Source of the DNA: Streptomyces albus subsp. albus
GTDB taxonomy: Bacteria > Actinomycetota > Actinomycetes > Streptomycetales > Streptomycetaceae
NCBI RefSeq assembly: GCF_000725885.1
Contig: NZ_JODR01000006.1
Span: 1-64,000 of the forward strand
Direction: 5' to 3'
DNA: 64,000 nt
Numbering within the stretch: position 1 is the first letter of the stretch; each line of letters begins with the position of its first letter. The position numbers and the translations under genes are program-made. Positions 1 to 64,000 of this stretch are shown here, in pieces. The notes below the pieces were generated by a model. The model saw only the letters and a program-made list of their open reading frames with translations, was not told where the DNA came from and made no database searches.

Positions 1-2
1 CA

Positions 3-3000
3 CCCACACCCCCCACCACCCTCCCCACCTACCCCTTCCAACACCACCACCACTGGCTGCCGTCACCGCCGCCCGCAGACGCCGCGGGACAGGTGGTGGA
101 GCACCCCTTCCTCGCCGGTGCGGTCGAACTGCCCGCGGAGGGCGGGGTTCTGCTGTCCGGCCGGATCTCCCTCTCCACCGATCCCTGGCTGGAGGGCCAT
201 GCCGTCTCGGGGGCCGTACTGCTGCCGGGCACCGGGTTCCTGGAGCTGGCCGCGGCGGCGGCACGGCACACCGGGTGCGGGCAGGTCGACGATCTGGTCG
301 TCCGAACCCCCCTCGTGCTGCCGGCCGGCGGGGCCGACGTGCAGGTACAAGTGGCGGCAGCGCAGGGCGGGGAGCGGCGCTGTGTGATCCGTGCCCGGAG
401 CGACGGCCACAAGTGGGTGGAGCACGCGACGGCGACGCTGGTGGAGCAGGCCGGCGGCGAGCACGACACGGAGTGGGCGGCCGGCACGTGGCCGCCGCCC
501 GGGGCCGAACCCGTCCCGGTGCCCGGGCTGTACGAGGAACTGGCCACGCGCGGCTACGGCTATGGTCCGGCCTTCCACGGACTGCGCGGGGTGTGGCGGT
601 CGGACGGGGACCTGTTCGCCGAGGCCGTACTGCCCGAGCGGTACCAGGACGGCCGCTTCGGCGTCCATCCCGCGCTGCTCGACGCCGCACTGCACCCGCT
701 GGCCCTCACCCATGACGCCGAGGGAAAGATCCGGCTGCCGTTCGTCTTCGGCCGAACGGTGCTGCGGGGGCGGGGCGCCCGTGCCCTGCGCGTCCGGCTG
801 CGGGTCACCGACGGCTCCGCCCGGCTGGACGCCGTCTCCGACTCCGGCCAGCAGGTGCTCAGCTGTACGGGGCTGGTGCTGCGGCCCGTGGACACCGGCC
901 GGACGGCCGCGATGGCTGCCGCCTCCGCGCTGAACCGGCTGCGGTACGAGGCGGTCTGGCAGCCGGTGCCGGACGTGCCCCGCACGGAGAGGGCCCCGGG
1001 GACCTGGCTGGTGCTCGCCTTCCCCTCCGCCGACCCGTCGTGGGCCGCACCACCGGTCGAGCACGCCGTGACCGTCCCGCTCGACCGGGCGGCCGGCCGC
1101 GCCGGGCTCGCGGCCTCGCTTCCCGACACGGCACCCGACGGGGTGCTCTGTCTCACCAGGCGCCCGGAGGACCTGCTGCTGGCCGTGCAGGCGCTCGACG
1201 ACGCGCGGGTGGAGGCACCGGTGTGGTGCGTCACCCACCGGGCGGAGGACGATCCGGACGCGGCGGCCGTGTGGGGAGCGGGCCGGGCCGTCGCACTGGA
1301 ACTGCCCGAGCGGTGGGGCGGCCTGGTGGACGTGCCCGAACGGCGCACCGAGCCGGCCGCCGCCCTCCTGGCGGGGGTGCTGTCGGGGAACACCGGCGAG
1401 GACCAGGTGCGCGTCCGGGACGACGGAGTGGAGGCACGCCGACTGGTGCGGGCGGATCCCCCGCCGGATGCCGGACCGGCGCGCTGGACGCCGTCCGGCA
1501 CCGTCCTGATCACCGGTGGCACGGGCGCGCTGGGTGCCCACGTCGCCCGCTGGGTGGCCGGACTGGGGGGCTGCTCACTGCTGCTCGTCTCCCGGCGCGG
1601 TCCGCAGGCGCCGGGTGCCCGGGAGCTGGCGGCGGAGCTCACCGCCGCCGGTACACCCGCCCGCGTCGTCGCGGCCGATGTCACCGACCGTGCCGCGATG
1701 GCCGGTCAGGTGGCCGAGGCAGCGCGCGACGGCGCCCCCGTTCGCGCGGTCTTCCACACGGCAGGCGTGCCCGGCAGGCGCCGCGTGCTGGAGACCGGGC
1801 CGGAGGACCTCCGTACCGTCCTGGCGGCCAAGGCCGAGGGCGCCCGGGTGCTGGACGCGGTGCTGGAGGGCACCGACGTGGACGCCTTCGTGCTCTTCTC
1901 CTCCGTCTCCGGTGTGTGGGGCGCGGCCGGCCAGGCGGCGTACGGCGCCGCCAACGCCGCCCTCGACGCGCTCGCCGCCCGTCGGCGGGCCCGCGGCCGG
2001 GCGGCCGTCTCCCTCGCGTGGGGCCCCTGGTCCGGCGGCGGCATGGTGGACGCCGGGCTGGAGAGGGACCTGCGGCGGCGCGGACTGGTGCCACTGGCCG
2101 TCGCCGACGCCATGCGGGCACTGGAGGAGTGCGTGCCCTCGGGCGCCGACCGTGTGCTGGTGGACGCCGTGTGGTCCCGGTTCCTGCCCTTGTTCACCGC
2201 GGCCCGCCCCGCGCCGCTGTTCGCGCACCTCACCGCCCGGCTGCGCGAGACGGCGCCCGAACCGGCGCCGTCACGCGACACCACGGCGCCGGCCGGCGGT
2301 ACGGGGGACCTGCTGCACCTCGTCCGGGCCGAGATCGCCTCCGTCGTCGGACACGCGGACGCCGGCGCCGTGGACCCCGAACGGCCGCTGCGGGAGCTGG
2401 GCTTCGACTCCCTGATGTCGGTACGGCTGCGCGACCGGCTGGCCGCGGCGCTCGGCGTCCGGCTCTCCCCGACCGTCGCCTTCGACCATCCGACCTCGGC
2501 GGCGCTCGCCCGGCACCTGGAGACCCTGACGGGCACCGGGCCCGCCGCCGGCGCGCAGCGGCCCGCCGCGCCCGCCGGCACAACGGACGAGCCCGTCGCG
2601 GTGGTGGGCATGGCGTGCCGGTACCCGGGCGGGATCGCCACACCGGAGGACCTGTGGCGGCTGGTCCGCGCGGGCCGGGACGCCATCGGGGCCTTCCCCG
2701 CCGACCGCGGCTGGGACCTGGCCCGGCTCCACCACCCGGACCGGCACCGGACCGGCACCACCTACACCCGCGAAGGCGGTTTCCTCGACGACCCGGCGGG
2801 CTTCGACGCCGGCTTCTTCGGCATCCCGCCCCGCGAGGCCCTCGCGATGGACCCGCAGCAGCGCCTCATGCTGGAGACGGCGTGGGAGGCGGTCGAGCAC
2901 GCCGGGATCGGCCCCGAATCGCTGCGCGGAAGCCGCACCGGGGTGTTCGCCGGCACGATGTACAACGACTACTACTCGCGGCTCAACGGCATCCCCGACG

Positions 3001-6000
3001 GTCTGGAGGGCATCCTCGGGCTGGCCAACAGCGACAGCGTGATGTCCGGCCGGATCTCCTACCTGCTCGGGCTGGAAGGGCCGGCCGTCACCGTCGACAC
3101 CGCCTGCTCGTCCTCGCTGGTGGCCGTCCATCTGGCCTGCCAGGCACTGCGGCAGGGCGAGTGCGACGCGGCGCTGGCCGGCGGTGCCACGGTGATGGCG
3201 ACACCCAACCTCTTCGTCGAGTTCGCCCGCCAGGGCGGGCTGGCCGCGGACGGACGCTGCAAGTCGTTCTCGGCCGACGCGGACGGCACCGGCTGGTCCG
3301 AAGGCGTGGGAGTGGTGCTGCTGGAACGGCTGTCGGACGCACGGCGCCTGGGGCACGAGGTGCTCGCCGTCGTCCGGGGCTCCGCCGTCAACCAGGACGG
3401 CGCCTCCCACGGGCTGACCGCGCCCAACGGACCCGCCCAGCAGCGCGTCATCCGGGCCGCTCTCGCCCGCGCGGGCGTCACCGGCGCCGACGTCGACGCC
3501 GTCGAGGCGCACGGCACCGGCACCAAGCTGGGCGATCCCATCGAGGCCCAGGCACTGCTCGCCGTGTACGGCGAACGGCGGGGCGGCGGCCCCCTGTACC
3601 TCGGCTCCCTCAAGTCGAACCTGGGGCACGCCCAGGCGGCGGCCGGCGTCGGCGGGCTCATCAAGACCGTGCAGGCGCTCCGGCACGAGGTGCTGCCGCC
3701 GACCCTCCACGCACAGACGCCGACCCCCGCGGTGGACTGGTCGGCGGGAGGGGTCGCCCTGCTGACGGAGGAGCGCGCCTGGCCCCGCGGGGAGCGCCGG
3801 CGGCTGGCCGGCGTGTCGTCGTTCGGCATCAGCGGCACCAACACGCACGTCGTCCTGGAGGAGGGCGACCCCTTGGCCCCGCTCACTCCCCCGCCGTCTG
3901 CCCCGTCGACGACGGTCCTCGCGCCCGGGCAGGTCCCGGGCCCACGGACCGCCCGGGCACCGGACGACGGACGGGCACAGGGGGACGAGCCGGCACCGGA
4001 TGGCGGGCGGGACCGGGAGAACGAGTCGGCGCCCGGCGGTGGACGGGCGCCAGGCGGCGGGCCGACACCGGACGATCCGGAACCACCGGACAACGGACAC
4101 GCACGGCAGCACGAGCCGGCACCCGACAGTGGACGGGCACCGGACAGCAAGCCGACACCGGACGGCCCGGAACCACCGGACAACGGACACGCACGGCAGC
4201 ACGAGCCGGCACCCGACAGTGGACGGGCGCCAGGCGGCGGGCCGGGGCCGTACAGCAAGCCGACACCAGTCGGCCCGGAGGCACCGGAGACCGGACAGGC
4301 ACCGGAGCATGGGCCAGAGCCGGGCCGTGGGCCGGAGCCGGGCGTGGAGGCCGGGGCGGTTCCGTTCGGGGAACGGCTTCCGTTCGTGCTCGGTGCGCGG
4401 ACCGCCGCCGCGCTCCCCGCGCAGGCGAGGGCGCTGCGGGCGCGGCTGGAGGCGGAACCGGGTCTTGCGGCGCGTGACGTGGCGTGGTCGCTGGCGACCA
4501 CCCGGTCCGCCCTCGCGCACCGGGCCGTGGCCGTCGCCGGGAACCGCGCTGAACTGCTGGACGCGCTCACGGCGCTCGGCCGGGGAACGGACACGGTGCT
4601 GCCCGCCTCGGTGCGGGTGGGTCAGGCCCGCGAGGGCCGTACCGTGCTGATGTTCCCCGGCCAGGGCTCGCAGTGGCGGGGTATGGGCCGCGCGCTGCTG
4701 GCCGGGAGCGAGGTGTTCGCCGAAGGCGTCCGGGAGTGCGAGGAGGCGCTGGCGCCCTGGGTCGACTGGTCGCTCACGCGGGTGCTGCGCGGTGCGGACG
4801 GCGCCGCCACCGCACCGGTGGACGTGGTCCAGCCCGCCCTGTTCGCGGTGATGGTGTCGCTGGCGCGGATGTGGCAGCACTGGGGCGTCCCGGTGGACGG
4901 TGTGGTCGGCCACTCGCAGGGGGAGATCGCCGCCGCCTGCGTGTCGGGGGCGCTGTCGCTGGCGGACGGCGCGCGGGTGGTGGCGGTCCGCTCGCGGCTG
5001 CTGGCCGAACTGGCCGGGACAGGCGGCATGGTGTCCGTCGCCCTGCCCCCCGAGGAGGTGCGCGGCCGGCTCGGCGGCCGGCTGTCGCTGGCCTCCGTCA
5101 ACGGGCCCGGCTCGGTCGTGGTGTCCGGCCCCGACGACGCGCTGGAGGAGCTGATGGCCTCCGCGCGGGCGGACGGTGTCCCGGTCCGCCGCATCGACGT
5201 GGACTACGCCTCGCACTCCCCCGCCGTCGAGGCGTTGCGCGACCGGCTCCGGGCCGAACTGTCCGGGCTGTCCCCACGCGAGGGCACGGTGCCGCTGTAC
5301 TCGACGGTGACCGGAACCCGGCTGGCCGGGAGCGAACTGGACGCGGCCTACTGGTACCGCAACCTGCGCGAGACGGTACGGCTGCGAAGCGCGGTCGAGT
5401 CGCTGGCGGCCGACGGGTTCGCCTTCTTCGCGGAGTGCAGCCCGCACCCGGTGCTGACGGTCGGGGTGCGGGAGACCCTGGACGCGTTGGGAGCCGGCGG
5501 CACGGTGCTCGGCTCGCTGCGCCGTGACGAGGGCGGCACGGACCGCATGCTGCGGTCGCTGGCCGAGGGGTACGCCGATGGGCTGCCGGTGGACTGGCGG
5601 CGGGTGCTGGGGGCGGGCCGGCGGGTGCCGTTGCCGACCTACGCGTTCCAGCACGAACGGTTCTGGCTCGACGCCGGTGCCGGGACGGCCCCCGAGGCGG
5701 CGGCTCCCGGTGACGACACACGGTTCTGGGAGGCGGTCGAACGCGGGGATGTCGGGCGGCTGGCCGGCGAATTGGGAACTGCCGACGGACTGGCCGCGGC
5801 GCTGCCCGCGCTGGCGGCCTGGCGACGCAGGAGCCGGCGCCAGGCGCGCCTGGACTCCTGGCGGTACGACATCGTCTGGCGTCCGCACCCGGTCGAGGGC
5901 GGTGCCGTGCCGTCGGGGCGGTGGCTGCTGCTGACCACCGGCACGCCCGCCGCCGAGGGGCTGCGCGGTCTGCTGGCCGACGGGGGGCTGGACGCCACCG

Positions 6001-7883
6001 TGCTGACGCTGGGCCCCGGCACGACCGACCGGACCGCGCTGGGGGCCCGCCTCGCCGAGGCCGTGGACGGCGCCGGGGGGACCCCGTTCGCGGGGGTGCT
6101 CAGCCTGCTGGGACTGGACGAGACGCCGCACCCGTCGCTGCCGGGGCTGACGACGGGGCTGGCACTGACCGTCGCCGCCGTGCAGGCCCTCGGTGACACC
6201 GGCACGGACGCTCCGTTGTGGACGGTCACCTGTGGCGCGTCCGGTGTCGGGGAGCTCGGCCCCGCCCGCCCCGCGCAGAACCAGCTGTGGGGGCTGGGCC
6301 GGGTCGCGGCCCTGGAACACCCCGCCCGCTGGGGCGGACTGGTCGACCTGCCCGCCGCGCCGGGCGCGTCGGGCGCGGCGGCGCTGCTGGGTGTCCTCGC
6401 GCGGGGCGGCGGCGAGGACCAGTGGGCGGTGTCGGCGTCCGGTACGGCCCATGTGCGCCGCCTCGTGCGGCGCGGCACCGGCACGGCACCGGCCGGGGAC
6501 GACGACGCGTGGCGGCCGGCGGGCACCGTACTGATCACGGGGGCGAGCGGTTCGCTGGGCCCGCACCTGGCCCGCTCGGTGGCCGCGCGCGGGGCCCGGC
6601 ACGTGGCGCTGCTGAGCAGGCGCGGCGAGAGCTCACCCGGTATGGCTGAGCTGGTGGCCGAACTGGCGGAGGCGGGCTGCACGGCCCAGGCGTTCGCCTG
6701 CGACGTACGGGACCGGGCGCGGCTGGCCGCCGTCCTGGCGGAACTGTCCGCCGCGGGCCGCCCGGTGACGACGGCGCTGCACGCCGCCGCGCATCTGGAC
6801 ATCGCCCCCCTGGCGACGACGACACTGTCGCACTTCGCCGAGGTCGTGGACGCGAAGGTCTCCGGCGCGGTGAACCTCGTCGAGCTGCTGGAGCGGGAAC
6901 AGCTGCGGGAAGTGGTCCTCTTCTCCTCGATCGCGGGGGTGTGGGGCAGCGCCGAGCACGGTGCCTACGCGGCGGCGAACGCCTTCCTCGACGCGTACGC
7001 CGCGCGCTGCCGGGCCGACGGGCTGCCGGTCACATCCGTGGCCTGGGGCATCTGGGACGAGCAGATCACCAGGGACCGCACCGACGCGGACCTGGTGGTG
7101 CGCCGCGGTCTGCCGTTCCTCGACCGCGAGACGGCCTTCGAGGGGCTGTACCAGGCGCTCGCGGCGCCGGAGGCGGTCCAGGTCGTCGCCGATGTGGACT
7201 GGTCCCGTTTCGTGCCGGTGTTCACCTCCGTGCGTGACAGCCCCCTCCTCGCCGAGATCGCCGGTCCGTCGACGCCGGGCGGGGACGGGGACGGGGACCG
7301 GGACGGGCCGGGGTCGCCAGGGGCACCCGCCGAGGGCGCGGCCGGCGCGTTCCGTGCGCGGCTGGCGGCCATGACACCCGCCGACCGCGAACACGCCGTG
7401 CTCGAACTGGTGCGGTCCACCGGCGCGGTGGTGCTGGGGCGGGACGCGGAGGACCGGCTCGGCCCCGACCAGGAGTTCCGTCAGGCGGGGTTCGACTCGC
7501 TGCTCTCGGTGGACCTGCGCAACCGGCTCAACCGTGCGACCGGCCTGCGTCTGCCGCCGACGCTGCTGTTCGACCACGCCACCCCGGCCCGGCTGGCGCA
7601 GCACCTGCTCGGTCACCTGTCGGACGGGGACGCGGGCGCGGAGGGGACGCCCGAGGACGTCCTGGCCGGGCTGGACCGGATCGAGCGGCAGATCCGGGCC
7701 CTGCCGGGTGACGGGACGGCGCGGGTGCGGCTGACCGCTCGCGTCGAGACGCTGCTGGCTGCCGTACGCGGGGCCGGTGGCGACGACGCGGGGGACGGCG
7801 GGGATGCCGTGTCCGCCGTGGAGTCCGCCGCCAGCACCGAGGAGTTGCTGGACCTCCTCGACAGCCGGTACGGCGAGTCCTGA
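3..7883 (+). CDS. Modular type I PKS, 5'-truncated: (AT end)-DH-KR-ACP-KS-AT-KR-ACP-docking (PKS1)
   Basis: The reading frame is open from base 3 and begins inside the post-AT linker (LPTYPFQ then four His), so the start lies upstream. First visible module: DH (about 93-910) with intact HxxxGxxxxP (198-227) and the second-motif Asp (about 679); KR (Rossmann motif about 1512; Ser-Tyr-Asn triad about 1895-1950) with the A-type Trp eight residues before Tyr and no LDD, so A1-like; ACP with GFDSL (about 2400). Second module: KS (2592-3865; Cys in TACSSS, HGTGT and NLGH present), a repeat-expanded KS-AT linker, AT with GHSQGE (about 4909) and YASH (about 5203), predicting methylmalonyl-CoA; KR (about 5720-7250) with Trp and His of an A2 type; ACP (about 7380-7600). 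The C-terminal 80 residues look like a docking domain. KR1 with an active DH makes an alkene at its beta carbon; KR2 makes a hydroxyl. PKS2 starts 16 bases after the stop, so they are cotranscribed. Confidence 0.97.
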   Translation, partial: PTPPTTLPTYPFQHHHHWLPSPPPADAAGQVVEHPFLAGAVELPAEGGVLLSGRISLSTDPWLEGHAVSGAVLLPGTGFLELAAAAARHTGCGQVDDLVVRTPLVLPAGGADVQVQVAAAQGGERRCVIRARSDGHKWVEHATATLVEQAGGEHDTEWAAGTWPPPGAEPVPVPGLYEELATRGYGYGPAFHGLRGVWRSDGDLFAEAVLPERYQDGRFGVHPALLDAALHPLALTHDAEGKIRLPFVFGRTVLRGRGARALRVRLRVTDGSARLDAVSDSGQQVLSCTGLVLRPVDTGRTAAMAAASALNRLRYEAVWQPVPDVPRTERAPGTWLVLAFPSADPSWAAPPVEHAVTVPLDRAAGRAGLAASLPDTAPDGVLCLTRRPEDLLLAVQALDDARVEAPVWCVTHRAEDDPDAAAVWGAGRAVALELPERWGGLVDVPERRTEPAAALLAGVLSGNTGEDQVRVRDDGVEARRLVRADPPPDAGPARWTPSGTVLITGGTGALGAHVARWVAGLGGCSLLLVSRRGPQAPGARELAAELTAAGTPARVVAADVTDRAAMAGQVAEAARDGAPVRAVFHTAGVPGRRRVLETGPEDLRTVLAAKAEGARVLDAVLEGTDVDAFVLFSSVSGVWGAAGQAAYGAANAALDALAARRRARGRAAVSLAWGPWSGGGMVDAGLERDLRRRGLVPLAVADAMRALEECVPSGADRVLVDAVWSRFLPLFTAARPAPLFAHLTARLRETAPEPAPSRDTTAPAGGTGDLLHLVRAEIASVVGHADAGAVDPERPLRELGFDSLMSVRLRDRLAAALGVRLSPTVAFDHPTSAALARHLETLTGTGPAAGAQRPAAPAGTTDEPVAVVGMACRYPGGIATPEDLWRLVRAGRDAIGAFPADRGWDLARLHHPDRHRTGTTYTREGGFLDDPAGFDAGFFGIPPREALAMDPQQRLMLETAWEAVEHAGIGPESLRGSRTGVFAGTMYNDYYSRLNGIPDGLEGILGLANSDSVMSGRISYLLGLEGPAVTVDTACSSSLVAVHLACQALRQGECDAALAGGATVMATPNLFVEFARQGGLAADGRCKSFSADADGTGWSEGVGVVLLERLSDARRLGHEVLAVVRGSAVNQDGASHGLTAPNGPAQQRVIRAALARAGVTGADVDAVEAHGTGTKLGDPIEAQALLAVYGERRGGGPLYLGSLKSNLGHAQAAAGVGGLIKTVQALRHEVLPPTLHAQTPTPAVDWSAGGVALLTEERAWPRGERRRLAGVSSFGISGTNTHVVLEEGDPLAPLTPPPSAPSTTVLAPGQVPGPRTARAPDDGRAQGDEPAPDGGRDRENESAPGGGRAPGGGPTPDDPEPPDNGHARQHEPAPDSGRAPDSKPTPDGPEPPDNGHARQHEPAPDSGRAPGGGPGPYSKPTPVGPEAPETGQAPEHGPEPGRGPEPGVEAGAVPFGERLPFVLGARTAAALPAQARALRARLEAEPGLAARDVAWSLATTRSALAHRAVAVAGNRAELLDALTALGRGTDTVLPASVRVGQAREGRTVLMFPGQGSQWRGMGRALLAGSEVFAEGVRECEEALAPWVDWSLTRVLRGADGAATAPVDVVQPALFAVMVSLARMWQHWGVPVDGVVGHSQGEIAAACVSGALSLADGARVVAVRSRLLAELAGTGGMVSVALPPEEVRGRLGGRLSLASVNGPGSVVVSGPDDALEELMASARADGVPVRRIDVDYASHSPAVEALRDRLRAELSGLSPREGTVPLYSTVTGTRLAGSELDAAYWYRNLRETVRLRSAVESLAADGFAFFAECSPHPVLTVGVRETLDALGAGGTVLGSLRRDEGGTDRMLRSLAEGYADGLPVDWRRVLGAGRRVPLPTYAFQHERFWLDAGAGTAPEAAAPGDDTRFWEAVERGDVGRLAGELGTADGLAAALPALAAWRRRSRRQARLDSWRYDIVWRPHPVEGGAVPSGRWLLLTTGTPAAEGLRGLLADGGLDATVLTLGPGTTDRTALGARLAEAVDGAGGTPFAGVLSLLGLDETPHPSLPGLTTGLALTVAAVQALGDTGTDAPLWTVTCGASGVGELGPARPAQNQLWGLGRVAALEHPARWGGLVDLPAAPGASGAAALLGVLARGGGEDQWAVSASGTAHVRRLVRRGTGTAPAGDDDAWRPAGTVLITGASGSLGPHLARSVAARGARHVALLSRRGESSPGMAELVAELAEAGCTAQAFACDVRDRARLAAVLAELSAAGRPVTTALHAAAHLDIAPLATTTLSHFAEVVDAKVSGAVNLVELLEREQLREVVLFSSIAGVWGSAEHGAYAAANAFLDAYAARCRADGLPVTSVAWGIWDEQITRDRTDADLVVRRGLPFLDRETAFEGLYQALAAPEAVQVVADVDWSRFVPVFTSVRDSPLLAEIAGPSTPGGDGDGDRDGPGSPGAPAEGAAGAFRARLAAMTPADREHAVLELVRSTGAVVLGRDAEDRLGPDQEFRQAGFDSLLSVDLRNRLNRATGLRLPPTLLFDHATPARLAQHLLGHLSDGDAGAEGTPEDVLAGLDRIERQIRALPGDGTARVRLTARVETLLAAVRGAGGDDAGDGGDAVSAVESAASTEELLDLLDSRYGES
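4041..4243 (+). repeat. 90-bp-period tandem repeat in the PKS1 KS-AT linker
   Basis: An identical 62-base segment occurs at 4077-4138 and again at 4167-4228, offset by exactly 90 bases (30 codons). A 23-base segment at 4041-4063 recurs at 4221-4243, offset by 180 bases. The repeat encodes a Pro/Asp/Gly/His-rich, probably disordered stretch (units such as NGHARQHEPAPDSGRAP) inside a roughly 150-residue insertion (about 3866-4360) between the KS and the conserved start of the KS-AT linker domain. The period is a multiple of three, so copy changes keep the frame. Confidence 0.9.
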
Positions 7884-7899
7884 GACGGGCGGAGGAGCA

Positions 7900-10800
7900 G
7901 TGACGGACACCGGGCGCAGCACGGAGGAGCGGCTGGCGCGGCATCTGCGGACGATGAGCGCCGAGTTGCGGGCCGCGCGGACACGCGCCGAGGATCTGGA
8001 GGCGCAGCGCCGGGAGCCGGTCGCCGTGGTGGGGATCGGCTGCCGCTATCCCGGTGGCGTGGACAGCGCCGGGGGCCTGTGGCGGGTGGTGAGCGAGGGC
8101 CGGGACGCGATCCGCGGACTGCCCACCGACCGCGGCTGGGACCTGGCGGATCTGTACGGCACGGACCCGGACGCGCCGGGGAGCGCCTACAGCACCGCCG
8201 GCGGGTTCCTGGACGACGTGGCCGGCTTCGACGCGGAGTTCTTCGGCATCTCCCCGCGCGAGGCCACCACGATGGACCCCCAGCAGCGGCTGCTGCTGGA
8301 GACCGCGTGGGAGGCGGTGGAGAACGCGGGGATCGATCCGCACACGCTGCGGGACAGCCGGACGGGTGTGTTCGCGGGCTCCAACATCCAGGATTACTCC
8401 CATGTGCTGGCGGCGGCCCCGCGGGCGGCCGAGGGGTACGTGGTCACCGGCACGACCGGCGCCATGGTCTCCGGCCGGATCTCCTACACGTTCGGACTGG
8501 CAGGCCCGTCCGCGACGATCGACACGGCGTGTTCGTCGTCGCTGGTCGCGCTCCATCTGGCCGTGCGGGCGCTGCGCGCCGGTGAGTGCGTGGCCGCGCT
8601 GGCGGGCGGGGCGACCGTGCTGGCCACCACGCGCGCCTTCACCGAGTTCAGCAGGCAGCGGGCGCTGGCACCGGACGGCCGGTGCAAGGCGTTCGGTGCG
8701 GGCGCCGACGGTTTCGGACTGGGCGAGGGCGCGGGGATGCTCTTCCTGGAGCGGCTGTCCGACGCGCTGCGGCACGGGCATCCCGTGCTGGCCGTCATCC
8801 GCGGCTCGGCCGTCAACTCCGACGGGGCGTCCAACGGCATCACCGCGCCGAGCGGGCACGCGCAGGAACGGGTGCTGGCGGAGGCACTGGCCGCGTCCGG
8901 GGTGGCCGCGCACGAGGTGGACCTGGTGGAGGCGCACGGCACCGGCACGCGGCTGGGCGACCCGATCGAGGCCCGCGCCCTGATGGCGGTGTACGGGACG
9001 GGGCGGGCCACACCGCTGTGGGTCGGCTCGGTCAAGTCCAACCTGGGCCACACGCAGGCCGCCGCGGGGGTCGCCGGAGTCATCAAGACGGTACTGGCCC
9101 TGCGGCACAGGACTCTGCCGCCCACCCTGCACGCCGAGGTGCCGACGCCCGAGGTGGACTGGTCGGCGGGAGGGGTGCTGCCACTGTCCCACGCCCGTCC
9201 GTGGCCGGACGGAGGGCGGCCACGGCGGGCAGGTGTCTCCGCGTTCGGCATCAGCGGGACCAACGCCCATCTGATCGTGGAGGAGTACCCGCCCGGCACC
9301 ACCGGAGCCGGTGGGGCGGGCGGCGCCGCCGGTGCGGGGACGGCCGCGGCGGCGAGGGCGTCGGCCGGCGGTGGAAGAGCGACGGCGGCCGGAGGGACGG
9401 CCGCGACCGGCGGTGGGGCGGGAGCTGCGGGAAAGGCCGGCCCGCCGCTGCTGCCGTGGCTGGTCTCGGCACACTCGGAAGCGGCGCTCGCGGCCCAGGC
9501 GGGCAAGCTGCTCGGATGGTGCGGCGAACGGCCGGACGCCCCGGACGCGACGGGCACGGCCACCGGGACGGGCGGCGCTGCCACCGGAACGGACAGCACC
9601 GTCGCCGGGACGGACAGCGCCGTCGCCGCGAGAGAGGGCGCCGGCGTCGCGACGGGACACGGCGCCGGGGCCGGGACGCGCCCCGAGAAGGACTCCCCCG
9701 CACGCGGCGCCGCCGGAGGCAGCGGCCCCGGCCAGGGCAGCACCGACGGTACGGACCGTGCCGGAGACGGCCCGAGGGCCCATTCGGGAATCGACGGTCA
9801 GGGAATCGACGATCCACGAGCCGTCGGTCCGGGGACCGTCGATCCCGGGGCTGTCGCCCGCGCGCTGATGCGCTCCCGCAGCCGGTTCGCGCACCGCGCG
9901 GTCCTGCTGGCCGAGGAGCCCGACGGCTTCCGAGCGGCGCTGGCCGCGCTCGCGGCGGGCGCCGACGGCCCGGACGTGGTGCGTGGCCGGGCCGCCGCAC
10001 CGGGACGGCAGGCGTTCCTCTTCTCCGGGCAGGGCGGGCAACGTCCGGGCATGGGCCGTGAGTTGTACGCGGCGTTCCCGGCGTACGCGGCGGCCTTCGA
10101 CGCGGCCTGCGCCCGGCTGGACCCGCATCTGCGGCGGCCGTTGCGCGAGGTCGTCTTCGCGGAGCCGGGCACCGAGGGAGCCGCGCTGCTGGATACCACG
10201 GAGTTCGCCCAGCCCGCGCTGTTCGCGCTGGAGACCGCGCTGTTCGCCCTGTACTCCGCGTGGGGGCTGCGGCCGGACAGGCTGCTGGGGCATTCCGTGG
10301 GGGAAGTGGTCGCCGCCCATGTGGCCGGAGTGCTGTCCCTGGCCGACGCCGGCACGCTCGTCGCGGCACGGGGCCGGCTGATGCAGGAGCTGCCGCCGGG
10401 CGGGTCGATGGCCGCGGTCGAGGCGTCCGAGACGGAGGTGACGCCGCTGCTGCGGGGCCGTGAGGACCGCGCCGGTGTGGCGGCCGTCAACGGGCCGAGG
10501 TCCGTCACGGTCGCCGGTGACCGTGACGTGGTGGCCGAGGTGGCCGCCCACTGGCGGGAGCGGGGCAGGCGGGTGAGGCCGCTGAACGTCAGCCACGCCT
10601 TCCACTCCCCCCGGATGGACGGCATGCTCGACGCGTTCCTCGACGTCGCCTCGTCGCTCCGGTACGGGGAGCCCACGCTGCCGCTCGTCTCGTCGGTGAC
10701 GGGGCAGCAGGCCACCGGGAAGGAGCTGGCCGACCCGCGCTACTGGGTGGAGCACGTCCGGCGCACCGTCCGCTTCCACGACGGGCTGTGCGCGCTCCGG

Positions 10801-13407
10801 TCCGACGGCATCACGGCCTTCCTCGAGCTGGGCCCGGACGGTTCCCTCACCGGTACGGCGGCGGAAGGGGCCGGGCCGGACGAACTGTGCGTCACCGCCC
10901 TGCGCCGGGGACAGGGCGAGGTGCGAGCGGCGCTGACGGCACTGGCGCGGCTGCACTGCCATGGCGTCGAGGTGGACTGGACCGCGCTGCTGCCAGGCCG
11001 CGGGCCGCATCAGGACCTGCCGACCTACGCGTTCCAGCGGGAGCGGTACTGGCAGGAGGCCGAGCCCCGGCCCGGACAGCCCGGTGACCGGCGCTTCTGG
11101 TCCCTGGTCGCGGACGGCGACACAGGGGCGCTGGCCGCCGAACTCGGTGTGGAGCCCGATGCCGGACTGTCCCGGGTCGTTCCCGTGCTGCACACCTGGC
11201 GGGCCCGCACCGCCCGGAGCACCGGCGCGCCGGCCCCGAGGTACGGCATCACCTGGCGTCCTGTGCCGCCCGGTGCGGGACGGCGCCTGTCCGGGACGTG
11301 GCTGCTGGTGGGTGACGACTGCGGGCTGGGGACCCGGCTCGGCGCGCTGGGCGCCGAGGTGCACCACCTGCCGGTGCCCGGCCCCGCCGACCGCGAGGGG
11401 CTGGCACGGCTGCTGGCCGCCGCGCCACGCCCGGAGGGCGTCGTCTCCACGCTCGCCCTCCACCCGCCGGGCGAGGCCACGGGAACGGACACGGACACCG
11501 GCACGGGCACGCACGCGGGCACGCACGCGGACGGGAACGGGGACGGACCCACCGGCACGGGCCCGGACGCGGAGGCGGGCTCGGGCTCGCACACGGGCAC
11601 CGGCTCAGACACGGGTGCCGTTTCCGGGGACTGCGGGCCGTCGGCGGCGACTCTCGCGCTCGTTCAGGCGCTGGGGGACGCCGGCGTGTCGGCGCCGTTG
11701 TGGTGCCTGACACGCGGCGCGGTCGGCGTGTCGGGCCAGCCGCCCGATCCGGAAGCCGCCGCCGTGTGGGGGCTGGGCCGTGTCGCCGCGCTGGAGCTTC
11801 CGGAGCGGTGGGGCGGCCTCATCGACCTGCCGCCTGCCCGGAACAGTGGCACACCGGACGGCGACACACCGGGAGCCGGCAACACACCGGGCGGCAGCAC
11901 GCCGTCGGCCGGCGACACGCCCGAAGCCGCCCACACGCCGGACGGCACGCCCGGCCGGCTGGACCTCCTGCTGGCGGCGGCGTTGACCGGCGGCGGGGAG
12001 GACCAGCTGGCGGTGCGCGGTGACACGCTGCTGGCGCGGCGTGTCGTCCCCCTGCCGGCACCTGCGGCGCGCATGCCGAAGCTGTCCGGGACGGCGCTGG
12101 TCACCGGTGGGACGGGCGGGCTCGGTGCCCGTGTCGCCGTCTCGCTGGCCGCCCGGGGAGCCGAACACCTGCTGTTGCTGAGCCGCAGGGGCCCCGACGC
12201 GCCGGGTGCCGGGCGGCTGCGGGCGCGACTCGCAAAGGCCGGTGCCGAGGTGACGATCCGCTCCTGCGACGTGTCGGACCGGGCGGCGCTGGCCCGGGTG
12301 CTGGCCGAAGACGTGCCCGGCGACCGGCCGTTGCGCGCCGTCGTGCACGCGGCAGGCGTGCTCGACGACGGCATCCTCGACGCGCAGACCCCCGAGCGTC
12401 TGGAGGCGGTGCTGGCGGCCAAGGGGCGGGCGGCACGGCATCTGCACGAGCTGACCCGCCGGCAGCGACTGGACGCGTTCGTCCTCTTCTCCTCCCTCGC
12501 GGGCGTCGTCGGGAACGCGGGACAGGGCAACTACGCGGCGGCGAACGCCCAGTTGGACGCTCTGGCCGAGCAGCGGCACGCGGAGGGGCTGCCCGCCACC
12601 TCGGTGGCGTGGGGGCCGTGGGCCGAGGACGGCATGGCCCGGGCCCTGGAGAGCGGACAACTGCGGGGCAGCGGGCTGCGTCCGCTGGAGCCGGACCGGG
12701 CGGTGGACGCGCTGTGGTCGGCCGTCGCCGAGGGCACGCCGACGCTGCTCGTCGCGGACGTGGACTGGGACGGCTACGCCGCGCGGGCCGCGGTCTTCCG
12801 GCCGAGCCCGCAGTTGGCGGAGCTGACGGCCGCGGCGGCCGGTCCCGCGGCCTCCGCCCGTCTCGGCACCGAGGAGCTGGCGGGGCTCACCGCGGAACAG
12901 CGGCGGGCCCGGCTGCTGGAGGTGGTGCGGGAGCAGATCGCCGTGACGCTCGGGCACGGCGCCCGCTGGCGGCTGGAGGGCGACCGGCCGTTCCAGGAGC
13001 TGGGTTTCGACTCGCTGACCGCCGTGGAGCTGCGCAACCGGCTCGACGCGGTCACCGGTCTGCGACTGCCGAGCACCCTGGTGTTCGACCATCCGACGGC
13101 GGACGCGCTGGTCACCTTCCTGCTGGCGGAGCTGTGCGACGAGACCGCGGGCGGGCCCGAGCCGCCGCTGGCCGCCCTGGACCGGCTGGAGGCGGTTCTT
13201 GCGGCCACACCGCTGGACGGCGCCGAGCGGGACGCGGTCGCGGGGCGGCTGCGGGAGCTGCTGCGCACCTGCTCCGCCGGGCCGTCGGGCGAGGACGCCG
13301 TCGCCTCGGTCGGTGAGTCCGCCGGGGAGGTCGTCGACTTCATCACCGGGCAGCTCGGCATCACGCTGGCGCCGCCCGGCCAGGACCAGGATCCGCGCCG
13401 GACCTGA
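7900..13407 (+). CDS. Modular type I PKS, one module: docking-KS-AT-KR-ACP-docking (PKS2)
   Basis: Starts at GTG 7900, preceded by GGAGGAG at good spacing; an upstream in-frame opening would overlap the PKS1 end and lacks a better site. An N-terminal coiled-coil docking segment (about 35 residues) precedes KS (about 8011-9285; TACSSS near 8524, HGTGT and NLGH present). AT (about 10015-11010) has GHSVGE (about 10291) and HAFH (about 10594), predicting malonyl-CoA. KR (core about 12080-12650) has a GGTGGLG nucleotide-binding loop, LDD at 12361 and the catalytic Ser-Tyr-Asn, so B1-type, giving a 3R hydroxyl. ACP has GFDSL (about 13005). The protein ends with a docking tail (VVDFITGQLG region). 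It is 1835 residues, long for a KS-AT-KR-ACP module because of three low-complexity insertions. It probably receives the chain from PKS1 and passes it to PKS3, which starts 25 bases downstream. Confidence 0.97.
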   Translation: MTDTGRSTEERLARHLRTMSAELRAARTRAEDLEAQRREPVAVVGIGCRYPGGVDSAGGLWRVVSEGRDAIRGLPTDRGWDLADLYGTDPDAPGSAYSTAGGFLDDVAGFDAEFFGISPREATTMDPQQRLLLETAWEAVENAGIDPHTLRDSRTGVFAGSNIQDYSHVLAAAPRAAEGYVVTGTTGAMVSGRISYTFGLAGPSATIDTACSSSLVALHLAVRALRAGECVAALAGGATVLATTRAFTEFSRQRALAPDGRCKAFGAGADGFGLGEGAGMLFLERLSDALRHGHPVLAVIRGSAVNSDGASNGITAPSGHAQERVLAEALAASGVAAHEVDLVEAHGTGTRLGDPIEARALMAVYGTGRATPLWVGSVKSNLGHTQAAAGVAGVIKTVLALRHRTLPPTLHAEVPTPEVDWSAGGVLPLSHARPWPDGGRPRRAGVSAFGISGTNAHLIVEEYPPGTTGAGGAGGAAGAGTAAAARASAGGGRATAAGGTAATGGGAGAAGKAGPPLLPWLVSAHSEAALAAQAGKLLGWCGERPDAPDATGTATGTGGAATGTDSTVAGTDSAVAAREGAGVATGHGAGAGTRPEKDSPARGAAGGSGPGQGSTDGTDRAGDGPRAHSGIDGQGIDDPRAVGPGTVDPGAVARALMRSRSRFAHRAVLLAEEPDGFRAALAALAAGADGPDVVRGRAAAPGRQAFLFSGQGGQRPGMGRELYAAFPAYAAAFDAACARLDPHLRRPLREVVFAEPGTEGAALLDTTEFAQPALFALETALFALYSAWGLRPDRLLGHSVGEVVAAHVAGVLSLADAGTLVAARGRLMQELPPGGSMAAVEASETEVTPLLRGREDRAGVAAVNGPRSVTVAGDRDVVAEVAAHWRERGRRVRPLNVSHAFHSPRMDGMLDAFLDVASSLRYGEPTLPLVSSVTGQQATGKELADPRYWVEHVRRTVRFHDGLCALRSDGITAFLELGPDGSLTGTAAEGAGPDELCVTALRRGQGEVRAALTALARLHCHGVEVDWTALLPGRGPHQDLPTYAFQRERYWQEAEPRPGQPGDRRFWSLVADGDTGALAAELGVEPDAGLSRVVPVLHTWRARTARSTGAPAPRYGITWRPVPPGAGRRLSGTWLLVGDDCGLGTRLGALGAEVHHLPVPGPADREGLARLLAAAPRPEGVVSTLALHPPGEATGTDTDTGTGTHAGTHADGNGDGPTGTGPDAEAGSGSHTGTGSDTGAVSGDCGPSAATLALVQALGDAGVSAPLWCLTRGAVGVSGQPPDPEAAAVWGLGRVAALELPERWGGLIDLPPARNSGTPDGDTPGAGNTPGGSTPSAGDTPEAAHTPDGTPGRLDLLLAAALTGGGEDQLAVRGDTLLARRVVPLPAPAARMPKLSGTALVTGGTGGLGARVAVSLAARGAEHLLLLSRRGPDAPGAGRLRARLAKAGAEVTIRSCDVSDRAALARVLAEDVPGDRPLRAVVHAAGVLDDGILDAQTPERLEAVLAAKGRAARHLHELTRRQRLDAFVLFSSLAGVVGNAGQGNYAAANAQLDALAEQRHAEGLPATSVAWGPWAEDGMARALESGQLRGSGLRPLEPDRAVDALWSAVAEGTPTLLVADVDWDGYAARAAVFRPSPQLAELTAAAAGPAASARLGTEELAGLTAEQRRARLLEVVREQIAVTLGHGARWRLEGDRPFQELGFDSLTAVELRNRLDAVTGLRLPSTLVFDHPTADALVTFLLAELCDETAGGPEPPLAALDRLEAVLAATPLDGAERDAVAGRLRELLRTCSAGPSGEDAVASVGESAGEVVDFITGQLGITLAPPGQDQDPRRT
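9540..9860 (+). repeat. Low-complexity insertion in PKS2 KS-AT linker
   Basis: A Gly/Thr/Ala/Asp-rich stretch splits the normally compact linker between the helix around LLGWCGERP and the conserved ALMRSRSRFAHRAV segment. It contains near-identical tandem units at about 9588-9630 (codons for GTDSTVA then GTDSAVA) and short near-repeats around ATCGACG at 9788-9845. A second Gly/Ala run lies just upstream at 9300-9440. Both stay in frame. Confidence 0.75.
11470..11635 (+). repeat. Thr/Gly/Asp microsatellite-like insertion in PKS2 KR structural subdomain
   Basis: Runs of codons for Thr-Gly, Thr-Asp, His-Thr and Gly-Ser (for example TDTDTGTGTHAG) interrupt the N-terminal structural half of the KR, before the segment beginning LALVQALGDAG. 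Neighbouring modules in this window have no equivalent insertion. It is in frame, so slippage-driven expansion of a surface loop is the likely origin. Confidence 0.75.
11838..11960 (+). repeat. Degenerate TP-x-x-G repeat in PKS2 KR structural subdomain
   Basis: About seven degenerate units carrying Thr-Pro every four to six residues (GTPDGD, TPGAGN, TPGGS, TPSAGD, TPEAAH, TPDG, TPG) are inserted between the conserved WGGLIDLP and GGGEDQLAVR segments. In the other modules here these two segments are joined by a short loop. Confidence 0.8.
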
Positions 13408-13432
13408 CGAACCGCCGCGAAAGGTACCCCAC

Positions 13433-16400
13433 GTGTCTGCACAAGAGCTGCCCTCCACCGAAGAACGGCTGCGGCACTTCGTCAAACAGCTGACCGCCGA
13501 ACTGCGCGCCACCAGGCAGCGGTTGGCCGAACGGGAGACGAGGCGGGCCGAGCCGGTGGCCGTCGTCGGCATGAGCTGCCGGCTGCCCGGCGGGGTGAGC
13601 AGCCCGCAGCAGCTGTGGCGGCTGGTGCGCAACGGGACGGACGCGATCTCCCCGTTCCCCACCGACCGGGGCTGGGACACCGAAGCCCTCTACGACCCGA
13701 GCGGCGAGCGGCCCGGTACGGCGTACACCTGCGAGGGCGGTTTCCTCCACGACGCGGGCGCGTTCGACGCCGCCTTCTTCGGCATCTCCCCGCGCGAGGC
13801 GCTGGGCATGGACCCGCAGCAGCGGCTGCTGCTGGAGGCGTCGTGGGAGGCGCTGGAGGACGCCGGTCTGCTGCCGGGCCGGCTGCGGGGCAGCCGCACC
13901 GGCGTCTGGGTGGGCGGCGCCACGCAGGGCTACGGCTTCGACGTGTCGTCCGGCGGGGTCGGGGTGGAGGGCTACGGCATCACCGGCGTGTCGACATCGG
14001 TGCTCTCGGGCCGGATCGCCTACACCCTGGGGCTTGAGGGCCCCGCGGTCACCGTGGACACCGCCTGCTCCTCGTCGCTGGTGGCCCTGCACCTGGCGTG
14101 CCGGTCGCTCCAGCGGGGCGAGACGGACATGGCCCTGGTCGGCGGGGTGGCGGTGATGGCCACGCCGAGCACATTCGTGGAGTTCAGCCGCCAGGGCGGG
14201 CTGGCCGGGGACGGGCGCTGCAAGGCGTTCTCCGCGGACGCGGACGGCACCGGCTGGGCGGAGGGCGTCACCTGTCTGGTGGTGGAGCGGCTCCGCGACG
14301 CGCGGCGGGCCGGCCACCGGGTGCTGGCGGTCGTACGGGGTTCGGCGGTCAACCAGGACGGCGCCTCCAACGGGCTGAGCGCCCCCAACGGACCGGCCCA
14401 GCAGCGGGTCATCATGGAGGCGCTGACCGATGCCGGACTCGCCCCGCACGAGGTGGACGTGGTGGAGGCGCACGGCACCGGTACCCGCCTCGGCGACCCC
14501 ATCGAGGCACAGGCCGTGCTGGCCGCCTACGGGGCGGACCGGGCCGGGGGCGAACCCTTGTGGCTGGGCGCGCTCAAGTCGAACATCGGGCACACCCAGT
14601 CGGCGTCGGGCACGGCCGGTGTGATCAAGATGGTGGAGGCGCTGCGGCACGGGACGATGCCGCGCACCCTGCACGCCGACACGCCGTCACCCGAGGTGGA
14701 CTGGTCGGCCGGAACCGTGCGGCTGCTGACGGAGGCCAGGCCGTGGCCGCGTACGGGACGTCCGCGCCGGGCAGGCGTGTCGGCGTTCGGGATCGGCGGC
14801 ACCAACGCGCACGTGATCCTGGAGGAGGCCGGGCCGGAGCCGTCCCCGTCCCCGGGAGCCGCCGCGGCACCGCCCCTCCCCCTGCCGCTGCTGCTGTCGG
14901 GTGCCTCGCCGGACGCGGTACGCGGGCAGGCGGCGGCGCTCCGCGCCCACATGCGGGAGCATCCCGGCCTGGCGGTCACCGACGTGGCGCGATCCCTGGT
15001 GACGACGCGCACCTCGTTCGGCCACCGGGCGGTGGTCCCGGCGGCGGAGGGCGAACAGCTCGACGCGGCGCTCGCCTGTGTCCACCCCGTCGCCGCGGGT
15101 GACGGCCGGGTGGGCGCGCTGTTCTCCGGGCAGGGCGCGCAGCGTCCGGGCATGGGCCGCGAACTGGCCGCTGCCTTCCCTCAGTTCGCACGGGCGCTGG
15201 AGGAGTGCGCTGCCGTCGTCGATCCGCTGCTGGGCCGCTCCGTCACCGAGGTGATGTGGCAGGAGCCCGCCGAGGTGCTGGAGCGGACCGAGTACGCGCA
15301 ACCCGCGTTGTTCGCCTTCGAGGTGGCCCTCGCACGGCTGTGGGAGGCGTGGGGGGTGCGGTTCGCCGCGGTCGCGGGCCACTCCGTGGGCGAGGTGGCC
15401 GCTGCGGTGGTGGCCGGGGTGCTGACGCTCCAGGACGCGGCCCGCCTGGTGGTCGCCCGGGGCCGGCTGATGGAGGCGCTGCCGGAGGGCGGGGCGATGG
15501 TGGCGGTCGCCGCCGGTGAGGCGGAGATGTCGGTACTGCTCCAGGGGGAGGCCGAGGTGTCCCTCGCGGCGGTCAACGGGCCCGGTGCGGTGGTGGTCTC
15601 GGGGGCCCGGGACGCGGTGCTGCGGGTCGCCGGCCACTGGCGGGAGCGGGGCCGCCGCACCCGGCGGCTGCGGGTGAGCCACGCCTTCCACTCGCCGCTG
15701 ATGGAGCCGATGCTGGCCGACTTCGCCGAGGCGGTCGCCGGGCTGACGTTCCGTCCGCCCACGGTGCCCGTCAGCCCGTCGGCCGGCACCGAGGAGCCCT
15801 TCGGCTCCCCCGGCTACTGGGTGGAGCACGCGCGCGGCACCGTGCGCTTCGGCGACGCGGTCGGGAAACTGTCCGACGCGGACGTACTGGTCGAGATCGG
15901 GCCGGACGCCGCGCTGACCCCGCTGGTCGGCGACGGCAGGCCCGTCCTGGCCTCGGTGCGGCGCGGCAGGCCGGAGGTGCGCTGTGTGCTGGAGGCCCTG
16001 GGCGGCGTCCACGCCCACGGCACGCCAGTGGACTGGTCCGCGCTGCCGGGCGAGGACGCCAGGGTCCCGCTGCCCACCTACGCCTTCCAGCGCGACACCT
16101 ACTGGCTCACTCCCGGAAGTGTGGCCACGGCCCGGGAGCCGGACGAGGAAGCGCGGTTCTGGGCGGCCGTGGAGGAGGGCGACACGCGGCGGCTCACCGG
16201 TCCGCTGGGCGCCCCCGCCGAACTCGTCCCGGTGCTGCCGCAGCTCGCGCGGTGGCACCGGACGGTGCGGGACCGGCTGCGGACCGACGCGTGGCGCTAC
16301 CGGGTCGTCTGGCGGGCGGTGGCGCGGCCGGCGACCGCGGCGCGGGTGCCCGGCACCTGGCTGGTCGTCCTGCCCCACGGGAACGGTGCGCGCACCGCCG

Positions 16401-18892
16401 CCCGGCTGCGGATGCTGGCCCGGACGCTGGCCGACGTCGTGACGGTGCACACCGGCGACGACCGCGCCGCGGCGGCCACCGCCCTGGCGGCGGCCGTCGA
16501 AGGCGTCCCCTCGCCGGCGGGCGTCATCAGCCTGCTCGACAGCCCGGAGGAACTCCTCGTGCTCGTCCAGGCGCTGGGAGCGGCACGGATCGGCGCACGG
16601 CTGTGGTGTGTCACCCAGGGTGCGGTCGGGGTCGGTCCCGGCGAGGCGCCGACGGACCTCGACGCGGCGGCCGTGTGGGGGCTGGGGCGGGTCGCGGGAC
16701 TGGAACACCCGGACCGCTGGGGCGGGCTGGTCGATGTGCCCGCCGCGCCGGACGAGCGGGTGGGCGAACTGCTGGCGGGCCTGCTGACGGGGGACGGCCG
16801 GGAGGACCAGGCGGCGGTCCGTGCGGGAGGGGTGTGGCTGCGGCGTGTGGCGGCGGCCCCGGCCGGCCCCGCCGTCCGGGAGTGGGCGCCGCGCGGCACG
16901 GTCCTCGTCACCGGGGGGACGGGTTCGCTGGGGGCGGCCGTCGCCCGCTGGCTGGCGGGCAGGGGGCCCTGCTCCCTGGTGCTGGTGTCGCGGCGCGGCC
17001 CCGCGGCGCCCGGTGCCGCGGCACTCGTGGCGGAGCTGGAGGAGACGGGCGCCGAGGTGCGGGTGGTCGCGGCCGACGCCGCCGACGGCGCGCGAATGGG
17101 GGCGCTCGTCGCCGGACTCGCCGAGGCCGGCACGCCGGTGCGTGCGGTCTTCCACGCCGCCGGGACGGGCCAGAACGCCACGCTGGAGGAGATGGGCGTG
17201 GCGGATTTCCGCACCGTCGCGGACGGCAAACTGGCCGGGGCCCGGGTGCTCGACCGGCTGTTCGACGGCCCGGAGCTGGACGCGTTCGTGCTGTTCTCGT
17301 CGGTGTCCGGGGTGTGGGGCAGCGGCCGGCACGGCGCGTACGCGGCGGCCAACGCCGCACTCGACGCGCTCGCCGAGCAGCGCCGGGCACGCGGACGGCC
17401 GGCCACGTCGGTGGCCTGGGGCGTGTGGGCGGGCTCGGGGATGCTCGGCCCGGAGGGCGAGAGGCAGCTGCGCCGCCGGGGGCTGGTACCGATGCCGGTC
17501 GCCGACGGCATCGGCATGCTCCAGCAGGTGCTCGACCGTGACGAGGCTCCGCTGGCGGTCGCGGACATCGACTGGGAGGCGTTCCTCGTCGGCTACACCG
17601 CCGCCAGGCCGCGCCCGCTGGTGGAGGAGCTGCCGCAGGTCGCGGCCCTGCGGCAGGAGCGGACGCGGCCCGCGTACGGACCCGCCGGGCCCGGTACGGG
17701 GACGGGCGGCCGTACGGTCGCCGAACTGACGGGCCCGGAACGCGAGGAGGCGCTCGCGGAGCTGGTGCGCGGGACGGTGGCCGACACGCTGGGACACGCC
17801 GACACGGCCCCGGTCACCGACGACCGCCCGTTCGTGGAGCTGGGGCTCGATTCGGTCTCGGCGGTCGCCATCCGCGACCGGCTGGCCCGGAGCACCGGTC
17901 TGACACTGCCGGCGACGCTGGTCTTCGACGAGCCCACCGTCCCGCGGGTGTGCGCCTTCCTGGGCAAGGCTCTCGACGACGGCGGACGCGGCACCAAAGG
18001 CACCGCGGGCGGCGGGGAGGGCTGGGCGGCGGACGGCGACACAGCCGCCGGCGCGGACGACCGGCCGTTCGCCGCCGTCTACCGGGCCGTAGCGCTGAGC
18101 GGCCGGATGAAGGAGGTGGAGGCGCTGCTGACCGGCGCGGCCGGGGTGCGGTCGCGGTTCTCGGACCCGGCCGAGGCCGACACCGGCTCCGTCCGGCTCG
18201 CCTCGGGCCCGGACCGGCCCGCCGTCATCGCGTTCCCGCCGTTCGCGCCGGTCGAGCAGTCGTTGCAGTTCGCCCGGCTCGCCCTGTTCTTCCGGGAGCG
18301 GCGGGACCTGTCGATGGTGCAGGTGCCGGGGTTCACACCGGGCTCCGCGCTCGCCGACACGGTCGGCACGCTGGTGGAGGTGGTGGCCGAGCAGACGCTC
18401 CGCTGCGCCGGAGGGGCACCGTTCGCCGTACTGGGCTACTCCTCCAGCGGCTGGCTCGCCCAGGCGGTCACGACCCGGCTGGAGGAACGGGGCGAGCGGC
18501 CCGCGGGCGTGGTGCTGCTGGACACCTATCTGCCCGACAGCATGCCGCTGAGTCTGCGTCAGGCCATGAACTACGAGGTCAACGAGCGGCGGGCGCGCTT
18601 CACCACCATGAACTTCACGACGCTGACCGCGCTGGGCACCTACCGGGCGCTCTTCCGGTCCTGGACGCCGGTCCCCACCCGTGCCCCCACGCTGTTCGTC
18701 GCCCCCGAGGACCGCATCCCCGGCGACCCGGCGGCGCCGCCCGTCACCGACGCGTGGCGGGCCCGGTGGCCGCTGCCGCACACCAGGGTCACCGTCCCGG
18801 GCGACCACTGCACCATCGTCGCCGAGCACGCCGACGGCACGGCCGCCGCCGTGCACGACTGGCTCGCCGGGCTCCGGGACGGTGCCTCGTGA
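13433..18892 (+). CDS. Terminal modular type I PKS: docking-KS-AT-KR-ACP-TE (PKS3)
   Basis: GTG start at 13433 with an AAGG element upstream; the docking helix (STEERLRHFVKQLTAELRAT) follows directly. KS (about 13550-14820) has TACSSS (about 14061), HGTGT and a NIGH variant. AT (about 15115-16080) has GHSVGE and HAFH (about 15680), predicting malonyl-CoA. KR (core about 16895-17450) has Trp and His at the A2 positions and no LDD, giving a 3S hydroxyl. ACP carries GLDSV rather than GFDSL. A thioesterase (about 18060-18890) has GYSSSG (about 18433), an Asp in LLDTYLP and the late His in GDHCTIVAEH, so it can release or lactonise the chain. This is the only PKS here with a TE and should be the last module, though PKS4 lies downstream. 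Confidence 0.97.
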   Translation: MSAQELPSTEERLRHFVKQLTAELRATRQRLAERETRRAEPVAVVGMSCRLPGGVSSPQQLWRLVRNGTDAISPFPTDRGWDTEALYDPSGERPGTAYTCEGGFLHDAGAFDAAFFGISPREALGMDPQQRLLLEASWEALEDAGLLPGRLRGSRTGVWVGGATQGYGFDVSSGGVGVEGYGITGVSTSVLSGRIAYTLGLEGPAVTVDTACSSSLVALHLACRSLQRGETDMALVGGVAVMATPSTFVEFSRQGGLAGDGRCKAFSADADGTGWAEGVTCLVVERLRDARRAGHRVLAVVRGSAVNQDGASNGLSAPNGPAQQRVIMEALTDAGLAPHEVDVVEAHGTGTRLGDPIEAQAVLAAYGADRAGGEPLWLGALKSNIGHTQSASGTAGVIKMVEALRHGTMPRTLHADTPSPEVDWSAGTVRLLTEARPWPRTGRPRRAGVSAFGIGGTNAHVILEEAGPEPSPSPGAAAAPPLPLPLLLSGASPDAVRGQAAALRAHMREHPGLAVTDVARSLVTTRTSFGHRAVVPAAEGEQLDAALACVHPVAAGDGRVGALFSGQGAQRPGMGRELAAAFPQFARALEECAAVVDPLLGRSVTEVMWQEPAEVLERTEYAQPALFAFEVALARLWEAWGVRFAAVAGHSVGEVAAAVVAGVLTLQDAARLVVARGRLMEALPEGGAMVAVAAGEAEMSVLLQGEAEVSLAAVNGPGAVVVSGARDAVLRVAGHWRERGRRTRRLRVSHAFHSPLMEPMLADFAEAVAGLTFRPPTVPVSPSAGTEEPFGSPGYWVEHARGTVRFGDAVGKLSDADVLVEIGPDAALTPLVGDGRPVLASVRRGRPEVRCVLEALGGVHAHGTPVDWSALPGEDARVPLPTYAFQRDTYWLTPGSVATAREPDEEARFWAAVEEGDTRRLTGPLGAPAELVPVLPQLARWHRTVRDRLRTDAWRYRVVWRAVARPATAARVPGTWLVVLPHGNGARTAARLRMLARTLADVVTVHTGDDRAAAATALAAAVEGVPSPAGVISLLDSPEELLVLVQALGAARIGARLWCVTQGAVGVGPGEAPTDLDAAAVWGLGRVAGLEHPDRWGGLVDVPAAPDERVGELLAGLLTGDGREDQAAVRAGGVWLRRVAAAPAGPAVREWAPRGTVLVTGGTGSLGAAVARWLAGRGPCSLVLVSRRGPAAPGAAALVAELEETGAEVRVVAADAADGARMGALVAGLAEAGTPVRAVFHAAGTGQNATLEEMGVADFRTVADGKLAGARVLDRLFDGPELDAFVLFSSVSGVWGSGRHGAYAAANAALDALAEQRRARGRPATSVAWGVWAGSGMLGPEGERQLRRRGLVPMPVADGIGMLQQVLDRDEAPLAVADIDWEAFLVGYTAARPRPLVEELPQVAALRQERTRPAYGPAGPGTGTGGRTVAELTGPEREEALAELVRGTVADTLGHADTAPVTDDRPFVELGLDSVSAVAIRDRLARSTGLTLPATLVFDEPTVPRVCAFLGKALDDGGRGTKGTAGGGEGWAADGDTAAGADDRPFAAVYRAVALSGRMKEVEALLTGAAGVRSRFSDPAEADTGSVRLASGPDRPAVIAFPPFAPVEQSLQFARLALFFRERRDLSMVQVPGFTPGSALADTVGTLVEVVAEQTLRCAGGAPFAVLGYSSSGWLAQAVTTRLEERGERPAGVVLLDTYLPDSMPLSLRQAMNYEVNERRARFTTMNFTTLTALGTYRALFRSWTPVPTRAPTLFVAPEDRIPGDPAAPPVTDAWRARWPLPHTRVTVPGDHCTIVAEHADGTAAAVHDWLAGLRDGAS

Positions 18893-18961
18893 GGGCCGGA
18901 CGGCGCGCGAGCGCCACCCCCGCACCCCGCTGTTCCGCCGTACTCCACGAATGGGCTGACC

Positions 18962-21900
18962 ATGGTCGCTGAACAGGAACTTGTGGGCTATCTCAAGCGG
19001 GTCACCGCCGAGCTGTACGACACACGCCGGCGGCTGGAGGAGGCCGAGGCGGTCCGGGACGAGCCGGTGGCCGTCGTCGCGATGAGCTGCCGGCTGCCGG
19101 GCGGGGTGACCACACCCGAGGAGCTGTGGTCCCTGGTGTCCGAGGGCCGGGACGCCATCGCGCCGTTCCCCGCCGACCGGGGCTGGGACACGGCGGCCCT
19201 CGTCGACACGGACGGGACACGGCCGGGCACCAGTTACGTCGGCGCGGGCGGGTTCCTCGCCGATGTGGCGGGTTTCGACGCCGAGTTCTTCGGCATCTCA
19301 CCGCGCGAGGCGCTGGCCATGGACCCGCAGCAGCGGCTGCTGCTGGAGGCCGCCTGGGAGGCGTGCGAGCGGCTGGGGGTGGACCCGGCCTCGCTGCGCG
19401 GCAGCCGGACGGGCGTGTTCGTCGGGGCGGGCATGCAGGACTACGCCGAGCTGGTCCGGCCGGTGCCGGAGGCCGCCGGATACCTGGCCACGGGCAACGC
19501 ACTCGCGGTCACCGCCGGGCGGGTCGCCTACGTACTGGGCGCCGAGGGACCGGCCGTGACGGTGGACACGGCCTGTTCGTCGTCGCTGGTGGCCCTGCAC
19601 CAGGCGTGCCACGCCCTGCGGCACGGGGAATGCGCCCTGGCGCTGGCCGGCGGGGTCACCGTCCTGTCGAGTCCGCAGGTGTTCGTGGAGTTCAGCGCGC
19701 AACGGGGACTGGCACCGGACGGCCGGGCCAAGTCCTTCGCCGCCGCCGCCGACGGCACCTCCTGGGCGGAGGGGGTGGGGCTGCTGGTGCTCGAACGGCT
19801 CGCCGACGCCCGGCGCAACGGCCATGAGGTACTGGCGCTGGTGCGGGGGTCGGCCGTCAACCAGGACGGCGCCTCCAACGGCCTGACCGCGCCCAGCGGC
19901 ACGGCCCAGCAGCACGTCATCCGGCAGGCGCTGGCCAACGCGCGGCTGTCGCACACGCAGGTCGATCTCGTCGAGGCGCACGGCACCGGGACGGCGCTCG
20001 GCGACCCCGTCGAGGCCCGCGCGCTGCTGGCCGCCTACGGGCAGGGCCGCCCCGAGGACCGGCCGCTGTGGCTGGGCTCGCTCAAGTCCAACATCGGACA
20101 TACGCAGGCGGCGGCCGGGGTGGCCGGCGTCATCAAGACCGTGCTGGCGCTGCGGCACCGCATGTTGCCGAAAACGCTGCACATCGACGCACCGACCCCG
20201 CACGTGGACTGGTCTGCGGGGGCGGTGTCGCTGCTGACGCGGGCGCGGGAGTGGCCTCAGACGGACGGCCGGCCCCGGCGGGCCGGCGTGTCGTCCTTCG
20301 GGGTCAGCGGCACCAACGCCCATGTGATTCTGGAAGAGGCGCCCCACGAGCCGGCCGACGCCGCCCCGCCCGCGCCACCGGCCGCCGCCCTGCCTGTCGT
20401 GCTCGCCACGCCCGACACCCCGGACGTGCCCACCACCCCGGACGCGGAGCCCGCACCGGAGGCGGAGGCCGCACCGGGTACGGCGGCAGTCTTGGACGCG
20501 GGAGCCGTAACGGATGCGGAAGCCGTCCCGGACGGCACTGCCGCCCCCCGTCCGGAGGCCGCGTCGGGCACGGCGGACGACGCCGGGGGTGCGGAGGCCA
20601 CCTCGCACACGACAGCCGCCCCCGGCCCGGAAGCCACCCTCAGCCCGGAAGCCACCCAAGGGCCGACGGACCGGCCAAGGACGACGGACAGCCCAGGGAC
20701 GACGGACACCCCGGGTTCCCCCTCCCCCGGTTCGGCCGGAGACGCGGGAAGCGCCGGTTCCGGCGAAGCCACCGGAACCGGCGAAGCCGGCCGAGGCGGC
20801 CAAGCCGGCGAGGCCGGCCCAGTAGGTGCGGACAGCCCCCTCGTCCTTCCGTGGGTGCTGTCCGCGAAGAGCCCCCGGGCGCTCTCGGCGCAGGCCGGCC
20901 GGCTGCTGGCCTGGGCGGACGGCGACGAGGCACGGCGGGCCCCGGCGGCCCGCATCGGCGCGGCGCTCGCCGGAACCCGGACGGCCTTCGCCCACCGTGC
21001 CGTCGTCCTGGGTGCGGGCCACGAGGAGCTGCGCGCCGGACTGGCCCGCCTCGCCGACGGCCGTGAGCACGGCGCCCGCCGCGGGGAGCCGGTGACCGGG
21101 ACCGCCGACGCCGGGCGGCGTGTCGTCCTCGTCTTCCCCGGCCAGGGCGCCCAGTGGGAGGGGATGGCCCGGCCGCTGCTGAGGTCCTCGCCGGTGTTCG
21201 CCGCGCGGCTGCGGGAGTGCGCACGGGTGCTGGACGGCCTGACCGGCTGGTCCCTCATCGACGTGCTGGAGGGCCGCCCCGGTACCCCGCCGCCGGACCG
21301 GGTGGACGTGGTGCAGCCCGCGCTGTTCGCGGTCGGCGTGGCGCTGGCCGGGCTGTGGCGCTCCTGCGGTGTGGTGCCCGCCGCCGTGATGGGCCACTCG
21401 CAGGGCGAGATCGCCGCCGCCTGTGTGGCGGGCGCGCTCTCCCTCCAGGACGCCGCCCGGGTGGTGGCGGTGCGTTCGCGGGCGCTGCGGGCGCTGTCCG
21501 GTACGTGCGGCATGCTGTCCGTCCACGCGTCCGCCCGGTCCGTGGCGCGGTGGCTGGCCGACGGGCACCCGCGGCTGGCGACAGCCTCGGTCAACGCGCG
21601 CGAGACGACCGTGGTGTCGGGCCCGATCGACGCGCTGCGGCGCTTCGCCGCCGAACGGGAGGCCGCGGGTACGCATGTGCGCTGGATCGCGGTGGACTAC
21701 GGCTCCCATTCCGCGCAGGTCGAGGCGGTCGAGGCGGAGCTCGCCGCCGAACTGGCGGGCATCGGGCCGCGGCCGGCCACGACGCCGCTGTTCTCGACGG
21801 TCGAGGGCGACTGGGCCGACGGCACCGCACTCGACGCGGGTTACTGGTACCGCAATCTGCGCCGCACCGTCCTGTTCGCGCCCGCCGTCGAAGAGCTGGC

Positions 21901-24900
21901 CCGGCAGGGGCACGACACCTTCATCGAGGTCAGTCCGCACCCGGTGCTGAGTACGGGCATCGAGGAGACGCTGCGTGAGGGCTGTGCGTCCGGGCCGGTG
22001 GCGGTCACCGGCACGCTCCGGCGCGAGAGGGGCGGCTGGGAGACGTTCCTGCGCTCCCTGGCCCGCGTCTGGGCGCGCGGCGTGGACGTCGACTGGCGTG
22101 CCGCCCTGCCCGGCGCGGACGGCCGCCGGGTGGCGCTGCCCACCTACCCGTTCCAGCACCGCCGTTACTGGCCGGACGGCGTGTCGGGCAGTGGTGAGGT
22201 GACGGGCGCTGGGCTCGATCCGGCCGGTCACCGGCTGCTGGGCGCCCTGGTGACCGGCACCGGGCAGGACGAGGGCCTGGAGTGCACCGGCCGGCTGTCG
22301 CTGCCGGTCCAGCCGTGGCTCGCCGACCACGTCGTGGGCGACGCGGTGCTCCTGCCCGGGACGGCCTACGTCGAACTGGCCCTGCACGCGGGCACGCTGG
22401 CCGGCTGCCCCCGGATCGGGGAGCTGACCCTCACGGCGCCGCTGGACCTGGCCGACGGTGCCGTCCGCCGGCTGCGCGTCCGCGTCGGCGCGGCCGGCGA
22501 GTCGGGCGGGCGGGCGGTGCGGGTGTGGGCGCGCAGGGAGGACGAACCCGGCCAGGACTGGCGGTTGCACGCCGAGGGGACGGTCGTGCCGGAGGGGCCC
22601 GCCCCGGCGGCGGACCTCGCACAGTGGCCGCCGCCAGGCGCCGTCCCGCTGGCCACCGACGGCCTCTACCGGCGGTTCGCCGACGCGGGCCTGGCCTACG
22701 GGCCGCTCTTCCGCGGGCTGCGCGCGGCCTGGTCGGCGGGTGAGGACGTATGGGCGGAGGTCGCCCTGCCCGACTCGGCGGGCACCGACGGTTTCGGGCT
22801 GCACCCGGCGCTGCTGGACGCGTGCCTGCACACGGTCGCCCTCGCCACACCCGCCGATGACCCCGCCGGGACGAGCGAGGTGCTGCTCCCCTTCCACTGG
22901 GAGGGGGTCTCCCTGCACGCGGTCGGTGCCTCGGCGCTGCGGGTGCGGCTGCGGCGTACCGGGGCGGCGGCGTTCTCGCTGGTGATTGCCGACGCGGCCG
23001 GCCGGCCCGTGCTGTCGGCGGACTCCCTGGCGGTGCGGGCCCGTTCGGCGGACCGCGCCCCGGGTGACACCTCCGTGCCCGACGGCCTGTACCGGCAGGC
23101 CTGGTTCCCGGATCGCTCGGCCATCGCGCCGGACACTCCCCCGGCCGCCTTGTTCCTCGGCGGGGGCCGGGCCGCCTTCTGGGCGGGGCAGGCGCCCGTA
23201 CGGCCCGGTCTGGAGGCGGCACTCGCCGCCCTGCCGCCCGGCGGACGGCTGCCGGACCAAGTGGTGGTGTGCTGGGACGACGGACAGGCCACCCCGCAGA
23301 CGGCGCTGGAGACGGTCCACCAGTGGCTCGCGGAGGAACGCGCCGCCGGCTCACGGCTGGTGGTGCTCACCCGTGGCGCGGTCACGACCGGCGCGGGCGA
23401 CCCTCCCGTCGCTCCCGCACAGGCCGCGGTGTGGGGGCTGGTGCGGTCGGCGCAGTCCGAGCACCCGGGACGGTTCCTGCTGGTGGACGCCCATGACCGG
23501 CCCGCCGACGTGGCCGCGCTGCCCGCGGTGCTGGCCGGCGGGGAGACGCAGTACGCACTGCGCGACGGGGTCGTCCACGTGGCGCGGCTGGTGCGGCCCG
23601 AGGCGCGGTGGCTCACGCCGCCGCCCGGGGCCCCCGCCTGGCGGCTGGAGGCGGGCGAGGGCAGCACCCTGGACTCTCTGGCGCCCGTCCCGGCCCCGGA
23701 GGCGGCGGCTGCGCTGGCACCCGGGCAGGTGCGGATCGCGGTGCGCGCCGCGGGTCTCAACTTCCGGGACGTGCTGCTGGCGCTGGGCATGTACCCGGGC
23801 GGCGGCGCACTGGGCAGCGAGGCGGCGGGCGTGGTGGTGGAGTGCGCGGCGGACGTGACGCGGTGCGCCGTCGGGGACCGGGTGTGCGGTGTGCTGCCGC
23901 ACGCCTTCGGGCCGCTGGCCGTCGCCGACCAGCGCACGGTGGCCCCCGTCCCGGCCGGCTGGACGTTCGCGCAGGCCGCGACGGTGCCGGTGGCGTTCCT
24001 GACGGCGTACTACGCGCTCGTCGACCTGGCCGGTGTACGGCCCGGCGAGAGGGTGCTCGTGCACGCGGCGGCCGGCGGTGTCGGCATGGCCGCCGTACAG
24101 CTCGCCCGCCACCTGGGCGCGGAGGTCTTCGGCACGGCCTCCCCCGGCAAGTGGGACACGCTGCGCGGGTGCGGGCTGGACGACGACCACATCGCCAACT
24201 CCCGCACGGGCGAGTTCGGCGCGGCGTTCCGTGCCGCAACCGGCGGCGCGGGCATGGACGTGGTGCTCAACTCGCTCACCGGGCAGCTCGTGGACGTCTC
24301 CCTGGGGCTGTGCGCCCGGGGCGCCCGTTTCGTCGAGATGGGCAAGACGGATGTGCGCGCCGCCGACGCGTTCGAGGAACAGGCCGTCACCTACCGGGCG
24401 TTCGACCTGGCCGAGGCCGGGCCGGAGCGTGTCCGGGAGATGCTCGACACCCTGCTCGGCCTCTTCGCCTCGGGAGCGCTGGAGCCGCTTCCGGTCACCG
24501 CCTGGGACATCGGTCAGGCCCCGGACGCGTTCCGTCACCTGGCGCAGGCCCGCCACACCGGGAAGCTGGCGCTCACGGTGCCGAGGCCGCCCGACCCGGA
24601 CGGCACCGTGCTGATCACCGGCGGCACCGGCACACTGGGCGGTCTGCTGGCGCGTCACCTGGTGACGGCGCACGGGGCACGGCGTCTGCTGCTGGTCAGC
24701 CGGAGCGGGGCTGCGGCGCGGGGCGTGGAGGCGCTGCGGCGGGAGCTGACGGAAGAGGGCTGCCACGTCACCGTAGCGGCGTGCGACGTGACCGACCGCG
24801 CCGCCCTGCGCGGCCTGCTGGCGGACATCCCCGCGGCCCACCCGCTCACCGCTGTCGTGCACGCGGCGGGCGTGCTCGACGACGGGCTGGTGACGGCGCT

Positions 24901-25921
24901 GACCCCCGGGCGGCTGCACCGGGTGCTGGCGCCCAAGGCCGACGCCGCGCAGGCACTGCACGAGGAGACGGCCTCGGCGGACCTGGCGGCGTTCGTCACC
25001 TTCTCCTCGGCCGCCGGTCTGCTGGGTGCCCCGGGGCAGGGCAGTTACGCGGCGGCGAACGCCTACCTCGACGGGCTGGCCCACCAGCGCAGGACACGGG
25101 GGCTGCCGGGGCTGTCCCTGGCCTGGGGCATCTGGGAGGAGGCCAGCGGCATGACGGGGCACCTGGGTGAGGCCGGACTGCGCCGGCTCGCCCGCGACGG
25201 GATGCTGCCATTGCCGACCGGGACGGCGCTGGAGCTGTTCGACGCCGCCTGGTCCGACGGCCGGCACGGGATGCTCGCGCCCGTCCGGCTGAGCCTGCCC
25301 GTCCTGCGTGCCCGCGCCGAACGGGGTGAACTGCCCCCGCTCTTCCACCGTCTGGCGGGTGTGCACATGCGGCGGTCCGCACAGGACGCCGCCGAGGCGG
25401 ACGCGTCCTCGTCGGTGCGGCGGCTGGCGGCGCTGCCCGCGGCCCGGCGCCGCGAGGCGCTGCTGGAGTACGTCCGCCGTACCGCCGCCGCCGTCCTGGG
25501 GCACGGCGACGACGCGACGGTGGAGCCCGACCAGGCGTTCCGCGAGCTGGGATTCGACTCGCTGACGGCGGTGGAGCTGCGCAACCGGATCAACGGCGCG
25601 ACGGGGCTGCACCTGCCGGTGACCCTGGTCTTCGACTTCCCCACGCCGCGCGCCCTGGCCGAGCGGCTCGACACCGGTCTGGCACCGGCGGAGCCGGAGG
25701 GGGACGGCGGGCTGGAGGAAGCGCTCGACAGGCTGGAGGAGCGGCTGGCCGCGGCACCGGAGGAGACGGCCCACGACCAGGTCGCCGCGCGGCTGCGGTC
25801 CCTGGCGCGGCGGTGGGAGGAACGGCGCGGCCCCGCCGGGGACGGGGACGATCTCGATCTGGAGCTGGCCGACGACGAGGAGATGTTCAGCCTCATCGAC
25901 CGGGAGCTGGGCACCCGCTGA
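18962..25921 (+). CDS. Fully reducing modular type I PKS: docking-KS-AT-DH-ER-KR-ACP-docking (PKS4)
   Basis: ATG 18962 opens a docking coiled coil ([20 protein letters not shown]). KS (about 19063-20340) has TACSSS, HGTGT and NIGH. A 160-residue low-complexity linker follows. AT (about 21120-22150) has GHSQGE, RVDVVQ and YGSH (about 21700), closest to the methylmalonyl signature YASH. DH (about 22210-23050) has [10 protein letters not shown], where the usual second Gly is Asp, plus an intact LLDACLH. ER (about 23690-24580) has the [11 protein letters not shown] nucleotide site and a Tyr in ALGMYPG, which in characterised ERs goes with a 2S methyl branch. KR has LDD (about 24880, B-type). ACP has GFDSL (about 25555). 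The acidic C-tail ([14 protein letters not shown]) is a typical docking helix. The product is a saturated two-carbon extension bearing a methyl group. Confidence 0.97.
20345..20825 (+). repeat. Low-complexity expansion of the PKS4 KS-AT linker
   Basis: About 160 residues rich in Ala, Pro, Thr, Gly, Asp and Glu separate the KS end (AHVILEEA) from the conserved LPWVLSAKS segment. Short tandem units occur: codons for PEAT repeated near 20628-20660, an ACGACGGACA element repeated near 20681-20710, and GEA/GQA units near 20763-20820. Like the expansions in PKS1 and PKS2, the insertion stays in frame. Confidence 0.75.
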
Positions 25922-25922
25922 A

Positions 25923-25960
25923 CGCGGCCTGCCGGAGCGGCGGTGTTCCGGCGGGCCGCG
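25923..25960. terminator. Bidirectional hairpin between convergent PKS4 and PKS5
   Basis: A 14-bp stem (CGCGGCCTGCCGGA against TCCGGCGGGCCGCG, one wobble pair) with a 10-base loop lies just after the PKS4 stop (25919-25921) and just after the PKS5 stop on the other strand (25979-25981). Its position suits termination from both sides. There is no U-tract, as is common in Streptomyces. Confidence 0.65.
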
Positions 25961-25978
25961 ACAGGCGGCGGGATGCGG

Positions 25979-28900
25979 TCAGGAGATGCCGAACTCCTTG
26001 CCGAGCAGGTCGAACATCTCCTCGTCCGTCGCCGCGTCGAGGCCGTCCCCCTCCGGGGGCTGCGCCCCCGCCGTGGCGTCCTCGCCCCGCCAGCGGGCGA
26101 GGAGACGGGTCAGCCGCATGACGACGCGGGCGCGCTGGAGGCTGTCCGCGTCGGCGGCGTCCAGGCTCTCCTCCAGCGCCGCCAGCCGTTTCTCGAGGCT
26201 GTCGGCGGGCGTCTCGTCCTCCGCGATCAGGGTGCGCAGGAACGCGGCGGCCTTGCGCGGTGTGGGGTGGTCGAAGGCGAGGGAGACCGGTGCGGTCACC
26301 CCGAGGACCGTCTGGATGCGCCGGCGGAGCCCGACCGAGGCGAGGGAGTCGAAACCGAGCTGGCGGAAGGGCAGATCCGCCTCGATGTCCTCGGCCGAGG
26401 AGTGTCCCAGCACGGCTGCCGCCTGGGCGCGCACCACCTCCAGGAGGGCGCCGAGCTGTCCGGCGGGCGGCAGCGCGGCGATACGCCCGCGTTCGCGTGC
26501 GGCGTCGTCCTCGTCCGGCGCGGCGGGGGCCGTCTCGTCCGCGGCCGGGCGCGGTGCCTGCGGCAGGTCGTCGAGCAGGGGCCTGGGCCGGGCGGCGGTG
26601 TAGCCGGGCAGGAAGCGTTCCCAGTCGACATCGGCCACCACCACGGTGGTCTCGTCACGCAGCAGCGCCGTCTCCAGCGCGCGCACGGCCAGGTCCGGTT
26701 GCATCGGCCGCAGTCCGCGGCGGCGGAGTTGTTCCTCCCCCGCCTCGTCGAGCATGCCGTCGCCGCCCCACATGCCCCAGGCCACCGAGGTGGCGGTGGC
26801 GCCGCGCGCCCGCCGCTGCCCGGCCAGCGCGTCCAGGTGAGCGTTGGCGGCGGAGTACGCGGCGCTCAGGCCGCTGCCCCAGGTGGCCGACGCGGACGAG
26901 AAGAGGACGAAGGCGTCCAGTTCCCGGTCCGCGAACAGGGTGTCCAGCGCGACGGCGCCCGCGACCTTGCCGCCGAGCGTCGCCGCGCACTCCTCCAGCG
27001 ACACCGCCGCCAGCGGGGTGGTCTGCGGCACCCCGGCGGCGTGCACCACTGTCCGCACGGGCGGCCCCTGGGTCTCCACGTCCTCGACCAGGGCGCGGAG
27101 CGCGTCCTGGTCCGCCACGTCGCAGGCGGCCAGGTGGACGGGCACCCCCGACTCCTCCAGCCGTGCTTTGAGGGCGCCGGCTCCCGGCGCGGCCGGGCCG
27201 CTGCGGCTGACCAGCACCAGCCGTTCGGCGCCGGCGCGGGCCAGCCAGTGCGCAACGTGCCCGCCGAGTGCGCCTGTTCCGCCGGTGACCAGGGCGGTGC
27301 CGCGTGCCCGGAAACGCCGTCCGTCGCCGTTGCCCGTGGTGGCGCCGGGTGCGGGCACCAGCCTCCTGACGTACACGCCCGAGGCACGGATCGCGAGCTG
27401 GTCCTCGTGGCCGGGGGCGCGCAGTACGGCGGCGAGTGAGGCGGCGGCGCCGGACTCCAGCCGGGCGGGAAGGTCGATCAGCCCGCCCCAGCGGTCCGGG
27501 TGTTCGAGCCCCGCCACCAGCCCGAGCCCCCACACCTGGGCCTGCGCGGGGCGGGCGGGCTCCTCGTCGCCGGTCACCGCGACGGCGTGCGAGGTGAGCA
27601 GCCACAGGGGCGCCCGGACCTGTGCGTCGCCCAGTGCCTGGGCGAGCAGCAGGCTGGAGGCGAGTCCGGCGGAGACCGTGCCGTCCGGGGCGGGGTTCTC
27701 CTGGGCGGCGGCGGGTGACAGCACACCGGCGAGTGCGGTGCCCGGCGTTCCGTCCGCCGTGCCGTCGGCCGTCTCCTCGGCCAGCAGCCGGGTGATCCGC
27801 TCGGCGAGCGAGGCCCTCTCCCATGTCGTCCCGTCGAGGTGCAGACGGAGGGTGCGGGCACCGTGTGCGGTCAGGGCGGCGTCGATCTGTTCGCTCCACG
27901 CGCTGTCGGTGCCGCCGGATGTCACCACCAGCCAGCGGCCCGCGAGGGGGCCGGCCGTGCCGGCTTGCTGCCAGGGCTTCCACTGCACGCGGTAGCGCCA
28001 GCTGTCCAGGAGCGCGGCCTCTTCCTGGCGGCTGCGCCAGTCGGCGAGCGCGGGCAGTACCCGGCGCAGGGCGTCGCGCGCCGCCTCGTCGGCGTCCAGT
28101 CCCAGTTCGCCGGCGAGCCGGTCGTCGTCGGCGGTGCGCACCGCGTCCCAGAAGCCGGTGTCGAGCGGTGAGGTGCCGCCCGCCGGTTCGGGCGGCGCGG
28201 CGGGCGGCAGCCAGTGGCGCTGCCGCTGGAAGGCATAGGTGGGCAGTTCCGCCCGGGGTGCCGGGTCTTCCTGCCGGGTGCCGGTGCGGCTGTCGAGCAC
28301 CGCGTCCCAGTCGACGGGCAGCCCGTGCACCCAGCCCTCGCCGGCGGACAGCAGCAGCCGCCGCAGCGCGTCCTCCCCCTGGCGCAGCGAGCCGAGGACC
28401 ATGGCGGTGCCGTCGGCCTGCTCGATCGTTTCCTGCATCCCGAGGGTGAGGGCGGGGTGGGCGCTGACCTCGACGAAGTACCGGGTGCCGTCGGCGGCGA
28501 GCCGGGAGATCACCTCGGACAGCCGTACGGTGTGGCGCAGGTTGCGGAACCAGTACCGTCCGTCCAGTGCGGTGCCGTCGACGACCGCGGCCTCGACGGT
28601 GGAGTACAGCGGCACCGTCCCGGCGGCGGGGCGCAGTCCGGTCAGTCCGGCTTCCAGTTCCGTGCGGACCGGGTCCATGTGCGGCGAGTGGCCGGCGACG
28701 TCCGCCTTGACCCGCCGGGTGTGCACCCCGGCCTCGCGGCAGGCGGCGCGCAGCTCGTCCAGGTCCGGGACGGGGCCGGAGACCACCACGGAGCGGGGGC
28801 CGTTGACGACCGCGACGGACAGCGCCGTACGGCCGGCGAGCAGCGCGTCGAGCTGTTCGCCGCCGGCGGCCACGGCCACCATGCCGCCCGTGCCGGACAT

Positions 28901-31012
28901 CCGCCGCAGCAGCCGCGACCGCACGGAGACCACGGTGGCGGCGTCGGCCAGCGGGAGCGCTCCGGCCACGTGCGCCGCGGCGATCTCGCCCAGCGAGTGG
29001 CCGACGACGGCCGCGGGCTCGACGCCCCAGGCTCGCCACACGGCGGCCAGGGAGACCATCACGGAGAACAGTGCGGGCTGGAGCACGTCGATCCGCTCGC
29101 AGAACTCGCCCGGGGCGCGGCCTGCGATCACATCGTCCAGTGTCCACTCGTCCCACCAGGAGACCCGTTCACGGAAGGCGTCCGTGCACCGTGCCAACTC
29201 CTGGGCGAAGACCGGGCAGTTCTCCAGCAGTCCGGCTCCCATGCCCAGCCATTGCGGGCCCTGGCCGGGGAAGACGAGCGCGACGGGGCCGGGACCGGCC
29301 TCCGCCGTGCTGCCCCACACGGCGCCGTCAGCGGTGCCCTCGCACGCGGGCGCCCCGGCCACCGCCCGCAGTCCGGCGGCCAGTTGTGCCCTGCTGTCCC
29401 CGACGACCACCGCCCGCTCGCCGAGCTGGGCGCGGCCGGTGGCCAGCGTCCTGGCCACGGCGGCGGTGTCGGCGGGGGTGCCGGCCGTCTCGTCCGTCCC
29501 CTGCGCGACGGCGGCCAGCCGGGCGGCCTGGCCGCGCAGCCCGGCCAGGCCGCGGCCGGACAGCACCCAGGGGACGGGTCCGCGGTGTCCGGCGGGCTCC
29601 TGCGGCGGGGCGTGGGGCGTGGTGGTGGGCGGGGCCTCCTCCAGGATGACGTGGGCGTTGGTGCCGCTCATGCCGAAGGAGGACACGCCCGCGCGGCGGG
29701 GCCCGTCGGCCTGCCACGGCCGGCGTTCGGTCAGGAGCCGGACGGTGCCGGACGACCAGTCCACCTCCGGGGTGGGTCGGGCCGCGTGCAGGGTGGGGGG
29801 CAGCACGGCGTGCCGCATCGCCATGACGGCCTTGACGACTCCGGCGAGACCGGCGGCGGCCTGCGCGTGGCCCAGGTTGGTCTTGACGGAGCCGAGCCAC
29901 AGCGGCCGGCCGGGCGGACGGGTCTCGCCGTAGGTGGCCAGCAGGGCGCGGGCCTCGATGGGGTCGCCCAGCCGGGTCCCGGTGCCGTGCGCCTCCACCA
30001 GGTCGATCTGGTCGGGGCTGAGCCCGGCGTCGGCGAGCGCGGCGCGGATCACCCGCTGCTGGGCGGCGCAGCTGGGTGCGGTCAGCCCGTTGGAGGCCCC
30101 GTCCTGGTTGACGGCCGAGCCGCGTACCACCGCCAGTACGCGGTGGCCCCGCCGCAGCGCGTCCGGCAGCCGCTCCAGCAGCAGCATGCCGGCGCCCTCG
30201 CCCATGCCGAACCCGTCGGCGTCGGCGGAGAAGGCCCGGCAGCGGCCGGTGGGCGACAGTCCGCGCTGCCGGCTGAACTCGATCAGCGGCCCGGGGACCG
30301 GCACGACGGTGGCGCCGCCGCCGAACGCCAGGTCGCACTCGCCGCGCCGCAGGGCCTGGACCGCCAGGTGCAGGGCGACCAGGGAGGACGAGCAGGCGGT
30401 GTCGACGGTCACGGCGGGGCCTTCGAGGCCGAGCAGGTAGGAGATGCGGCCGGAGGCGACGCTGGTGGAGGTGCCGGTGGCCAGGTAGCCCTCGACGGCG
30501 GTGGCGTCGTGCTCGGCGCCGGTCCCGTAGTTCTGCGCGGCGGTGCCGACGAAGACGCCGGTCCTGCTGCCGCGCAGCGAGGTGGGGTCGAGGCAGGCGT
30601 GTTCGGCGGCCTCCCATGCCGTCTCCAGCAGGAGACGCTGCTGGGGGTCCATCGCGGTGGCCTCGCGGGGGGAGATGCCGAAGAAGCCCGCGTCGAAGGC
30701 GGACGCGTCGCGCAGGAAGTACCCGGTCCGGACGTAGCTTGTACCCGGCCGGTCGGGGTCCGGGTCGTGGAGGGCTTCGAGGTCCCAGTCCCGGTCGGCG
30801 GGCAGCGGACCGCCGGCGTCGGTGCCGTCGTGCACCAGCCGCCACAGGGCGTCGGGGCCGTCGACGCCGCCGGCGAAGCGGCAGCCGATGCCGACGACGG
30901 CGACGGGCTCCTGCGCCCGGTCCAGCACCTCCTGGAGCCGGCGCCGGGTTCTGCGCAGGTCGGTGGTGACCTTCTTCAGGTACGTCCGGAACTTCTCTTC
31001 ACTGTCGGTCAT
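25979..31012 (-). CDS. Modular type I PKS, ethylmalonyl module: docking-KS-AT-KR-ACP-docking (PKS5)
   Basis: ATG at 31012 with AAGGAG 11 bases upstream. The docking segment ([19 protein letters not shown]) leads into KS (about 30910-29640; TACSSS, HGTGT, NLGH). AT (about 29280-28220) has GHSLGE and, at the specificity site (about 28701-28686), VAGH instead of YASH or HAFH. XAGH-type motifs are associated with ethylmalonyl-CoA, and a crotonyl-CoA carboxylase/reductase gene lies 5 kb away. KR (core about 27310-26760) has the A-type Trp without the A2 His and no LDD, so A1-like. ACP has GFDSL (about 26345), followed by an acidic docking tail ([13 protein letters not shown]). The docking ends resemble those of PKS4, suggesting the two act next to each other in the early or middle part of the line. 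It is the only PKS here on the minus strand. Confidence 0.96.
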
Positions 31013-31347
31013 GGAGGGTTCGGCTCCTTGCGACGGTGGGGCGCCGTGGCCCGTGACGGGCGGGCGGACGCCCGCCGCCGGTCATTCTCCGGCGGGTCCG
31101 TGCCCCGGTCTGCCCCCTGTTCCCCCCTGCCGCCTGACGGCGTGGCGTGCGGGGTGTGCGCCGCCCTACTGCCGGAACCGGCAGGGGTGGGCAGGGGGTT
31201 GCCGGGCGCCGGGGCCGCCAGGAGAAGCTGAGCGGAACCGGATGCGGGGGGAATGCGGGGGGGGGAGGGGTGCGGGGTCCGCTCCGGTGCCGTCGCCCTC
31301 TTCAAGGTGGTCACGGCTCCGGAGTGGTCACGGCCCTCTTCCGGCAC
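31013..31347 (-). promoter_or_regulatory. 335-base leader region of PKS5
   Basis: No credible gene. It holds the PKS5 ribosome site, a perfect 16-bp palindrome at 31169-31184, G-runs on the plus strand at 31256-31270, and two direct copies of GTGGTCACGGC at 31307-31317 and 31324-31334, just downstream of the ferredoxin stop. The same TGGTCACGG core recurs in the ccr/thioesterase promoter region (36105-36113). I see no convincing -10/-35 pair. Confidence 0.4.
31169..31184. promoter_or_regulatory. Perfect 16-bp palindrome upstream of PKS5
   Basis: CTGCCGGAACCGGCAG reads identically on both strands. It lies 157-172 bases upstream of the PKS5 start codon and is preceded by GCCCTA, similar to the CCCTA-containing motifs near ccr and the EPSP/ligase gene. 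It may be an operator, or a chance palindrome in GC-rich DNA. Confidence 0.35.
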
Positions 31348-31545
31348 TCATTCCTCGACCAGTTCGATGGCGCCCGTCGGGCAGCGGAGCGTCGCTTCCC
31401 GTACTTCTTTCTCCTGGCTCCCGGAAGGACGTTCCACGATGAGGAGAACCCGACCGTCTTTTTCGTCCTGGTCGAACAGTTCGGGGCTGTACATGGCACA
31501 GCTGCCACAGGAAGTGCATTTTTCGCGGTCCACCACGATGCGCAT
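31348..31545 (-). CDS. Small ferredoxin, four-Cys iron-sulfur type
   Basis: A 65-residue acidic protein beginning MRIVVDREKC with CTSCGSC near the N-terminus and a final RCPTGAIEL. The spacing C-x2-C-x2-C...CP matches single-cluster bacterial ferredoxins that serve P450s. Here the middle position is Cys, so a [4Fe-4S] cluster is possible; many Streptomyces P450 ferredoxins have a non-Cys there and hold [3Fe-4S]. It probably carries electrons to the P450 at 32427 or the pair at 45-47.5 kb. Ferredoxin reductase is not encoded here. It lies downstream of the NAD(P)-binding gene on the same strand, with a 122-base gap containing two short palindromes (31615-31627 and 31634-31645). Confidence 0.9.
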   Translation of the reverse strand: MRIVVDREKCTSCGSCAMYSPELFDQDEKDGRVLLIVERPSGSQEKEVREATLRCPTGAIELVEE

Positions 31546-31667
31546 TCCCCGACGGTAGCCGCCGGTATTTTCCGATGCAATACGAAGGACGACGGAAGGC
31601 GACGGACCCGGCATGGAACCGTGTTCCGGCCGCATTCCGGGGAATTCGCGGGCGACGGCCCGCGGGG

Positions 31668-32339
31668 TCAGCCGTCCGCCGTGCCGAACACGTCGTCGAG
31701 TGCCCGGTCCAACGGCACCGGCCCCGCGGTCAGTTCGCAGATGCGGCCGATCGCGGCGGGCCGTTCCAGCAGGGCGACGACGGCCGCGGCCACGTCGGCG
31801 CGGCCGATCTCCCCGGGCGGCGGAAGGGGGCCGGTGGCCCGGGCGAGGCGCACTCCCCCGCCGGCCGGCGCGTCCGTGAGCCGTCCGGTCCGCAGGATCG
31901 TCCAGTCCAGGTCGCGGGTTCGCACATCGGCCTCGGCCGCCGTCTTGCCCGCGACGTAGGCGTCCTTCCCGTCCGTGGTCCAGGGCTGCCCGTCGGCGCC
32001 GTACCAGTTGCTGACCATCAGGTATCGGCGGACGCCGGCCTGTTCCCCGGCCGCCGCGAACCGAGCGGCGGGGGATCGTCCGGCGGCGGTGCCCGGGCCG
32101 CCGGTCCCGGCCGCGAGCACGAGGGCGTCCGCGCCCCGGAGCGCCGCCGGCAGGGCGGCTGCCGCCCGCGGACCGTCCTCCATGAGCACCGCTTCGGCTC
32201 CGAGGGCCCGCAGCCGGTCCCCGTGCGCACCGGCGGTGGCGGCCCGCAGGAGGGCCACCGGCCGGTCCCCGCGGGCGGCGAGTGCGGCGGCCACCAGGCC
32301 GCCCAGGGCCGTGGAACACCCGAGCACGACTACGCGCAT
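31668..32339 (-). CDS. NAD(P)-binding NmrA/atypical SDR-family protein
   Basis: A 223-residue protein starting MRVVVLGCSTALGGLVAAAL, a Rossmann dinucleotide-binding loop in the extended/atypical short-chain dehydrogenase style. LVLAAG follows strand four; YVAGKTAAE provides Tyr and Lys; DWTILRTGRLTD is the segment usual for NmrA-like and NAD(P)H-binding (PF13460-type) proteins. The family includes reductases, epimerases and regulators, so the reaction is not predictable. It is divergent from the P450 gene (87-base gap) and may form a unit with the ferredoxin downstream. A redox or tailoring role in the polyketide pathway is inferred from position only. Confidence 0.8.
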   Translation of the reverse strand: MRVVVLGCSTALGGLVAAALAARGDRPVALLRAATAGAHGDRLRALGAEAVLMEDGPRAAAALPAALRGADALVLAAGTGGPGTAAGRSPAARFAAAGEQAGVRRYLMVSNWYGADGQPWTTDGKDAYVAGKTAAEADVRTRDLDWTILRTGRLTDAPAGGGVRLARATGPLPPPGEIGRADVAAAVVALLERPAAIGRICELTAGPVPLDRALDDVFGTADG

Positions 32340-32426
32340 GACCGCCGAGTGTAGAGCGGAATTGTCCGCCGGAGAATCCGCCGGCGCACATCCCGTACGA
32401 AAGCACTACGAGGAAAGGAACCTTAC

Positions 32427-33638
32427 GTGCCGGACCCCACGCCGAAAGTGCGGAGCCTTCCCCTGCACCGGAGCTGCCCCTTCGACCCGCCGGACGAATA
32501 CAAACAGCTCAGGGCCGAGGAACCGGTCAGCCGGGTGCGGTTCGCCGACGGCCAGGAAGGCTGGCTGCTGACGAAGTTCGAGGACGTCAAGTCCTTTCTG
32601 CTGGATTCCCGCTTCAGTTCGAACCGCAATATCGCGGCGCGCACCCGGCACACGTACGAGAAACCGAAACTCCCGGCCGGCGCGATGGTGAGCATGGACC
32701 CGCCGGAGCACACCCGCTACCGCCGCATGCTGGCCGGGCAGTTCACCACGCGGCGGGTGCGGGCGCTGGAACCGCGGATCGCCGGCTACGTCTCCCAGCA
32801 GCTCGACGAGATGGAGAAGGCCGGCCCCGGCGTCGATCTGGTGGAGACGTTCGCGCTGCCGGTGCCGTCCCTGGTCATCTGCGACCTGCTGGGTGTGCCC
32901 GCCCGCGACCGGCACGACTTCCAGGCGTGGGCGCAGACCGTGCTCAACGTGGACCTGCCGATCGAGCAGGTGCAGCGGGCCAAGGAGCGGCTGTTCTCGT
33001 TCATCACCGAGCTGGTGCGCGAGAAGGCGCGGCATCCGCGCAACGACATCATCAGCGGCCTGCTGCACTCCCCGGCCGAGGACCGGCTGACGGAGGAGGA
33101 GATCATCGGCGTGAGCGTCCTGCTGCTGATCGCCGGGCACGAGTCGACGTCGAACATGCTGGGCATCGGCGCCTACGCCCTGATGCGGCATCCGAAGGAG
33201 CTGGCCAAGCTCCAGGCGGAGCCGTCACTGATCGACAACGCCGTGGAGGAGCTGCTGCGGTATCTGTCGATCGTGCATCTGGAGTTCATCCGCACGGCCA
33301 CCGAGGAGGTGGAGTTCGCCGGTCACCTCATCAGGCCCGGGGAGACGGTGAAGGGTTCGATGGTCTCCGCGAACCGGGACCCGGACCGCTACCCCGACCC
33401 GGACGTGCTGGATCTGACCCGCGAGGACGTGCACCATCTGACGTTCGGCCACGGCATCCACCAGTGCATCGCGCAGCAGTTGGCCCGGATGGAGATGCGG
33501 GTGGCCTTCTCGCTGCTCTTCACCAGGTTCCCCACCCTGCGTCCGGCGATCGCCCCGCAGGACGTCCGGTTCAAGGACGACTCGGTGGCCTACGGCGTCA
33601 AGGAACTTCCCGTCACCTGGGACACGGCTGCGGTCTGA
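32427..33638 (+). CDS. Cytochrome P450 (tailoring hydroxylase/epoxidase candidate)
   Basis: GTG start at 32427 behind GAGGAAAGGA. The 403-residue soluble P450 has the I-helix LIAGHESTSN, the K-helix ExxR in EELLRY, and a heme loop FGHGIHQCIAQQLARME with the Cys ligand. Length and motifs fit the CYP105/CYP107 type that oxidises macrolides and other polyketides late in assembly. Divergent to the NAD(P)-binding/ferredoxin pair, which could supply electrons. An exporter follows 187 bases downstream. The site of oxidation cannot be read from sequence. Confidence 0.93.
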   Translation: MPDPTPKVRSLPLHRSCPFDPPDEYKQLRAEEPVSRVRFADGQEGWLLTKFEDVKSFLLDSRFSSNRNIAARTRHTYEKPKLPAGAMVSMDPPEHTRYRRMLAGQFTTRRVRALEPRIAGYVSQQLDEMEKAGPGVDLVETFALPVPSLVICDLLGVPARDRHDFQAWAQTVLNVDLPIEQVQRAKERLFSFITELVREKARHPRNDIISGLLHSPAEDRLTEEEIIGVSVLLLIAGHESTSNMLGIGAYALMRHPKELAKLQAEPSLIDNAVEELLRYLSIVHLEFIRTATEEVEFAGHLIRPGETVKGSMVSANRDPDRYPDPDVLDLTREDVHHLTFGHGIHQCIAQQLARMEMRVAFSLLFTRFPTLRPAIAPQDVRFKDDSVAYGVKELPVTWDTAAV

Positions 33639-33825
33639 GCACCATGGAAACCGCACACGGGACCGGAGCCCGCCACGGACGGGGTAACACCGGTGCCGGG
33701 GCGGTCGGCACGGCGGCGGCCTACCGCGCCCGGGGCGGGTCGGGCGGTTATCTTCGCAGGGCCCACCGGGCCCCCGCCCGCGCGCCGGCCGGCCCGCGGC
33801 CCCGGCCGAGAGAAGGAAGCGGCGT

Positions 33826-35343
33826 GTGCTGAACGCCTATCGTTCACTCCTGACGATCGACCATCTGCCGTCCCTCTTCGCCTGTTCGGTCGTGAGCCGG
33901 CTGACGGTCACCACCCTGCCGATCGCCGAGTCGCTGCTGATCGTCGAGTGGACCGGCTCGTTCGCCCAGGTGGGCATCGTCACCGGCGTCCAGGCCGGCG
34001 CGCAGGCGCTCTCGGCGCCGCTGCGGGGCCGGGCCGCGGACCGCGGCTCGGTGCCGTGGGTGGTGACGGTCAGCGCGCTGTCGTTCGCCGGCAGTCTGGC
34101 GGCTCTCGCCGCCATGACGGCGTGGCTGCCGGCGTCGAGCTGGCCGCTGGCCGTACTGGTGGCCGTACTGGCCGGGCTCAGCACCTCCCCGGTTCCCCAG
34201 GTCAGCCGCGCGGTCTGGCCGCGTCTGGTGGGCGAGGAGCACCTGGCGCGGCTCTACACGCTGGATGCCACCGGCCAGGACGCCGCCGCGACCCTGGGGC
34301 CGCTGCTGGCGTCTCTGACGGCCGCGGCGCTGAGCCCCGCCGTCTCCGTCGGGACGTGCGCCGTGCTGGCGGTCGGCGGCTCGCTGGCCTTCGCGCTCGC
34401 CTACCACCGCTCCGGCCTCGCCGCCCGGCCGCTGCACCAGGAGACGGGGACGGCGCGGACGGCGGGGACGGCGGGGACGGCGGGGACACAGCCGGCGCAC
34501 GGCGCCGCCGGTCCCGCGGGCGGCACGGACGGCGAGGAGCGCACGAGAGGCGCGGACAGCGGCGGCGGAGGCGTGGCGCCCGAGCCGCCCGGGGCACCGG
34601 CCGGACGGCGGATGCTGCTCGCCGAGCGGGGCTTCCTTCCGGTGCTGCTGGTCGCCATGTGCGTGATGGCGTCGATCTACACGATCAACCTGTCCGTCGT
34701 GGCGTACAGCACCCACACCGGACAGGTGGGGCTGTCCGGTGTGCTGATCTGCGTGTGGACGGTCGGCTCCCTGGTGGGCGGACTCACGCTCGGCGCCACC
34801 TCGTGGGAGCTCAACCACACGGGGCTGCTGCTGGCGCTGGCGGCGGGCATGGGGGCGCTCGCCGCCGTGCTGCCCCCGGCGCGGGAGGCGACACCGGTCG
34901 CCGTGATCGGGCTGGTCCTCTTCGCGGGCGGCCTGGTCCTGGGGCCCAACATCGCGGCCAACAACACGCAGATCGCCGAGGTGGCCCCCGAACACCGCCG
35001 TACGGAGGCGTTCGGCTGGCTCCAGACGGCGACGACCGGCGGCTCCGCGCTGAGCATGATGCTCGCCGGCGCGCTGCTGGACACCGCCGGGCCCGCGGCG
35101 GCCGTCGGCGCCGGTACGGGGCTCGCCCTGCTCGCGGTCCTGGTGCGGTGCTGCACGGTCACCCGCCCCGGCAGCGGGCGCTCCGCCGGTACGGGGCCGT
35201 CCGGCCGTCCCGTGGCCGCGCGGCCCGCCGAGCCGGACGACCGCCGTTCCGCGGGACCGCGCGGCTTCGCCCTCAGCCGGAGCGCCGCCCGGCGGACAGC
35301 CGCTCGGCGACAAAAGCGGCGACGTCCCGGGGGCGCTCGCTGA
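33826..35343 (+). CDS. MFS transporter, probable polyketide exporter
   Basis: GTG start at 33826 with AGAAGGAAG upstream. The 505-residue protein has two halves of hydrophobic segments, roughly residues 15-210 and 265-445, separated by a 55-residue hydrophilic loop with a tandem Thr-Ala-Gly repeat. This is the usual two-bundle MFS layout. The last 60 residues are Arg/Gly/Ser-rich and look unlike a transporter tail; their DNA overlaps the end of the opposite-strand thioesterase gene by 71 bases. Its place beside P450 and thioesterase genes suggests export of or self-protection against the polyketide. Substrate unknown. Confidence 0.85.
   Translation: MLNAYRSLLTIDHLPSLFACSVVSRLTVTTLPIAESLLIVEWTGSFAQVGIVTGVQAGAQALSAPLRGRAADRGSVPWVVTVSALSFAGSLAALAAMTAWLPASSWPLAVLVAVLAGLSTSPVPQVSRAVWPRLVGEEHLARLYTLDATGQDAAATLGPLLASLTAAALSPAVSVGTCAVLAVGGSLAFALAYHRSGLAARPLHQETGTARTAGTAGTAGTQPAHGAAGPAGGTDGEERTRGADSGGGGVAPEPPGAPAGRRMLLAERGFLPVLLVAMCVMASIYTINLSVVAYSTHTGQVGLSGVLICVWTVGSLVGGLTLGATSWELNHTGLLLALAAGMGALAAVLPPAREATPVAVIGLVLFAGGLVLGPNIAANNTQIAEVAPEHRRTEAFGWLQTATTGGSALSMMLAGALLDTAGPAAAVGAGTGLALLAVLVRCCTVTRPGSGRSAGTGPSGRPVAARPAEPDDRRSAGPRGFALSRSAARRTAARRQKRRRPGGAR
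34452..34487 (+). repeat. 9-bp tandem repeat in the MFS central loop
   Basis: Three perfect copies of GGCGGGGAC at 34461-34487 preceded by one degenerate copy (GGCGCGGAC, 34452-34460). It encodes Thr-Ala-Gly units in the cytoplasmic loop between the two transporter halves; copy changes would keep the frame. Confidence 0.85.
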
Positions 35344-36037
35344 GGAAGAAGTGCCCGCCGGGGAACACCTTCAACTCGAAGCCGCCCGTGGTGTGTTTCT
35401 GCCACGCGGCGGCGTCCTCGCGGGAGGTGCGGGGGTCGCACGCGCCGGTCAGCGCGGTGACGGGGCAGCGCAGCGGCGGCGCCGCGGTGAACCGGTAGGA
35501 CTGGAGCGCCCGGTAGTCGGCACGCAGCGGCTCCAGGATCATCCGCAGGGTCTCCTCGTCCTCCAGGAGCCCCGGATGGGTGCCGCTCAGCAGGCGGATC
35601 TCGGCGAGGAGACCGCCGTCGCCCGTCAGGTCGACCGCCCGTCCCGGCGGCCGGTCCGGCGCCCGCCGCGCGGAGACGAACAGCCTCGACGGCGAGGCGT
35701 CCAGCCGCTGCGCGAAGCGCTGTGCCACCTCGTACGCCAGCAGCGCGCCCATGCTGTGACCGAGGAACGCCATGGGGCGGTCCGCCTCCTTGCGCAGCCG
35801 GGCGAACAGCAGGTCCGCCAGGGTGTGCAGATCGGTCACGCACGGCTCGGTGTGCCGGTCCTGCCGGCCCGGGTACTGGAGGGCCCACACGTCGAACCGG
35901 TCGGCGAGGGCCAGGCACAGCGGACGGTAGAAGCCGGCCGACCCGCCCGCGTGGGGGAAGCAGACCAGCCGGTGCGCCCCGGGCGGACCGGGCCGGTAGC
36001 TGCGCATCCACGGGTCGCACGTCCTGGCTGCCTTCAC
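35273..36037 (-). CDS. Type II thioesterase
   Basis: GTG start at 36037 with GGGAGG five bases upstream. The 254-residue alpha/beta hydrolase has CFPHAGGSA near the N-terminus, the nucleophile elbow GHSMG, a late Asp in TGACDPRTS and the catalytic His in GGHFFLSE. These are the hallmarks of stand-alone type II thioesterases, which clear misloaded or decarboxylated acyl groups from PKS carrier domains. Divergent from ccr across 319 bases that share candidate regulatory motifs with other cluster promoters. Its 3' end overlaps the MFS gene (35273-35343) on the opposite strand. Confidence 0.95.
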   Translation of the reverse strand: MKAARTCDPWMRSYRPGPPGAHRLVCFPHAGGSAGFYRPLCLALADRFDVWALQYPGRQDRHTEPCVTDLHTLADLLFARLRKEADRPMAFLGHSMGALLAYEVAQRFAQRLDASPSRLFVSARRAPDRPPGRAVDLTGDGGLLAEIRLLSGTHPGLLEDEETLRMILEPLRADYRALQSYRFTAAPPLRCPVTALTGACDPRTSREDAAAWQKHTTGGFELKVFPGGHFFLSERPRDVAAFVAERLSAGRRSG

Positions 36038-36356
36038 GGTGACCTCCCGCCGTCGCCCACGTCGGCCCTAACCCTGGCCACGGTGCGGCGCCCGTCCAAC
36101 CCCCTGGTCACGGCTGTCCCGGCGGGGGCGCGCCGGGGTCCGGCCACGGGGTGCGTGAGGGGATGTCCGAGGGGGGACTAGGGGGTTCTTCCCCGCGCCG
36201 GACCCTCAGTAGCGTCCGGCGCGGGGCTTTCCCCCGGCCCCGTCCGGCCTGCTCCGGCCCGTCCGGCACCGCGCGCCGGGCCGGCGGGGCGCACTGCCGG
36301 GCGCGAGGCCCGGGGCCGGAGCCCGACACGCGGAGCGCTGCTGCGGAGGACACACC
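36038..36356. promoter_or_regulatory. Divergent promoter region, type II thioesterase / ccr
   Basis: 319 bases without a gene. Contents: CCCTAACCC at 36067-36075, two TGG(T/C)CACGG elements at 36075-36083 and 36105-36113, CTAGGGGGTT at 36178-36187, and a strong hairpin at 36191-36226. A similar CCCCTAACCCCC element lies before the EPSP/ligase gene at 44881-44892. These could be sites for the LAL regulator encoded at 38032; this is inference. Confidence 0.45.
36191..36226 (+). terminator. Hairpin in the ccr leader (terminator or attenuator)
   Basis: A perfect 13-bp stem (CCCCGCGCCGGAC / GTCCGGCGCGGGG) with a 10-base loop is followed by CTTTCCCCC. No plus-strand gene ends just upstream, so this is not an ordinary gene-end terminator. 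It sits 130 bases before the ccr ATG and could act as an attenuator or insulating terminator. Confidence 0.5.
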
Positions 36357-37721
36357 ATGCGGGAGATCATCGAGGCCGCACTGGCGCAGGACGCGGTCGC
36401 GGCGGACTTCGCCGCGCTGCCCGTCCCGGCGTCCTATCGAGGCGCCGTCGTCCGCCGGGAGGACGCCGGAATGTTCGACGGCCTGCCGGCCGCGGAGAAG
36501 GACCCGGCACGGTCCTTGCGGGTGACGGAGGTGCCCACACCCGAACTGGCCCCTGACGAGGCTCTGGTGGCGGTGATGGCCAGCGCGGTCAACTACAACA
36601 CCGTGTGGAGCGCGCTGTTCGAGCCGGTGTCGACGTTCGCCTTCCTGGAGCGGTACGCACGCTCGGACGCGGTGGGGGCGGCCCGGCACGACCGGCCGTA
36701 CCACGTCCTGGGCTCCGACCTGGCGGGCGTGGTGCTGCGCACCGGTCCGGGGGTGCGCCGGTGGCGGCCCGGGGACCGGGTGGTGGCGCACTGCCTGTCC
36801 GTGGAGCTCCAGTCGCCCGACGGGCACGACGACACGCTGCTCGACCCGGACCAGCGGATCTGGGGGTACGAGACCAACTTCGGCGGTCTGGCCGAACTGT
36901 CCGTGGTCAAGGGCAATCAGCTGATGCCGATGCCGTCGCATCTGACCTGGGAGGAGGCCGCCGCCTCCGGCCTGGTCAACTCCACGGCCTACCGGCAGCT
37001 CGTCTCCCGGCACGGGGCCGGGATGAAGCAGGGGGACGTGACGCTCGTCTGGGGCGCCGCGGGCGGACTGGGCTCGTACGCCACCCAGTTGGCGCTCAAC
37101 GGCGGCGCGATCCCGGTGTGCGTCATCTCCGGGCGGCGCAAGGCGGATCTCGTCAGGTCGATGGGCGCCGAGCTGGTGATCGACCGGGAGCGGGATGGCT
37201 ACCGCTTCTGGAGGGACGAGGCGACGCCCGACCGGAAGGAGTGGCGGCGGTTCGGTTCCCACATCAGGGAGCTGACCGGCGGGGAGGACCCGGACATCGT
37301 CGTCGAGCACCCGGGCAGGGAGACGTTCGCCGCGAGCGTGTACGTGGCCCGGCGCGGCGGCACGGTGGTCACCTGCGCCTCCACGTCCGGGTACCGGCAC
37401 GAGTACGACAACCGCTACCTGTGGATGTCCCTCAAGCGTGTCGTGGGCAGTCATTTCGCCAACTACCGGGAGGCGTGGGCGGCCAACCGGCTCATCGCCA
37501 AGGGGATGATCCATCCCACGCTCTCCCGGGCGTATCCCCTCTCCTCGGTGGGCACCGCCGCGCAGGACGTGCACCGCAACCGGCATGCGGGAAAGGTGGG
37601 CGTGCTGTGTCTGGCGCCCCGGGAAGGGCTGGGGGTGCGGGACACGCAGCTTCGCCTACGGCACCTTTCCGCCATCAACCGTTTCCGCGTCCCGGCCGCG
37701 GCGCCGGGTGAAGCCGTCTGA
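36357..37721 (+). CDS. ccr: Crotonyl-CoA carboxylase/reductase
   Basis: ATG 36357 with GGAGGA at good spacing. The 454-residue protein belongs to the zinc-independent medium-chain dehydrogenase/reductase family: ASAVNYNTVWSALFEP near residue 80, VLGSDLAGVV, WGYETNFGGLAE, the NADPH loop VWGAAGGLGSYATQLAL and EHPGRETF. This pattern is specific to crotonyl-CoA carboxylase/reductases, which reductively carboxylate crotonyl-CoA to (2S)-ethylmalonyl-CoA with NADPH and CO2. It fits the PKS5 AT motif (VAGH). Upstream is a structured leader. Downstream, a weak hairpin (37805-37827) may end the transcript. Confidence 0.96.
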   Translation: MREIIEAALAQDAVAADFAALPVPASYRGAVVRREDAGMFDGLPAAEKDPARSLRVTEVPTPELAPDEALVAVMASAVNYNTVWSALFEPVSTFAFLERYARSDAVGAARHDRPYHVLGSDLAGVVLRTGPGVRRWRPGDRVVAHCLSVELQSPDGHDDTLLDPDQRIWGYETNFGGLAELSVVKGNQLMPMPSHLTWEEAAASGLVNSTAYRQLVSRHGAGMKQGDVTLVWGAAGGLGSYATQLALNGGAIPVCVISGRRKADLVRSMGAELVIDRERDGYRFWRDEATPDRKEWRRFGSHIRELTGGEDPDIVVEHPGRETFAASVYVARRGGTVVTCASTSGYRHEYDNRYLWMSLKRVVGSHFANYREAWAANRLIAKGMIHPTLSRAYPLSSVGTAAQDVHRNRHAGKVGVLCLAPREGLGVRDTQLRLRHLSAINRFRVPAAAPGEAV

Positions 37722-38031
37722 TTTCTCCGTCTTTACGCCGCCCGGGCATTCCCCGGAACGGGCCCTGCACTCCCAGAGAATCGCACTGAGCGAAATTCGC
37801 GTACCGGTGGCAATGCTTCGGCCACCGCTTTCCCGCCGCCTGTCGCACCGGGCGCACACGGAAAGGAACCGAAAAACTCCCCCTGCGGCTCCCCGCCACC
37901 ACCTGACGAGGTTTCACCGTGCGTGCCGACAGCAAGAATATTGGTCGCAGCATTGATGAATACCCGGCGCAGCTTTGGTGAACGGTTCCGCCTTGGCCGC
38001 GCTTGTCCGGCGCGAGAGGAGCCTTCCCACG
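37722..38031 (+). promoter_or_regulatory. Leader and promoter region of the LAL regulator gene
   Basis: 310 bases without a gene. A 7-bp stem (CGGTGGC/GCCACCG, 37805-37827) with a 9-base loop may terminate ccr. An A/T-rich patch (about 37930-37962, GAATATTGG...TTGATGAATA) stands out against the GC-rich background and could hold the promoter. GAGAGGAG at 38014-38021 is the ribosome site for GTG 38032. Confidence 0.45.
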
Positions 38032-40839
38032 GTGACACCGTTCGCCGAGCAGAAACTGCCGCCGCACCTGCTGGTTCCCGGATTCGACACCTGGCGCGAG
38101 GAGAGCGGCCTGATATTCGTCAGGGGGGCGCGGTACGCGGGAAAGACCACCCTGCTGAACGCCCTGGGGGAACGGGCCGCGGAATCGGGAGCGCTGGTGC
38201 TGTGGGCGACCGGCTGGCCCGGCGAGCACGGTTTGCCGCACGGCGTGGTGCGGCAGTTCCTCGAAACGCCCGAGGAGACGCACGGACATCCGGACGAAGT
38301 CTTCGCACACGCCGGACCCGGACCCCAGGACGCCGACGGCACACCGCCCGGCGCGGCATTCCCCGAACGCGCCTACCGCCGCCTCCTCGACCTCGCCGGA
38401 CGACGTCCCGTCCTCCTCGCGGTGGACGACCTCAACTACGTGGACGCGCCCTCGCAGCACTTCCTGCGCTACCTGGCGCGCCGGCTGAAAGGCACCCGCA
38501 TCCGGCTGGTGCTGGCCGAACGCACCGGCCAGGCCGTCTCCTACTGCGAGGACTTCCGCACGGACGTCATGCGGCTGCCGTACACCCGCACGGTACGGCT
38601 GCGCCCGCTGACGGCCGACCAGCTCACCGCCTGGATCGGCGAACAGATCCGCGCCGTCCCGGGCCCCCCGGTGCGCACGGCCGCACGGCGGATCGCCGTG
38701 GCGGTGCACGAACTGAGCGGCGGCAACGTCCAGCTCGCCGGACTGCTGACCGCCAAGTACCTGGCGGCGGCCGGCCGGGGCGGCACCGCCCCGGCCGTCG
38801 ACGCGGAGTTCCGCGAGACCGTCCGGGCCATGGTCGACGACATCGACGTGCCGGGCGTCAGCCGGGGCGCGCGGGCGGCGGCCGTCCTCGGACGGTTCTG
38901 CTCCGCGCGGCGACTGGGCCGGCTGCTGCAGGGGGACACCGTGCTGGCCGACCGGGTGCTGCGCGCCCTGGACGACCTCGGCATGCTGCGCGGGCCCCAG
39001 GTGCGGCAGCACGCGGCCCGCGCCCTGGTGGAGGACCCGGACTTCGCCGAGCTCCCCGACGTGCACCTCGCCGCGGCCCGCGTCCTGTTCGAGGACGGGG
39101 TGCCCGTCGAACACGTCGCCCGCCATCTGCGGGCCGCGGGCAGGATCGGCCGGCCCTGGGACCCGCCGCTGGTCCTGGAGGTCGCCCACCGCGCACTGGA
39201 GGAGGGCCGTACGGAAGCGGCCGGAACGCTGCTGCGGCTCGCCCGTACCGCGGCGGGCACCGAGGAGGACCGCGCGCGGGCGGAGATCCTGCTGCTGCGC
39301 AGCGAATGGCTGGCCGACCCGCCCCTGGTGGCGTCCCTGGTGCCCTCGCTGACCGCAGCGGCACGCAACAACGTGCTGCCGGCCGCCGACATCGCCTTCC
39401 TGGTACGGGCGTTGACGGTGCACGGCTTTCCCGACCGGGCCGAGGAACTGCTGCCGGCGCTGCGCACCGCGGACCGCAAACCGCAGGAGGAGGCGGAGGT
39501 GCTGCTGGCGGAGGCCCTGCACGGCGTCTGGCAGGGCGTGCCGCCCCACCGGGTCCCGCCCGGCCCGCACCGGCCCCCCGCCCGCGACGACACCTCCCGC
39601 CGTCTGCTGACCGGACCGTACGCCTGGCTGCCGACCGTCCTGCACCGGATCCCCCGCCTGCTGCACGCCGGTGACCGGCAAGGCGTCGTTTTCGCGGCCG
39701 AACAACTGCTGGAGGGCATCCGCGTCAAGAGTTCGGGGGTGGAGCCCTTCCTGTTCGCCTGCTGGGCGCTGGAGGCCGTCAACGCCCTGCCGCAGGCCCG
39801 CAAACGGTGCCTGGAGCTGGCCGGGGAGTTCGACGGCCGGCCCTCGCCCGTGTGGACGTCCCTGCTCGCCGCCGTACAGGCACGGATCGCCTTCGCCTCG
39901 GGCGATCTGGACGGCGCCCACCGCCGGCTCGGGCAAGCGCTGGCGCACAAGTCCTGGCAGGAATGGGGCGCCAAGGCGGGGGCGCTGGCCGGGCTGCTGG
40001 TGGAAGTGCTGACGGAACGCGGACGGCACGAGGAGGCGGCGGACGTACTGGACCGCCCCGTCCCGCCGGCCGCCTTCCGGGGACTGAACGGTGTGCGGTA
40101 CGTACGCGCCCGCGGCCGGCACCATCTCGCGGCCGGCCGGCTGCACGCGGCCGTGGCCGACTTCGAGAACTGCCGGGACACCTTGGCCGTGCTCGACACC
40201 GACCTGCCCGCCGTGGTGCCGTGGCGGTGCGACCTTGCGGAGGCGTATCTGCGGATGGGCGACACGGCGGGCGCCCGGCACCTGCTGGAGGAACAGCTGG
40301 GCGAGCTGCCCGCCGAGGAGACGGCCGCCGAGGGCGTGGCACTGCGGCTCCTGGCCGCGGCCGGGCCCGCCGAGCGGCGGATCCCCGGCCTCAAGCTGTC
40401 GGCGGAGAAGCTGGAGCGGGCCGGCAGCCGCCTCCAACTCGCCTACACACTGGCCGAGCTGGCCTCCGCATACCGCGAGGCCGCCCGGCTGAGCCTGGCC
40501 CGGACGACGATCAAACGGGCGCAGCGCCTGGCCCAGCAGTGCGACGCCGGCCGGCTCGGGCAGCTCCTCGCGCTGCACGGCAGTCCCGTGGCACCGCACG
40601 ACGACGTGCCGCTCGCGGACCACACCGAGCTGGCCAAGCTCAGCTCCGCCGAGCGCCGGGTGGCCCTGCTGGCCATCCGGGGCCACACCAACCGGGAGAT
40701 CTCCACCCGGCTGTTCATCACTCCCAGCACGGTGGAGCAGCATCTGACGCGGATCTACCGGAAGCTGCGGGTGCGGCACCGGGAGGATCTTGAGGACCGG
40801 TTCTCGTCCGCGCTGGTCGGACTCGACGCGCTGACGTGA
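38032..40839 (+). CDS. LAL-family (large ATP-binding LuxR) transcriptional activator
   Basis: Chosen start GTG 38032, 10 bases after GAGGAG; in-frame TTG 37975 and GTG 37978 lie upstream but lack a ribosome site. The 935-residue protein has a Walker A loop GARYAGKTTLL near residue 35, Walker B VLLAVDD near residue 128, a long helical TPR-like middle, and a C-terminal LuxR helix-turn-helix (LSSAERRVALLAIRGHTNREIS...STVEQHLTRIYRKL). LAL regulators usually switch on macrolide and polyene clusters. Its position in the tailoring block makes it the likely cluster activator. Candidate sites are the CCCTA-type motifs upstream of ccr/thioesterase and the EPSP/ligase gene. No TTA codon was seen in it. 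Confidence 0.93.
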   Translation: MTPFAEQKLPPHLLVPGFDTWREESGLIFVRGARYAGKTTLLNALGERAAESGALVLWATGWPGEHGLPHGVVRQFLETPEETHGHPDEVFAHAGPGPQDADGTPPGAAFPERAYRRLLDLAGRRPVLLAVDDLNYVDAPSQHFLRYLARRLKGTRIRLVLAERTGQAVSYCEDFRTDVMRLPYTRTVRLRPLTADQLTAWIGEQIRAVPGPPVRTAARRIAVAVHELSGGNVQLAGLLTAKYLAAAGRGGTAPAVDAEFRETVRAMVDDIDVPGVSRGARAAAVLGRFCSARRLGRLLQGDTVLADRVLRALDDLGMLRGPQVRQHAARALVEDPDFAELPDVHLAAARVLFEDGVPVEHVARHLRAAGRIGRPWDPPLVLEVAHRALEEGRTEAAGTLLRLARTAAGTEEDRARAEILLLRSEWLADPPLVASLVPSLTAAARNNVLPAADIAFLVRALTVHGFPDRAEELLPALRTADRKPQEEAEVLLAEALHGVWQGVPPHRVPPGPHRPPARDDTSRRLLTGPYAWLPTVLHRIPRLLHAGDRQGVVFAAEQLLEGIRVKSSGVEPFLFACWALEAVNALPQARKRCLELAGEFDGRPSPVWTSLLAAVQARIAFASGDLDGAHRRLGQALAHKSWQEWGAKAGALAGLLVEVLTERGRHEEAADVLDRPVPPAAFRGLNGVRYVRARGRHHLAAGRLHAAVADFENCRDTLAVLDTDLPAVVPWRCDLAEAYLRMGDTAGARHLLEEQLGELPAEETAAEGVALRLLAAAGPAERRIPGLKLSAEKLERAGSRLQLAYTLAELASAYREAARLSLARTTIKRAQRLAQQCDAGRLGQLLALHGSPVAPHDDVPLADHTELAKLSSAERRVALLAIRGHTNREISTRLFITPSTVEQHLTRIYRKLRVRHREDLEDRFSSALVGLDALT

Positions 40840-41340
40840 CCCGCGCGCCGCACGGGCGCTCGGCCCCCGGGCCGGGCGACGCCCGTCGTGCGCGGCCCGG
40901 TGCCGCGCGCGACCGCTTCCGCCCGTGCGGCGCCCCCACCAGGGGGGGGCGGGGACGGACCGTCCCTGCCGCGGCCGTACGACGCCGCTGCGCGGAGCCC
41001 CCGCCGGCCCCCGCCGTACGGCTCACGGCGCGGCGCGCCCCCGGCCACCGGGCCCGGCCGTCCGAAGGGCTCATCCTCCTGGCCTGCCCGGCGGGCTCGT
41101 CCATCCACCGGTCCCTGTCCCCGGGTTTCCAGCCGCCGGGGCGGCCACTGGGTCCCGTCCACCGACCCGGCAACCGGGTTCCGTCCGCCGGACCGTCCGC
41201 CGCCGGTGCCGAACTCGGCGCCGACAGCGGCCTTCAATGCCCCGGACGTCGGCCAACCCCGCCTCCTGCCTGCCCCTCCCCGGCGGCGCCCCGGACAGGG
41301 CGGATCCGGCACGATCGTGGATGCCGCGGGAAAGCCGTCT
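40840..41340. other. Non-coding gap with weak hairpins
   Basis: No credible gene in about 500 bases between the regulator stop and the reductase remnant. A 7-bp stem (ACGGGCG/CGCCCGT, 40852-40886) just after the regulator stop may be its terminator. Other structure: ACCCGG/CCGGGT hairpin at about 41164-41178 and the palindrome CACGATCGTG at 41310-41319. The gap may be debris of a deleted reductase gene or genes; no protein similarity is visible in any frame. Confidence 0.4.
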
Positions 41341-41744
41341 CCTCAGCGCTGCCTCTCCGCCACGAGACGGTGTGCCGCCCAGCCCCTCCGCCGTGGCGCG
41401 GACCGCGCGTTGAGCCCCCGCGTCCCCGCCGCTCCCCCGGCGGTGACGCAGGGCCCCCGGCCTCGCGCAGGAGGGCGGCGGTGCCGTCGTCGTCGGGGCG
41501 CTGTCCGGTGGCCGGCAACACGTGGCCGGCGCGCACCAGCCGCTCCCCCTCCGGCCCGGCGACCAGGAATCCGTCGCGGGTGATACGGCGGCACGCCACA
41601 CCGGTCCGCATCCGCACCCCGGCGGCGCGCAGGTGCCGCAGCACCACCCAGCGGGTGCTCGCTCCGATGCCCTCGCCGGTCGTCCGGCCCCGACCGCTGC
41701 GGCCGGGCCGCTCCGCCACCCGGTGTGCCCGGTGCCTCGCTCAT
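41341..41744 (-). pseudogene. 3' remnant of a 2,4-dienoyl-CoA reductase-like gene
   Basis: The minus strand encodes GEGIGASTRWVVLRHLRAAG...VRTGV-like...VLPATGQRPDDDG..ALLREAG (about 41719-41460), matching the C-terminal nucleotide-binding part of FadH-type 2,4-dienoyl-CoA reductases. The expected end, GDAGAQRAVRATAEGL, is present (about 41425-41375) but in a different frame, so at least one frameshift separates the two. The large N-terminal flavin barrel and iron-sulfur region are missing. An ATG overlapping the stop of the preceding EPSP/ligase gene (ATGA, 41741-41744) opens in yet another frame, suggesting the start survives with an internal deletion. Reductases of this type belong to known cyclohexanecarboxylate-CoA operons, so this looks like a decayed member of that cassette. 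Confidence 0.72.
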
Positions 41745-44700
41745 GCCGGGTCCTCGTCGTGCGGCTTGAGGGTGCGGGCCCTGGCGCGCAGGGCGTACTT
41801 GCGTACTTTGCCGACCGGGTTGCGCGGCAGTTCGGGGAGTTGTTCGAGCCGTTCCGGCCAGTGCTGCTTGGCGACCTGGTGCTCGTCCAGGTAGCGGCGC
41901 ATCTCCGCGAAGCCGAAGCCGGCGCCGTCCTTGAGGACGGCGAAGGCACAGGCGCGTTCGCCCAGCCGGGCATCGGGCATGGCCACGACGGCGATGTCCT
42001 CGACGGCGGGGTGCGCGGAGAGCAGCTGCTCGATCTCGGCGACGGGGATCTTCTCCCCGCCCCGGTTGATGACGTCCTTGACGCGGCCGGTGATGCGCAC
42101 GAAGCCGTCCTCGTCGACGACCGCGAGGTCGCCGGTGCGGTACCAGCCGTCCGGGGTGAAGGCGTCCGCCGTCAGGTCGGGCCGGTCCAGATAGCCGTCG
42201 AACACCGTGGGCGAGAGCACTTCGAAGTTGCCCTCGGTGCCCGCCGGCAGGGGGCGGCCCGTCTCGTCGGTCACCCGCAGCCGGACGCCGTCCAGCGCGC
42301 GTCCGTCGGTGCCCCAGCACCGCTCGGGCGGGTCGGTGGGCGCGGAGAGCGTGCCCAGGCAGGTCTCGGTGGTGCCGAACGCCCCGCACACCCTGGCGCC
42401 CAGTACCCGGCCGGCGCGCTCCGCCAGGGGGCGCGGCACGGTGGCGCCGGTGGCGACGAAGACCCGCATGTCGCGGGGCCGTCGACCGGTGTCCTCCACG
42501 GCCTTGACGAGGTCGAACAGGAAGGGCGTGGCGGCCTGGGTGAAGGTCGCCCGGTGGTCGTCGAGGGAGGCGAGGGCGCGTCGCGCGTCCCATTCGGCCT
42601 GGAGGATCTGCGGCACCCCCAGCACGGTGGCCAGCACCATGCCGTAGAGGAACCCGGTCTGGTGGGCGAGCGGCGAGGGCACCCAGACGGTGTCGGTGGC
42701 GTCGAGACCCAGCTGCCGGATCTCCATCGAGGCGGCCCGCACCAGATTGGCGGACGAGTGCGTCACGCCCTTGGGTTCGCCGGTGGTGCCGGAGGTGAAC
42801 AGCAACTGGGCCGTCGCCCCGGGTGCGGGCCTGACGGCGGCCAGGGCGGCGCGCTCGTGGGCCGTCGTCTCCGGGACGGCGGCCCAGTCGTGGACGGTGA
42901 CGTCGCAGGCGGGGTCGGACGGCAGCCGCGCGGGCCCTCCGGAGCGGGAGACCACCACCAGGTGACGCAGCCCGTCGGTGCGCCCGGCGGCCAGGGCCAG
43001 CGCCTCCCGTGCGGGTTTCCGGGAGCGGTACTCGTCCATGGTCACCAGGACCCGTGCCCGGGCGCTGCGCAGTACGAAGCCGAGTTCCCGGCGGCGGAAG
43101 AAGGGGATGACGGGGCAGCAGACGGCGCCGATCCGCCAGGCGGCCAGCGAGAGCACCACGAATTCCAGCCGGTTCGGCAGCTGGTAGGCCACGTGCTCGC
43201 CCGGCCGGACGCCGAGCCGCAGCAGGAGGGCCGCGGTCCGCTCGACGCGCCGGGACAACTCCCGCCGGCTGACGACGAGGTCGCCGTCCGGCCGTACGTC
43301 CACCACCGCGGTCCGGTCGGGGGACGCCTCGGTGTGCCGGTCCAGCCACTCCGGCAGGCTGAGCCGGGATGCCTCGTCCGGGTCGGCGGCGGTGGGGGGC
43401 AGGGGCCGGCGGACGGGGGGCGGGACGCTGCTCCTGGCGGGGCGCGCGCGGCCCTCCTCGACCTTCATGGGGATGCCGAGGCCGTTCATGGCGTCGAGGA
43501 AGCCCGGGTAGGAGATGCGGTAGGCGTGCGGGAAGGTCAGGGCGGAGTGGCCCTTGGCCCGGGATGCGGCGACGGCCAGCGACATCAGGACCCGGTGGTC
43601 GTTGTACGTGGACAGCGCGGTGCCCGTAAGTGTCTGTCCGCCGGCCACACGCAGGGTGTCGCCGGCCAGTTCCACCTGGCCGCCCATGGCGTTGAGCTGG
43701 CACATGGCTGCGGCCCGGTCGGATTCCTTGAGCCGGGTGTGTGCGATGTTGCGGAAGACCGAGGCGCCGTGCGCGAAGGTGCCGAGGGTGGCGAGGACCG
43801 GCAGCATGTCGGGGATGTCCCGGCAGTCGACGTCCACGGCTGTGAGCAGCGGCGCGTCCTGCCTGACGCGGATGCCGCCGGCCGCCTCGTCCGGTTCCAT
43901 CGGCACTCCCATGGCGCGGGCGATGTCGAGGAAGCGGTGTTCCGGATGGTCGCCGGGCCCGCCGCCGGGGCCGGTCAGTCCCCGCAGCAGCACGTCGCAG
44001 GGGTGGAGTGCGGCGGAGGCGATGCCGTACGCCGCAGAGCCGATGTCGGGCGGCAGGGTCAGCTCGGCGGGGTGGGCGCTCTGGCCTGGCGGTACGTCGA
44101 AGCGCCGCCAGTCGGGCGAGACGTCCACGCGGAGTCCGAAGCGCCGCATCATCTCGACGGTCAGCTCCAGATAGGTCCGCTCGTTGAGTTCGCCCGCCAC
44201 CTCGACCACCGTGGGGCCGGTGGCGAACGGTGCCAGCAGGAGCACGCCGGAGACCCACTGGGAGAGGGTGCCGGGCAGCAGTACGTGTCCGCCCGTGGGC
44301 CGCCCGGGACTGACGCGTACGGGCGGGCAGTCGTCCACCGACTCCACCCGCACTCCCAGCTGTCGCAGGGCGCGCAGCAGCGGTCCCACCGGGCGGCGCC
44401 GGAAGTACTTCTGGCCGGTGATGGAGACGGCGTGGTCGGCCAGCGAGGCGAGGCCGACCATGAAGTAGAGGGTGCTGCCGGAGCTGCCGACCGACAGGAC
44501 GGTGCGGCGCGGCCGGTAGCGCCCGCCGAACCCCCGTACGACGAGCGAGTCACCGGCCCGCACGACGGAGGTGCCCAGGCCCTGGAGCATCCGCACCGTG
44601 TAGGCGACGTGCCGGGCGTCGGTGAGCCCGTGGATCCGGCTCTCGCCGGCCGCCAGCGAGGCCAGGATCAGCGCGCGGTGCGCGTGGTACTTGGAGTTCG

Positions 44701-44755
44701 GGACGGTGACCTGCCCGGTCACCCGGTGCCGGATTCCTTCGACGAGAAGGTGCAT
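41741..44755 (-). CDS. EPSP-synthase-like / acyl-CoA ligase fusion (shikimate-derived starter unit)
   Basis: About 1004 residues from ATG 44755 (GAGGAG 12 bases upstream; an in-frame GTG near 44807 is possible). The first 430 residues are an EPSP-synthase (AroA) fold: VPNSKYHAHRALIL, GQKYFRRRPVGPLL, LSQWVSGVLL, IPDMLPV, RLKESDR, TYNDHRVLM. Compared with AroA from memory, the Ser after the active Lys is Tyr, the GTAMR Arg is lost and the late Lys of the AKTFP segment is missing, so ordinary EPSP synthesis is unlikely. Residues about 450-1000 are an acyl-CoA ligase: TSGTTGEPKG, GAFGTTE, GWYRTGD, terminal NPVGKVRK. The same fusion (PlmJK type; separate AnsJ and AnsK) occurs in pathways turning shikimate into cyclohexanecarboxyl-CoA. 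It probably dehydrates and activates a shikimate derivative as a PKS starter. Confidence 0.88.
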   Translation of the reverse strand: MHLLVEGIRHRVTGQVTVPNSKYHAHRALILASLAAGESRIHGLTDARHVAYTVRMLQGLGTSVVRAGDSLVVRGFGGRYRPRRTVLSVGSSGSTLYFMVGLASLADHAVSITGQKYFRRRPVGPLLRALRQLGVRVESVDDCPPVRVSPGRPTGGHVLLPGTLSQWVSGVLLLAPFATGPTVVEVAGELNERTYLELTVEMMRRFGLRVDVSPDWRRFDVPPGQSAHPAELTLPPDIGSAAYGIASAALHPCDVLLRGLTGPGGGPGDHPEHRFLDIARAMGVPMEPDEAAGGIRVRQDAPLLTAVDVDCRDIPDMLPVLATLGTFAHGASVFRNIAHTRLKESDRAAAMCQLNAMGGQVELAGDTLRVAGGQTLTGTALSTYNDHRVLMSLAVAASRAKGHSALTFPHAYRISYPGFLDAMNGLGIPMKVEEGRARPARSSVPPPVRRPLPPTAADPDEASRLSLPEWLDRHTEASPDRTAVVDVRPDGDLVVSRRELSRRVERTAALLLRLGVRPGEHVAYQLPNRLEFVVLSLAAWRIGAVCCPVIPFFRRRELGFVLRSARARVLVTMDEYRSRKPAREALALAAGRTDGLRHLVVVSRSGGPARLPSDPACDVTVHDWAAVPETTAHERAALAAVRPAPGATAQLLFTSGTTGEPKGVTHSSANLVRAASMEIRQLGLDATDTVWVPSPLAHQTGFLYGMVLATVLGVPQILQAEWDARRALASLDDHRATFTQAATPFLFDLVKAVEDTGRRPRDMRVFVATGATVPRPLAERAGRVLGARVCGAFGTTETCLGTLSAPTDPPERCWGTDGRALDGVRLRVTDETGRPLPAGTEGNFEVLSPTVFDGYLDRPDLTADAFTPDGWYRTGDLAVVDEDGFVRITGRVKDVINRGGEKIPVAEIEQLLSAHPAVEDIAVVAMPDARLGERACAFAVLKDGAGFGFAEMRRYLDEHQVAKQHWPERLEQLPELPRNPVGKVRKYALRARARTLKPHDEDPA

Positions 44756-44997
44756 GGGAACGGTGTGCTCCTCGCAGTCCAAACCGTGCTCGCGCCACAC
44801 CTGGGCGACGCCGGGGGCGTCCACGAAGCGGCTCAGTCGATGATCACGGCCGCTCCCGGCGGGCGGCAGCCCCCTACCGTCCCCTAACCCCCGGGGCCCC
44901 GGCTCGGCGCCGGGCGAGACGTGCGGAGGGCCGGGGCGCACCGCCGACGCGTCCACGGTCCGGGCCCGGGTTGCCCCCGTGATCGACGGCGTACAGG
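44756..44997. promoter_or_regulatory. Divergent promoter region, EPSP/ligase and CYP157-like P450
   Basis: If the ligase starts at 44755, 242 bases separate it from the P450. They hold a C-rich element at 44871-44896 with two CCCCTA cores (CCCCTACCG and CCCCTAACCCCC), similar to those before ccr. The region nearer the ligase (44756-44850) has coding-like third-position GC in the ligase frame, so the true start may be further upstream. Confidence 0.4.
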
Positions 44998-46314
44998 ATG
45001 ATCAACGTGTCAACTCACCCCGCCACCAATCCACTTGGCGTTCCATGGCCCCCCGTGCACGCGCCCTGGCCGGAGCGGACCGCGCCGCTGTACGGACAGG
45101 ACTTCGCGAGCGACCCCTTCTCCTACTACGCGAGTCTGCGCAGTACGTTCGGGCCCGTCGCGCCCGTGGCCCTGGAGGAGACCGGCGCCCTGCGCGGCTA
45201 CCTCGTCCTCGACCACGCCCACCAGCTGGAGGTGTTACAGGACCGCGGCAACATCTGGACGCGGGACTCCCGCTGGTACCGGGACCTGGTGCAAGGGACG
45301 CTGCCGCCGGGCCACCCGATGATCCCCCAGTTCGCCCACCGGCGCAGCCGCCTGTACGCGGAGGGCGCACAGCACAGCCGGCTCTCCGCGCCCGGCAACC
45401 ACGCGCTGGCCCAGCTCGACATGCTCCGCACCCGCGACCTGATCGAGGAGCTCGCCGACCAGCTCATCACCGCGTTCTTCGGCGACCGCGGGCCGCAGGA
45501 GTGGAACGAGGCCGACATCCTCGGCCAGTACGCGCTGCCGCTGCCCCTGCTGGTCATGATGCGGCTGATGGGCATGGACGAGAGCAGCGCCCTGGCCACC
45601 GGCCACGCCATCCACGAGATGCTCAGCGGCGGACCGGGCGCCCGGCGTGCCGCCGCCGAACTCGACGCCCGCATGCGGGAACTGGTCACCGGCAAGGAGC
45701 ACTCCCCCGGTCCCGACCTCGTCTCCTGGATGCACCACTTCAACCGGGAACTGCACTCCGGGCTCGACACCCACGAACTGAGCGAGGACGTGTGGCTCCA
45801 GATCGTCGCGGGGCGGGGCGCCGGCACGACCTGGATCTGCAACACCGTGCTGGAGCTGCTGACCAACCCGGATCTGGGCGCCGACGTCATCGCGGGCCGC
45901 TGCCCGATGGAAGAGGCGATGAACCGCGTCATGTGGGTCAACGCGCCGATCCAGAACCTCATCGGCCGCTGGGCGACCCAGGACACCACCCTGGGCGACT
46001 ACCGCGTCAACTGCGGTGACATGGCCATCATCTGCCTGGGCGCGACCGGGGCCGATCCGGCGCTCCACGCCGCGGGCCAGGACATCGCCCGCGTCAACAG
46101 GTCCCACCTCGCCTGGGGAGCCGGGACGCACGCCTGCCCCGCGCACGACCTGGGCGGCCTGATCGTGCGCACCGGACTCGAAGTGCTCTGGAACCGGCTG
46201 CCGGGCATGCGGCTGGCGGTTCCCGTCGAGGAACTCACCTGGGACCTCCGTACATCGCCCGCACCCCCACGGCGCTGCCGGTCGTCTTCCCCCTCCCGCC
46301 GACGCCCCCTGTGA
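44998..46314 (+). CDS. Atypical cytochrome P450 lacking ExxR (CYP157-like), apparent 3' frameshift
   Basis: ATG 44998. The I-helix has AGRGAGTTWICN and the heme loop HLAWGAGTHACPAHD with Cys 380. The K-helix has no ExxR: the matching place reads R310-V-M-W313. Loss of ExxR with a conserved Trp is the known trait of the CYP157 family, which sits next to a CYP154 gene in Streptomyces, as here. After WDL near base 46245 the frame gives an Arg/Ser-rich tail. The -1 frame from 46251 instead reads YIARTPTALPVVFPLPP, the expected P450 end (ALPVVF), with nearly all third positions G or C. A one-base loss near 46246-46250 is likely, either natural or an assembly error. Codon 80 is TTA (45235-45237), so translation may depend on bldA tRNA. 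Substrate unknown. Confidence 0.85.
   Translation: MINVSTHPATNPLGVPWPPVHAPWPERTAPLYGQDFASDPFSYYASLRSTFGPVAPVALEETGALRGYLVLDHAHQLEVLQDRGNIWTRDSRWYRDLVQGTLPPGHPMIPQFAHRRSRLYAEGAQHSRLSAPGNHALAQLDMLRTRDLIEELADQLITAFFGDRGPQEWNEADILGQYALPLPLLVMMRLMGMDESSALATGHAIHEMLSGGPGARRAAAELDARMRELVTGKEHSPGPDLVSWMHHFNRELHSGLDTHELSEDVWLQIVAGRGAGTTWICNTVLELLTNPDLGADVIAGRCPMEEAMNRVMWVNAPIQNLIGRWATQDTTLGDYRVNCGDMAIICLGATGADPALHAAGQDIARVNRSHLAWGAGTHACPAHDLGGLIVRTGLEVLWNRLPGMRLAVPVEELTWDLRTSPAPPRRCRSSSPSRRRPL
45235..45237 (+). promoter_or_regulatory. TTA leucine codon (bldA control point)
   Basis: Codon 80 of the CYP157-like P450 is TTA, in the segment LEVLQDRG. In Streptomyces TTA is decoded only by the developmentally timed bldA tRNA. 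It is the only in-frame TTA I found in the genes of this window. Confidence 0.85.
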
Positions 46315-46324
46315 ACGGACACTC

Positions 46325-47563
46325 ATGGACACCGCCCCACAGCTTTCTCTCGAACCCGCCCCGGCCGATCTCCACACGACCGAAGGAGCGGCCCTCCGCG
46401 CCGCAGGGCCGGTTGCCACGGTGGCGCTCCCTGGTGGCGTGGTGGCCAAGGTGGTGACCACCCGTCAGGCGGGCGCCCTGGTGCTGGGCGACCCCCGCTT
46501 CTCCAAGGACATCCGCAACTGGGCCGCCCACCGCCGGGGCGAGATACCGGCGGACTGGCCGCTGCTGTTCATCGTGGCGGGCAAGGGTCTGCTCACCACC
46601 GACGGCGAGACCCACCGCCGGCTGCGGCTGCCGGTGCAGCGTGCCCTTGCACCCCGCCGCGTCCAGGCGCTGGCCCCGCGTATCGAGGCCGTCACCGACC
46701 GGCTGCTGGCGGCCCTCGCCGACGTGCCCGCCGGTGCGGAGACCGATCTGCACCGCGGATTCGCGCTGCCCCTGCCGCTGGAGGTCATCTGCTCACTGCT
46801 CGGCGTTCCCGAGGAGGGCGCGGTGCGCGAGGAGCTGCACGAGCTGTCGGCCGCGGCCATGAACTCCGAGGCGGCCCCGGAGGAGGTGCGGGACACCGTG
46901 GCCCGGCGCTTCCCCGCCGCTCTCATGGCGCTGATCGAGCGGAAGCGGGCACGCGGTGACCGGGACGATCTGACGATGGACCTGGTCACCGCCCTGGACC
47001 GGGGCGAGCTGACGGAGGCGGAGGTCATCGGCAATCTGGTGGTGACCGTCATCGGCGGGCACGAGACCACGGCCAATCTGATCTGCCACGCCGTCCGCGG
47101 GCTGCTGACCCACACCGGGACGCTGTCGGCCGCCAGGGCGCGGCAGGAGGCGGGCGAGGACCCGTGGCCCGACGTCGTGGAGGAGGCGCTGCGCTGGGAG
47201 TCGCCCAGCCGCCATGTGATGTTCCGGTACGCCACACAGGACGTGCCGGTCGAGGACACGGTCATCCGCGAGGGGGAGGCGGTGCTGGTGCCGCTGCCGG
47301 CCATCCAGCGCTGCCCGCACACCTTCCCCCGCCCGCCCGCCGACGAGTTCGCCCCCGGTCGCCCGGACGTCTCCCGCCATCTGGCGTTCGGCGCCGGCCC
47401 GCACCGTTGCCCCGGCGCGACGCTGGCCCGGCTGGAGGCGCGCATCGCCCTGCGCCGGCTCTTCGACGCCTTCCCACGGCTGGCACTCGTCCCCGGTCCG
47501 GTACGCCGGGTGCCGTCCCTGGGCATCAACGGATACCGGGAGCTGCCGGTCGTACTGCGCTGA
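46325..47563 (+). CDS. Cytochrome P450, canonical (CYP154-like partner)
   Basis: ATG 46325, ten bases after the annotated stop of the preceding P450, so translationally close or coupled. The 412-residue protein has the I-helix VIGGHETTANL, ExxR in EEALRW, and the heme loop FGAGPHRCPGATLARLEA. All P450 hallmarks are intact, in contrast to its neighbour. The tandem arrangement resembles CYP157/CYP154 pairs of Streptomyces, but the upstream histidine kinase, roadblock and GTPase genes of conservons are absent. It ends in a strong hairpin. Role in the polyketide pathway is possible but unproven; it could equally be a chromosomal P450. Confidence 0.92.
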   Translation: MDTAPQLSLEPAPADLHTTEGAALRAAGPVATVALPGGVVAKVVTTRQAGALVLGDPRFSKDIRNWAAHRRGEIPADWPLLFIVAGKGLLTTDGETHRRLRLPVQRALAPRRVQALAPRIEAVTDRLLAALADVPAGAETDLHRGFALPLPLEVICSLLGVPEEGAVREELHELSAAAMNSEAAPEEVRDTVARRFPAALMALIERKRARGDRDDLTMDLVTALDRGELTEAEVIGNLVVTVIGGHETTANLICHAVRGLLTHTGTLSAARARQEAGEDPWPDVVEEALRWESPSRHVMFRYATQDVPVEDTVIREGEAVLVPLPAIQRCPHTFPRPPADEFAPGRPDVSRHLAFGAGPHRCPGATLARLEARIALRRLFDAFPRLALVPGPVRRVPSLGINGYRELPVVLR

Positions 47564-47578
47564 GGGGTCACAGGACGC

Positions 47579-47614
47579 GGGGTCTGCGGCCCGGCACAGC
47601 GGGCCGCAGACCCC
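47579..47614 (+). terminator. Strong terminator after the P450 pair
   Basis: A perfect 15-bp stem (GGGGTCTGCGGCCCG / CGGGCCGCAGACCCC) with a 6-base loop begins 16 bases after the P450 stop. It probably closes the P450 operon and may mark the right boundary of the cluster. Confidence 0.85.
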
Positions 47615-47702
47615 CGCCGGTCCCCGCCCGGCAGGAGGTGACGGAACGCTCACGGGCGGTGGCGTTTTCCCTCGTGGCGGTCCGTGCGCTTAGGCTCGCC
47701 GG

Positions 47703-48323
47703 ATGGCGAAGTATTTCGATGTGCACCCCGACAACCCGCAGCCGCGCACCATCCGGACCGTGGCCGACAGTGTCCGGGCGGGCGCCCTCATCGCGTATCC
47801 GACGGACTCCTGTTTCGCCCTGGGGTGCCGTCTGGGCAGCCACGACGGGGTCAACCGCATCCGGTCCATCCGCGACCTCGACGAACGCCACCACTTCACC
47901 CTCGTGTGCCAGAACTTCGCGCAGCTCGGCCAGTTCGTGCAGATCGGCAACGACGTGTTCCGCGCGATCAAGGCCGCCACACCCGGCCGCTACACCTTCA
48001 TCCTCCCGGCGACGAAGGAGGTGCCCCGCAAACTGCTGCACCCGAAGAAGAAGACCGTCGGCGTGCGGATCCCCGACCATGTGGTCACCCAGGCGCTGCT
48101 GGCCGAACTCGGCGAGCCGCTGCTGTCCAGCACCCTGCTGCTGCCCGACGAGGACGAGCCGCTCACCCAGGGCTGGGAGATCAAGGAACGGCTCGACCAC
48201 GTGGTGGACGCCGTGGTCGACTCGGGCGACTGCGGCACCGAACCGACCACGGTGGTGGACTTCTCCGGGCCCGAGCCCGAGGTCGTACGCCAGGGCGCGG
48301 GCGACCCCGCACGCTTCATGTGA
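47703..48323 (+). CDS. yciO: YciO-family threonylcarbamoyl-AMP synthase-like protein
   Basis: The 206-residue protein follows the E. coli YciO pattern along its length: FDVHPDNPQPR at the start, YPTDSCFALGC, IRDLDERHHFTLVC, PGRYTFILPATKEVPRKLL, KKKTVGVRIP, LGEPLLSSTLLLP and EPTTVVDF. YciO is a paralogue of YrdC/Sua5, which makes threonylcarbamoyl-AMP for tRNA t6A modification; YciO itself may act on other substrates. It has its own upstream gap and follows a strong terminator, so it looks like a chromosomal housekeeping gene flanking the cluster. Confidence 0.93.
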   Translation: MAKYFDVHPDNPQPRTIRTVADSVRAGALIAYPTDSCFALGCRLGSHDGVNRIRSIRDLDERHHFTLVCQNFAQLGQFVQIGNDVFRAIKAATPGRYTFILPATKEVPRKLLHPKKKTVGVRIPDHVVTQALLAELGEPLLSSTLLLPDEDEPLTQGWEIKERLDHVVDAVVDSGDCGTEPTTVVDFSGPEPEVVRQGAGDPARFM

Positions 48324-48365
48324 CGGACGGCGCCGGGGAGGAGACCCCGTGGCCGGGCCGCAGGG

Positions 48366-49589
48366 TCAGTGGTCCCGGACGGTGAAGCCGTCCACAACAC
48401 TGTAGAAGTGGTCGTCGACGCCGGCGCCGTCCATGTGGCGCTCGGCCAAGGCCTGGTTCGCGGTGACCCAGCCGCGCAGCTCGCGTTCGTAGGCGTCGAA
48501 CGCGGCGCGCGGATCACCGGGGGCGGCCCTGAGCGCGCCCGCCAGCACATAGGCGCCTACCAGCGCCATGCTGCTGCCCTGTCCGGAGGCGGGCGAGCCG
48601 CAGTACGCCGCGTCGCCGAGCAGCACGACCCGTCCCCGTGACCAGGAGCGCAGGTGGATCTGGGCACCGATGTCGCAGTGGAAGTCGGGCGCCTCCCACA
48701 TGTGGGACAGCAGCCGCGGCAGCTCCCAGCCAGCATCCGCGTACCGCTCGGCCAGCAGCCGCTTGCGGTCCTCCCGGGCCCGCGGCAGCTCCCCCTCCAG
48801 CCTGTTCAGTCCGACATGGACCCGCAGTTCGGTGTTCTTGCGCACGCTCGTCACCAGCGCGCCCCACGCGTCGTCGTCGCCCGTCTCGTAGGCGATCTGC
48901 CAGCGGTCGAGGCCGAGGAAGTTGGGCGCCGTCCACACCCCGACACACCCGCCCAGCCTGCGCAGGCAGCGGTGTTCCGGGCCGAAGACCAGGGAGCGGG
49001 TGTGGGAGTGGACCCCGTCGGCGCCGACCACGATGTCGAAGGTGCGTTCGGCGCCACCGGCGAAGCCGACACGGACGTGGCCGGGGCGCTCCTCGATGCG
49101 GGCTATCGAGTCGTCGAAGAGGTACTCGACGTCCTGGCCGCCCGCGTCCACCAGGATGCGGGACAGATCGTCGCGCAGGACCTCGAGGTCGTCGCGGTCC
49201 AGACGGCCACCGGTGGCCGTCGCGTCGGTGGTGCGCTGCGTCTCGTTGCCGTCCCGGTCCAGTACGGACATGCCGCGCACGCCGGTCGCGTGCTCGCGCA
49301 GCAGGTCCAGGACCCCCGTGCGCGCGGCGACGTCCAGGGCAGGGCCGCGCAGGTCGACGGCCTGCCCGCCGGCCCGCAGCGCGGGGGCCCGCTCCACCAC
49401 GGTGACGCGGAAACCGTAGCGGCACAGCCAGTACGCGAGGGCCGGTCCGGCCACGCTCGCGCCGGAGATCAGCACGCGCGGGGCGCCCGGCGGGACGGGG
49501 GCGCCGTGCGACGGCTGTGTGCGAGGAGCGCCGGCGGACGGCCCCGGTGCGGGGGTGCTCGTACCGTCGTCGGGGTTGACGCGGGTCAT
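48366..49589 (-). CDS. FAD-dependent aromatic-hydroxylase-type monooxygenase
   Basis: Start ATG 49589 with GGAAGGAG six bases upstream; longer openings lack a ribosome site. The 407-residue protein has a 40-residue Pro/Ser-rich leader, then the FAD loop VLISGASVAGPALAYWL, the DG motif VVGADGVHSHTR and the GD motif VLLGDAAYCGSPASGQG. These are the marks of group A flavin monooxygenases, the class that includes tetracycline and rifampicin hydroxylases as well as tailoring enzymes. A TetR gene lies directly upstream on the same strand. Its promoter region carries phased TGTCGGC-type repeats. It may act in detoxification or polyketide modification; the substrate is not predictable. Confidence 0.92.
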   Translation of the reverse strand: MTRVNPDDGTSTPAPGPSAGAPRTQPSHGAPVPPGAPRVLISGASVAGPALAYWLCRYGFRVTVVERAPALRAGGQAVDLRGPALDVAARTGVLDLLREHATGVRGMSVLDRDGNETQRTTDATATGGRLDRDDLEVLRDDLSRILVDAGGQDVEYLFDDSIARIEERPGHVRVGFAGGAERTFDIVVGADGVHSHTRSLVFGPEHRCLRRLGGCVGVWTAPNFLGLDRWQIAYETGDDDAWGALVTSVRKNTELRVHVGLNRLEGELPRAREDRKRLLAERYADAGWELPRLLSHMWEAPDFHCDIGAQIHLRSWSRGRVVLLGDAAYCGSPASGQGSSMALVGAYVLAGALRAAPGDPRAAFDAYERELRGWVTANQALAERHMDGAGVDDHFYSVVDGFTVRDH

Positions 49590-49662
49590 GTGTTCTCCTT
49601 CCGTCGCGCTCCGGCCGCTGACCGGTCCGGAGCGGTACACGGACGAGACTCCCGCCGCCTCT

Positions 49663-49710
49663 CGACAGCCGGCCGACAATCCGCCGACAGATCCCGCACA
49701 CCGCCGACAG
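49663..49710 (-). promoter_or_regulatory. Phased direct repeats upstream of the FAD monooxygenase
   Basis: On the minus strand, TGTCGGC occurs at positions 49710-, 49690- and 49679- (the last ending in CC), and TGTCGAG near 49667. The cores are spaced 20, 11 and 11 bases, that is, one or two helical turns. Heptamer direct repeats at 11- or 22-base spacing are typical of SARP-type and related activators. They lie 74-121 bases before the start codon. Confidence 0.45.
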
Positions 49711-49780
49711 ACCTTCTGCACCGGCATTTCGCCCTCGCCTCCGGGCTCGCCGTTGCCGGCCGCCGGCGTCCGGTGCCCGC

Positions 49781-50413
49781 TCACCCGTCGCCGGGTGCGG
49801 CGTTCTCCTCGCCCGGCTCCGCGCGCCGCATCATGTGGACCATTTGATCGGCGAGGGTGTCGAGGACCGCGGCGGCGCCCGGCGCGTCGCCGAGGACGAG
49901 GTGGTTGAGGGTGAGGCCGTCGATCATGGAGGCGAGATAGCGCACCAGGGTCCCGGCGGGGACGAGCAGCACGAGGCCCAGGTCCCGGCACAGGTGCTCC
50001 AGGAGTGCGCGGTTGGCCGCGGCGTACTGCTCGTACTGCCGTCGGGCCAGGTATTCGAAGCCGGGCCGGCGCAGCGCGTACTGGGTGAGTTCGTAGGTGA
50101 GCATGTGCTCCTCGGGATGGGCGAGCACATGGTCCCAGTAGGTGCCCAGCGCGGCGCGGACGCTCTCGCGCACATCGGCGGTGGGCTGGATCCGGGCGGC
50201 GACCGGGGTCACCGAGTGGGCGGTGATCGTCTCCATGACGTCCTCGATCAGTTCCTGCTTGGAGGCGAAGCAGTAGTGGAAGACGCTGAGGGAGACGCCG
50301 GCCTCGGCACAGATGGAACGGGTGGTCGCCTTCGCGACACCGTCGCGGGTCATCACGCGGATCGCCGCCTCGACCAGTTGCTTGCGGCGTTCCGCCGACG
50401 GCAACCGCTGCAT
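49781..50413 (-). CDS. TetR-family transcriptional regulator
   Basis: ATG 50413 with GAGGAGG close upstream. The 210-residue protein has the N-terminal TetR helix-turn-helix (RRKQLVEAAIRVMTRDGVAKATTRSICAEAGVS...VFHYCFASKQEL) and a variable ligand-binding C-terminal half. It lies upstream of the FAD monooxygenase on the same strand and divergent from the penicillin-acylase gene across 323 bases containing a 29-bp near-perfect palindrome. It probably represses one or both neighbours and responds to a small-molecule substrate. Confidence 0.94.
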   Translation of the reverse strand: MQRLPSAERRKQLVEAAIRVMTRDGVAKATTRSICAEAGVSLSVFHYCFASKQELIEDVMETITAHSVTPVAARIQPTADVRESVRAALGTYWDHVLAHPEEHMLTYELTQYALRRPGFEYLARRQYEQYAAANRALLEHLCRDLGLVLLVPAGTLVRYLASMIDGLTLNHLVLGDAPGAAAVLDTLADQMVHMMRRAEPGEENAAPGDG

Positions 50414-50736
50414 CGTTCCTCCTCGGGTCGGGCGGGCCACCCTAGCCGCCGGGCGCGGGTGAAAAGTTGGTGAAGGGGATGCGGGAGAGCCGGAACGGCC
50501 GTCACCCGGTGCGCCGCAACCCCGGGGCAGGCGGGGCGATTTGGCCGGGTGAGGCTGGATTGCGAGCCGCGCATGAGGACACAGAGCAAGCTGATGCACC
50601 GTCAGGAGGGCTTTCAGGTCAAGCGTCCAGGACGATTGACCTGTTATTCCGGCGGCTGCATGCTGTGCCGGTCACGGAGCGCGGGGAGGCCGACGCGGCG
50701 ACCCGTCGAGCTAGCGACCGCCTGGAGGAGCGCCAG
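50414..50736. promoter_or_regulatory. Divergent promoter region, TetR / penicillin-acylase-like gene
   Basis: 323 bases with no credible gene. It contains the palindrome at 50615-50643 and the ribosome site GGAGGAG at 50724-50730 for the acylase. The stretch after the palindrome (TTGACC...TTATTCC) is relatively A/T-rich and may include promoter elements: TTGACC at 50636-50641 is a fair -35, with no clear -10 at standard distance. Confidence 0.4.
50615..50643. promoter_or_regulatory. 29-bp near-perfect palindrome, candidate TetR operator
   Basis: CAGGTCAAGCGTCC and GGACGATTGACCTG flank a single central A; 13 of 14 base pairs match. It lies 94 bases before the acylase start and about 200 bases before the divergent TetR start. 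Length and symmetry are typical of dimeric repressor operators. Confidence 0.65.
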
Positions 50737-53634
50737 ATGAGAAGACGATGGACCGGCCTCATGACGGCAGCCTGTCTGGTGGTGACGGCGGCGCCCTCCC
50801 TCGCGGTCGCGGCTCCCGCCGTCCACACCGGGCAGCAGCGTCCCGCCGCCGCGTCCGACGAGGCGACCGACTACTGCCGGGGGCAGTGCCACGACATCCT
50901 GCCGCCGGGCGCCAACGGCTCGGCCACCGCGGCCCAGATCATCCTCAACAAGCTCACCGGCGCCAAGCCCAAGCACACCGACGACCAGCTGGGCAAGTAC
51001 GCCGACCTGGTCGACGAGTACGCGGGGCTGACCAACGGCAAGCTCAGCACCTTCTTCAACGACGCCTCCTTCGGCGTGCCCGACGACCAGGTCGAGAGCA
51101 GGAAGAACCCGGGTGGCCGCAAGGACGTCACCATCACCCGGGACAAGACGGGGATCCCCCACATCAAGGGGACGACCCGGGCCGGCACCGAGTACGGAGC
51201 CGGGTACGCGGCCGGCCAGGACCGGCTGTGGATGATGGACGTCTTCCGCCACATCGGCCGCGGCCGGCTCACCTCCTTCGCGGGCGGCGCGGAGGGCAAC
51301 CGCCAGTTGGAGCAGCAGTTCTACCTGGGCGGCGCCTACAAGGAGAGCGAGTTGCAGGCCCAGGTGGACCGGGTACGGGACTCCGGGCCGCGCGGCCGGC
51401 AGGCGTACGAGGACGTCACCGCCTATCTGGCGGGCCTCAACCGGTACATCGACGACGCGAAGAAGGGGCTGTACTTCCCGGGCGAGTACGACCTGACCGG
51501 CAACGCCGACATCCTCACCGGGGAGGGGATCGAACCGTTCAAGGCCACCGACCTGGTGGCCATCGGCACGGTCATCAGCGCCCTGTTCGGCTCGGGCGGC
51601 GGTGACCAGGTCGCCGCAGCACTGGTCAAACAGGCCGCCGAGCGCAAGTACGGCAAGGAGAAGGGCGAGAAGGTCTACGAGGCGTTCCGGATGCAGAACG
51701 ACCCGGAGGCCGATCTGACGCTCCACGACGGCCAGCGGTTCGACTACGCGGCCAGCCCCGAGCACCCGCGGGGAGTCGCCATGCCGGACGAGGGCTCGGT
51801 GACCGAGCAGCAGGTCGTCTACGACCCGACGGGCTCGGCCGCGCAGGGCAAGGCCGCGAAACGGGCCGCCGGCAAGCCCGCGGCGGGCACCGGTGATGCG
51901 GGCCGGGCCGCGAAGGAGCAGGCTGCCACCTCCGACGCGAATCTGCGCCACAAGCCGGAGCTGGCCGAGGCGAAGGACACCCTGGCGGACGGAGTGCTGC
52001 CCAGGGACCTGTTCGCGCGCAAGCACGGTATGTCGAACGCCCTGGTGGTGTCGGGGAAGCACACCGACACCGGCAACCCGGTGGCCGTCTTCGGGCCGCA
52101 GACCGGCTACTTCGCACCGCAGTTGCTGATGCTCCAGGAGATCCAGGGCCCGGGGCTGAGCGCGCGCGGCGCCGCCTTCGCCGGGCTCAATCTCTACGTC
52201 CAGCTGGGACGCGGCAAGGACTACGCGTGGAGCGCCACCTCGGCCAACCAGAACATGACCGACACCTACGCCGTGGAGCTGTGCAACACCGACGGCAGCC
52301 CCGCGACGAAGGACTCCACCGCCTACCTCTTCCACGGCACCTGCACCCCGATGGAGAAGCTGGTCCGCGAGAACGCCTGGCGCCCGACCATTGCCGACGG
52401 CACCAAGGCCGGCTCGTACAAACTGGTCGCGCACCGCACCAAGTACGGGGTGGTCCGCTACCGGGCCACCATCGACGGCAAGCCGGTCGCGTACACGACG
52501 CTGCGCTCCACCTACCAGCACGAGGTGGACACGCTGATCGGTTTCCAGATGTTCAACGACCCGGACGCGGTGACCGGTCCGGAGAGTTTCCAGAAGGCGG
52601 CCTCCCGAATCGGCTACACGTTCAACTGGTTCTACGCGGACGCTCAGCACACCGCCTACTACAACTCCGGGCTCAACCCCACGCGCGCCCGGGGCGTGGA
52701 CCCGAACCTGCCGATCCGGGCGAGCGAGGAGACCGAGTGGCGGGGCTGGGACCCGGGGACCAACACCGTGCCCAACACCCCGTTCGCCGCGCACCCCCAC
52801 GACATCGACCAGGACTACTACGAGTCCTGGAACAACAAGATCGCCGAGGGGTACACGGTGGCGGGCTTCGGCGACGGCCCTGTCTACCGCAGCAACCTGC
52901 TGGACGACCGGATCAAGGCCCAGATCAGCGGCGGCAAGAAGGTCTCCCGGGCCTCGCTTACCCGTGCCATGGAGGACGCGGCGGTCACCGATCTGCGCGG
53001 CGAGGCCGTACTGCCGCTGCTGCTGAAGGTCATCGACACGGAGAAGGTCACCGACCCGGATCAGAAGGAGGCGGTCGACAGCCTCCGCGGCTGGCTGGAG
53101 GACGGTGCGAAGCGGAAGCAGACCGGTCCGGGCAGCAAGACGTACGCACACGCCGGCGCGATCCGCCTCATGGACGCCTGGTGGCCGCTGCTGGTCAAGG
53201 ACGAGTTCCGCCCCAACCTCGGCACCGGCCTCTACGACGCCCTCACCCGCGCCCTCCAGATCGACGAGACGCCCTCCACTCCGGGTGACGGCGTCGGCCA
53301 CAAGGGCTCGGCCTTCCAGCAGGGCTGGTGGTCGTACGTGCACAAGGACCTGCGTGCCGTCCTCGGCGAGCAGGTGCCGGGTGCCGCGCCCGTGAAGTTC
53401 TGCGGGGCGGGAGATGTCGCACAGTGCCGCCAGACCCTGCTGAACGCGCTGGAGAAGGCCGCGCAGACCCCGGCCGAGAAGACGTATCCGGGTGACGACG
53501 TGTGCAAGCCGGGCGACCAGTGGTGTGCCGACTCCATCCAGCAGCGTCCGCTGGGCGGCATCACCGACGACCTCACCCACTGGCAGAACCGCCCGACCTA
53601 CCAGCAGGTGGTGCAGTTCCCGGACCACCGCTGA
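50737..53634 (+). CDS. Secreted penicillin-acylase-family amidohydrolase
   Basis: ATG 50737 with GGAGGAG seven bases upstream, giving a signal peptide (MRRRWTGLMTAACLVV then an Ala-rich cleavage zone about residues 22-26). The 965-residue protein is an N-terminal-nucleophile hydrolase of the S45 family: DVTITRDKTGIPHIKG, an alpha chain, a Lys/Ala-rich spacer (about residues 365-420), then GMSNALVVSG with the expected nucleophile Ser 433 exposed by self-cleavage; GPQTGYF and SATSANQNMTDTYAVEL follow in the beta chain. Relatives deacylate penicillins, acyl-homoserine lactones or lipopeptides outside the cell. Probably regulated by the divergent TetR. It ends before a strong bidirectional hairpin. 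Confidence 0.93.
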   Translation: MRRRWTGLMTAACLVVTAAPSLAVAAPAVHTGQQRPAAASDEATDYCRGQCHDILPPGANGSATAAQIILNKLTGAKPKHTDDQLGKYADLVDEYAGLTNGKLSTFFNDASFGVPDDQVESRKNPGGRKDVTITRDKTGIPHIKGTTRAGTEYGAGYAAGQDRLWMMDVFRHIGRGRLTSFAGGAEGNRQLEQQFYLGGAYKESELQAQVDRVRDSGPRGRQAYEDVTAYLAGLNRYIDDAKKGLYFPGEYDLTGNADILTGEGIEPFKATDLVAIGTVISALFGSGGGDQVAAALVKQAAERKYGKEKGEKVYEAFRMQNDPEADLTLHDGQRFDYAASPEHPRGVAMPDEGSVTEQQVVYDPTGSAAQGKAAKRAAGKPAAGTGDAGRAAKEQAATSDANLRHKPELAEAKDTLADGVLPRDLFARKHGMSNALVVSGKHTDTGNPVAVFGPQTGYFAPQLLMLQEIQGPGLSARGAAFAGLNLYVQLGRGKDYAWSATSANQNMTDTYAVELCNTDGSPATKDSTAYLFHGTCTPMEKLVRENAWRPTIADGTKAGSYKLVAHRTKYGVVRYRATIDGKPVAYTTLRSTYQHEVDTLIGFQMFNDPDAVTGPESFQKAASRIGYTFNWFYADAQHTAYYNSGLNPTRARGVDPNLPIRASEETEWRGWDPGTNTVPNTPFAAHPHDIDQDYYESWNNKIAEGYTVAGFGDGPVYRSNLLDDRIKAQISGGKKVSRASLTRAMEDAAVTDLRGEAVLPLLLKVIDTEKVTDPDQKEAVDSLRGWLEDGAKRKQTGPGSKTYAHAGAIRLMDAWWPLLVKDEFRPNLGTGLYDALTRALQIDETPSTPGDGVGHKGSAFQQGWWSYVHKDLRAVLGEQVPGAAPVKFCGAGDVAQCRQTLLNALEKAAQTPAEKTYPGDDVCKPGDQWCADSIQQRPLGGITDDLTHWQNRPTYQQVVQFPDHR

Positions 53635-53707
53635 GACGGTGCACCACTGAGACGGACCACCGCCAGGACGGTTCAGCGCCGGGAGGGCACACCGTCGCGG
53701 CGGGGCG

Positions 53708-53752
53708 AGGCGGTGAGGGGGCACCGGGCGGACCGGTGCCCCCTCACCGCCT
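53708..53752. terminator. Bidirectional terminator, perfect 20-bp stem
   Basis: AGGCGGTGAGGGGGCACCGG (53708-53727) pairs perfectly with 53733-53752 around a 5-base loop. It lies between the convergent acylase (stop 53634) and AhpD-like (stop 53763) genes and should stop transcription from both sides. Confidence 0.92.
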
Positions 53753-53762
53753 GCCGGCTGTC

Positions 53763-54236
53763 CTACCCGAACTGGCCCGGCACGTAGTCGCCCGCGGGCT
53801 GCCGCACCAGGACGTTCACCCTGTTGTAGGCGTTGATGAGGGCGATCAGCTCGACCAGGGCCACCAGTTGGTCCTCGTCGAAGTGCTGGGCCGCCCGCGC
53901 CCAGGCCTCGTCGCTGACGCCGCCGGCCGCGTCCGCGATGCGGGTGCCCTGCTCCGTCAGCTCCAGCGCGGCGCGCTCGGCCTCCGTGAAGACCGTCGCC
54001 TCCCGCCAGGCCGCGATCAGATTGAGCCGCACCGAGGTCTCCCCCGCGTGCTCGGCGTCCTTGGTGTGCATGTCGGTGCAGGCGCCGCAGCCGTTGATCT
54101 GGCTGGCACGGATCTTGACCAGCTCCTGCGTCGCGGCCGGCAGGGACGAGTCCGTCACCACCCTTCCCGCGGCGTTCAGGTGCTTGAGGAAACGGGACGC
54201 GGCCGGATTGCCGAACACGTTCACACGAGCGTGCAT
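53763..54236 (-). CDS. AhpD-like / carboxymuconolactone decarboxylase family protein
   Basis: ATG 54236 with GAGGAG just upstream. The 157-residue protein has the redox CxxC in NGCGACTDMHTKDA, with the downstream His of the AhpD alkylhydroperoxidase core, and the family's helical ending. Such proteins reduce peroxides or act as redox-sensing carriers; many are uncharacterised. Divergent from the membrane acyltransferase gene. It looks like a chromosomal stress gene rather than part of the polyketide pathway. Confidence 0.92.
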   Translation of the reverse strand: MHARVNVFGNPAASRFLKHLNAAGRVVTDSSLPAATQELVKIRASQINGCGACTDMHTKDAEHAGETSVRLNLIAAWREATVFTEAERAALELTEQGTRIADAAGGVSDEAWARAAQHFDEDQLVALVELIALINAYNRVNVLVRQPAGDYVPGQFG

Positions 54237-54493
54237 GAGAGCTCCTCACGTTGGTCGGTCACAACACGTCGACGGAACCGCCGGCCGGTATGTGACCGCC
54301 CTCGCGAGTGACCTGCGCCACACTCAAGTCGTATGCGGGACACGGCGTCCGATCCGTGGCGGAGCCCTGCGGAGGAATTCCCCTGGCGTTCCCCTTGCGT
54401 ACAGTTTCCGCGCGATGACGGCTGACACGATGCCTTGGCCCCGCCGGCCGTGACCGGCGGGCAGCGACGGATTCCGCACTCACAAGGCTGGGC

Positions 54494-55696
54494 ATGGCTG
54501 CTGACGACATTTCGGTGAGACCGGTGACTCCCCCGACGTCCGTTCCCGGACCCCGGCCGCCGGCCGGACCGGCCACCGGCGCCGAGCCGGTCGCCCACGC
54601 CGAACCGGCCGCGACGACCGCACCTGCCGAACCGGCCGCGACGACCGCACCGGCTGCCACGGAGCGGACAGCGCCGGCCCGCCGCCCCCACCGCTACGAC
54701 ATCGACCTGCTGCGCGCGGTCTGCGCGTGTTCCGTCATCGTCGGACACGTGGGCGGCGAGTTCATGGCCGCGGTCGGCAAGAGCGCCGAGAACGGCGCCG
54801 CGGCCTACTGGACCGGTCTGTTCCTCGACTCGGTCACCAGCTGGGCCGTCCCCATGTACTTCGCCATCGCCGGCTGGGCGGTGCTGGTGGGGGCGCCGCC
54901 GCGCAGTGGCAGCACTCTGCGCAGGCGGTCCCTGCGCATGATCGTGCCGGTCGGCATCTGGTCGGCGGTGTACCTGGCCTGGGGCTGGTGGCGCGACACC
55001 AACGGCCGGCCCGTCTGGAAACTGGCGCTGGACGCCGTCTTCGGCACCGTCCAGCCCGCTTACCACCTGTGGTATTTCTACGCCCACGTCCCGCTGATCC
55101 TCCTGCTGGGCTTCGTGGTGCTGCTCAAGGCCGGCAAACGGCCCTGGGGGCTGGTCGCCGCGCTGGTGGTGATCTCCGCCGGACCCACAGCCGCCGGGGA
55201 CCTGGCCCGGCTCACCGGCTGGGACGTGCCGCGCTTCGGCTGGCAGGCGGGCACCTACTCGCTGGTGTACGCCGTCGTCGGTGCCCTGCTGCTCAGCCTG
55301 CCGGCCACCCCGCGCCGCCACCGCGGCTGGTGGCTGGCGGGAGCCGTGGCCGCCCTGGGCGCGGTGCTGTGGTCACAGGACCGGATCCACTTCGTCATCC
55401 CCAACGCCAGTGTGTTCGTCGCGGCCCTCAGTGTCTGCGTGCTCCTCGCCGTCAACGGGGTGCGCATCCCCGAGCGGGCCCGCCCCGCGCTGACCCGGCT
55501 GACGGACGCGGGGCTCGGGGCGTTCATGTTCCACGTCCTGCTGTTGAAGACCGTCTCCCCCTGGTTCGTCTCCGCGGACCTGGGATGGCTCGGTACGGCC
55601 GGCGCCGCGGCGGCGCTGACGGTCGTCACGGTCGTGCCGTCGTTCGGCCTCAGCTTCCTGTGGGGCCGGCTCGGCCTCCGGCGCGTCCTCGGCTAG
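54494..55696 (+). CDS. Membrane acyltransferase (acyltransferase 3 family)
   Basis: ATG 54494. The first 68 residues are Pro/Ala/Thr-rich and contain a 23-base direct repeat (54602-54624 and 54629-54651, period 27) encoding EPAATTAPA twice. Then RRPHRYDIDLLRAVCACSVIVGHVGG opens the ten-helix acyltransferase-3 domain, with the conserved RxxA-type start and the early His. This family O-acylates sugars, glycans or secondary metabolites at the membrane. The neighbouring surface-glycan genes favour modification of cell-wall polymer or an exported compound. Donor and acceptor unknown. Confidence 0.9.
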   Translation: MAADDISVRPVTPPTSVPGPRPPAGPATGAEPVAHAEPAATTAPAEPAATTAPAATERTAPARRPHRYDIDLLRAVCACSVIVGHVGGEFMAAVGKSAENGAAAYWTGLFLDSVTSWAVPMYFAIAGWAVLVGAPPRSGSTLRRRSLRMIVPVGIWSAVYLAWGWWRDTNGRPVWKLALDAVFGTVQPAYHLWYFYAHVPLILLLGFVVLLKAGKRPWGLVAALVVISAGPTAAGDLARLTGWDVPRFGWQAGTYSLVYAVVGALLLSLPATPRRHRGWWLAGAVAALGAVLWSQDRIHFVIPNASVFVAALSVCVLLAVNGVRIPERARPALTRLTDAGLGAFMFHVLLLKTVSPWFVSADLGWLGTAGAAAALTVVTVVPSFGLSFLWGRLGLRRVLG

Positions 55697-55698
55697 GG

Positions 55699-55722
55699 CC
55701 CCCCGGGCCGGTGACCGGGGGG
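55699..55722 (+). terminator. Hairpin after the acyltransferase gene
   Basis: CCCCCCGG and CCGGGGGG form an 8-bp stem with an 8-base loop starting two bases after the stop codon; a run of additional Gs can slide the pairing. Confidence 0.55.
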
Positions 55723-56270
55723 GGCACCTCGGATGAGGTCTTCGGTCCGGGGCGTCGGGGCGCGAAGACGCGGGCCGGCCGGTACGGCGCGCGGATTCCG
55801 CCGTACCCGCCTCACCGGCGGCGGCCCGGCGGGCCGGGCCCCGGCGCACGGACGGACCCACACAACGGCCGCGACGCGACAGGCGCCTCGGCCCTCGGCT
55901 GTGGCCGCGCGTACTTCGGCGAGCGCTTGCCGTGCCGGCGGGCCCGCAGCCCTCGCCGCTGCCGGTACCGGTCCACCGGTCGAGGGCGGTCTCCCAAGGC
56001 GGGCGTACCAGGTCTCGTGGCGACCTGCCCGGTCGAGCGGATGCGCGAAGCCGTCACGACGCAGGCCGGGAGGCACGTGCACGGCACACTCGTGCTGGCG
56101 CTGTGAACCGGCTCAAGGTGCGCTCGGCGGCCAGGACCGGGGCATGCCACGCCGGGATCGTTCTGCGGGTGTGCCCGTGATCCGGGGTCCGATGATCCGG
56201 TGGACCGCGCCCGGACCGGCCCGTCCACGACGCCGGACTCCGCGGGGAGCCGCAGACACTTCCGCGTGAA
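55723..56270. other. Intergenic stretch without recognisable gene
   Basis: About 550 bases bounded by two terminator-like hairpins. Short open frames exist on both strands but have no ribosome site, no domain-like sequence and no consistent third-position GC bias. I see no repeat, tRNA or mobile-element end. Confidence 0.5.
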
Positions 56271-56298
56271 GAGCCCGTACCGGCGACGGTACGGGCTC
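56271..56298 (-). terminator. Terminator of the glycan-transferase operon
   Basis: GAGCCCGTACCG and CGGTACGGGCTC form a perfect 12-bp stem around GCGA, eight bases beyond the stop codon of the minus-strand polysialyltransferase-like gene. Confidence 0.88.
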
Positions 56299-56306
56299 CC
56301 GGTGTG

Positions 56307-57698
56307 TCAGCTCAGCCGGCGGCGGACGGCCCGGACCTGGCGGGCCGCCCGGCGCGCGGTGGGGCTGCTGCGCAGCAGCCGGGCGCGGGCCGACGTGCCG
56401 CCGCCGGGGAGGGCGAGCGCCGTCAGACGGCGGCGCTTGAAGTACCGCCCGGTGTGCTCGTCGAGACGGGCGCCCAGCCACGCGGTGGCTTCCTCGCGCA
56501 GCAGCGGGTGGAGCTTGGACTGCATGCAGTAGCCCACCGTCCGCACCAGCGCGCCGAGTTCCTCCGCCTTCCGCGGGGTCATCGGGCTGTACGTCTCACC
56601 GTTCTCCAGGTCGGGAACGGCGTAGTCGACGATGGTGACGGGGATCCGGTTGCTGTTCTGATAGGGCGCGAGCCGGTCCAGGAGCGCTGTGGTGCCCACC
56701 CGGGCGATCGGGATGCCGTAGTAGGTGGCCGCGGTCAGCAGGGCGGTGGAGAAGCAGCCCACGACCAGTGTGGGGCGGCACCGTTCGTAGACGGCTTCGG
56801 CCAGCACCGGCCCGCCGAGTACGTGCAGCCGTACGCCCGCCTGCGCCGCGGTCTCCTCCAGGATGCGCGAGTAGCGTGCCGGAGCTGTGGGGTGCGGCTT
56901 GAAGACCAGGCGTTCGTGGCCGGCCGCCACCGCCCCGCGCAGCATGCGCACGTGCAGCTCTTCCTCTTCCTCGGGGGTGAGGATGTCCAGCGCGGCCAGG
57001 TACTGCCCCAGCAGGACGGCGGTCGGCCGGTCCGCGGCGACGCGGGCCAGCTCGGGTTCCTCGCGGGCCGCCGCACCGAGTTCGCCGAGCACCTTGACGA
57101 AGGCGTCGCCCGGTACGGTCTCGGGCGGCACGGTGTGCTCGGCCAGCAGCAGCGGGCGCAGCCCGGGCACCAGATCGAGGTGGAGCAACCGCCGGATGCG
57201 GCAGCCGAGCCACTGGGGGAGCCGGTCACGGGTGGGCCCGTAGCTCATGAGGCCGTCGGCGTAGACGTGGATCGCGCTGCCGCCGAAGACGGTGGCCAGT
57301 GCCTTGGCGGGGCTGACGTGAACGGACTCCACGATCAGTTCGACGGGGGCGTCGCCCAGCCGCCACGCGTTGCGGAACATCCGCTCCCACAGGGGCGATT
57401 CGTCACGTGCCGGTGTCCATGTGCTGGGGTGGTGGGGGCGGATCGCCTCGTTCCAGTCCACCGTCTCGTCGAAGCGGCGGGCCAGCGAGTCGAAGCCGTT
57501 CATGCGGGTGAGGCGGGTGGCCGCCTCGGGGTTCACCGCGTTGGTGGACACCAGGAGGATCCTGCGGGCGGCGCCGGGCGGCCCGAACTGCCCCGCGTCG
57601 ACGGCGGCGGCGAGGGTGGCCGCCCCGTAGAGCGTCGACACCTCGAAGATCTGCACGGGCCGGGCGGCGGCCGGTCCACGTCGCGTCTGCCGTGTCAT
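56307..57698 (-). CDS. Polysialyltransferase-family glycosyltransferase
   Basis: The 463-residue protein has features of the alpha-2,8-polysialyltransferase family (PF07388-like): VQIFEVSTLYGAATLAAA at the N-terminus, IHVYADGLMSYGP, the HP motif in RLVFKPHPTAP and a late FSTALLTAATYYGIP resembling the SS/T motif that binds CMP-sugar. A basic C-terminus suits membrane attachment. In Streptomyces such enzymes are associated with nonulosonic-acid (Kdn-type) wall polymers. It starts three bases after the family 2 glycosyltransferase stop, so the two form an operon. The sugar donor is inferred, not shown. Confidence 0.87.
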   Translation of the reverse strand: MTRQTRRGPAAARPVQIFEVSTLYGAATLAAAVDAGQFGPPGAARRILLVSTNAVNPEAATRLTRMNGFDSLARRFDETVDWNEAIRPHHPSTWTPARDESPLWERMFRNAWRLGDAPVELIVESVHVSPAKALATVFGGSAIHVYADGLMSYGPTRDRLPQWLGCRIRRLLHLDLVPGLRPLLLAEHTVPPETVPGDAFVKVLGELGAAAREEPELARVAADRPTAVLLGQYLAALDILTPEEEEELHVRMLRGAVAAGHERLVFKPHPTAPARYSRILEETAAQAGVRLHVLGGPVLAEAVYERCRPTLVVGCFSTALLTAATYYGIPIARVGTTALLDRLAPYQNSNRIPVTIVDYAVPDLENGETYSPMTPRKAEELGALVRTVGYCMQSKLHPLLREEATAWLGARLDEHTGRYFKRRRLTALALPGGGTSARARLLRSSPTARRAARQVRAVRRRLS

Positions 57699-57701
57699 GG
57701 G

Positions 57702-58667
57702 TCAGGCCGCCTTCCGTACGGTGTGGAACCGCCGCAGCAAATCGGCGCGTTCGTGGTCCATGCCCGCCAGCGTGGTCTCCAGTACGTCCTGCGGCATGCC
57801 GCGCAGCGCGGTGGTGACCATCTTCTTGAGCCGTCTGGCGACCGGGGCGTGGTAGCGGCGCCGGTTGGACAGGTGGAAGGCGAGCAGGGCGCAGTAGGTG
57901 CGGACCGCCTTGGGCAGGAAGCGGTCGCCTTCGGGGTCGGCGGCGAGGTCGGCGAGCAGGGCGTCGTGCGCGGGGATGAAGTCGAGTTGCCGCGCGTCCC
58001 GGATCTGGGTGAGCGAGGTGGTCACGCCGCGCCGGTAGAAGACACCGAGCAGGCCGGTCACGGCGAACGACTCGGCCCGCAGGTGCAGCCGCCAGGTCCA
58101 CAGCCGGTCCTCGGCGGTGCGCAGGTCGACGGCGAACCGCATGGCCCCGTCGTCGAACAGGCCGCGGCGGTAGATGCCGGCCCATACGAACGGGTAGTCC
58201 ACCATGGTCTCCGCCTGCGGCGGGGCGATCACGTCCCGGGGCCGCAGCACCGTGTCGCGCACCGGGGCGGGTGCCCGGCGCACGACACGTCTGGTGCCGG
58301 TGCTCTGGACGTGATCGGTGCGCACGAAGTCGCAGTCCAGTTCCTCGATGACGGTGACGAGCGCTTCGAGGTAGCCGGGTGAGTACCAGTCGTCGCCGTC
58401 GAGGAAGGTGAGGTAGTCGCCGTCGGCGGCCTCGATCCCGCTGTTGCGGCTGTGGGCGATGCCCTTGTTCACCTCGTGCCGGATGACCCTCGCCCGTGGG
58501 AGGCGGTGTTCCCACCGGTCGAGGATCTTTGGGGTCGCGTCGGTGGAGCAGTCGTCGACCAGGATGAACTCCGTGGCCGGCCCGGCGTTGTCGGCGAGGC
58601 TCCGCAGAGTGTCCTCCGCGAACTCCTGCACGTTGTGGCACGGCACTATGACGGAGAGCTTGGGCAT
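57702..58667 (-). CDS. Family 2 glycosyltransferase
   Basis: ATG 58667 is preferred: GGA lies six bases upstream; ATG 58673 has no room for a ribosome site. The 321-residue GT-A enzyme begins MPKLSVIVPCHNVQEFAEDTL, with the nucleotide-sugar motifs FILVDDCSTD and LTFLDGDDWYSPGYLEAL (metal-binding DGDD) and AEDRLWTWRL as a catalytic-region acid. No membrane segment is visible. Coupled to the polysialyltransferase-like gene, it probably adds a sugar to the same surface polymer. Confidence 0.92.
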   Translation of the reverse strand: MPKLSVIVPCHNVQEFAEDTLRSLADNAGPATEFILVDDCSTDATPKILDRWEHRLPRARVIRHEVNKGIAHSRNSGIEAADGDYLTFLDGDDWYSPGYLEALVTVIEELDCDFVRTDHVQSTGTRRVVRRAPAPVRDTVLRPRDVIAPPQAETMVDYPFVWAGIYRRGLFDDGAMRFAVDLRTAEDRLWTWRLHLRAESFAVTGLLGVFYRRGVTTSLTQIRDARQLDFIPAHDALLADLAADPEGDRFLPKAVRTYCALLAFHLSNRRRYHAPVARRLKKMVTTALRGMPQDVLETTLAGMDHERADLLRRFHTVRKAA

Positions 58668-58846
58668 GCGCATTCCAGGGAGTAAGGCGGGGTCGCGGGG
58701 CGGCCTGCGCCGTGGCGTCGGCACTGCGCGGCCACCCTGCCGCGGCTGTGTGAAGCGCAGGAGAACTCCCCGCACGGACCCAACCGGACATAAGGCACAG
58801 CCCCGAACAGTTGTCCCTGGGTTCGGTGAATTCTTGGTGATTGATG

Positions 58847-61800
58847 TCACGCGCTACCGCGCGGCGCGTGCGGCGGGGCGGGAAGGCGGGGGCTGTTCAG
58901 CCTCCGCTCCCCCCCCGCCGCGCGGCCGGAACGGGAGGCGGGCCGCGGCAGGTAGCCGGAGGCGAAGAAGTGCTCCAGGTACCGGTCCAGCAGCGCGGAG
59001 TCGACCGGCGGGCACCGCAGCCCGCTGCCGGCGAGCGCGGCTTCCGTGTTGCGCCGTCCCAGCACCGGGAAGGTGTCCTTGAGGAACAGCTCCTTCACCG
59101 ACATGTCGGCCGTACGGCTGCGGTCGACGCACAGCGACACGAACGGCGCGGTGGCGCTCGTCGGGTGCTGCACGACATGGCGCACCAGTTCCCGCACCCA
59201 CTGCGCGTACGGCAGCGTCCGCAGTACGTAGCCCGCCGCGCGCATCCTGTCGAGTACGTCGGAGAGCATGCCCGGCCGGGGGTTGGTGAGGTGGTAGACG
59301 CGGCCGTCGGCCACCTGGCGGGTGGCGATGTACAGCAGCGACTCGGCGAGGTGGTCGACGGGCACGAAGTCCATCGGCAGTTCGATGTCCGGCGCCAGCC
59401 CCGTCTCGGCGATCATCTTGAACAGCGAGCAGATGGCCGTCTCGGTGTTGCACGCGCCGCGCACCCGGTCGCCCGTCACCTCGTACGGCCGGTAGACGGC
59501 CACCGGGAGGCCCTGCTCCGCCGCCCGCCGCAGCACCCCTTCGGCGACCCACTTGCTCTCGGCGTAGCCCATGGTGAGTCCGTCGGCGTGGTCGAGCGGC
59601 CGGTCCTCGTCGACCTCCCGCACCCCTGCGGCACCGAACCCGGCGACTACGGCGACGGTCGAGACGAAGTGCACCGGGACGCGGCGCCGCGCCGCGAGGC
59701 GGACGATCTCCCGGGTGCCGTCCACGTTGGCCGCCCGGAGCGCCTCGTACGGATAGAGGAAGTTGACCTGGGCGCCGTTGTGCACGATCAGGTCGAGACA
59801 GCCGGCGAGTTCCGCGCGGTGCTCGTCCGCCAGGCCCAGGCCCGGCCGGGACAGGTCGGCGGGGAAGCACTCCACCCGCCGCCACGCCGCCTCGCCCGGG
59901 TCCAGCCCGTAGCGGGCCAGCGCGGTGCGCACCCGCCGTTCGGCATGGGTGCGGCTGGTCGCCCGTACCGGGCAGTGGACGTGTGCCGTCGTCGCACGCA
60001 GCAGCCGGTCGACCAGGTAGGCGCCGACGAACCCCGAGGCCCCCGTCAGCAGCACGTGCCGCGGGTCGTACGGGCAGGGGGCGGGCCCCCGGGCCGGCGG
60101 CAGGTCGAAACCGAGCCGCGTCTCGGCCGCGAAATCGACGCCGGGCCCGGAGCCGGCGCCTGTCGTGGCACCCCCGCGGGCGGCCCGTACCGCTTCGGTG
60201 AAGCCCTCCAGGGTGGGCTCGGCCAGCAGGGACCTGATCAGGGTGGAGCCCAGCGCGGCGTCCAGCCCGAAGACCGCCAGGGTCCGGGTGACCGCCTCCG
60301 AGGCGAGCAGCGAATCACCGCCGAGGTGGAAGAAGTCGTCCTGCGGGGCCGGCCGGACGCGCAGCACCTGCTGCCACACCTCGGTGAGGACGCCGAGCAG
60401 CCCCTCGGCCTCCGGCGCCGCCGCCCGCGGTGCCTCCTGCCCGCCGGCTCCCGCTTCCTGCGCGGCGGCCTCCAGCCGGGCGCGGTCCACCTTGCCGCCG
60501 CTGGTCACCGGGAAGTGGTCCAGCGGCACGAGGACGGGTACGGCCTGCGGCGGCAGCCACTGGGCGCAGTAGGAGCGCAGTTCGGTCAGCGGCAGCGGAC
60601 GGCCCGGGGTGCCGGGGGTGATGTAGGCGGTCAGCGTGTCGGTGCCGTTCTCCACGACGGCTTCCCCGACCTCGGGGTGGGCCCGCAGTCGTGCCTCCAC
60701 CTCGTCCAGTTCCAGGCGTACGCCGCGCACTTTGACCTGGCGGTCCCGCCGCCCCCGGTACTCCAGCAGTCCGTCGGCGGTGCGGACCGCCCGGTCGCCG
60801 GTCCGGTACAGCAGCCCCCCGGGTTCGACGGCGGGCAGCGAGACGAACCGCTCGGCCGTCAGCTGCGGGTCCCCCAGATACCCCAGGGCCAGCCCGTCTC
60901 CGCCCACGTACAGTTCGCCCTCCTCGTCGGGCTCCGTGCGGGAGCCGTCGGCGCGCAGCACGTGGCAGGTCGAGGCACCGAAGGGGCGTCCCAGCGGGAC
61001 GTGGGTGGCATCCGGAGGCAGAGGGCGCAGCACGTACGCGGTGGAGACCACGGCGTTCTCCGTCGGCCCGTAGAAGTTGACCACCGTGGTGCCGGGGCAG
61101 GCGGCGAGCACGGCGTTGGCCAGCTGCGGGTCCATCGACTCCCCGCCGGCCGAGACGAACCGCAGCCCGGACAGTGCCTCGGGGCGGCTGCGTGCCACGA
61201 GGTGGAAGACGCTGGTGGTCAGATAGGCCACCGTCACCTGCTCGCGGCGCAGCAGCTGCTCCAGGGCGGTGGGTGACAGCAGCTCCTCGCGGTCGGCGAG
61301 GACGAGGCACGCCCCGGTCAGCAGGGCGCCCCAGATCTCGATGGTGGACGCGTCCGAGGAGAGCCCGTAGCCGTGCAGGACCTTGTCGCCGGGCCCCGGG
61401 GGGCGCAGTTCGCGGTCGGAGAGCACCAGCCGCGCGACGCCGCGGTGCGGGATCGCCACGGGTTTGGGGCGGCCCGTCGTCCCGGAGGTGAAGACCACGT
61501 AGGCGCAGTCCGACGCGGACGCCGGGCGCCTCGGTACCGCTTCGCGGGCGGGCGCGGGGATGCCTGCGCCGTCGCCGTCGAGCGGGATGTTCGTGCGCAG
61601 TCCGCGTACCCGGCAGGCGGTGCCCGGCAGGGTGACGGCGGTGCGCAGCCCGGCGTCCTCGGCCATGGCCCGCAGCCGGGCGGGCGGCAGTTCCTCGTCC
61701 AGCGGCACGTAGGCGCACCCCGCCTTGAGGATGCCGAGCAGCGCGATCAGTGCCTCCGGCGACCGGCCGCCGCACAGGCCGACCGGTTCACCCGGTTCCA

Positions 61801-62029
61801 CGCCGCCGGCGATCAGCCGGGCGGCCAGGCCGTCGGCCCGCTCGGCCAACTGCCGGTAGGTCAGAGTGCGTTCCCGGTGCCTGGCCGCCGGCAGTTCCGG
61901 GTGGGCGGCGGCGACCTGCGTGAACAGCTCCGTGAGAAGGCGGTCCCGCGGATAGGCGGCGGCGAAGGGGGCGGGAACGGGGGAAGCGGAGGTGTGGGGC
62001 AGGCGTGTCGAAACGTCGGTCTCGGCCAT
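58847..62029 (-). CDS. Single-module NRPS-like enzyme: adenylation-carrier-thioester reductase
   Basis: ATG 62029 with GAGAAGGA upstream. The 1060-residue protein has an adenylation domain (about 30-520): TSGTTGRPKP, SSDASTIEIWGALLTG (Asp kept at the amino-group-binding place), NFYGPTENAV, YRTGD, SGGKVDR. A carrier domain follows (about 545-620, FFHLGGDSLLASE), then an extended-SDR thioester reductase (about 665-1020): LLTGASGFVGAYLVDRLL and the YAESK catalytic pair. There is no condensation domain. Such A-T-R proteins activate one acid, usually an amino acid, and release it as an aldehyde or alcohol with NADPH. The conserved Asp favours an amino acid. It is followed upstream by a PNPOx-fold gene and an exporter, suggesting a small independent pathway. 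Confidence 0.93.
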   Translation of the reverse strand: MAETDVSTRLPHTSASPVPAPFAAAYPRDRLLTELFTQVAAAHPELPAARHRERTLTYRQLAERADGLAARLIAGGVEPGEPVGLCGGRSPEALIALLGILKAGCAYVPLDEELPPARLRAMAEDAGLRTAVTLPGTACRVRGLRTNIPLDGDGAGIPAPAREAVPRRPASASDCAYVVFTSGTTGRPKPVAIPHRGVARLVLSDRELRPPGPGDKVLHGYGLSSDASTIEIWGALLTGACLVLADREELLSPTALEQLLRREQVTVAYLTTSVFHLVARSRPEALSGLRFVSAGGESMDPQLANAVLAACPGTTVVNFYGPTENAVVSTAYVLRPLPPDATHVPLGRPFGASTCHVLRADGSRTEPDEEGELYVGGDGLALGYLGDPQLTAERFVSLPAVEPGGLLYRTGDRAVRTADGLLEYRGRRDRQVKVRGVRLELDEVEARLRAHPEVGEAVVENGTDTLTAYITPGTPGRPLPLTELRSYCAQWLPPQAVPVLVPLDHFPVTSGGKVDRARLEAAAQEAGAGGQEAPRAAAPEAEGLLGVLTEVWQQVLRVRPAPQDDFFHLGGDSLLASEAVTRTLAVFGLDAALGSTLIRSLLAEPTLEGFTEAVRAARGGATTGAGSGPGVDFAAETRLGFDLPPARGPAPCPYDPRHVLLTGASGFVGAYLVDRLLRATTAHVHCPVRATSRTHAERRVRTALARYGLDPGEAAWRRVECFPADLSRPGLGLADEHRAELAGCLDLIVHNGAQVNFLYPYEALRAANVDGTREIVRLAARRRVPVHFVSTVAVVAGFGAAGVREVDEDRPLDHADGLTMGYAESKWVAEGVLRRAAEQGLPVAVYRPYEVTGDRVRGACNTETAICSLFKMIAETGLAPDIELPMDFVPVDHLAESLLYIATRQVADGRVYHLTNPRPGMLSDVLDRMRAAGYVLRTLPYAQWVRELVRHVVQHPTSATAPFVSLCVDRSRTADMSVKELFLKDTFPVLGRRNTEAALAGSGLRCPPVDSALLDRYLEHFFASGYLPRPASRSGRAAGGERRLNSPRLPAPPHAPRGSA

Positions 62030-62085
62030 GTCGTCCTTCTCGTCTCGCGCGTGCCGCGGCTCGGCGCGGTGCGGTGCTCCGGCGC

Positions 62086-62628
62086 TCAGCCGTCGCGGTG
62101 GTCCCCTTCGGGCCTTTCGACCCCTTCGGCGCCCTCGGCCGGGCCGGCTCCGGCGTCCTGGCCGGTCCGCGGCTCGGCGAAGTCGGCGGCGAACGACGCG
62201 AAGTCGGCGGTGCGCCAGTGCTCCGGGCGCATGTGGAAGGCGATGTCGTCCTTGAGCTGGTCCGACGTGGCGGCGAGGTAGGCGCGGGCCTCGTCGGGGT
62301 CCAGGTAGCGGTGAGCCAGGGCTTCCCTGACGTCCGGGCTCACCGGGTCGGCCACCGCCGTCACGGGGCCCTCGACGCTGACGTACCGGTAGGGCCGCCG
62401 CTCGTCCTGGACGCAGAGGCTGAACCGCCCCGCCGCACGCAGCAGATGGGCCTTCACCGTCTGCCTGCCCGTCTCCACGACGATCTCCCCGCCGGGCTCG
62501 TAGCCGTACCACACCGGCACGGCCAGGGGCGCCCGCCCACCGGTCCGGAAATCGGCGACGCTCAGCACCCCGACGTGCTGACCGGCGAGAAAACGTTCGC
62601 GTTCCTGGCGCGACATGGCAGGCAACAT
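62086..62628 (-). CDS. Pyridoxamine-5'-phosphate-oxidase-fold (flavin/F420 split-barrel) protein
   Basis: Chosen start ATG 62628, eight bases after AAGGAG; in-frame ATGs at 62652 and 62646 lie upstream of that site. The 180-residue protein has the split-barrel pattern SRQERERFLAGQHVGVLSVAD, PLAVPVWYGY, GRFSLCVQDERRPYRYVSVEGPV and a C-terminal helix (AAATSDQLKDDIAFHMRPEHW-like). Members bind FMN, F420 or heme and reduce or oxidise small molecules; PdxH-specific residues are not evident, so vitamin B6 synthesis is unlikely. 56 bases upstream of the A-T-R gene on the same strand, it may act on the aldehyde product. The last 35 residues are Gly/Glu-rich and disordered. Confidence 0.88.
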   Translation of the reverse strand: MLPAMSRQERERFLAGQHVGVLSVADFRTGGRAPLAVPVWYGYEPGGEIVVETGRQTVKAHLLRAAGRFSLCVQDERRPYRYVSVEGPVTAVADPVSPDVREALAHRYLDPDEARAYLAATSDQLKDDIAFHMRPEHWRTADFASFAADFAEPRTGQDAGAGPAEGAEGVERPEGDHRDG

Positions 62629-62672
62629 CCGCCCAACTCCTTGCATCGGCATCGGCTGCGGTACGCTATTCC

Positions 62673-62743
62673 GGTGGTTTCTCCCTGAAAAAGAATCCCG
62701 GAAACGACGCGCCGCTCCCCGGAAAATTCACTGCGAAACCACC
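62673..62743. promoter_or_regulatory. Spaced inverted repeat in the PNPOx/MFS divergent promoter
   Basis: GGTGGTTTC (62673-62681) and its exact complement GAAACCACC (62735-62743) are separated by 53 bases. The intervening DNA holds two direct copies of CCCGGAAA (about 62697 and 62719). The A/T content is high for this genome. A looping operator is possible. Confidence 0.35.
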
Positions 62744-62880
62744 CTTTTGTGCCGTCCCGCCGGCGGCACCGGGGGGTTTTCAGCTTTCTCCGCACGCCCG
62801 CGTGCGCGCGCGAGCCGCCCCCACCGCGGCGACGCCGAACCGGCGAGAAAATGCGGGGAACTCCCAGCGGGAGAATCCTC

Positions 62881-64000
62881 GTGAGGCTCAGAAACGCGCT
62901 GCTCGATGTGACGCCTTTGCGGTCCTCACGGCCCTTCCGGCTGCTGTGGACGGGCCGGAGCCTCTCGGGCCTGGGCAGTCAGATGACCCTCGTCGCGGTC
63001 ATGTACCAGATCTGGGAGAGCACGCACAGCACCATGTGGACGGGGGCCGTCGGACTGGCCCAGGCCGTTCCGGTCCTCGTTCTCGGTCTGTTCGCCGGGG
63101 CGCTCGTGGACCGTGTGGACCGGCGGAAGATCTATCTGCTGACGACCGCCGGACAGGCCGTGTGCGCGCTGCTGCTGACCCTGCAGGCACTGCTCGCACC
63201 GCTGCCCCCCGCCGGAGTGCTCGCGCTGGTGGCCGCCCAGTCCTGCTGTGTCGCCGCGGGCGGACCGGCCGCCCGCACCTTCGTCCCGCACCTGCTGCCG
63301 CGCGAACAGCTCGCCGCGGGGCTCGCGTTGAACCGGATCTCCTTCCAGGGCGCCATGCTGGCCGGCCCCGCCCTGGGCGGGCTCGTCACAGGCGGTCTGG
63401 GCGTCGGCGTCTGCTACCTGACCGACGCCGTCACCTTCCTGGCGGCCTTCCTCGGCGCTCTCGGGCTGCCGCGGATGGCGCCCGGAGCCGAGTCCGCACG
63501 CCCCGGCGTACGCGGGGTACTCGACGGGCTGGCGTTCCTGGCCCGCACCCCGGCGATCCGCGGGGCGCTCCTGACCGATCTGGCCACCACCGTGCTGTCC
63601 ATGCCGATCAGCCTGTTCCCACTGATCAACGCGGAGCGGTTCGACGGCGACCCGCGCACCCTCGGACTGTTCCTCACCGCCGTGGCCGTGGGCGGCGTCG
63701 TCGCCTCCCTGTTCTCCGGGACGTTCACCCGGCTCCCCCGCCCCGGCCTGGTCATGCTCGCCGGGTCCGGCACCTGGGGCGTCGCGCTCGCCCTGTGCGG
63801 GGCGGCTCCCGGCGCGTGGACCGCGCTCGGCTGCCTCGCCCTGGCCGGGGCCGCCGACACCGTCTCCGTCGTCGCCCGCAGCACCGTCATCCAGACGCAC
63901 ACGCCCCTGGAACTCCTCGGCCGGGTCAGCGCCGCGGAACAGATCGTCGGTCAAGCCGGGCCGGACGTCGGCAACATGCGGGCCGGTGTCGTCGCCGACG
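62881..64000 (+). CDS. MFS transporter (EntS/MFS_3 type), 3'-truncated at window edge
   Basis: GTG 62881 with GGGAGA six bases upstream; the frame stays open to the window end, giving 373 visible residues. It begins with the cytoplasmic PFRLLWTGRSLSGLGSQMTLVAVMYQIWE, followed by at least nine hydrophobic segments. The loop GALVDRVDRRKIY matches the conserved motif between helices 2 and 3 of MFS exporters. The pattern fits the enterobactin-exporter-like MFS_3 group. Divergent from the PNPOx/A-T-R operon, it is a candidate exporter for that product. Confidence 0.92.
   Translation, partial: MRLRNALLDVTPLRSSRPFRLLWTGRSLSGLGSQMTLVAVMYQIWESTHSTMWTGAVGLAQAVPVLVLGLFAGALVDRVDRRKIYLLTTAGQAVCALLLTLQALLAPLPPAGVLALVAAQSCCVAAGGPAARTFVPHLLPREQLAAGLALNRISFQGAMLAGPALGGLVTGGLGVGVCYLTDAVTFLAAFLGALGLPRMAPGAESARPGVRGVLDGLAFLARTPAIRGALLTDLATTVLSMPISLFPLINAERFDGDPRTLGLFLTAVAVGGVVASLFSGTFTRLPRPGLVMLAGSGTWGVALALCGAAPGAWTALGCLALAGAADTVSVVARSTVIQTHTPLELLGRVSAAEQIVGQAGPDVGNMRAGVVAD

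Follow-up and report, generated by a model that had tools for sequence, protein, structure and literature searches.

The modular polyketide synthase (PKS) cluster at the beginning of contig C6 of Streptomyces albus subsp. albus has lost most of a cyclohexanecarboxyl-CoA (CHC-CoA) cassette, retaining the intact first gene, JK, and a stump of the last gene, M. We consider it likely that the starter pathway is split over two loci, such that the cluster keeps the committed enzyme JK and the later steps are borrowed from an operon on contig C18. The window, which is the whole stretch of DNA analyzed here, comprises the first 64 kb of contig C6 in a draft genome of 7.63 Mb and 104 contigs, and opens inside a modular PKS gene. 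In the arrangement that we propose, a deletion of ∼3.8 kb in the CHC-CoA cassette of a phoslactomycin-like PKS cluster would have begun near the start of L, taken in ChcA, and ended at about codon 567 of M, leaving as its scar an M stump that is now divided between two frames; we infer a single deletion event as the cause. JK would be retained in the cluster for diversion of shikimate and formation of the CoA ester, the L, ChcA, and M steps would most likely be supplied in trans by the C18 JK-L-ChcA-M-FabF operon, and the PKS would still start with cyclohexanecarboxyl-CoA. The C18 operon would have an omega-cyclohexyl lipid as its main job, and would presumably be expressed when the PKS is.

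An intact JK gene and a relic of M

JK, an EPSP-synthase-like/acyl-CoA ligase fusion of the plmJK/pnP1 type, lies on the minus strand at 41741..44755, as indicated by Pfam and NCBIfam matches, the homologue P0001, the tree, and dN/dS ratios (see below). In the plm and ans pathways, JK draws off shikimate and forms the CoA ester; the name is taken here after plmJK in Table 2 of PMC5852498. The frame is open across 41741-44956 and includes the Pfam domains EPSP_synthase, AMP-binding, and AMP-binding_C, in agreement with the preliminary description of this DNA, which had reported an intact fusion of the CHC kind beside the relic. The start is probably M68 (ATG at 44755), because the identical database protein P0001 is 1,004 aa long. 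The first half matches aroA with 306 bits, above the NCBIfam cut-off, and the top NCBIfam match of JK is a cyclohexanecarboxylate-CoA ligase model with 456 bits, which is below the cut-off of that model.

What remains of M, a plmM-type (FadH-like) reductase, is a C-terminal stretch of 114 residues encoded on the minus strand at 41352-41692, whose two adjoining pieces are read in different frames. Using an HMM profile built from 33 cassette M proteins, with cut or fragmented Ms excluded, we found that the first piece (41453..41692) matches model positions 567-646 of 687 (hmmsearch, 70.0 bits, E 4.2e-21), and that the second (41352..41453, followed by a stop at 41343-41345) matches positions 647-680 in another frame, with E 0.29 on its own; by these positions, the second directly continues the first in the protein. 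Of the 742 stop-to-stop segments of at least 25 aa in the window, the next best after the first piece has an E value of 0.039, and the pieces score 70.7 and 8.3 bits compared with 5.2 bits for the best of 500 dinucleotide shuffles of 41345-41740. This is therefore a genuine gene relic, which confirms the decayed C terminus over two frames noted in the preliminary description. The relic is the last sixth of M, with one frame change and without the N-terminal FMN barrel; the barrel (PF00724) is found at three places in the genome, none of them at 41341-41744, and the ORF covering the relic behind JK has no Pfam match. The N terminus is thus missing as had been described, but about five-sixths of M is gone rather than two-thirds. 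Because about 3.8 kb is absent, and not one base, a corrected sequence could not yield a full-length gene here. Identity of the two relic pieces is 55% and 53% to M of the phoslactomycin-type cluster of Streptomyces sioyaensis, and 42% and 42% to M on C18 of the same genome; copying from C18 was rejected, as the relic is closer to the phoslactomycin-type M.

An ATG at 41742..41744 on the minus strand overlaps the JK stop (ATGA at 41744-41741). The overlap had been noted in the preliminary description; this ATG more probably marks the former start of L, the acyl-CoA-dehydrogenase-like gene that has been lost, than that of the reductase. A candidate L start is at the same -3 position in 21 of the 44 loci printed with L, including three of the four phoslactomycin-type loci, a count that leans upward since the script chose the candidate nearest to the JK stop. 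A reductase start can be dismissed, as L comes after JK in those relatives having L.

Extent of the loss among JK loci

The usual order in relatives is JK-L-ChcA-M, and the window is without L, ChcA, and about 566 codons of M, amounting to 3,780 bases when measured on the S. sioyaensis locus. No L or ChcA is present beside JK by tblastn at E 1e-8 within window positions 36001-50000. The suspected loss of reductive genes from the local cassette is thus borne out, and goes two genes beyond the reductase.

Scanning genome contigs with two peptide patterns yielded 47 JK-family loci, an incomplete census, because the scan missed the second JK of Streptomyces sulphureus; searches of 101 and 120 genomes (overlapping sets) added one further JK, at the same place as L022. 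A gene is scored as absent when tblastn at E 1e-8 finds no match to it in the flank that was fetched. All four genes in the order JK-L-ChcA-M are present at 30 of the 47 loci, with M cut by the contig end in L021 and fragmented in L019, L039, and L053. M is missing from 6/47 (L027, L032, L033, L046, L047, and L051), as is ChcA from another 6/47 (L034, L035, L036, L040, L052, and L058), and three loci (L031, L043, and L059) are left out of the count. JK stands alone at the remaining two, L041, which is S. sulphureus DSM 40104, and L061, a doubtful draft contig of Streptomyces sp. 8L. The latter was rejected as a third JK-only case, as 35 bases past JK the contig no longer follows its relatives, and an M (61%) is present on another contig; we provisionally treat its JK-only state as a matter of draft assembly. 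The JK of Streptomyces ipomoeae (P0002) is 76% identical to the window JK and 79% to that of Streptomyces piniterrae; in a protein search with L, S. ipomoeae is not named among the best 120 of 917 matches.

The PKS cluster and its counterpart in S. sulphureus

Five ORFs at 93..31012, the first of them cut by the contig start, are the modular PKS genes served by the cassette, as judged from the ORFs, a motif scan, and synteny with S. sulphureus. The AT motifs vary; one module has an ER domain, and another has an AT motif that we take to be of the methylmalonyl type. No thioesterase domain was found by Pfam in the last two PKS ORFs (18962-31012), and none stood out in a motif scan of the other three, so that product release may depend on a separate type II thioesterase (35273..36037, minus strand), identified by Pfam. 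Between the PKS genes and this thioesterase are genes of the same cluster for an NAD-binding protein, a cytochrome P450, and an MFS transporter (31668..35343; Pfam), whose order is kept in S. sulphureus. A plus-strand crotonyl-CoA carboxylase/reductase gene (CCR; 36357..37721), for ethylmalonyl-CoA supply, matches TIGR01751 with 575.9 bits and is 81% identical to its S. sioyaensis counterpart. It is followed by a large LuxR-type regulator (37975..40839, plus strand; 50% to S. sioyaensis) that is convergent with JK and has the place and orientation of the cassette-side regulator in phoslactomycin-type loci. The roughly 500 bases separating the regulator from the relic (40840..41342) contain no recognized gene; none of six overlapping ORFs matched Pfam at E 0.1, and a gene was ruled out on this basis. 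There is little space between M and the regulator in S. sioyaensis.

The same genes from PKS to JK are present in S. sulphureus DSM 40104 and are syntenic with the window, with identities of 86% for the P450, 83% for CCR, 74% for JK, 69% for the thioesterase, 63% for the regulator, and 64-84% for PKS stretches. In this cluster too JK is alone, without L, ChcA, or M; ∼155 bases separate the JK stop from the end of the regulator, and the M profile finds no remnant at this locus at E 0.01. On the far side of JK, the seven ORFs scanned are ordinary-looking (e.g., Ku, ferritin, and DNA glycosylase). Because the S. sulphureus cluster is also JK-only, the loss of L, ChcA, and M is shared or repeated in the two genomes and is hardly an assembly fault. 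The available part of a paper on S. sulphureus (PMC10268602) concerns pyridinopyrones. Two P450-like ORFs to the right of the window JK have no counterpart in the S. sulphureus stretches read. An ORF beside JK at 44998-46314, likewise not found there, matches a P450 only weakly, at 16 bits, short of the curated cut-off.

A complete second cassette on contig C18

The preliminary description had proposed looking for chcA and a full-length reductase elsewhere in the genome, and both were found in a complete JK-L-ChcA-M-FabF operon at C18:242790-249994. The second JK (C18:242817-245822) is 66% identical to the window JK; the C18 L, ChcA, and full-length M have the expected full Pfam domains, and FabF scores above its curated cut-off. 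ChcA occurs in one copy at E 1e-35 both in this genome, where it is the C18 copy, and in S. sulphureus, and L occurs in one copy at E 1e-60 in each of eight genomes examined, the copy of this strain likewise being on C18. In S. sulphureus, the five genes JK-L-ChcA-M-FabF lie ∼490 kb from the PKS cluster, on the same contig. Four genomes whose phoslactomycin-type clusters have kept L and ChcA (S. sioyaensis, Streptomyces pacificus, S. piniterrae, and Streptomyces kronopolitis) have one L each. A complete second cassette thus accompanies two of two JK-only clusters (L061 left out) compared with none of four phoslactomycin-type clusters keeping L and ChcA, a comparison of small numbers whose pattern is seen in two genomes only. 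The C18 operon genes have dN/dS ratios of 0.08-0.30 against four relatives, and of 0.16-0.41 against S. sulphureus.

Because its fifth gene is FabF, the JK-L-ChcA-M-FabF operon, including that on C18, is probably for omega-cyclohexyl lipids; among the literature matches listed for omega-cyclohexyl fatty acids there was no gene paper. The five-gene row is conserved in six Streptomyces genomes (C18, which is L013, and L086, L055, L024, L037, and L060). Five other loci, L026, L028, L031 (Eremiobacterota), L038, and L043, have a KS gene just upstream of JK instead.

Phylogeny and constraint of JK

In a maximum-likelihood tree of 47 JKs, which left out L014 (same place as L022), L043, L053, and L059, the window and S. 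sulphureus cluster JKs form one clade (100/99) that groups with four phoslactomycin-type JKs (100/100). The stand-alone JKs (C18, the second S. sulphureus copy, and those of Streptomyces cacaoi, Streptomyces iconiensis, Streptomyces diacarni, and Streptomyces reniochalinae) form a clade of their own (100/100). These separate clades argue that the C18 operon is not a recent copy of the cluster cassette, with which the relic identities (55% versus 42%) agree. We use the label phoslactomycin on the basis of gene order, compared with PMC5852498, and because a JK listed for Streptomyces platensis is 99.4% identical to the L045 JK. S. platensis SAM-0654 is a phoslactomycin strain (PMC5852498), and may differ from the S. 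platensis of the listed JK.

Between the window and S. sulphureus, dN/dS is 0.27 for JK, 0.28 for PKS3, and 0.16 for CCR, and ranges from 0.14 to 0.41 over six cluster genes (JK, CCR, LuxR, thioesterase, P450, and PKS3). These ratios indicate that the window JK is under purifying selection, and decay of JK is not supported by its value of 0.27. The end branches of the JK pair are long (0.29 for the window and 0.25 for S. sulphureus, with a median of 0.052), so that a change of function is conceivable. At columns that are otherwise invariant, the window JK has five private changes and the S. sulphureus JK has six, compared with six in L038 and five in L031; five such changes, as in the window JK, are also reached by some JKs of complete or cut loci.

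The loading module

The loading module is on contig C43 and part of the first module is on C62, both linked to the cluster by the S. sulphureus comparison alone. The loading AT-ACP shares 65% identity with its S. sulphureus counterpart and 61% with the S. sioyaensis one, and has the same motifs, GHSFGEIAAVTAAG and IAGHS; by similarity, it is a putative CHC/phoslactomycin-type didomain in its choice of substrate. The loading-module gene (L094, G000:C43, positions 1-950) has a frame change near the contig end, inside the KS region, which is probably, although not proved to be, an assembly fault in a repeated KS.

In the accessible parts of the sources, the phoslactomycin PKS is primed with cyclohexanecarboxyl-CoA (PMC9730843), and its loading module, when moved into the avermectin PKS, is described as CHC-CoA-specific (PMC4581413). 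That avermectin PKS was given its starter by an introduced CHC-CoA cassette, according to the same portion of PMC4581413, so that an unlinked cassette can feed a modular PKS. Asukamycin producers, as far as the accessible text of PMC4147253 goes, use CHC-CoA both for the antibiotic and for omega-cyclohexyl fatty acids (3.1% of total), and also make variants with branched starters.

Alternative readings

Several other explanations can be considered for a cluster with JK and little else of its cassette. The preliminary description took the loss of L, ChcA, and M to mean that JK makes a partly unsaturated or hydroxylated cyclic acyl-CoA that primes the PKS. It would fit with this that, in both genomes, the cluster no longer has the partners of a JK that is itself open and constrained, and that the JK end branches are long with some private changes (five in the window JK and six in that of S. 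sulphureus, although L038 and L031 are similar). However, a complete cassette is held by both genomes, the loading module keeps its phoslactomycin-type motifs, and with seven ordinary ORFs beyond the S. sulphureus JK there is no shared extra enzyme there. The reading is unsupported, since genes for the missing enzymes are present at another place in the genome, and we consider it quite unlikely. A related version, to which we give slightly less credence still, is that JK has changed function to make a ring acid of a different oxidation level (cyclohexadiene, cyclohexene, or hydroxylated), with the loss of L, ChcA, and M being adaptive and the C18 operon serving lipids only. It is also improbable, to about the degree of the unsaturated starter, that the loading module takes an ordinary branched acyl-CoA and that JK is only a ligase reactivating ring acids freed by the thioesterase. 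An EPSP-synthase-like half that is open and has its full Pfam domain would be needless for a pure ligase, and the loading module resembles the phoslactomycin type, even though the ligase half of JK is intact and the branched-starter variants of asukamycin producers (PMC4147253, in the part available) offer a parallel.

The relic could alternatively reflect decay of the whole cluster, which would be silent and free of selection, in keeping with the lost cassette genes, the broken M frame, and the frame break in the loading-module gene near the C43 end. We regard this as unlikely, if less so than the readings above: six genes have dN/dS ratios of 0.14-0.41 against S. sulphureus, synteny from PKS to JK is kept, and short-read assemblies are known to break off within PKS genes. 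A sequencing or assembly artefact might be suspected in a draft genome of 104 contigs, but it would have to account for the absence of about 3.8 kb, and the genome of S. sulphureus, sequenced separately, is without these three genes at the corresponding place; we find it scarcely credible. Counting against a pathway split between the cluster and C18 is that C18 has its own JK, so the cluster JK should be dispensable, yet it is constrained. Our guess is that dosage, or control by the regulator of the cluster, is the reason why the cluster JK persists.

Relation to known systems

The phoslactomycin/lactomycin clusters (plm, pn, and lm) have the order plmJK-plmL-chcA-plmM and the regulator plmR1. 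The window cluster resembles them in the grouping of its JK, the regulator beside the cassette, CCR, the type II thioesterase, and the loading module (61% to S. sioyaensis), but it differs in being without L, ChcA, and most of M, and in having one module with an ER domain and another with the methylmalonyl-type AT motif. No protein kinase, ferredoxin, or aminotransferase genes, as listed in Table 2 of PMC5852498, were noticed among the subset of window ORFs scanned. The stand-alone operons (S. cacaoi, S. iconiensis, S. diacarni, S. reniochalinae, S. sulphureus, and C18) have the same pathway genes as the cassette and are the proposed supplier in trans; they differ from the window cassette in their separate JK clade and in being FabF-linked. 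The ansatrienin and asukamycin CHC cassettes share the pathway logic of the window, and the sharing of CHC-CoA with fatty acid synthesis in asukamycin producers (PMC4147253, in the part available) is a further likeness; in contrast to the window, they are complete where visible, and the Streptomyces seoulensis locus (L023), whose L is named AnsA3 in UniRef (P0142), has all four genes.

We found no report of such a split starter pathway among the titles and abstract openings listed by searches of the open-access literature, outside which most subscription papers lie. If supply in trans is correct, the starter of an assembly-line antibiotic depends on an operon that probably makes a membrane lipid, while the cluster keeps the committed step. 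For genome mining, an incomplete starter cassette then need not mean a new starter, and the rest of the genome should be searched first. This strain and S. sulphureus are a natural pair for testing supply in trans.

Other gene losses and neighboring loci

A second C-terminal stump of M is present at L027 (Streptomyces sp. NRRL B-1140) at 14960-15316, right behind ChcA, and matches positions 556-633 of the M profile (27.1 bits) and, in another stretch, positions 644-670 (5.6 bits). A lineage other than that of the window has thus also lost M down to a C-terminal remnant, while keeping L and ChcA. JK, L, and ChcA without a full M are likewise seen at L046 (S. pacificus; 15063-15380), L047, L032, L033, and L051. 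Each of these six genomes without a full cassette M has a FadH-type homologue elsewhere (42-44%). That a general FadH-type enzyme may be able to replace M is only a hint, because two M-bearing genomes, S. sulphureus and S. sioyaensis, also have a FadH-type homologue elsewhere. The six ChcA-less loci (L034, L035, L036, L040, L052, and L058) are Arthrobacter and Cellulomonas cassettes with JK, L, and M. Farther along the window, at 56307-62512, genes for a polysialyltransferase-like protein, a glycosyltransferase, and a single protein with adenylation, carrier, and NAD-binding (reductase-like) parts stand in a row, and probably constitute a separate locus.
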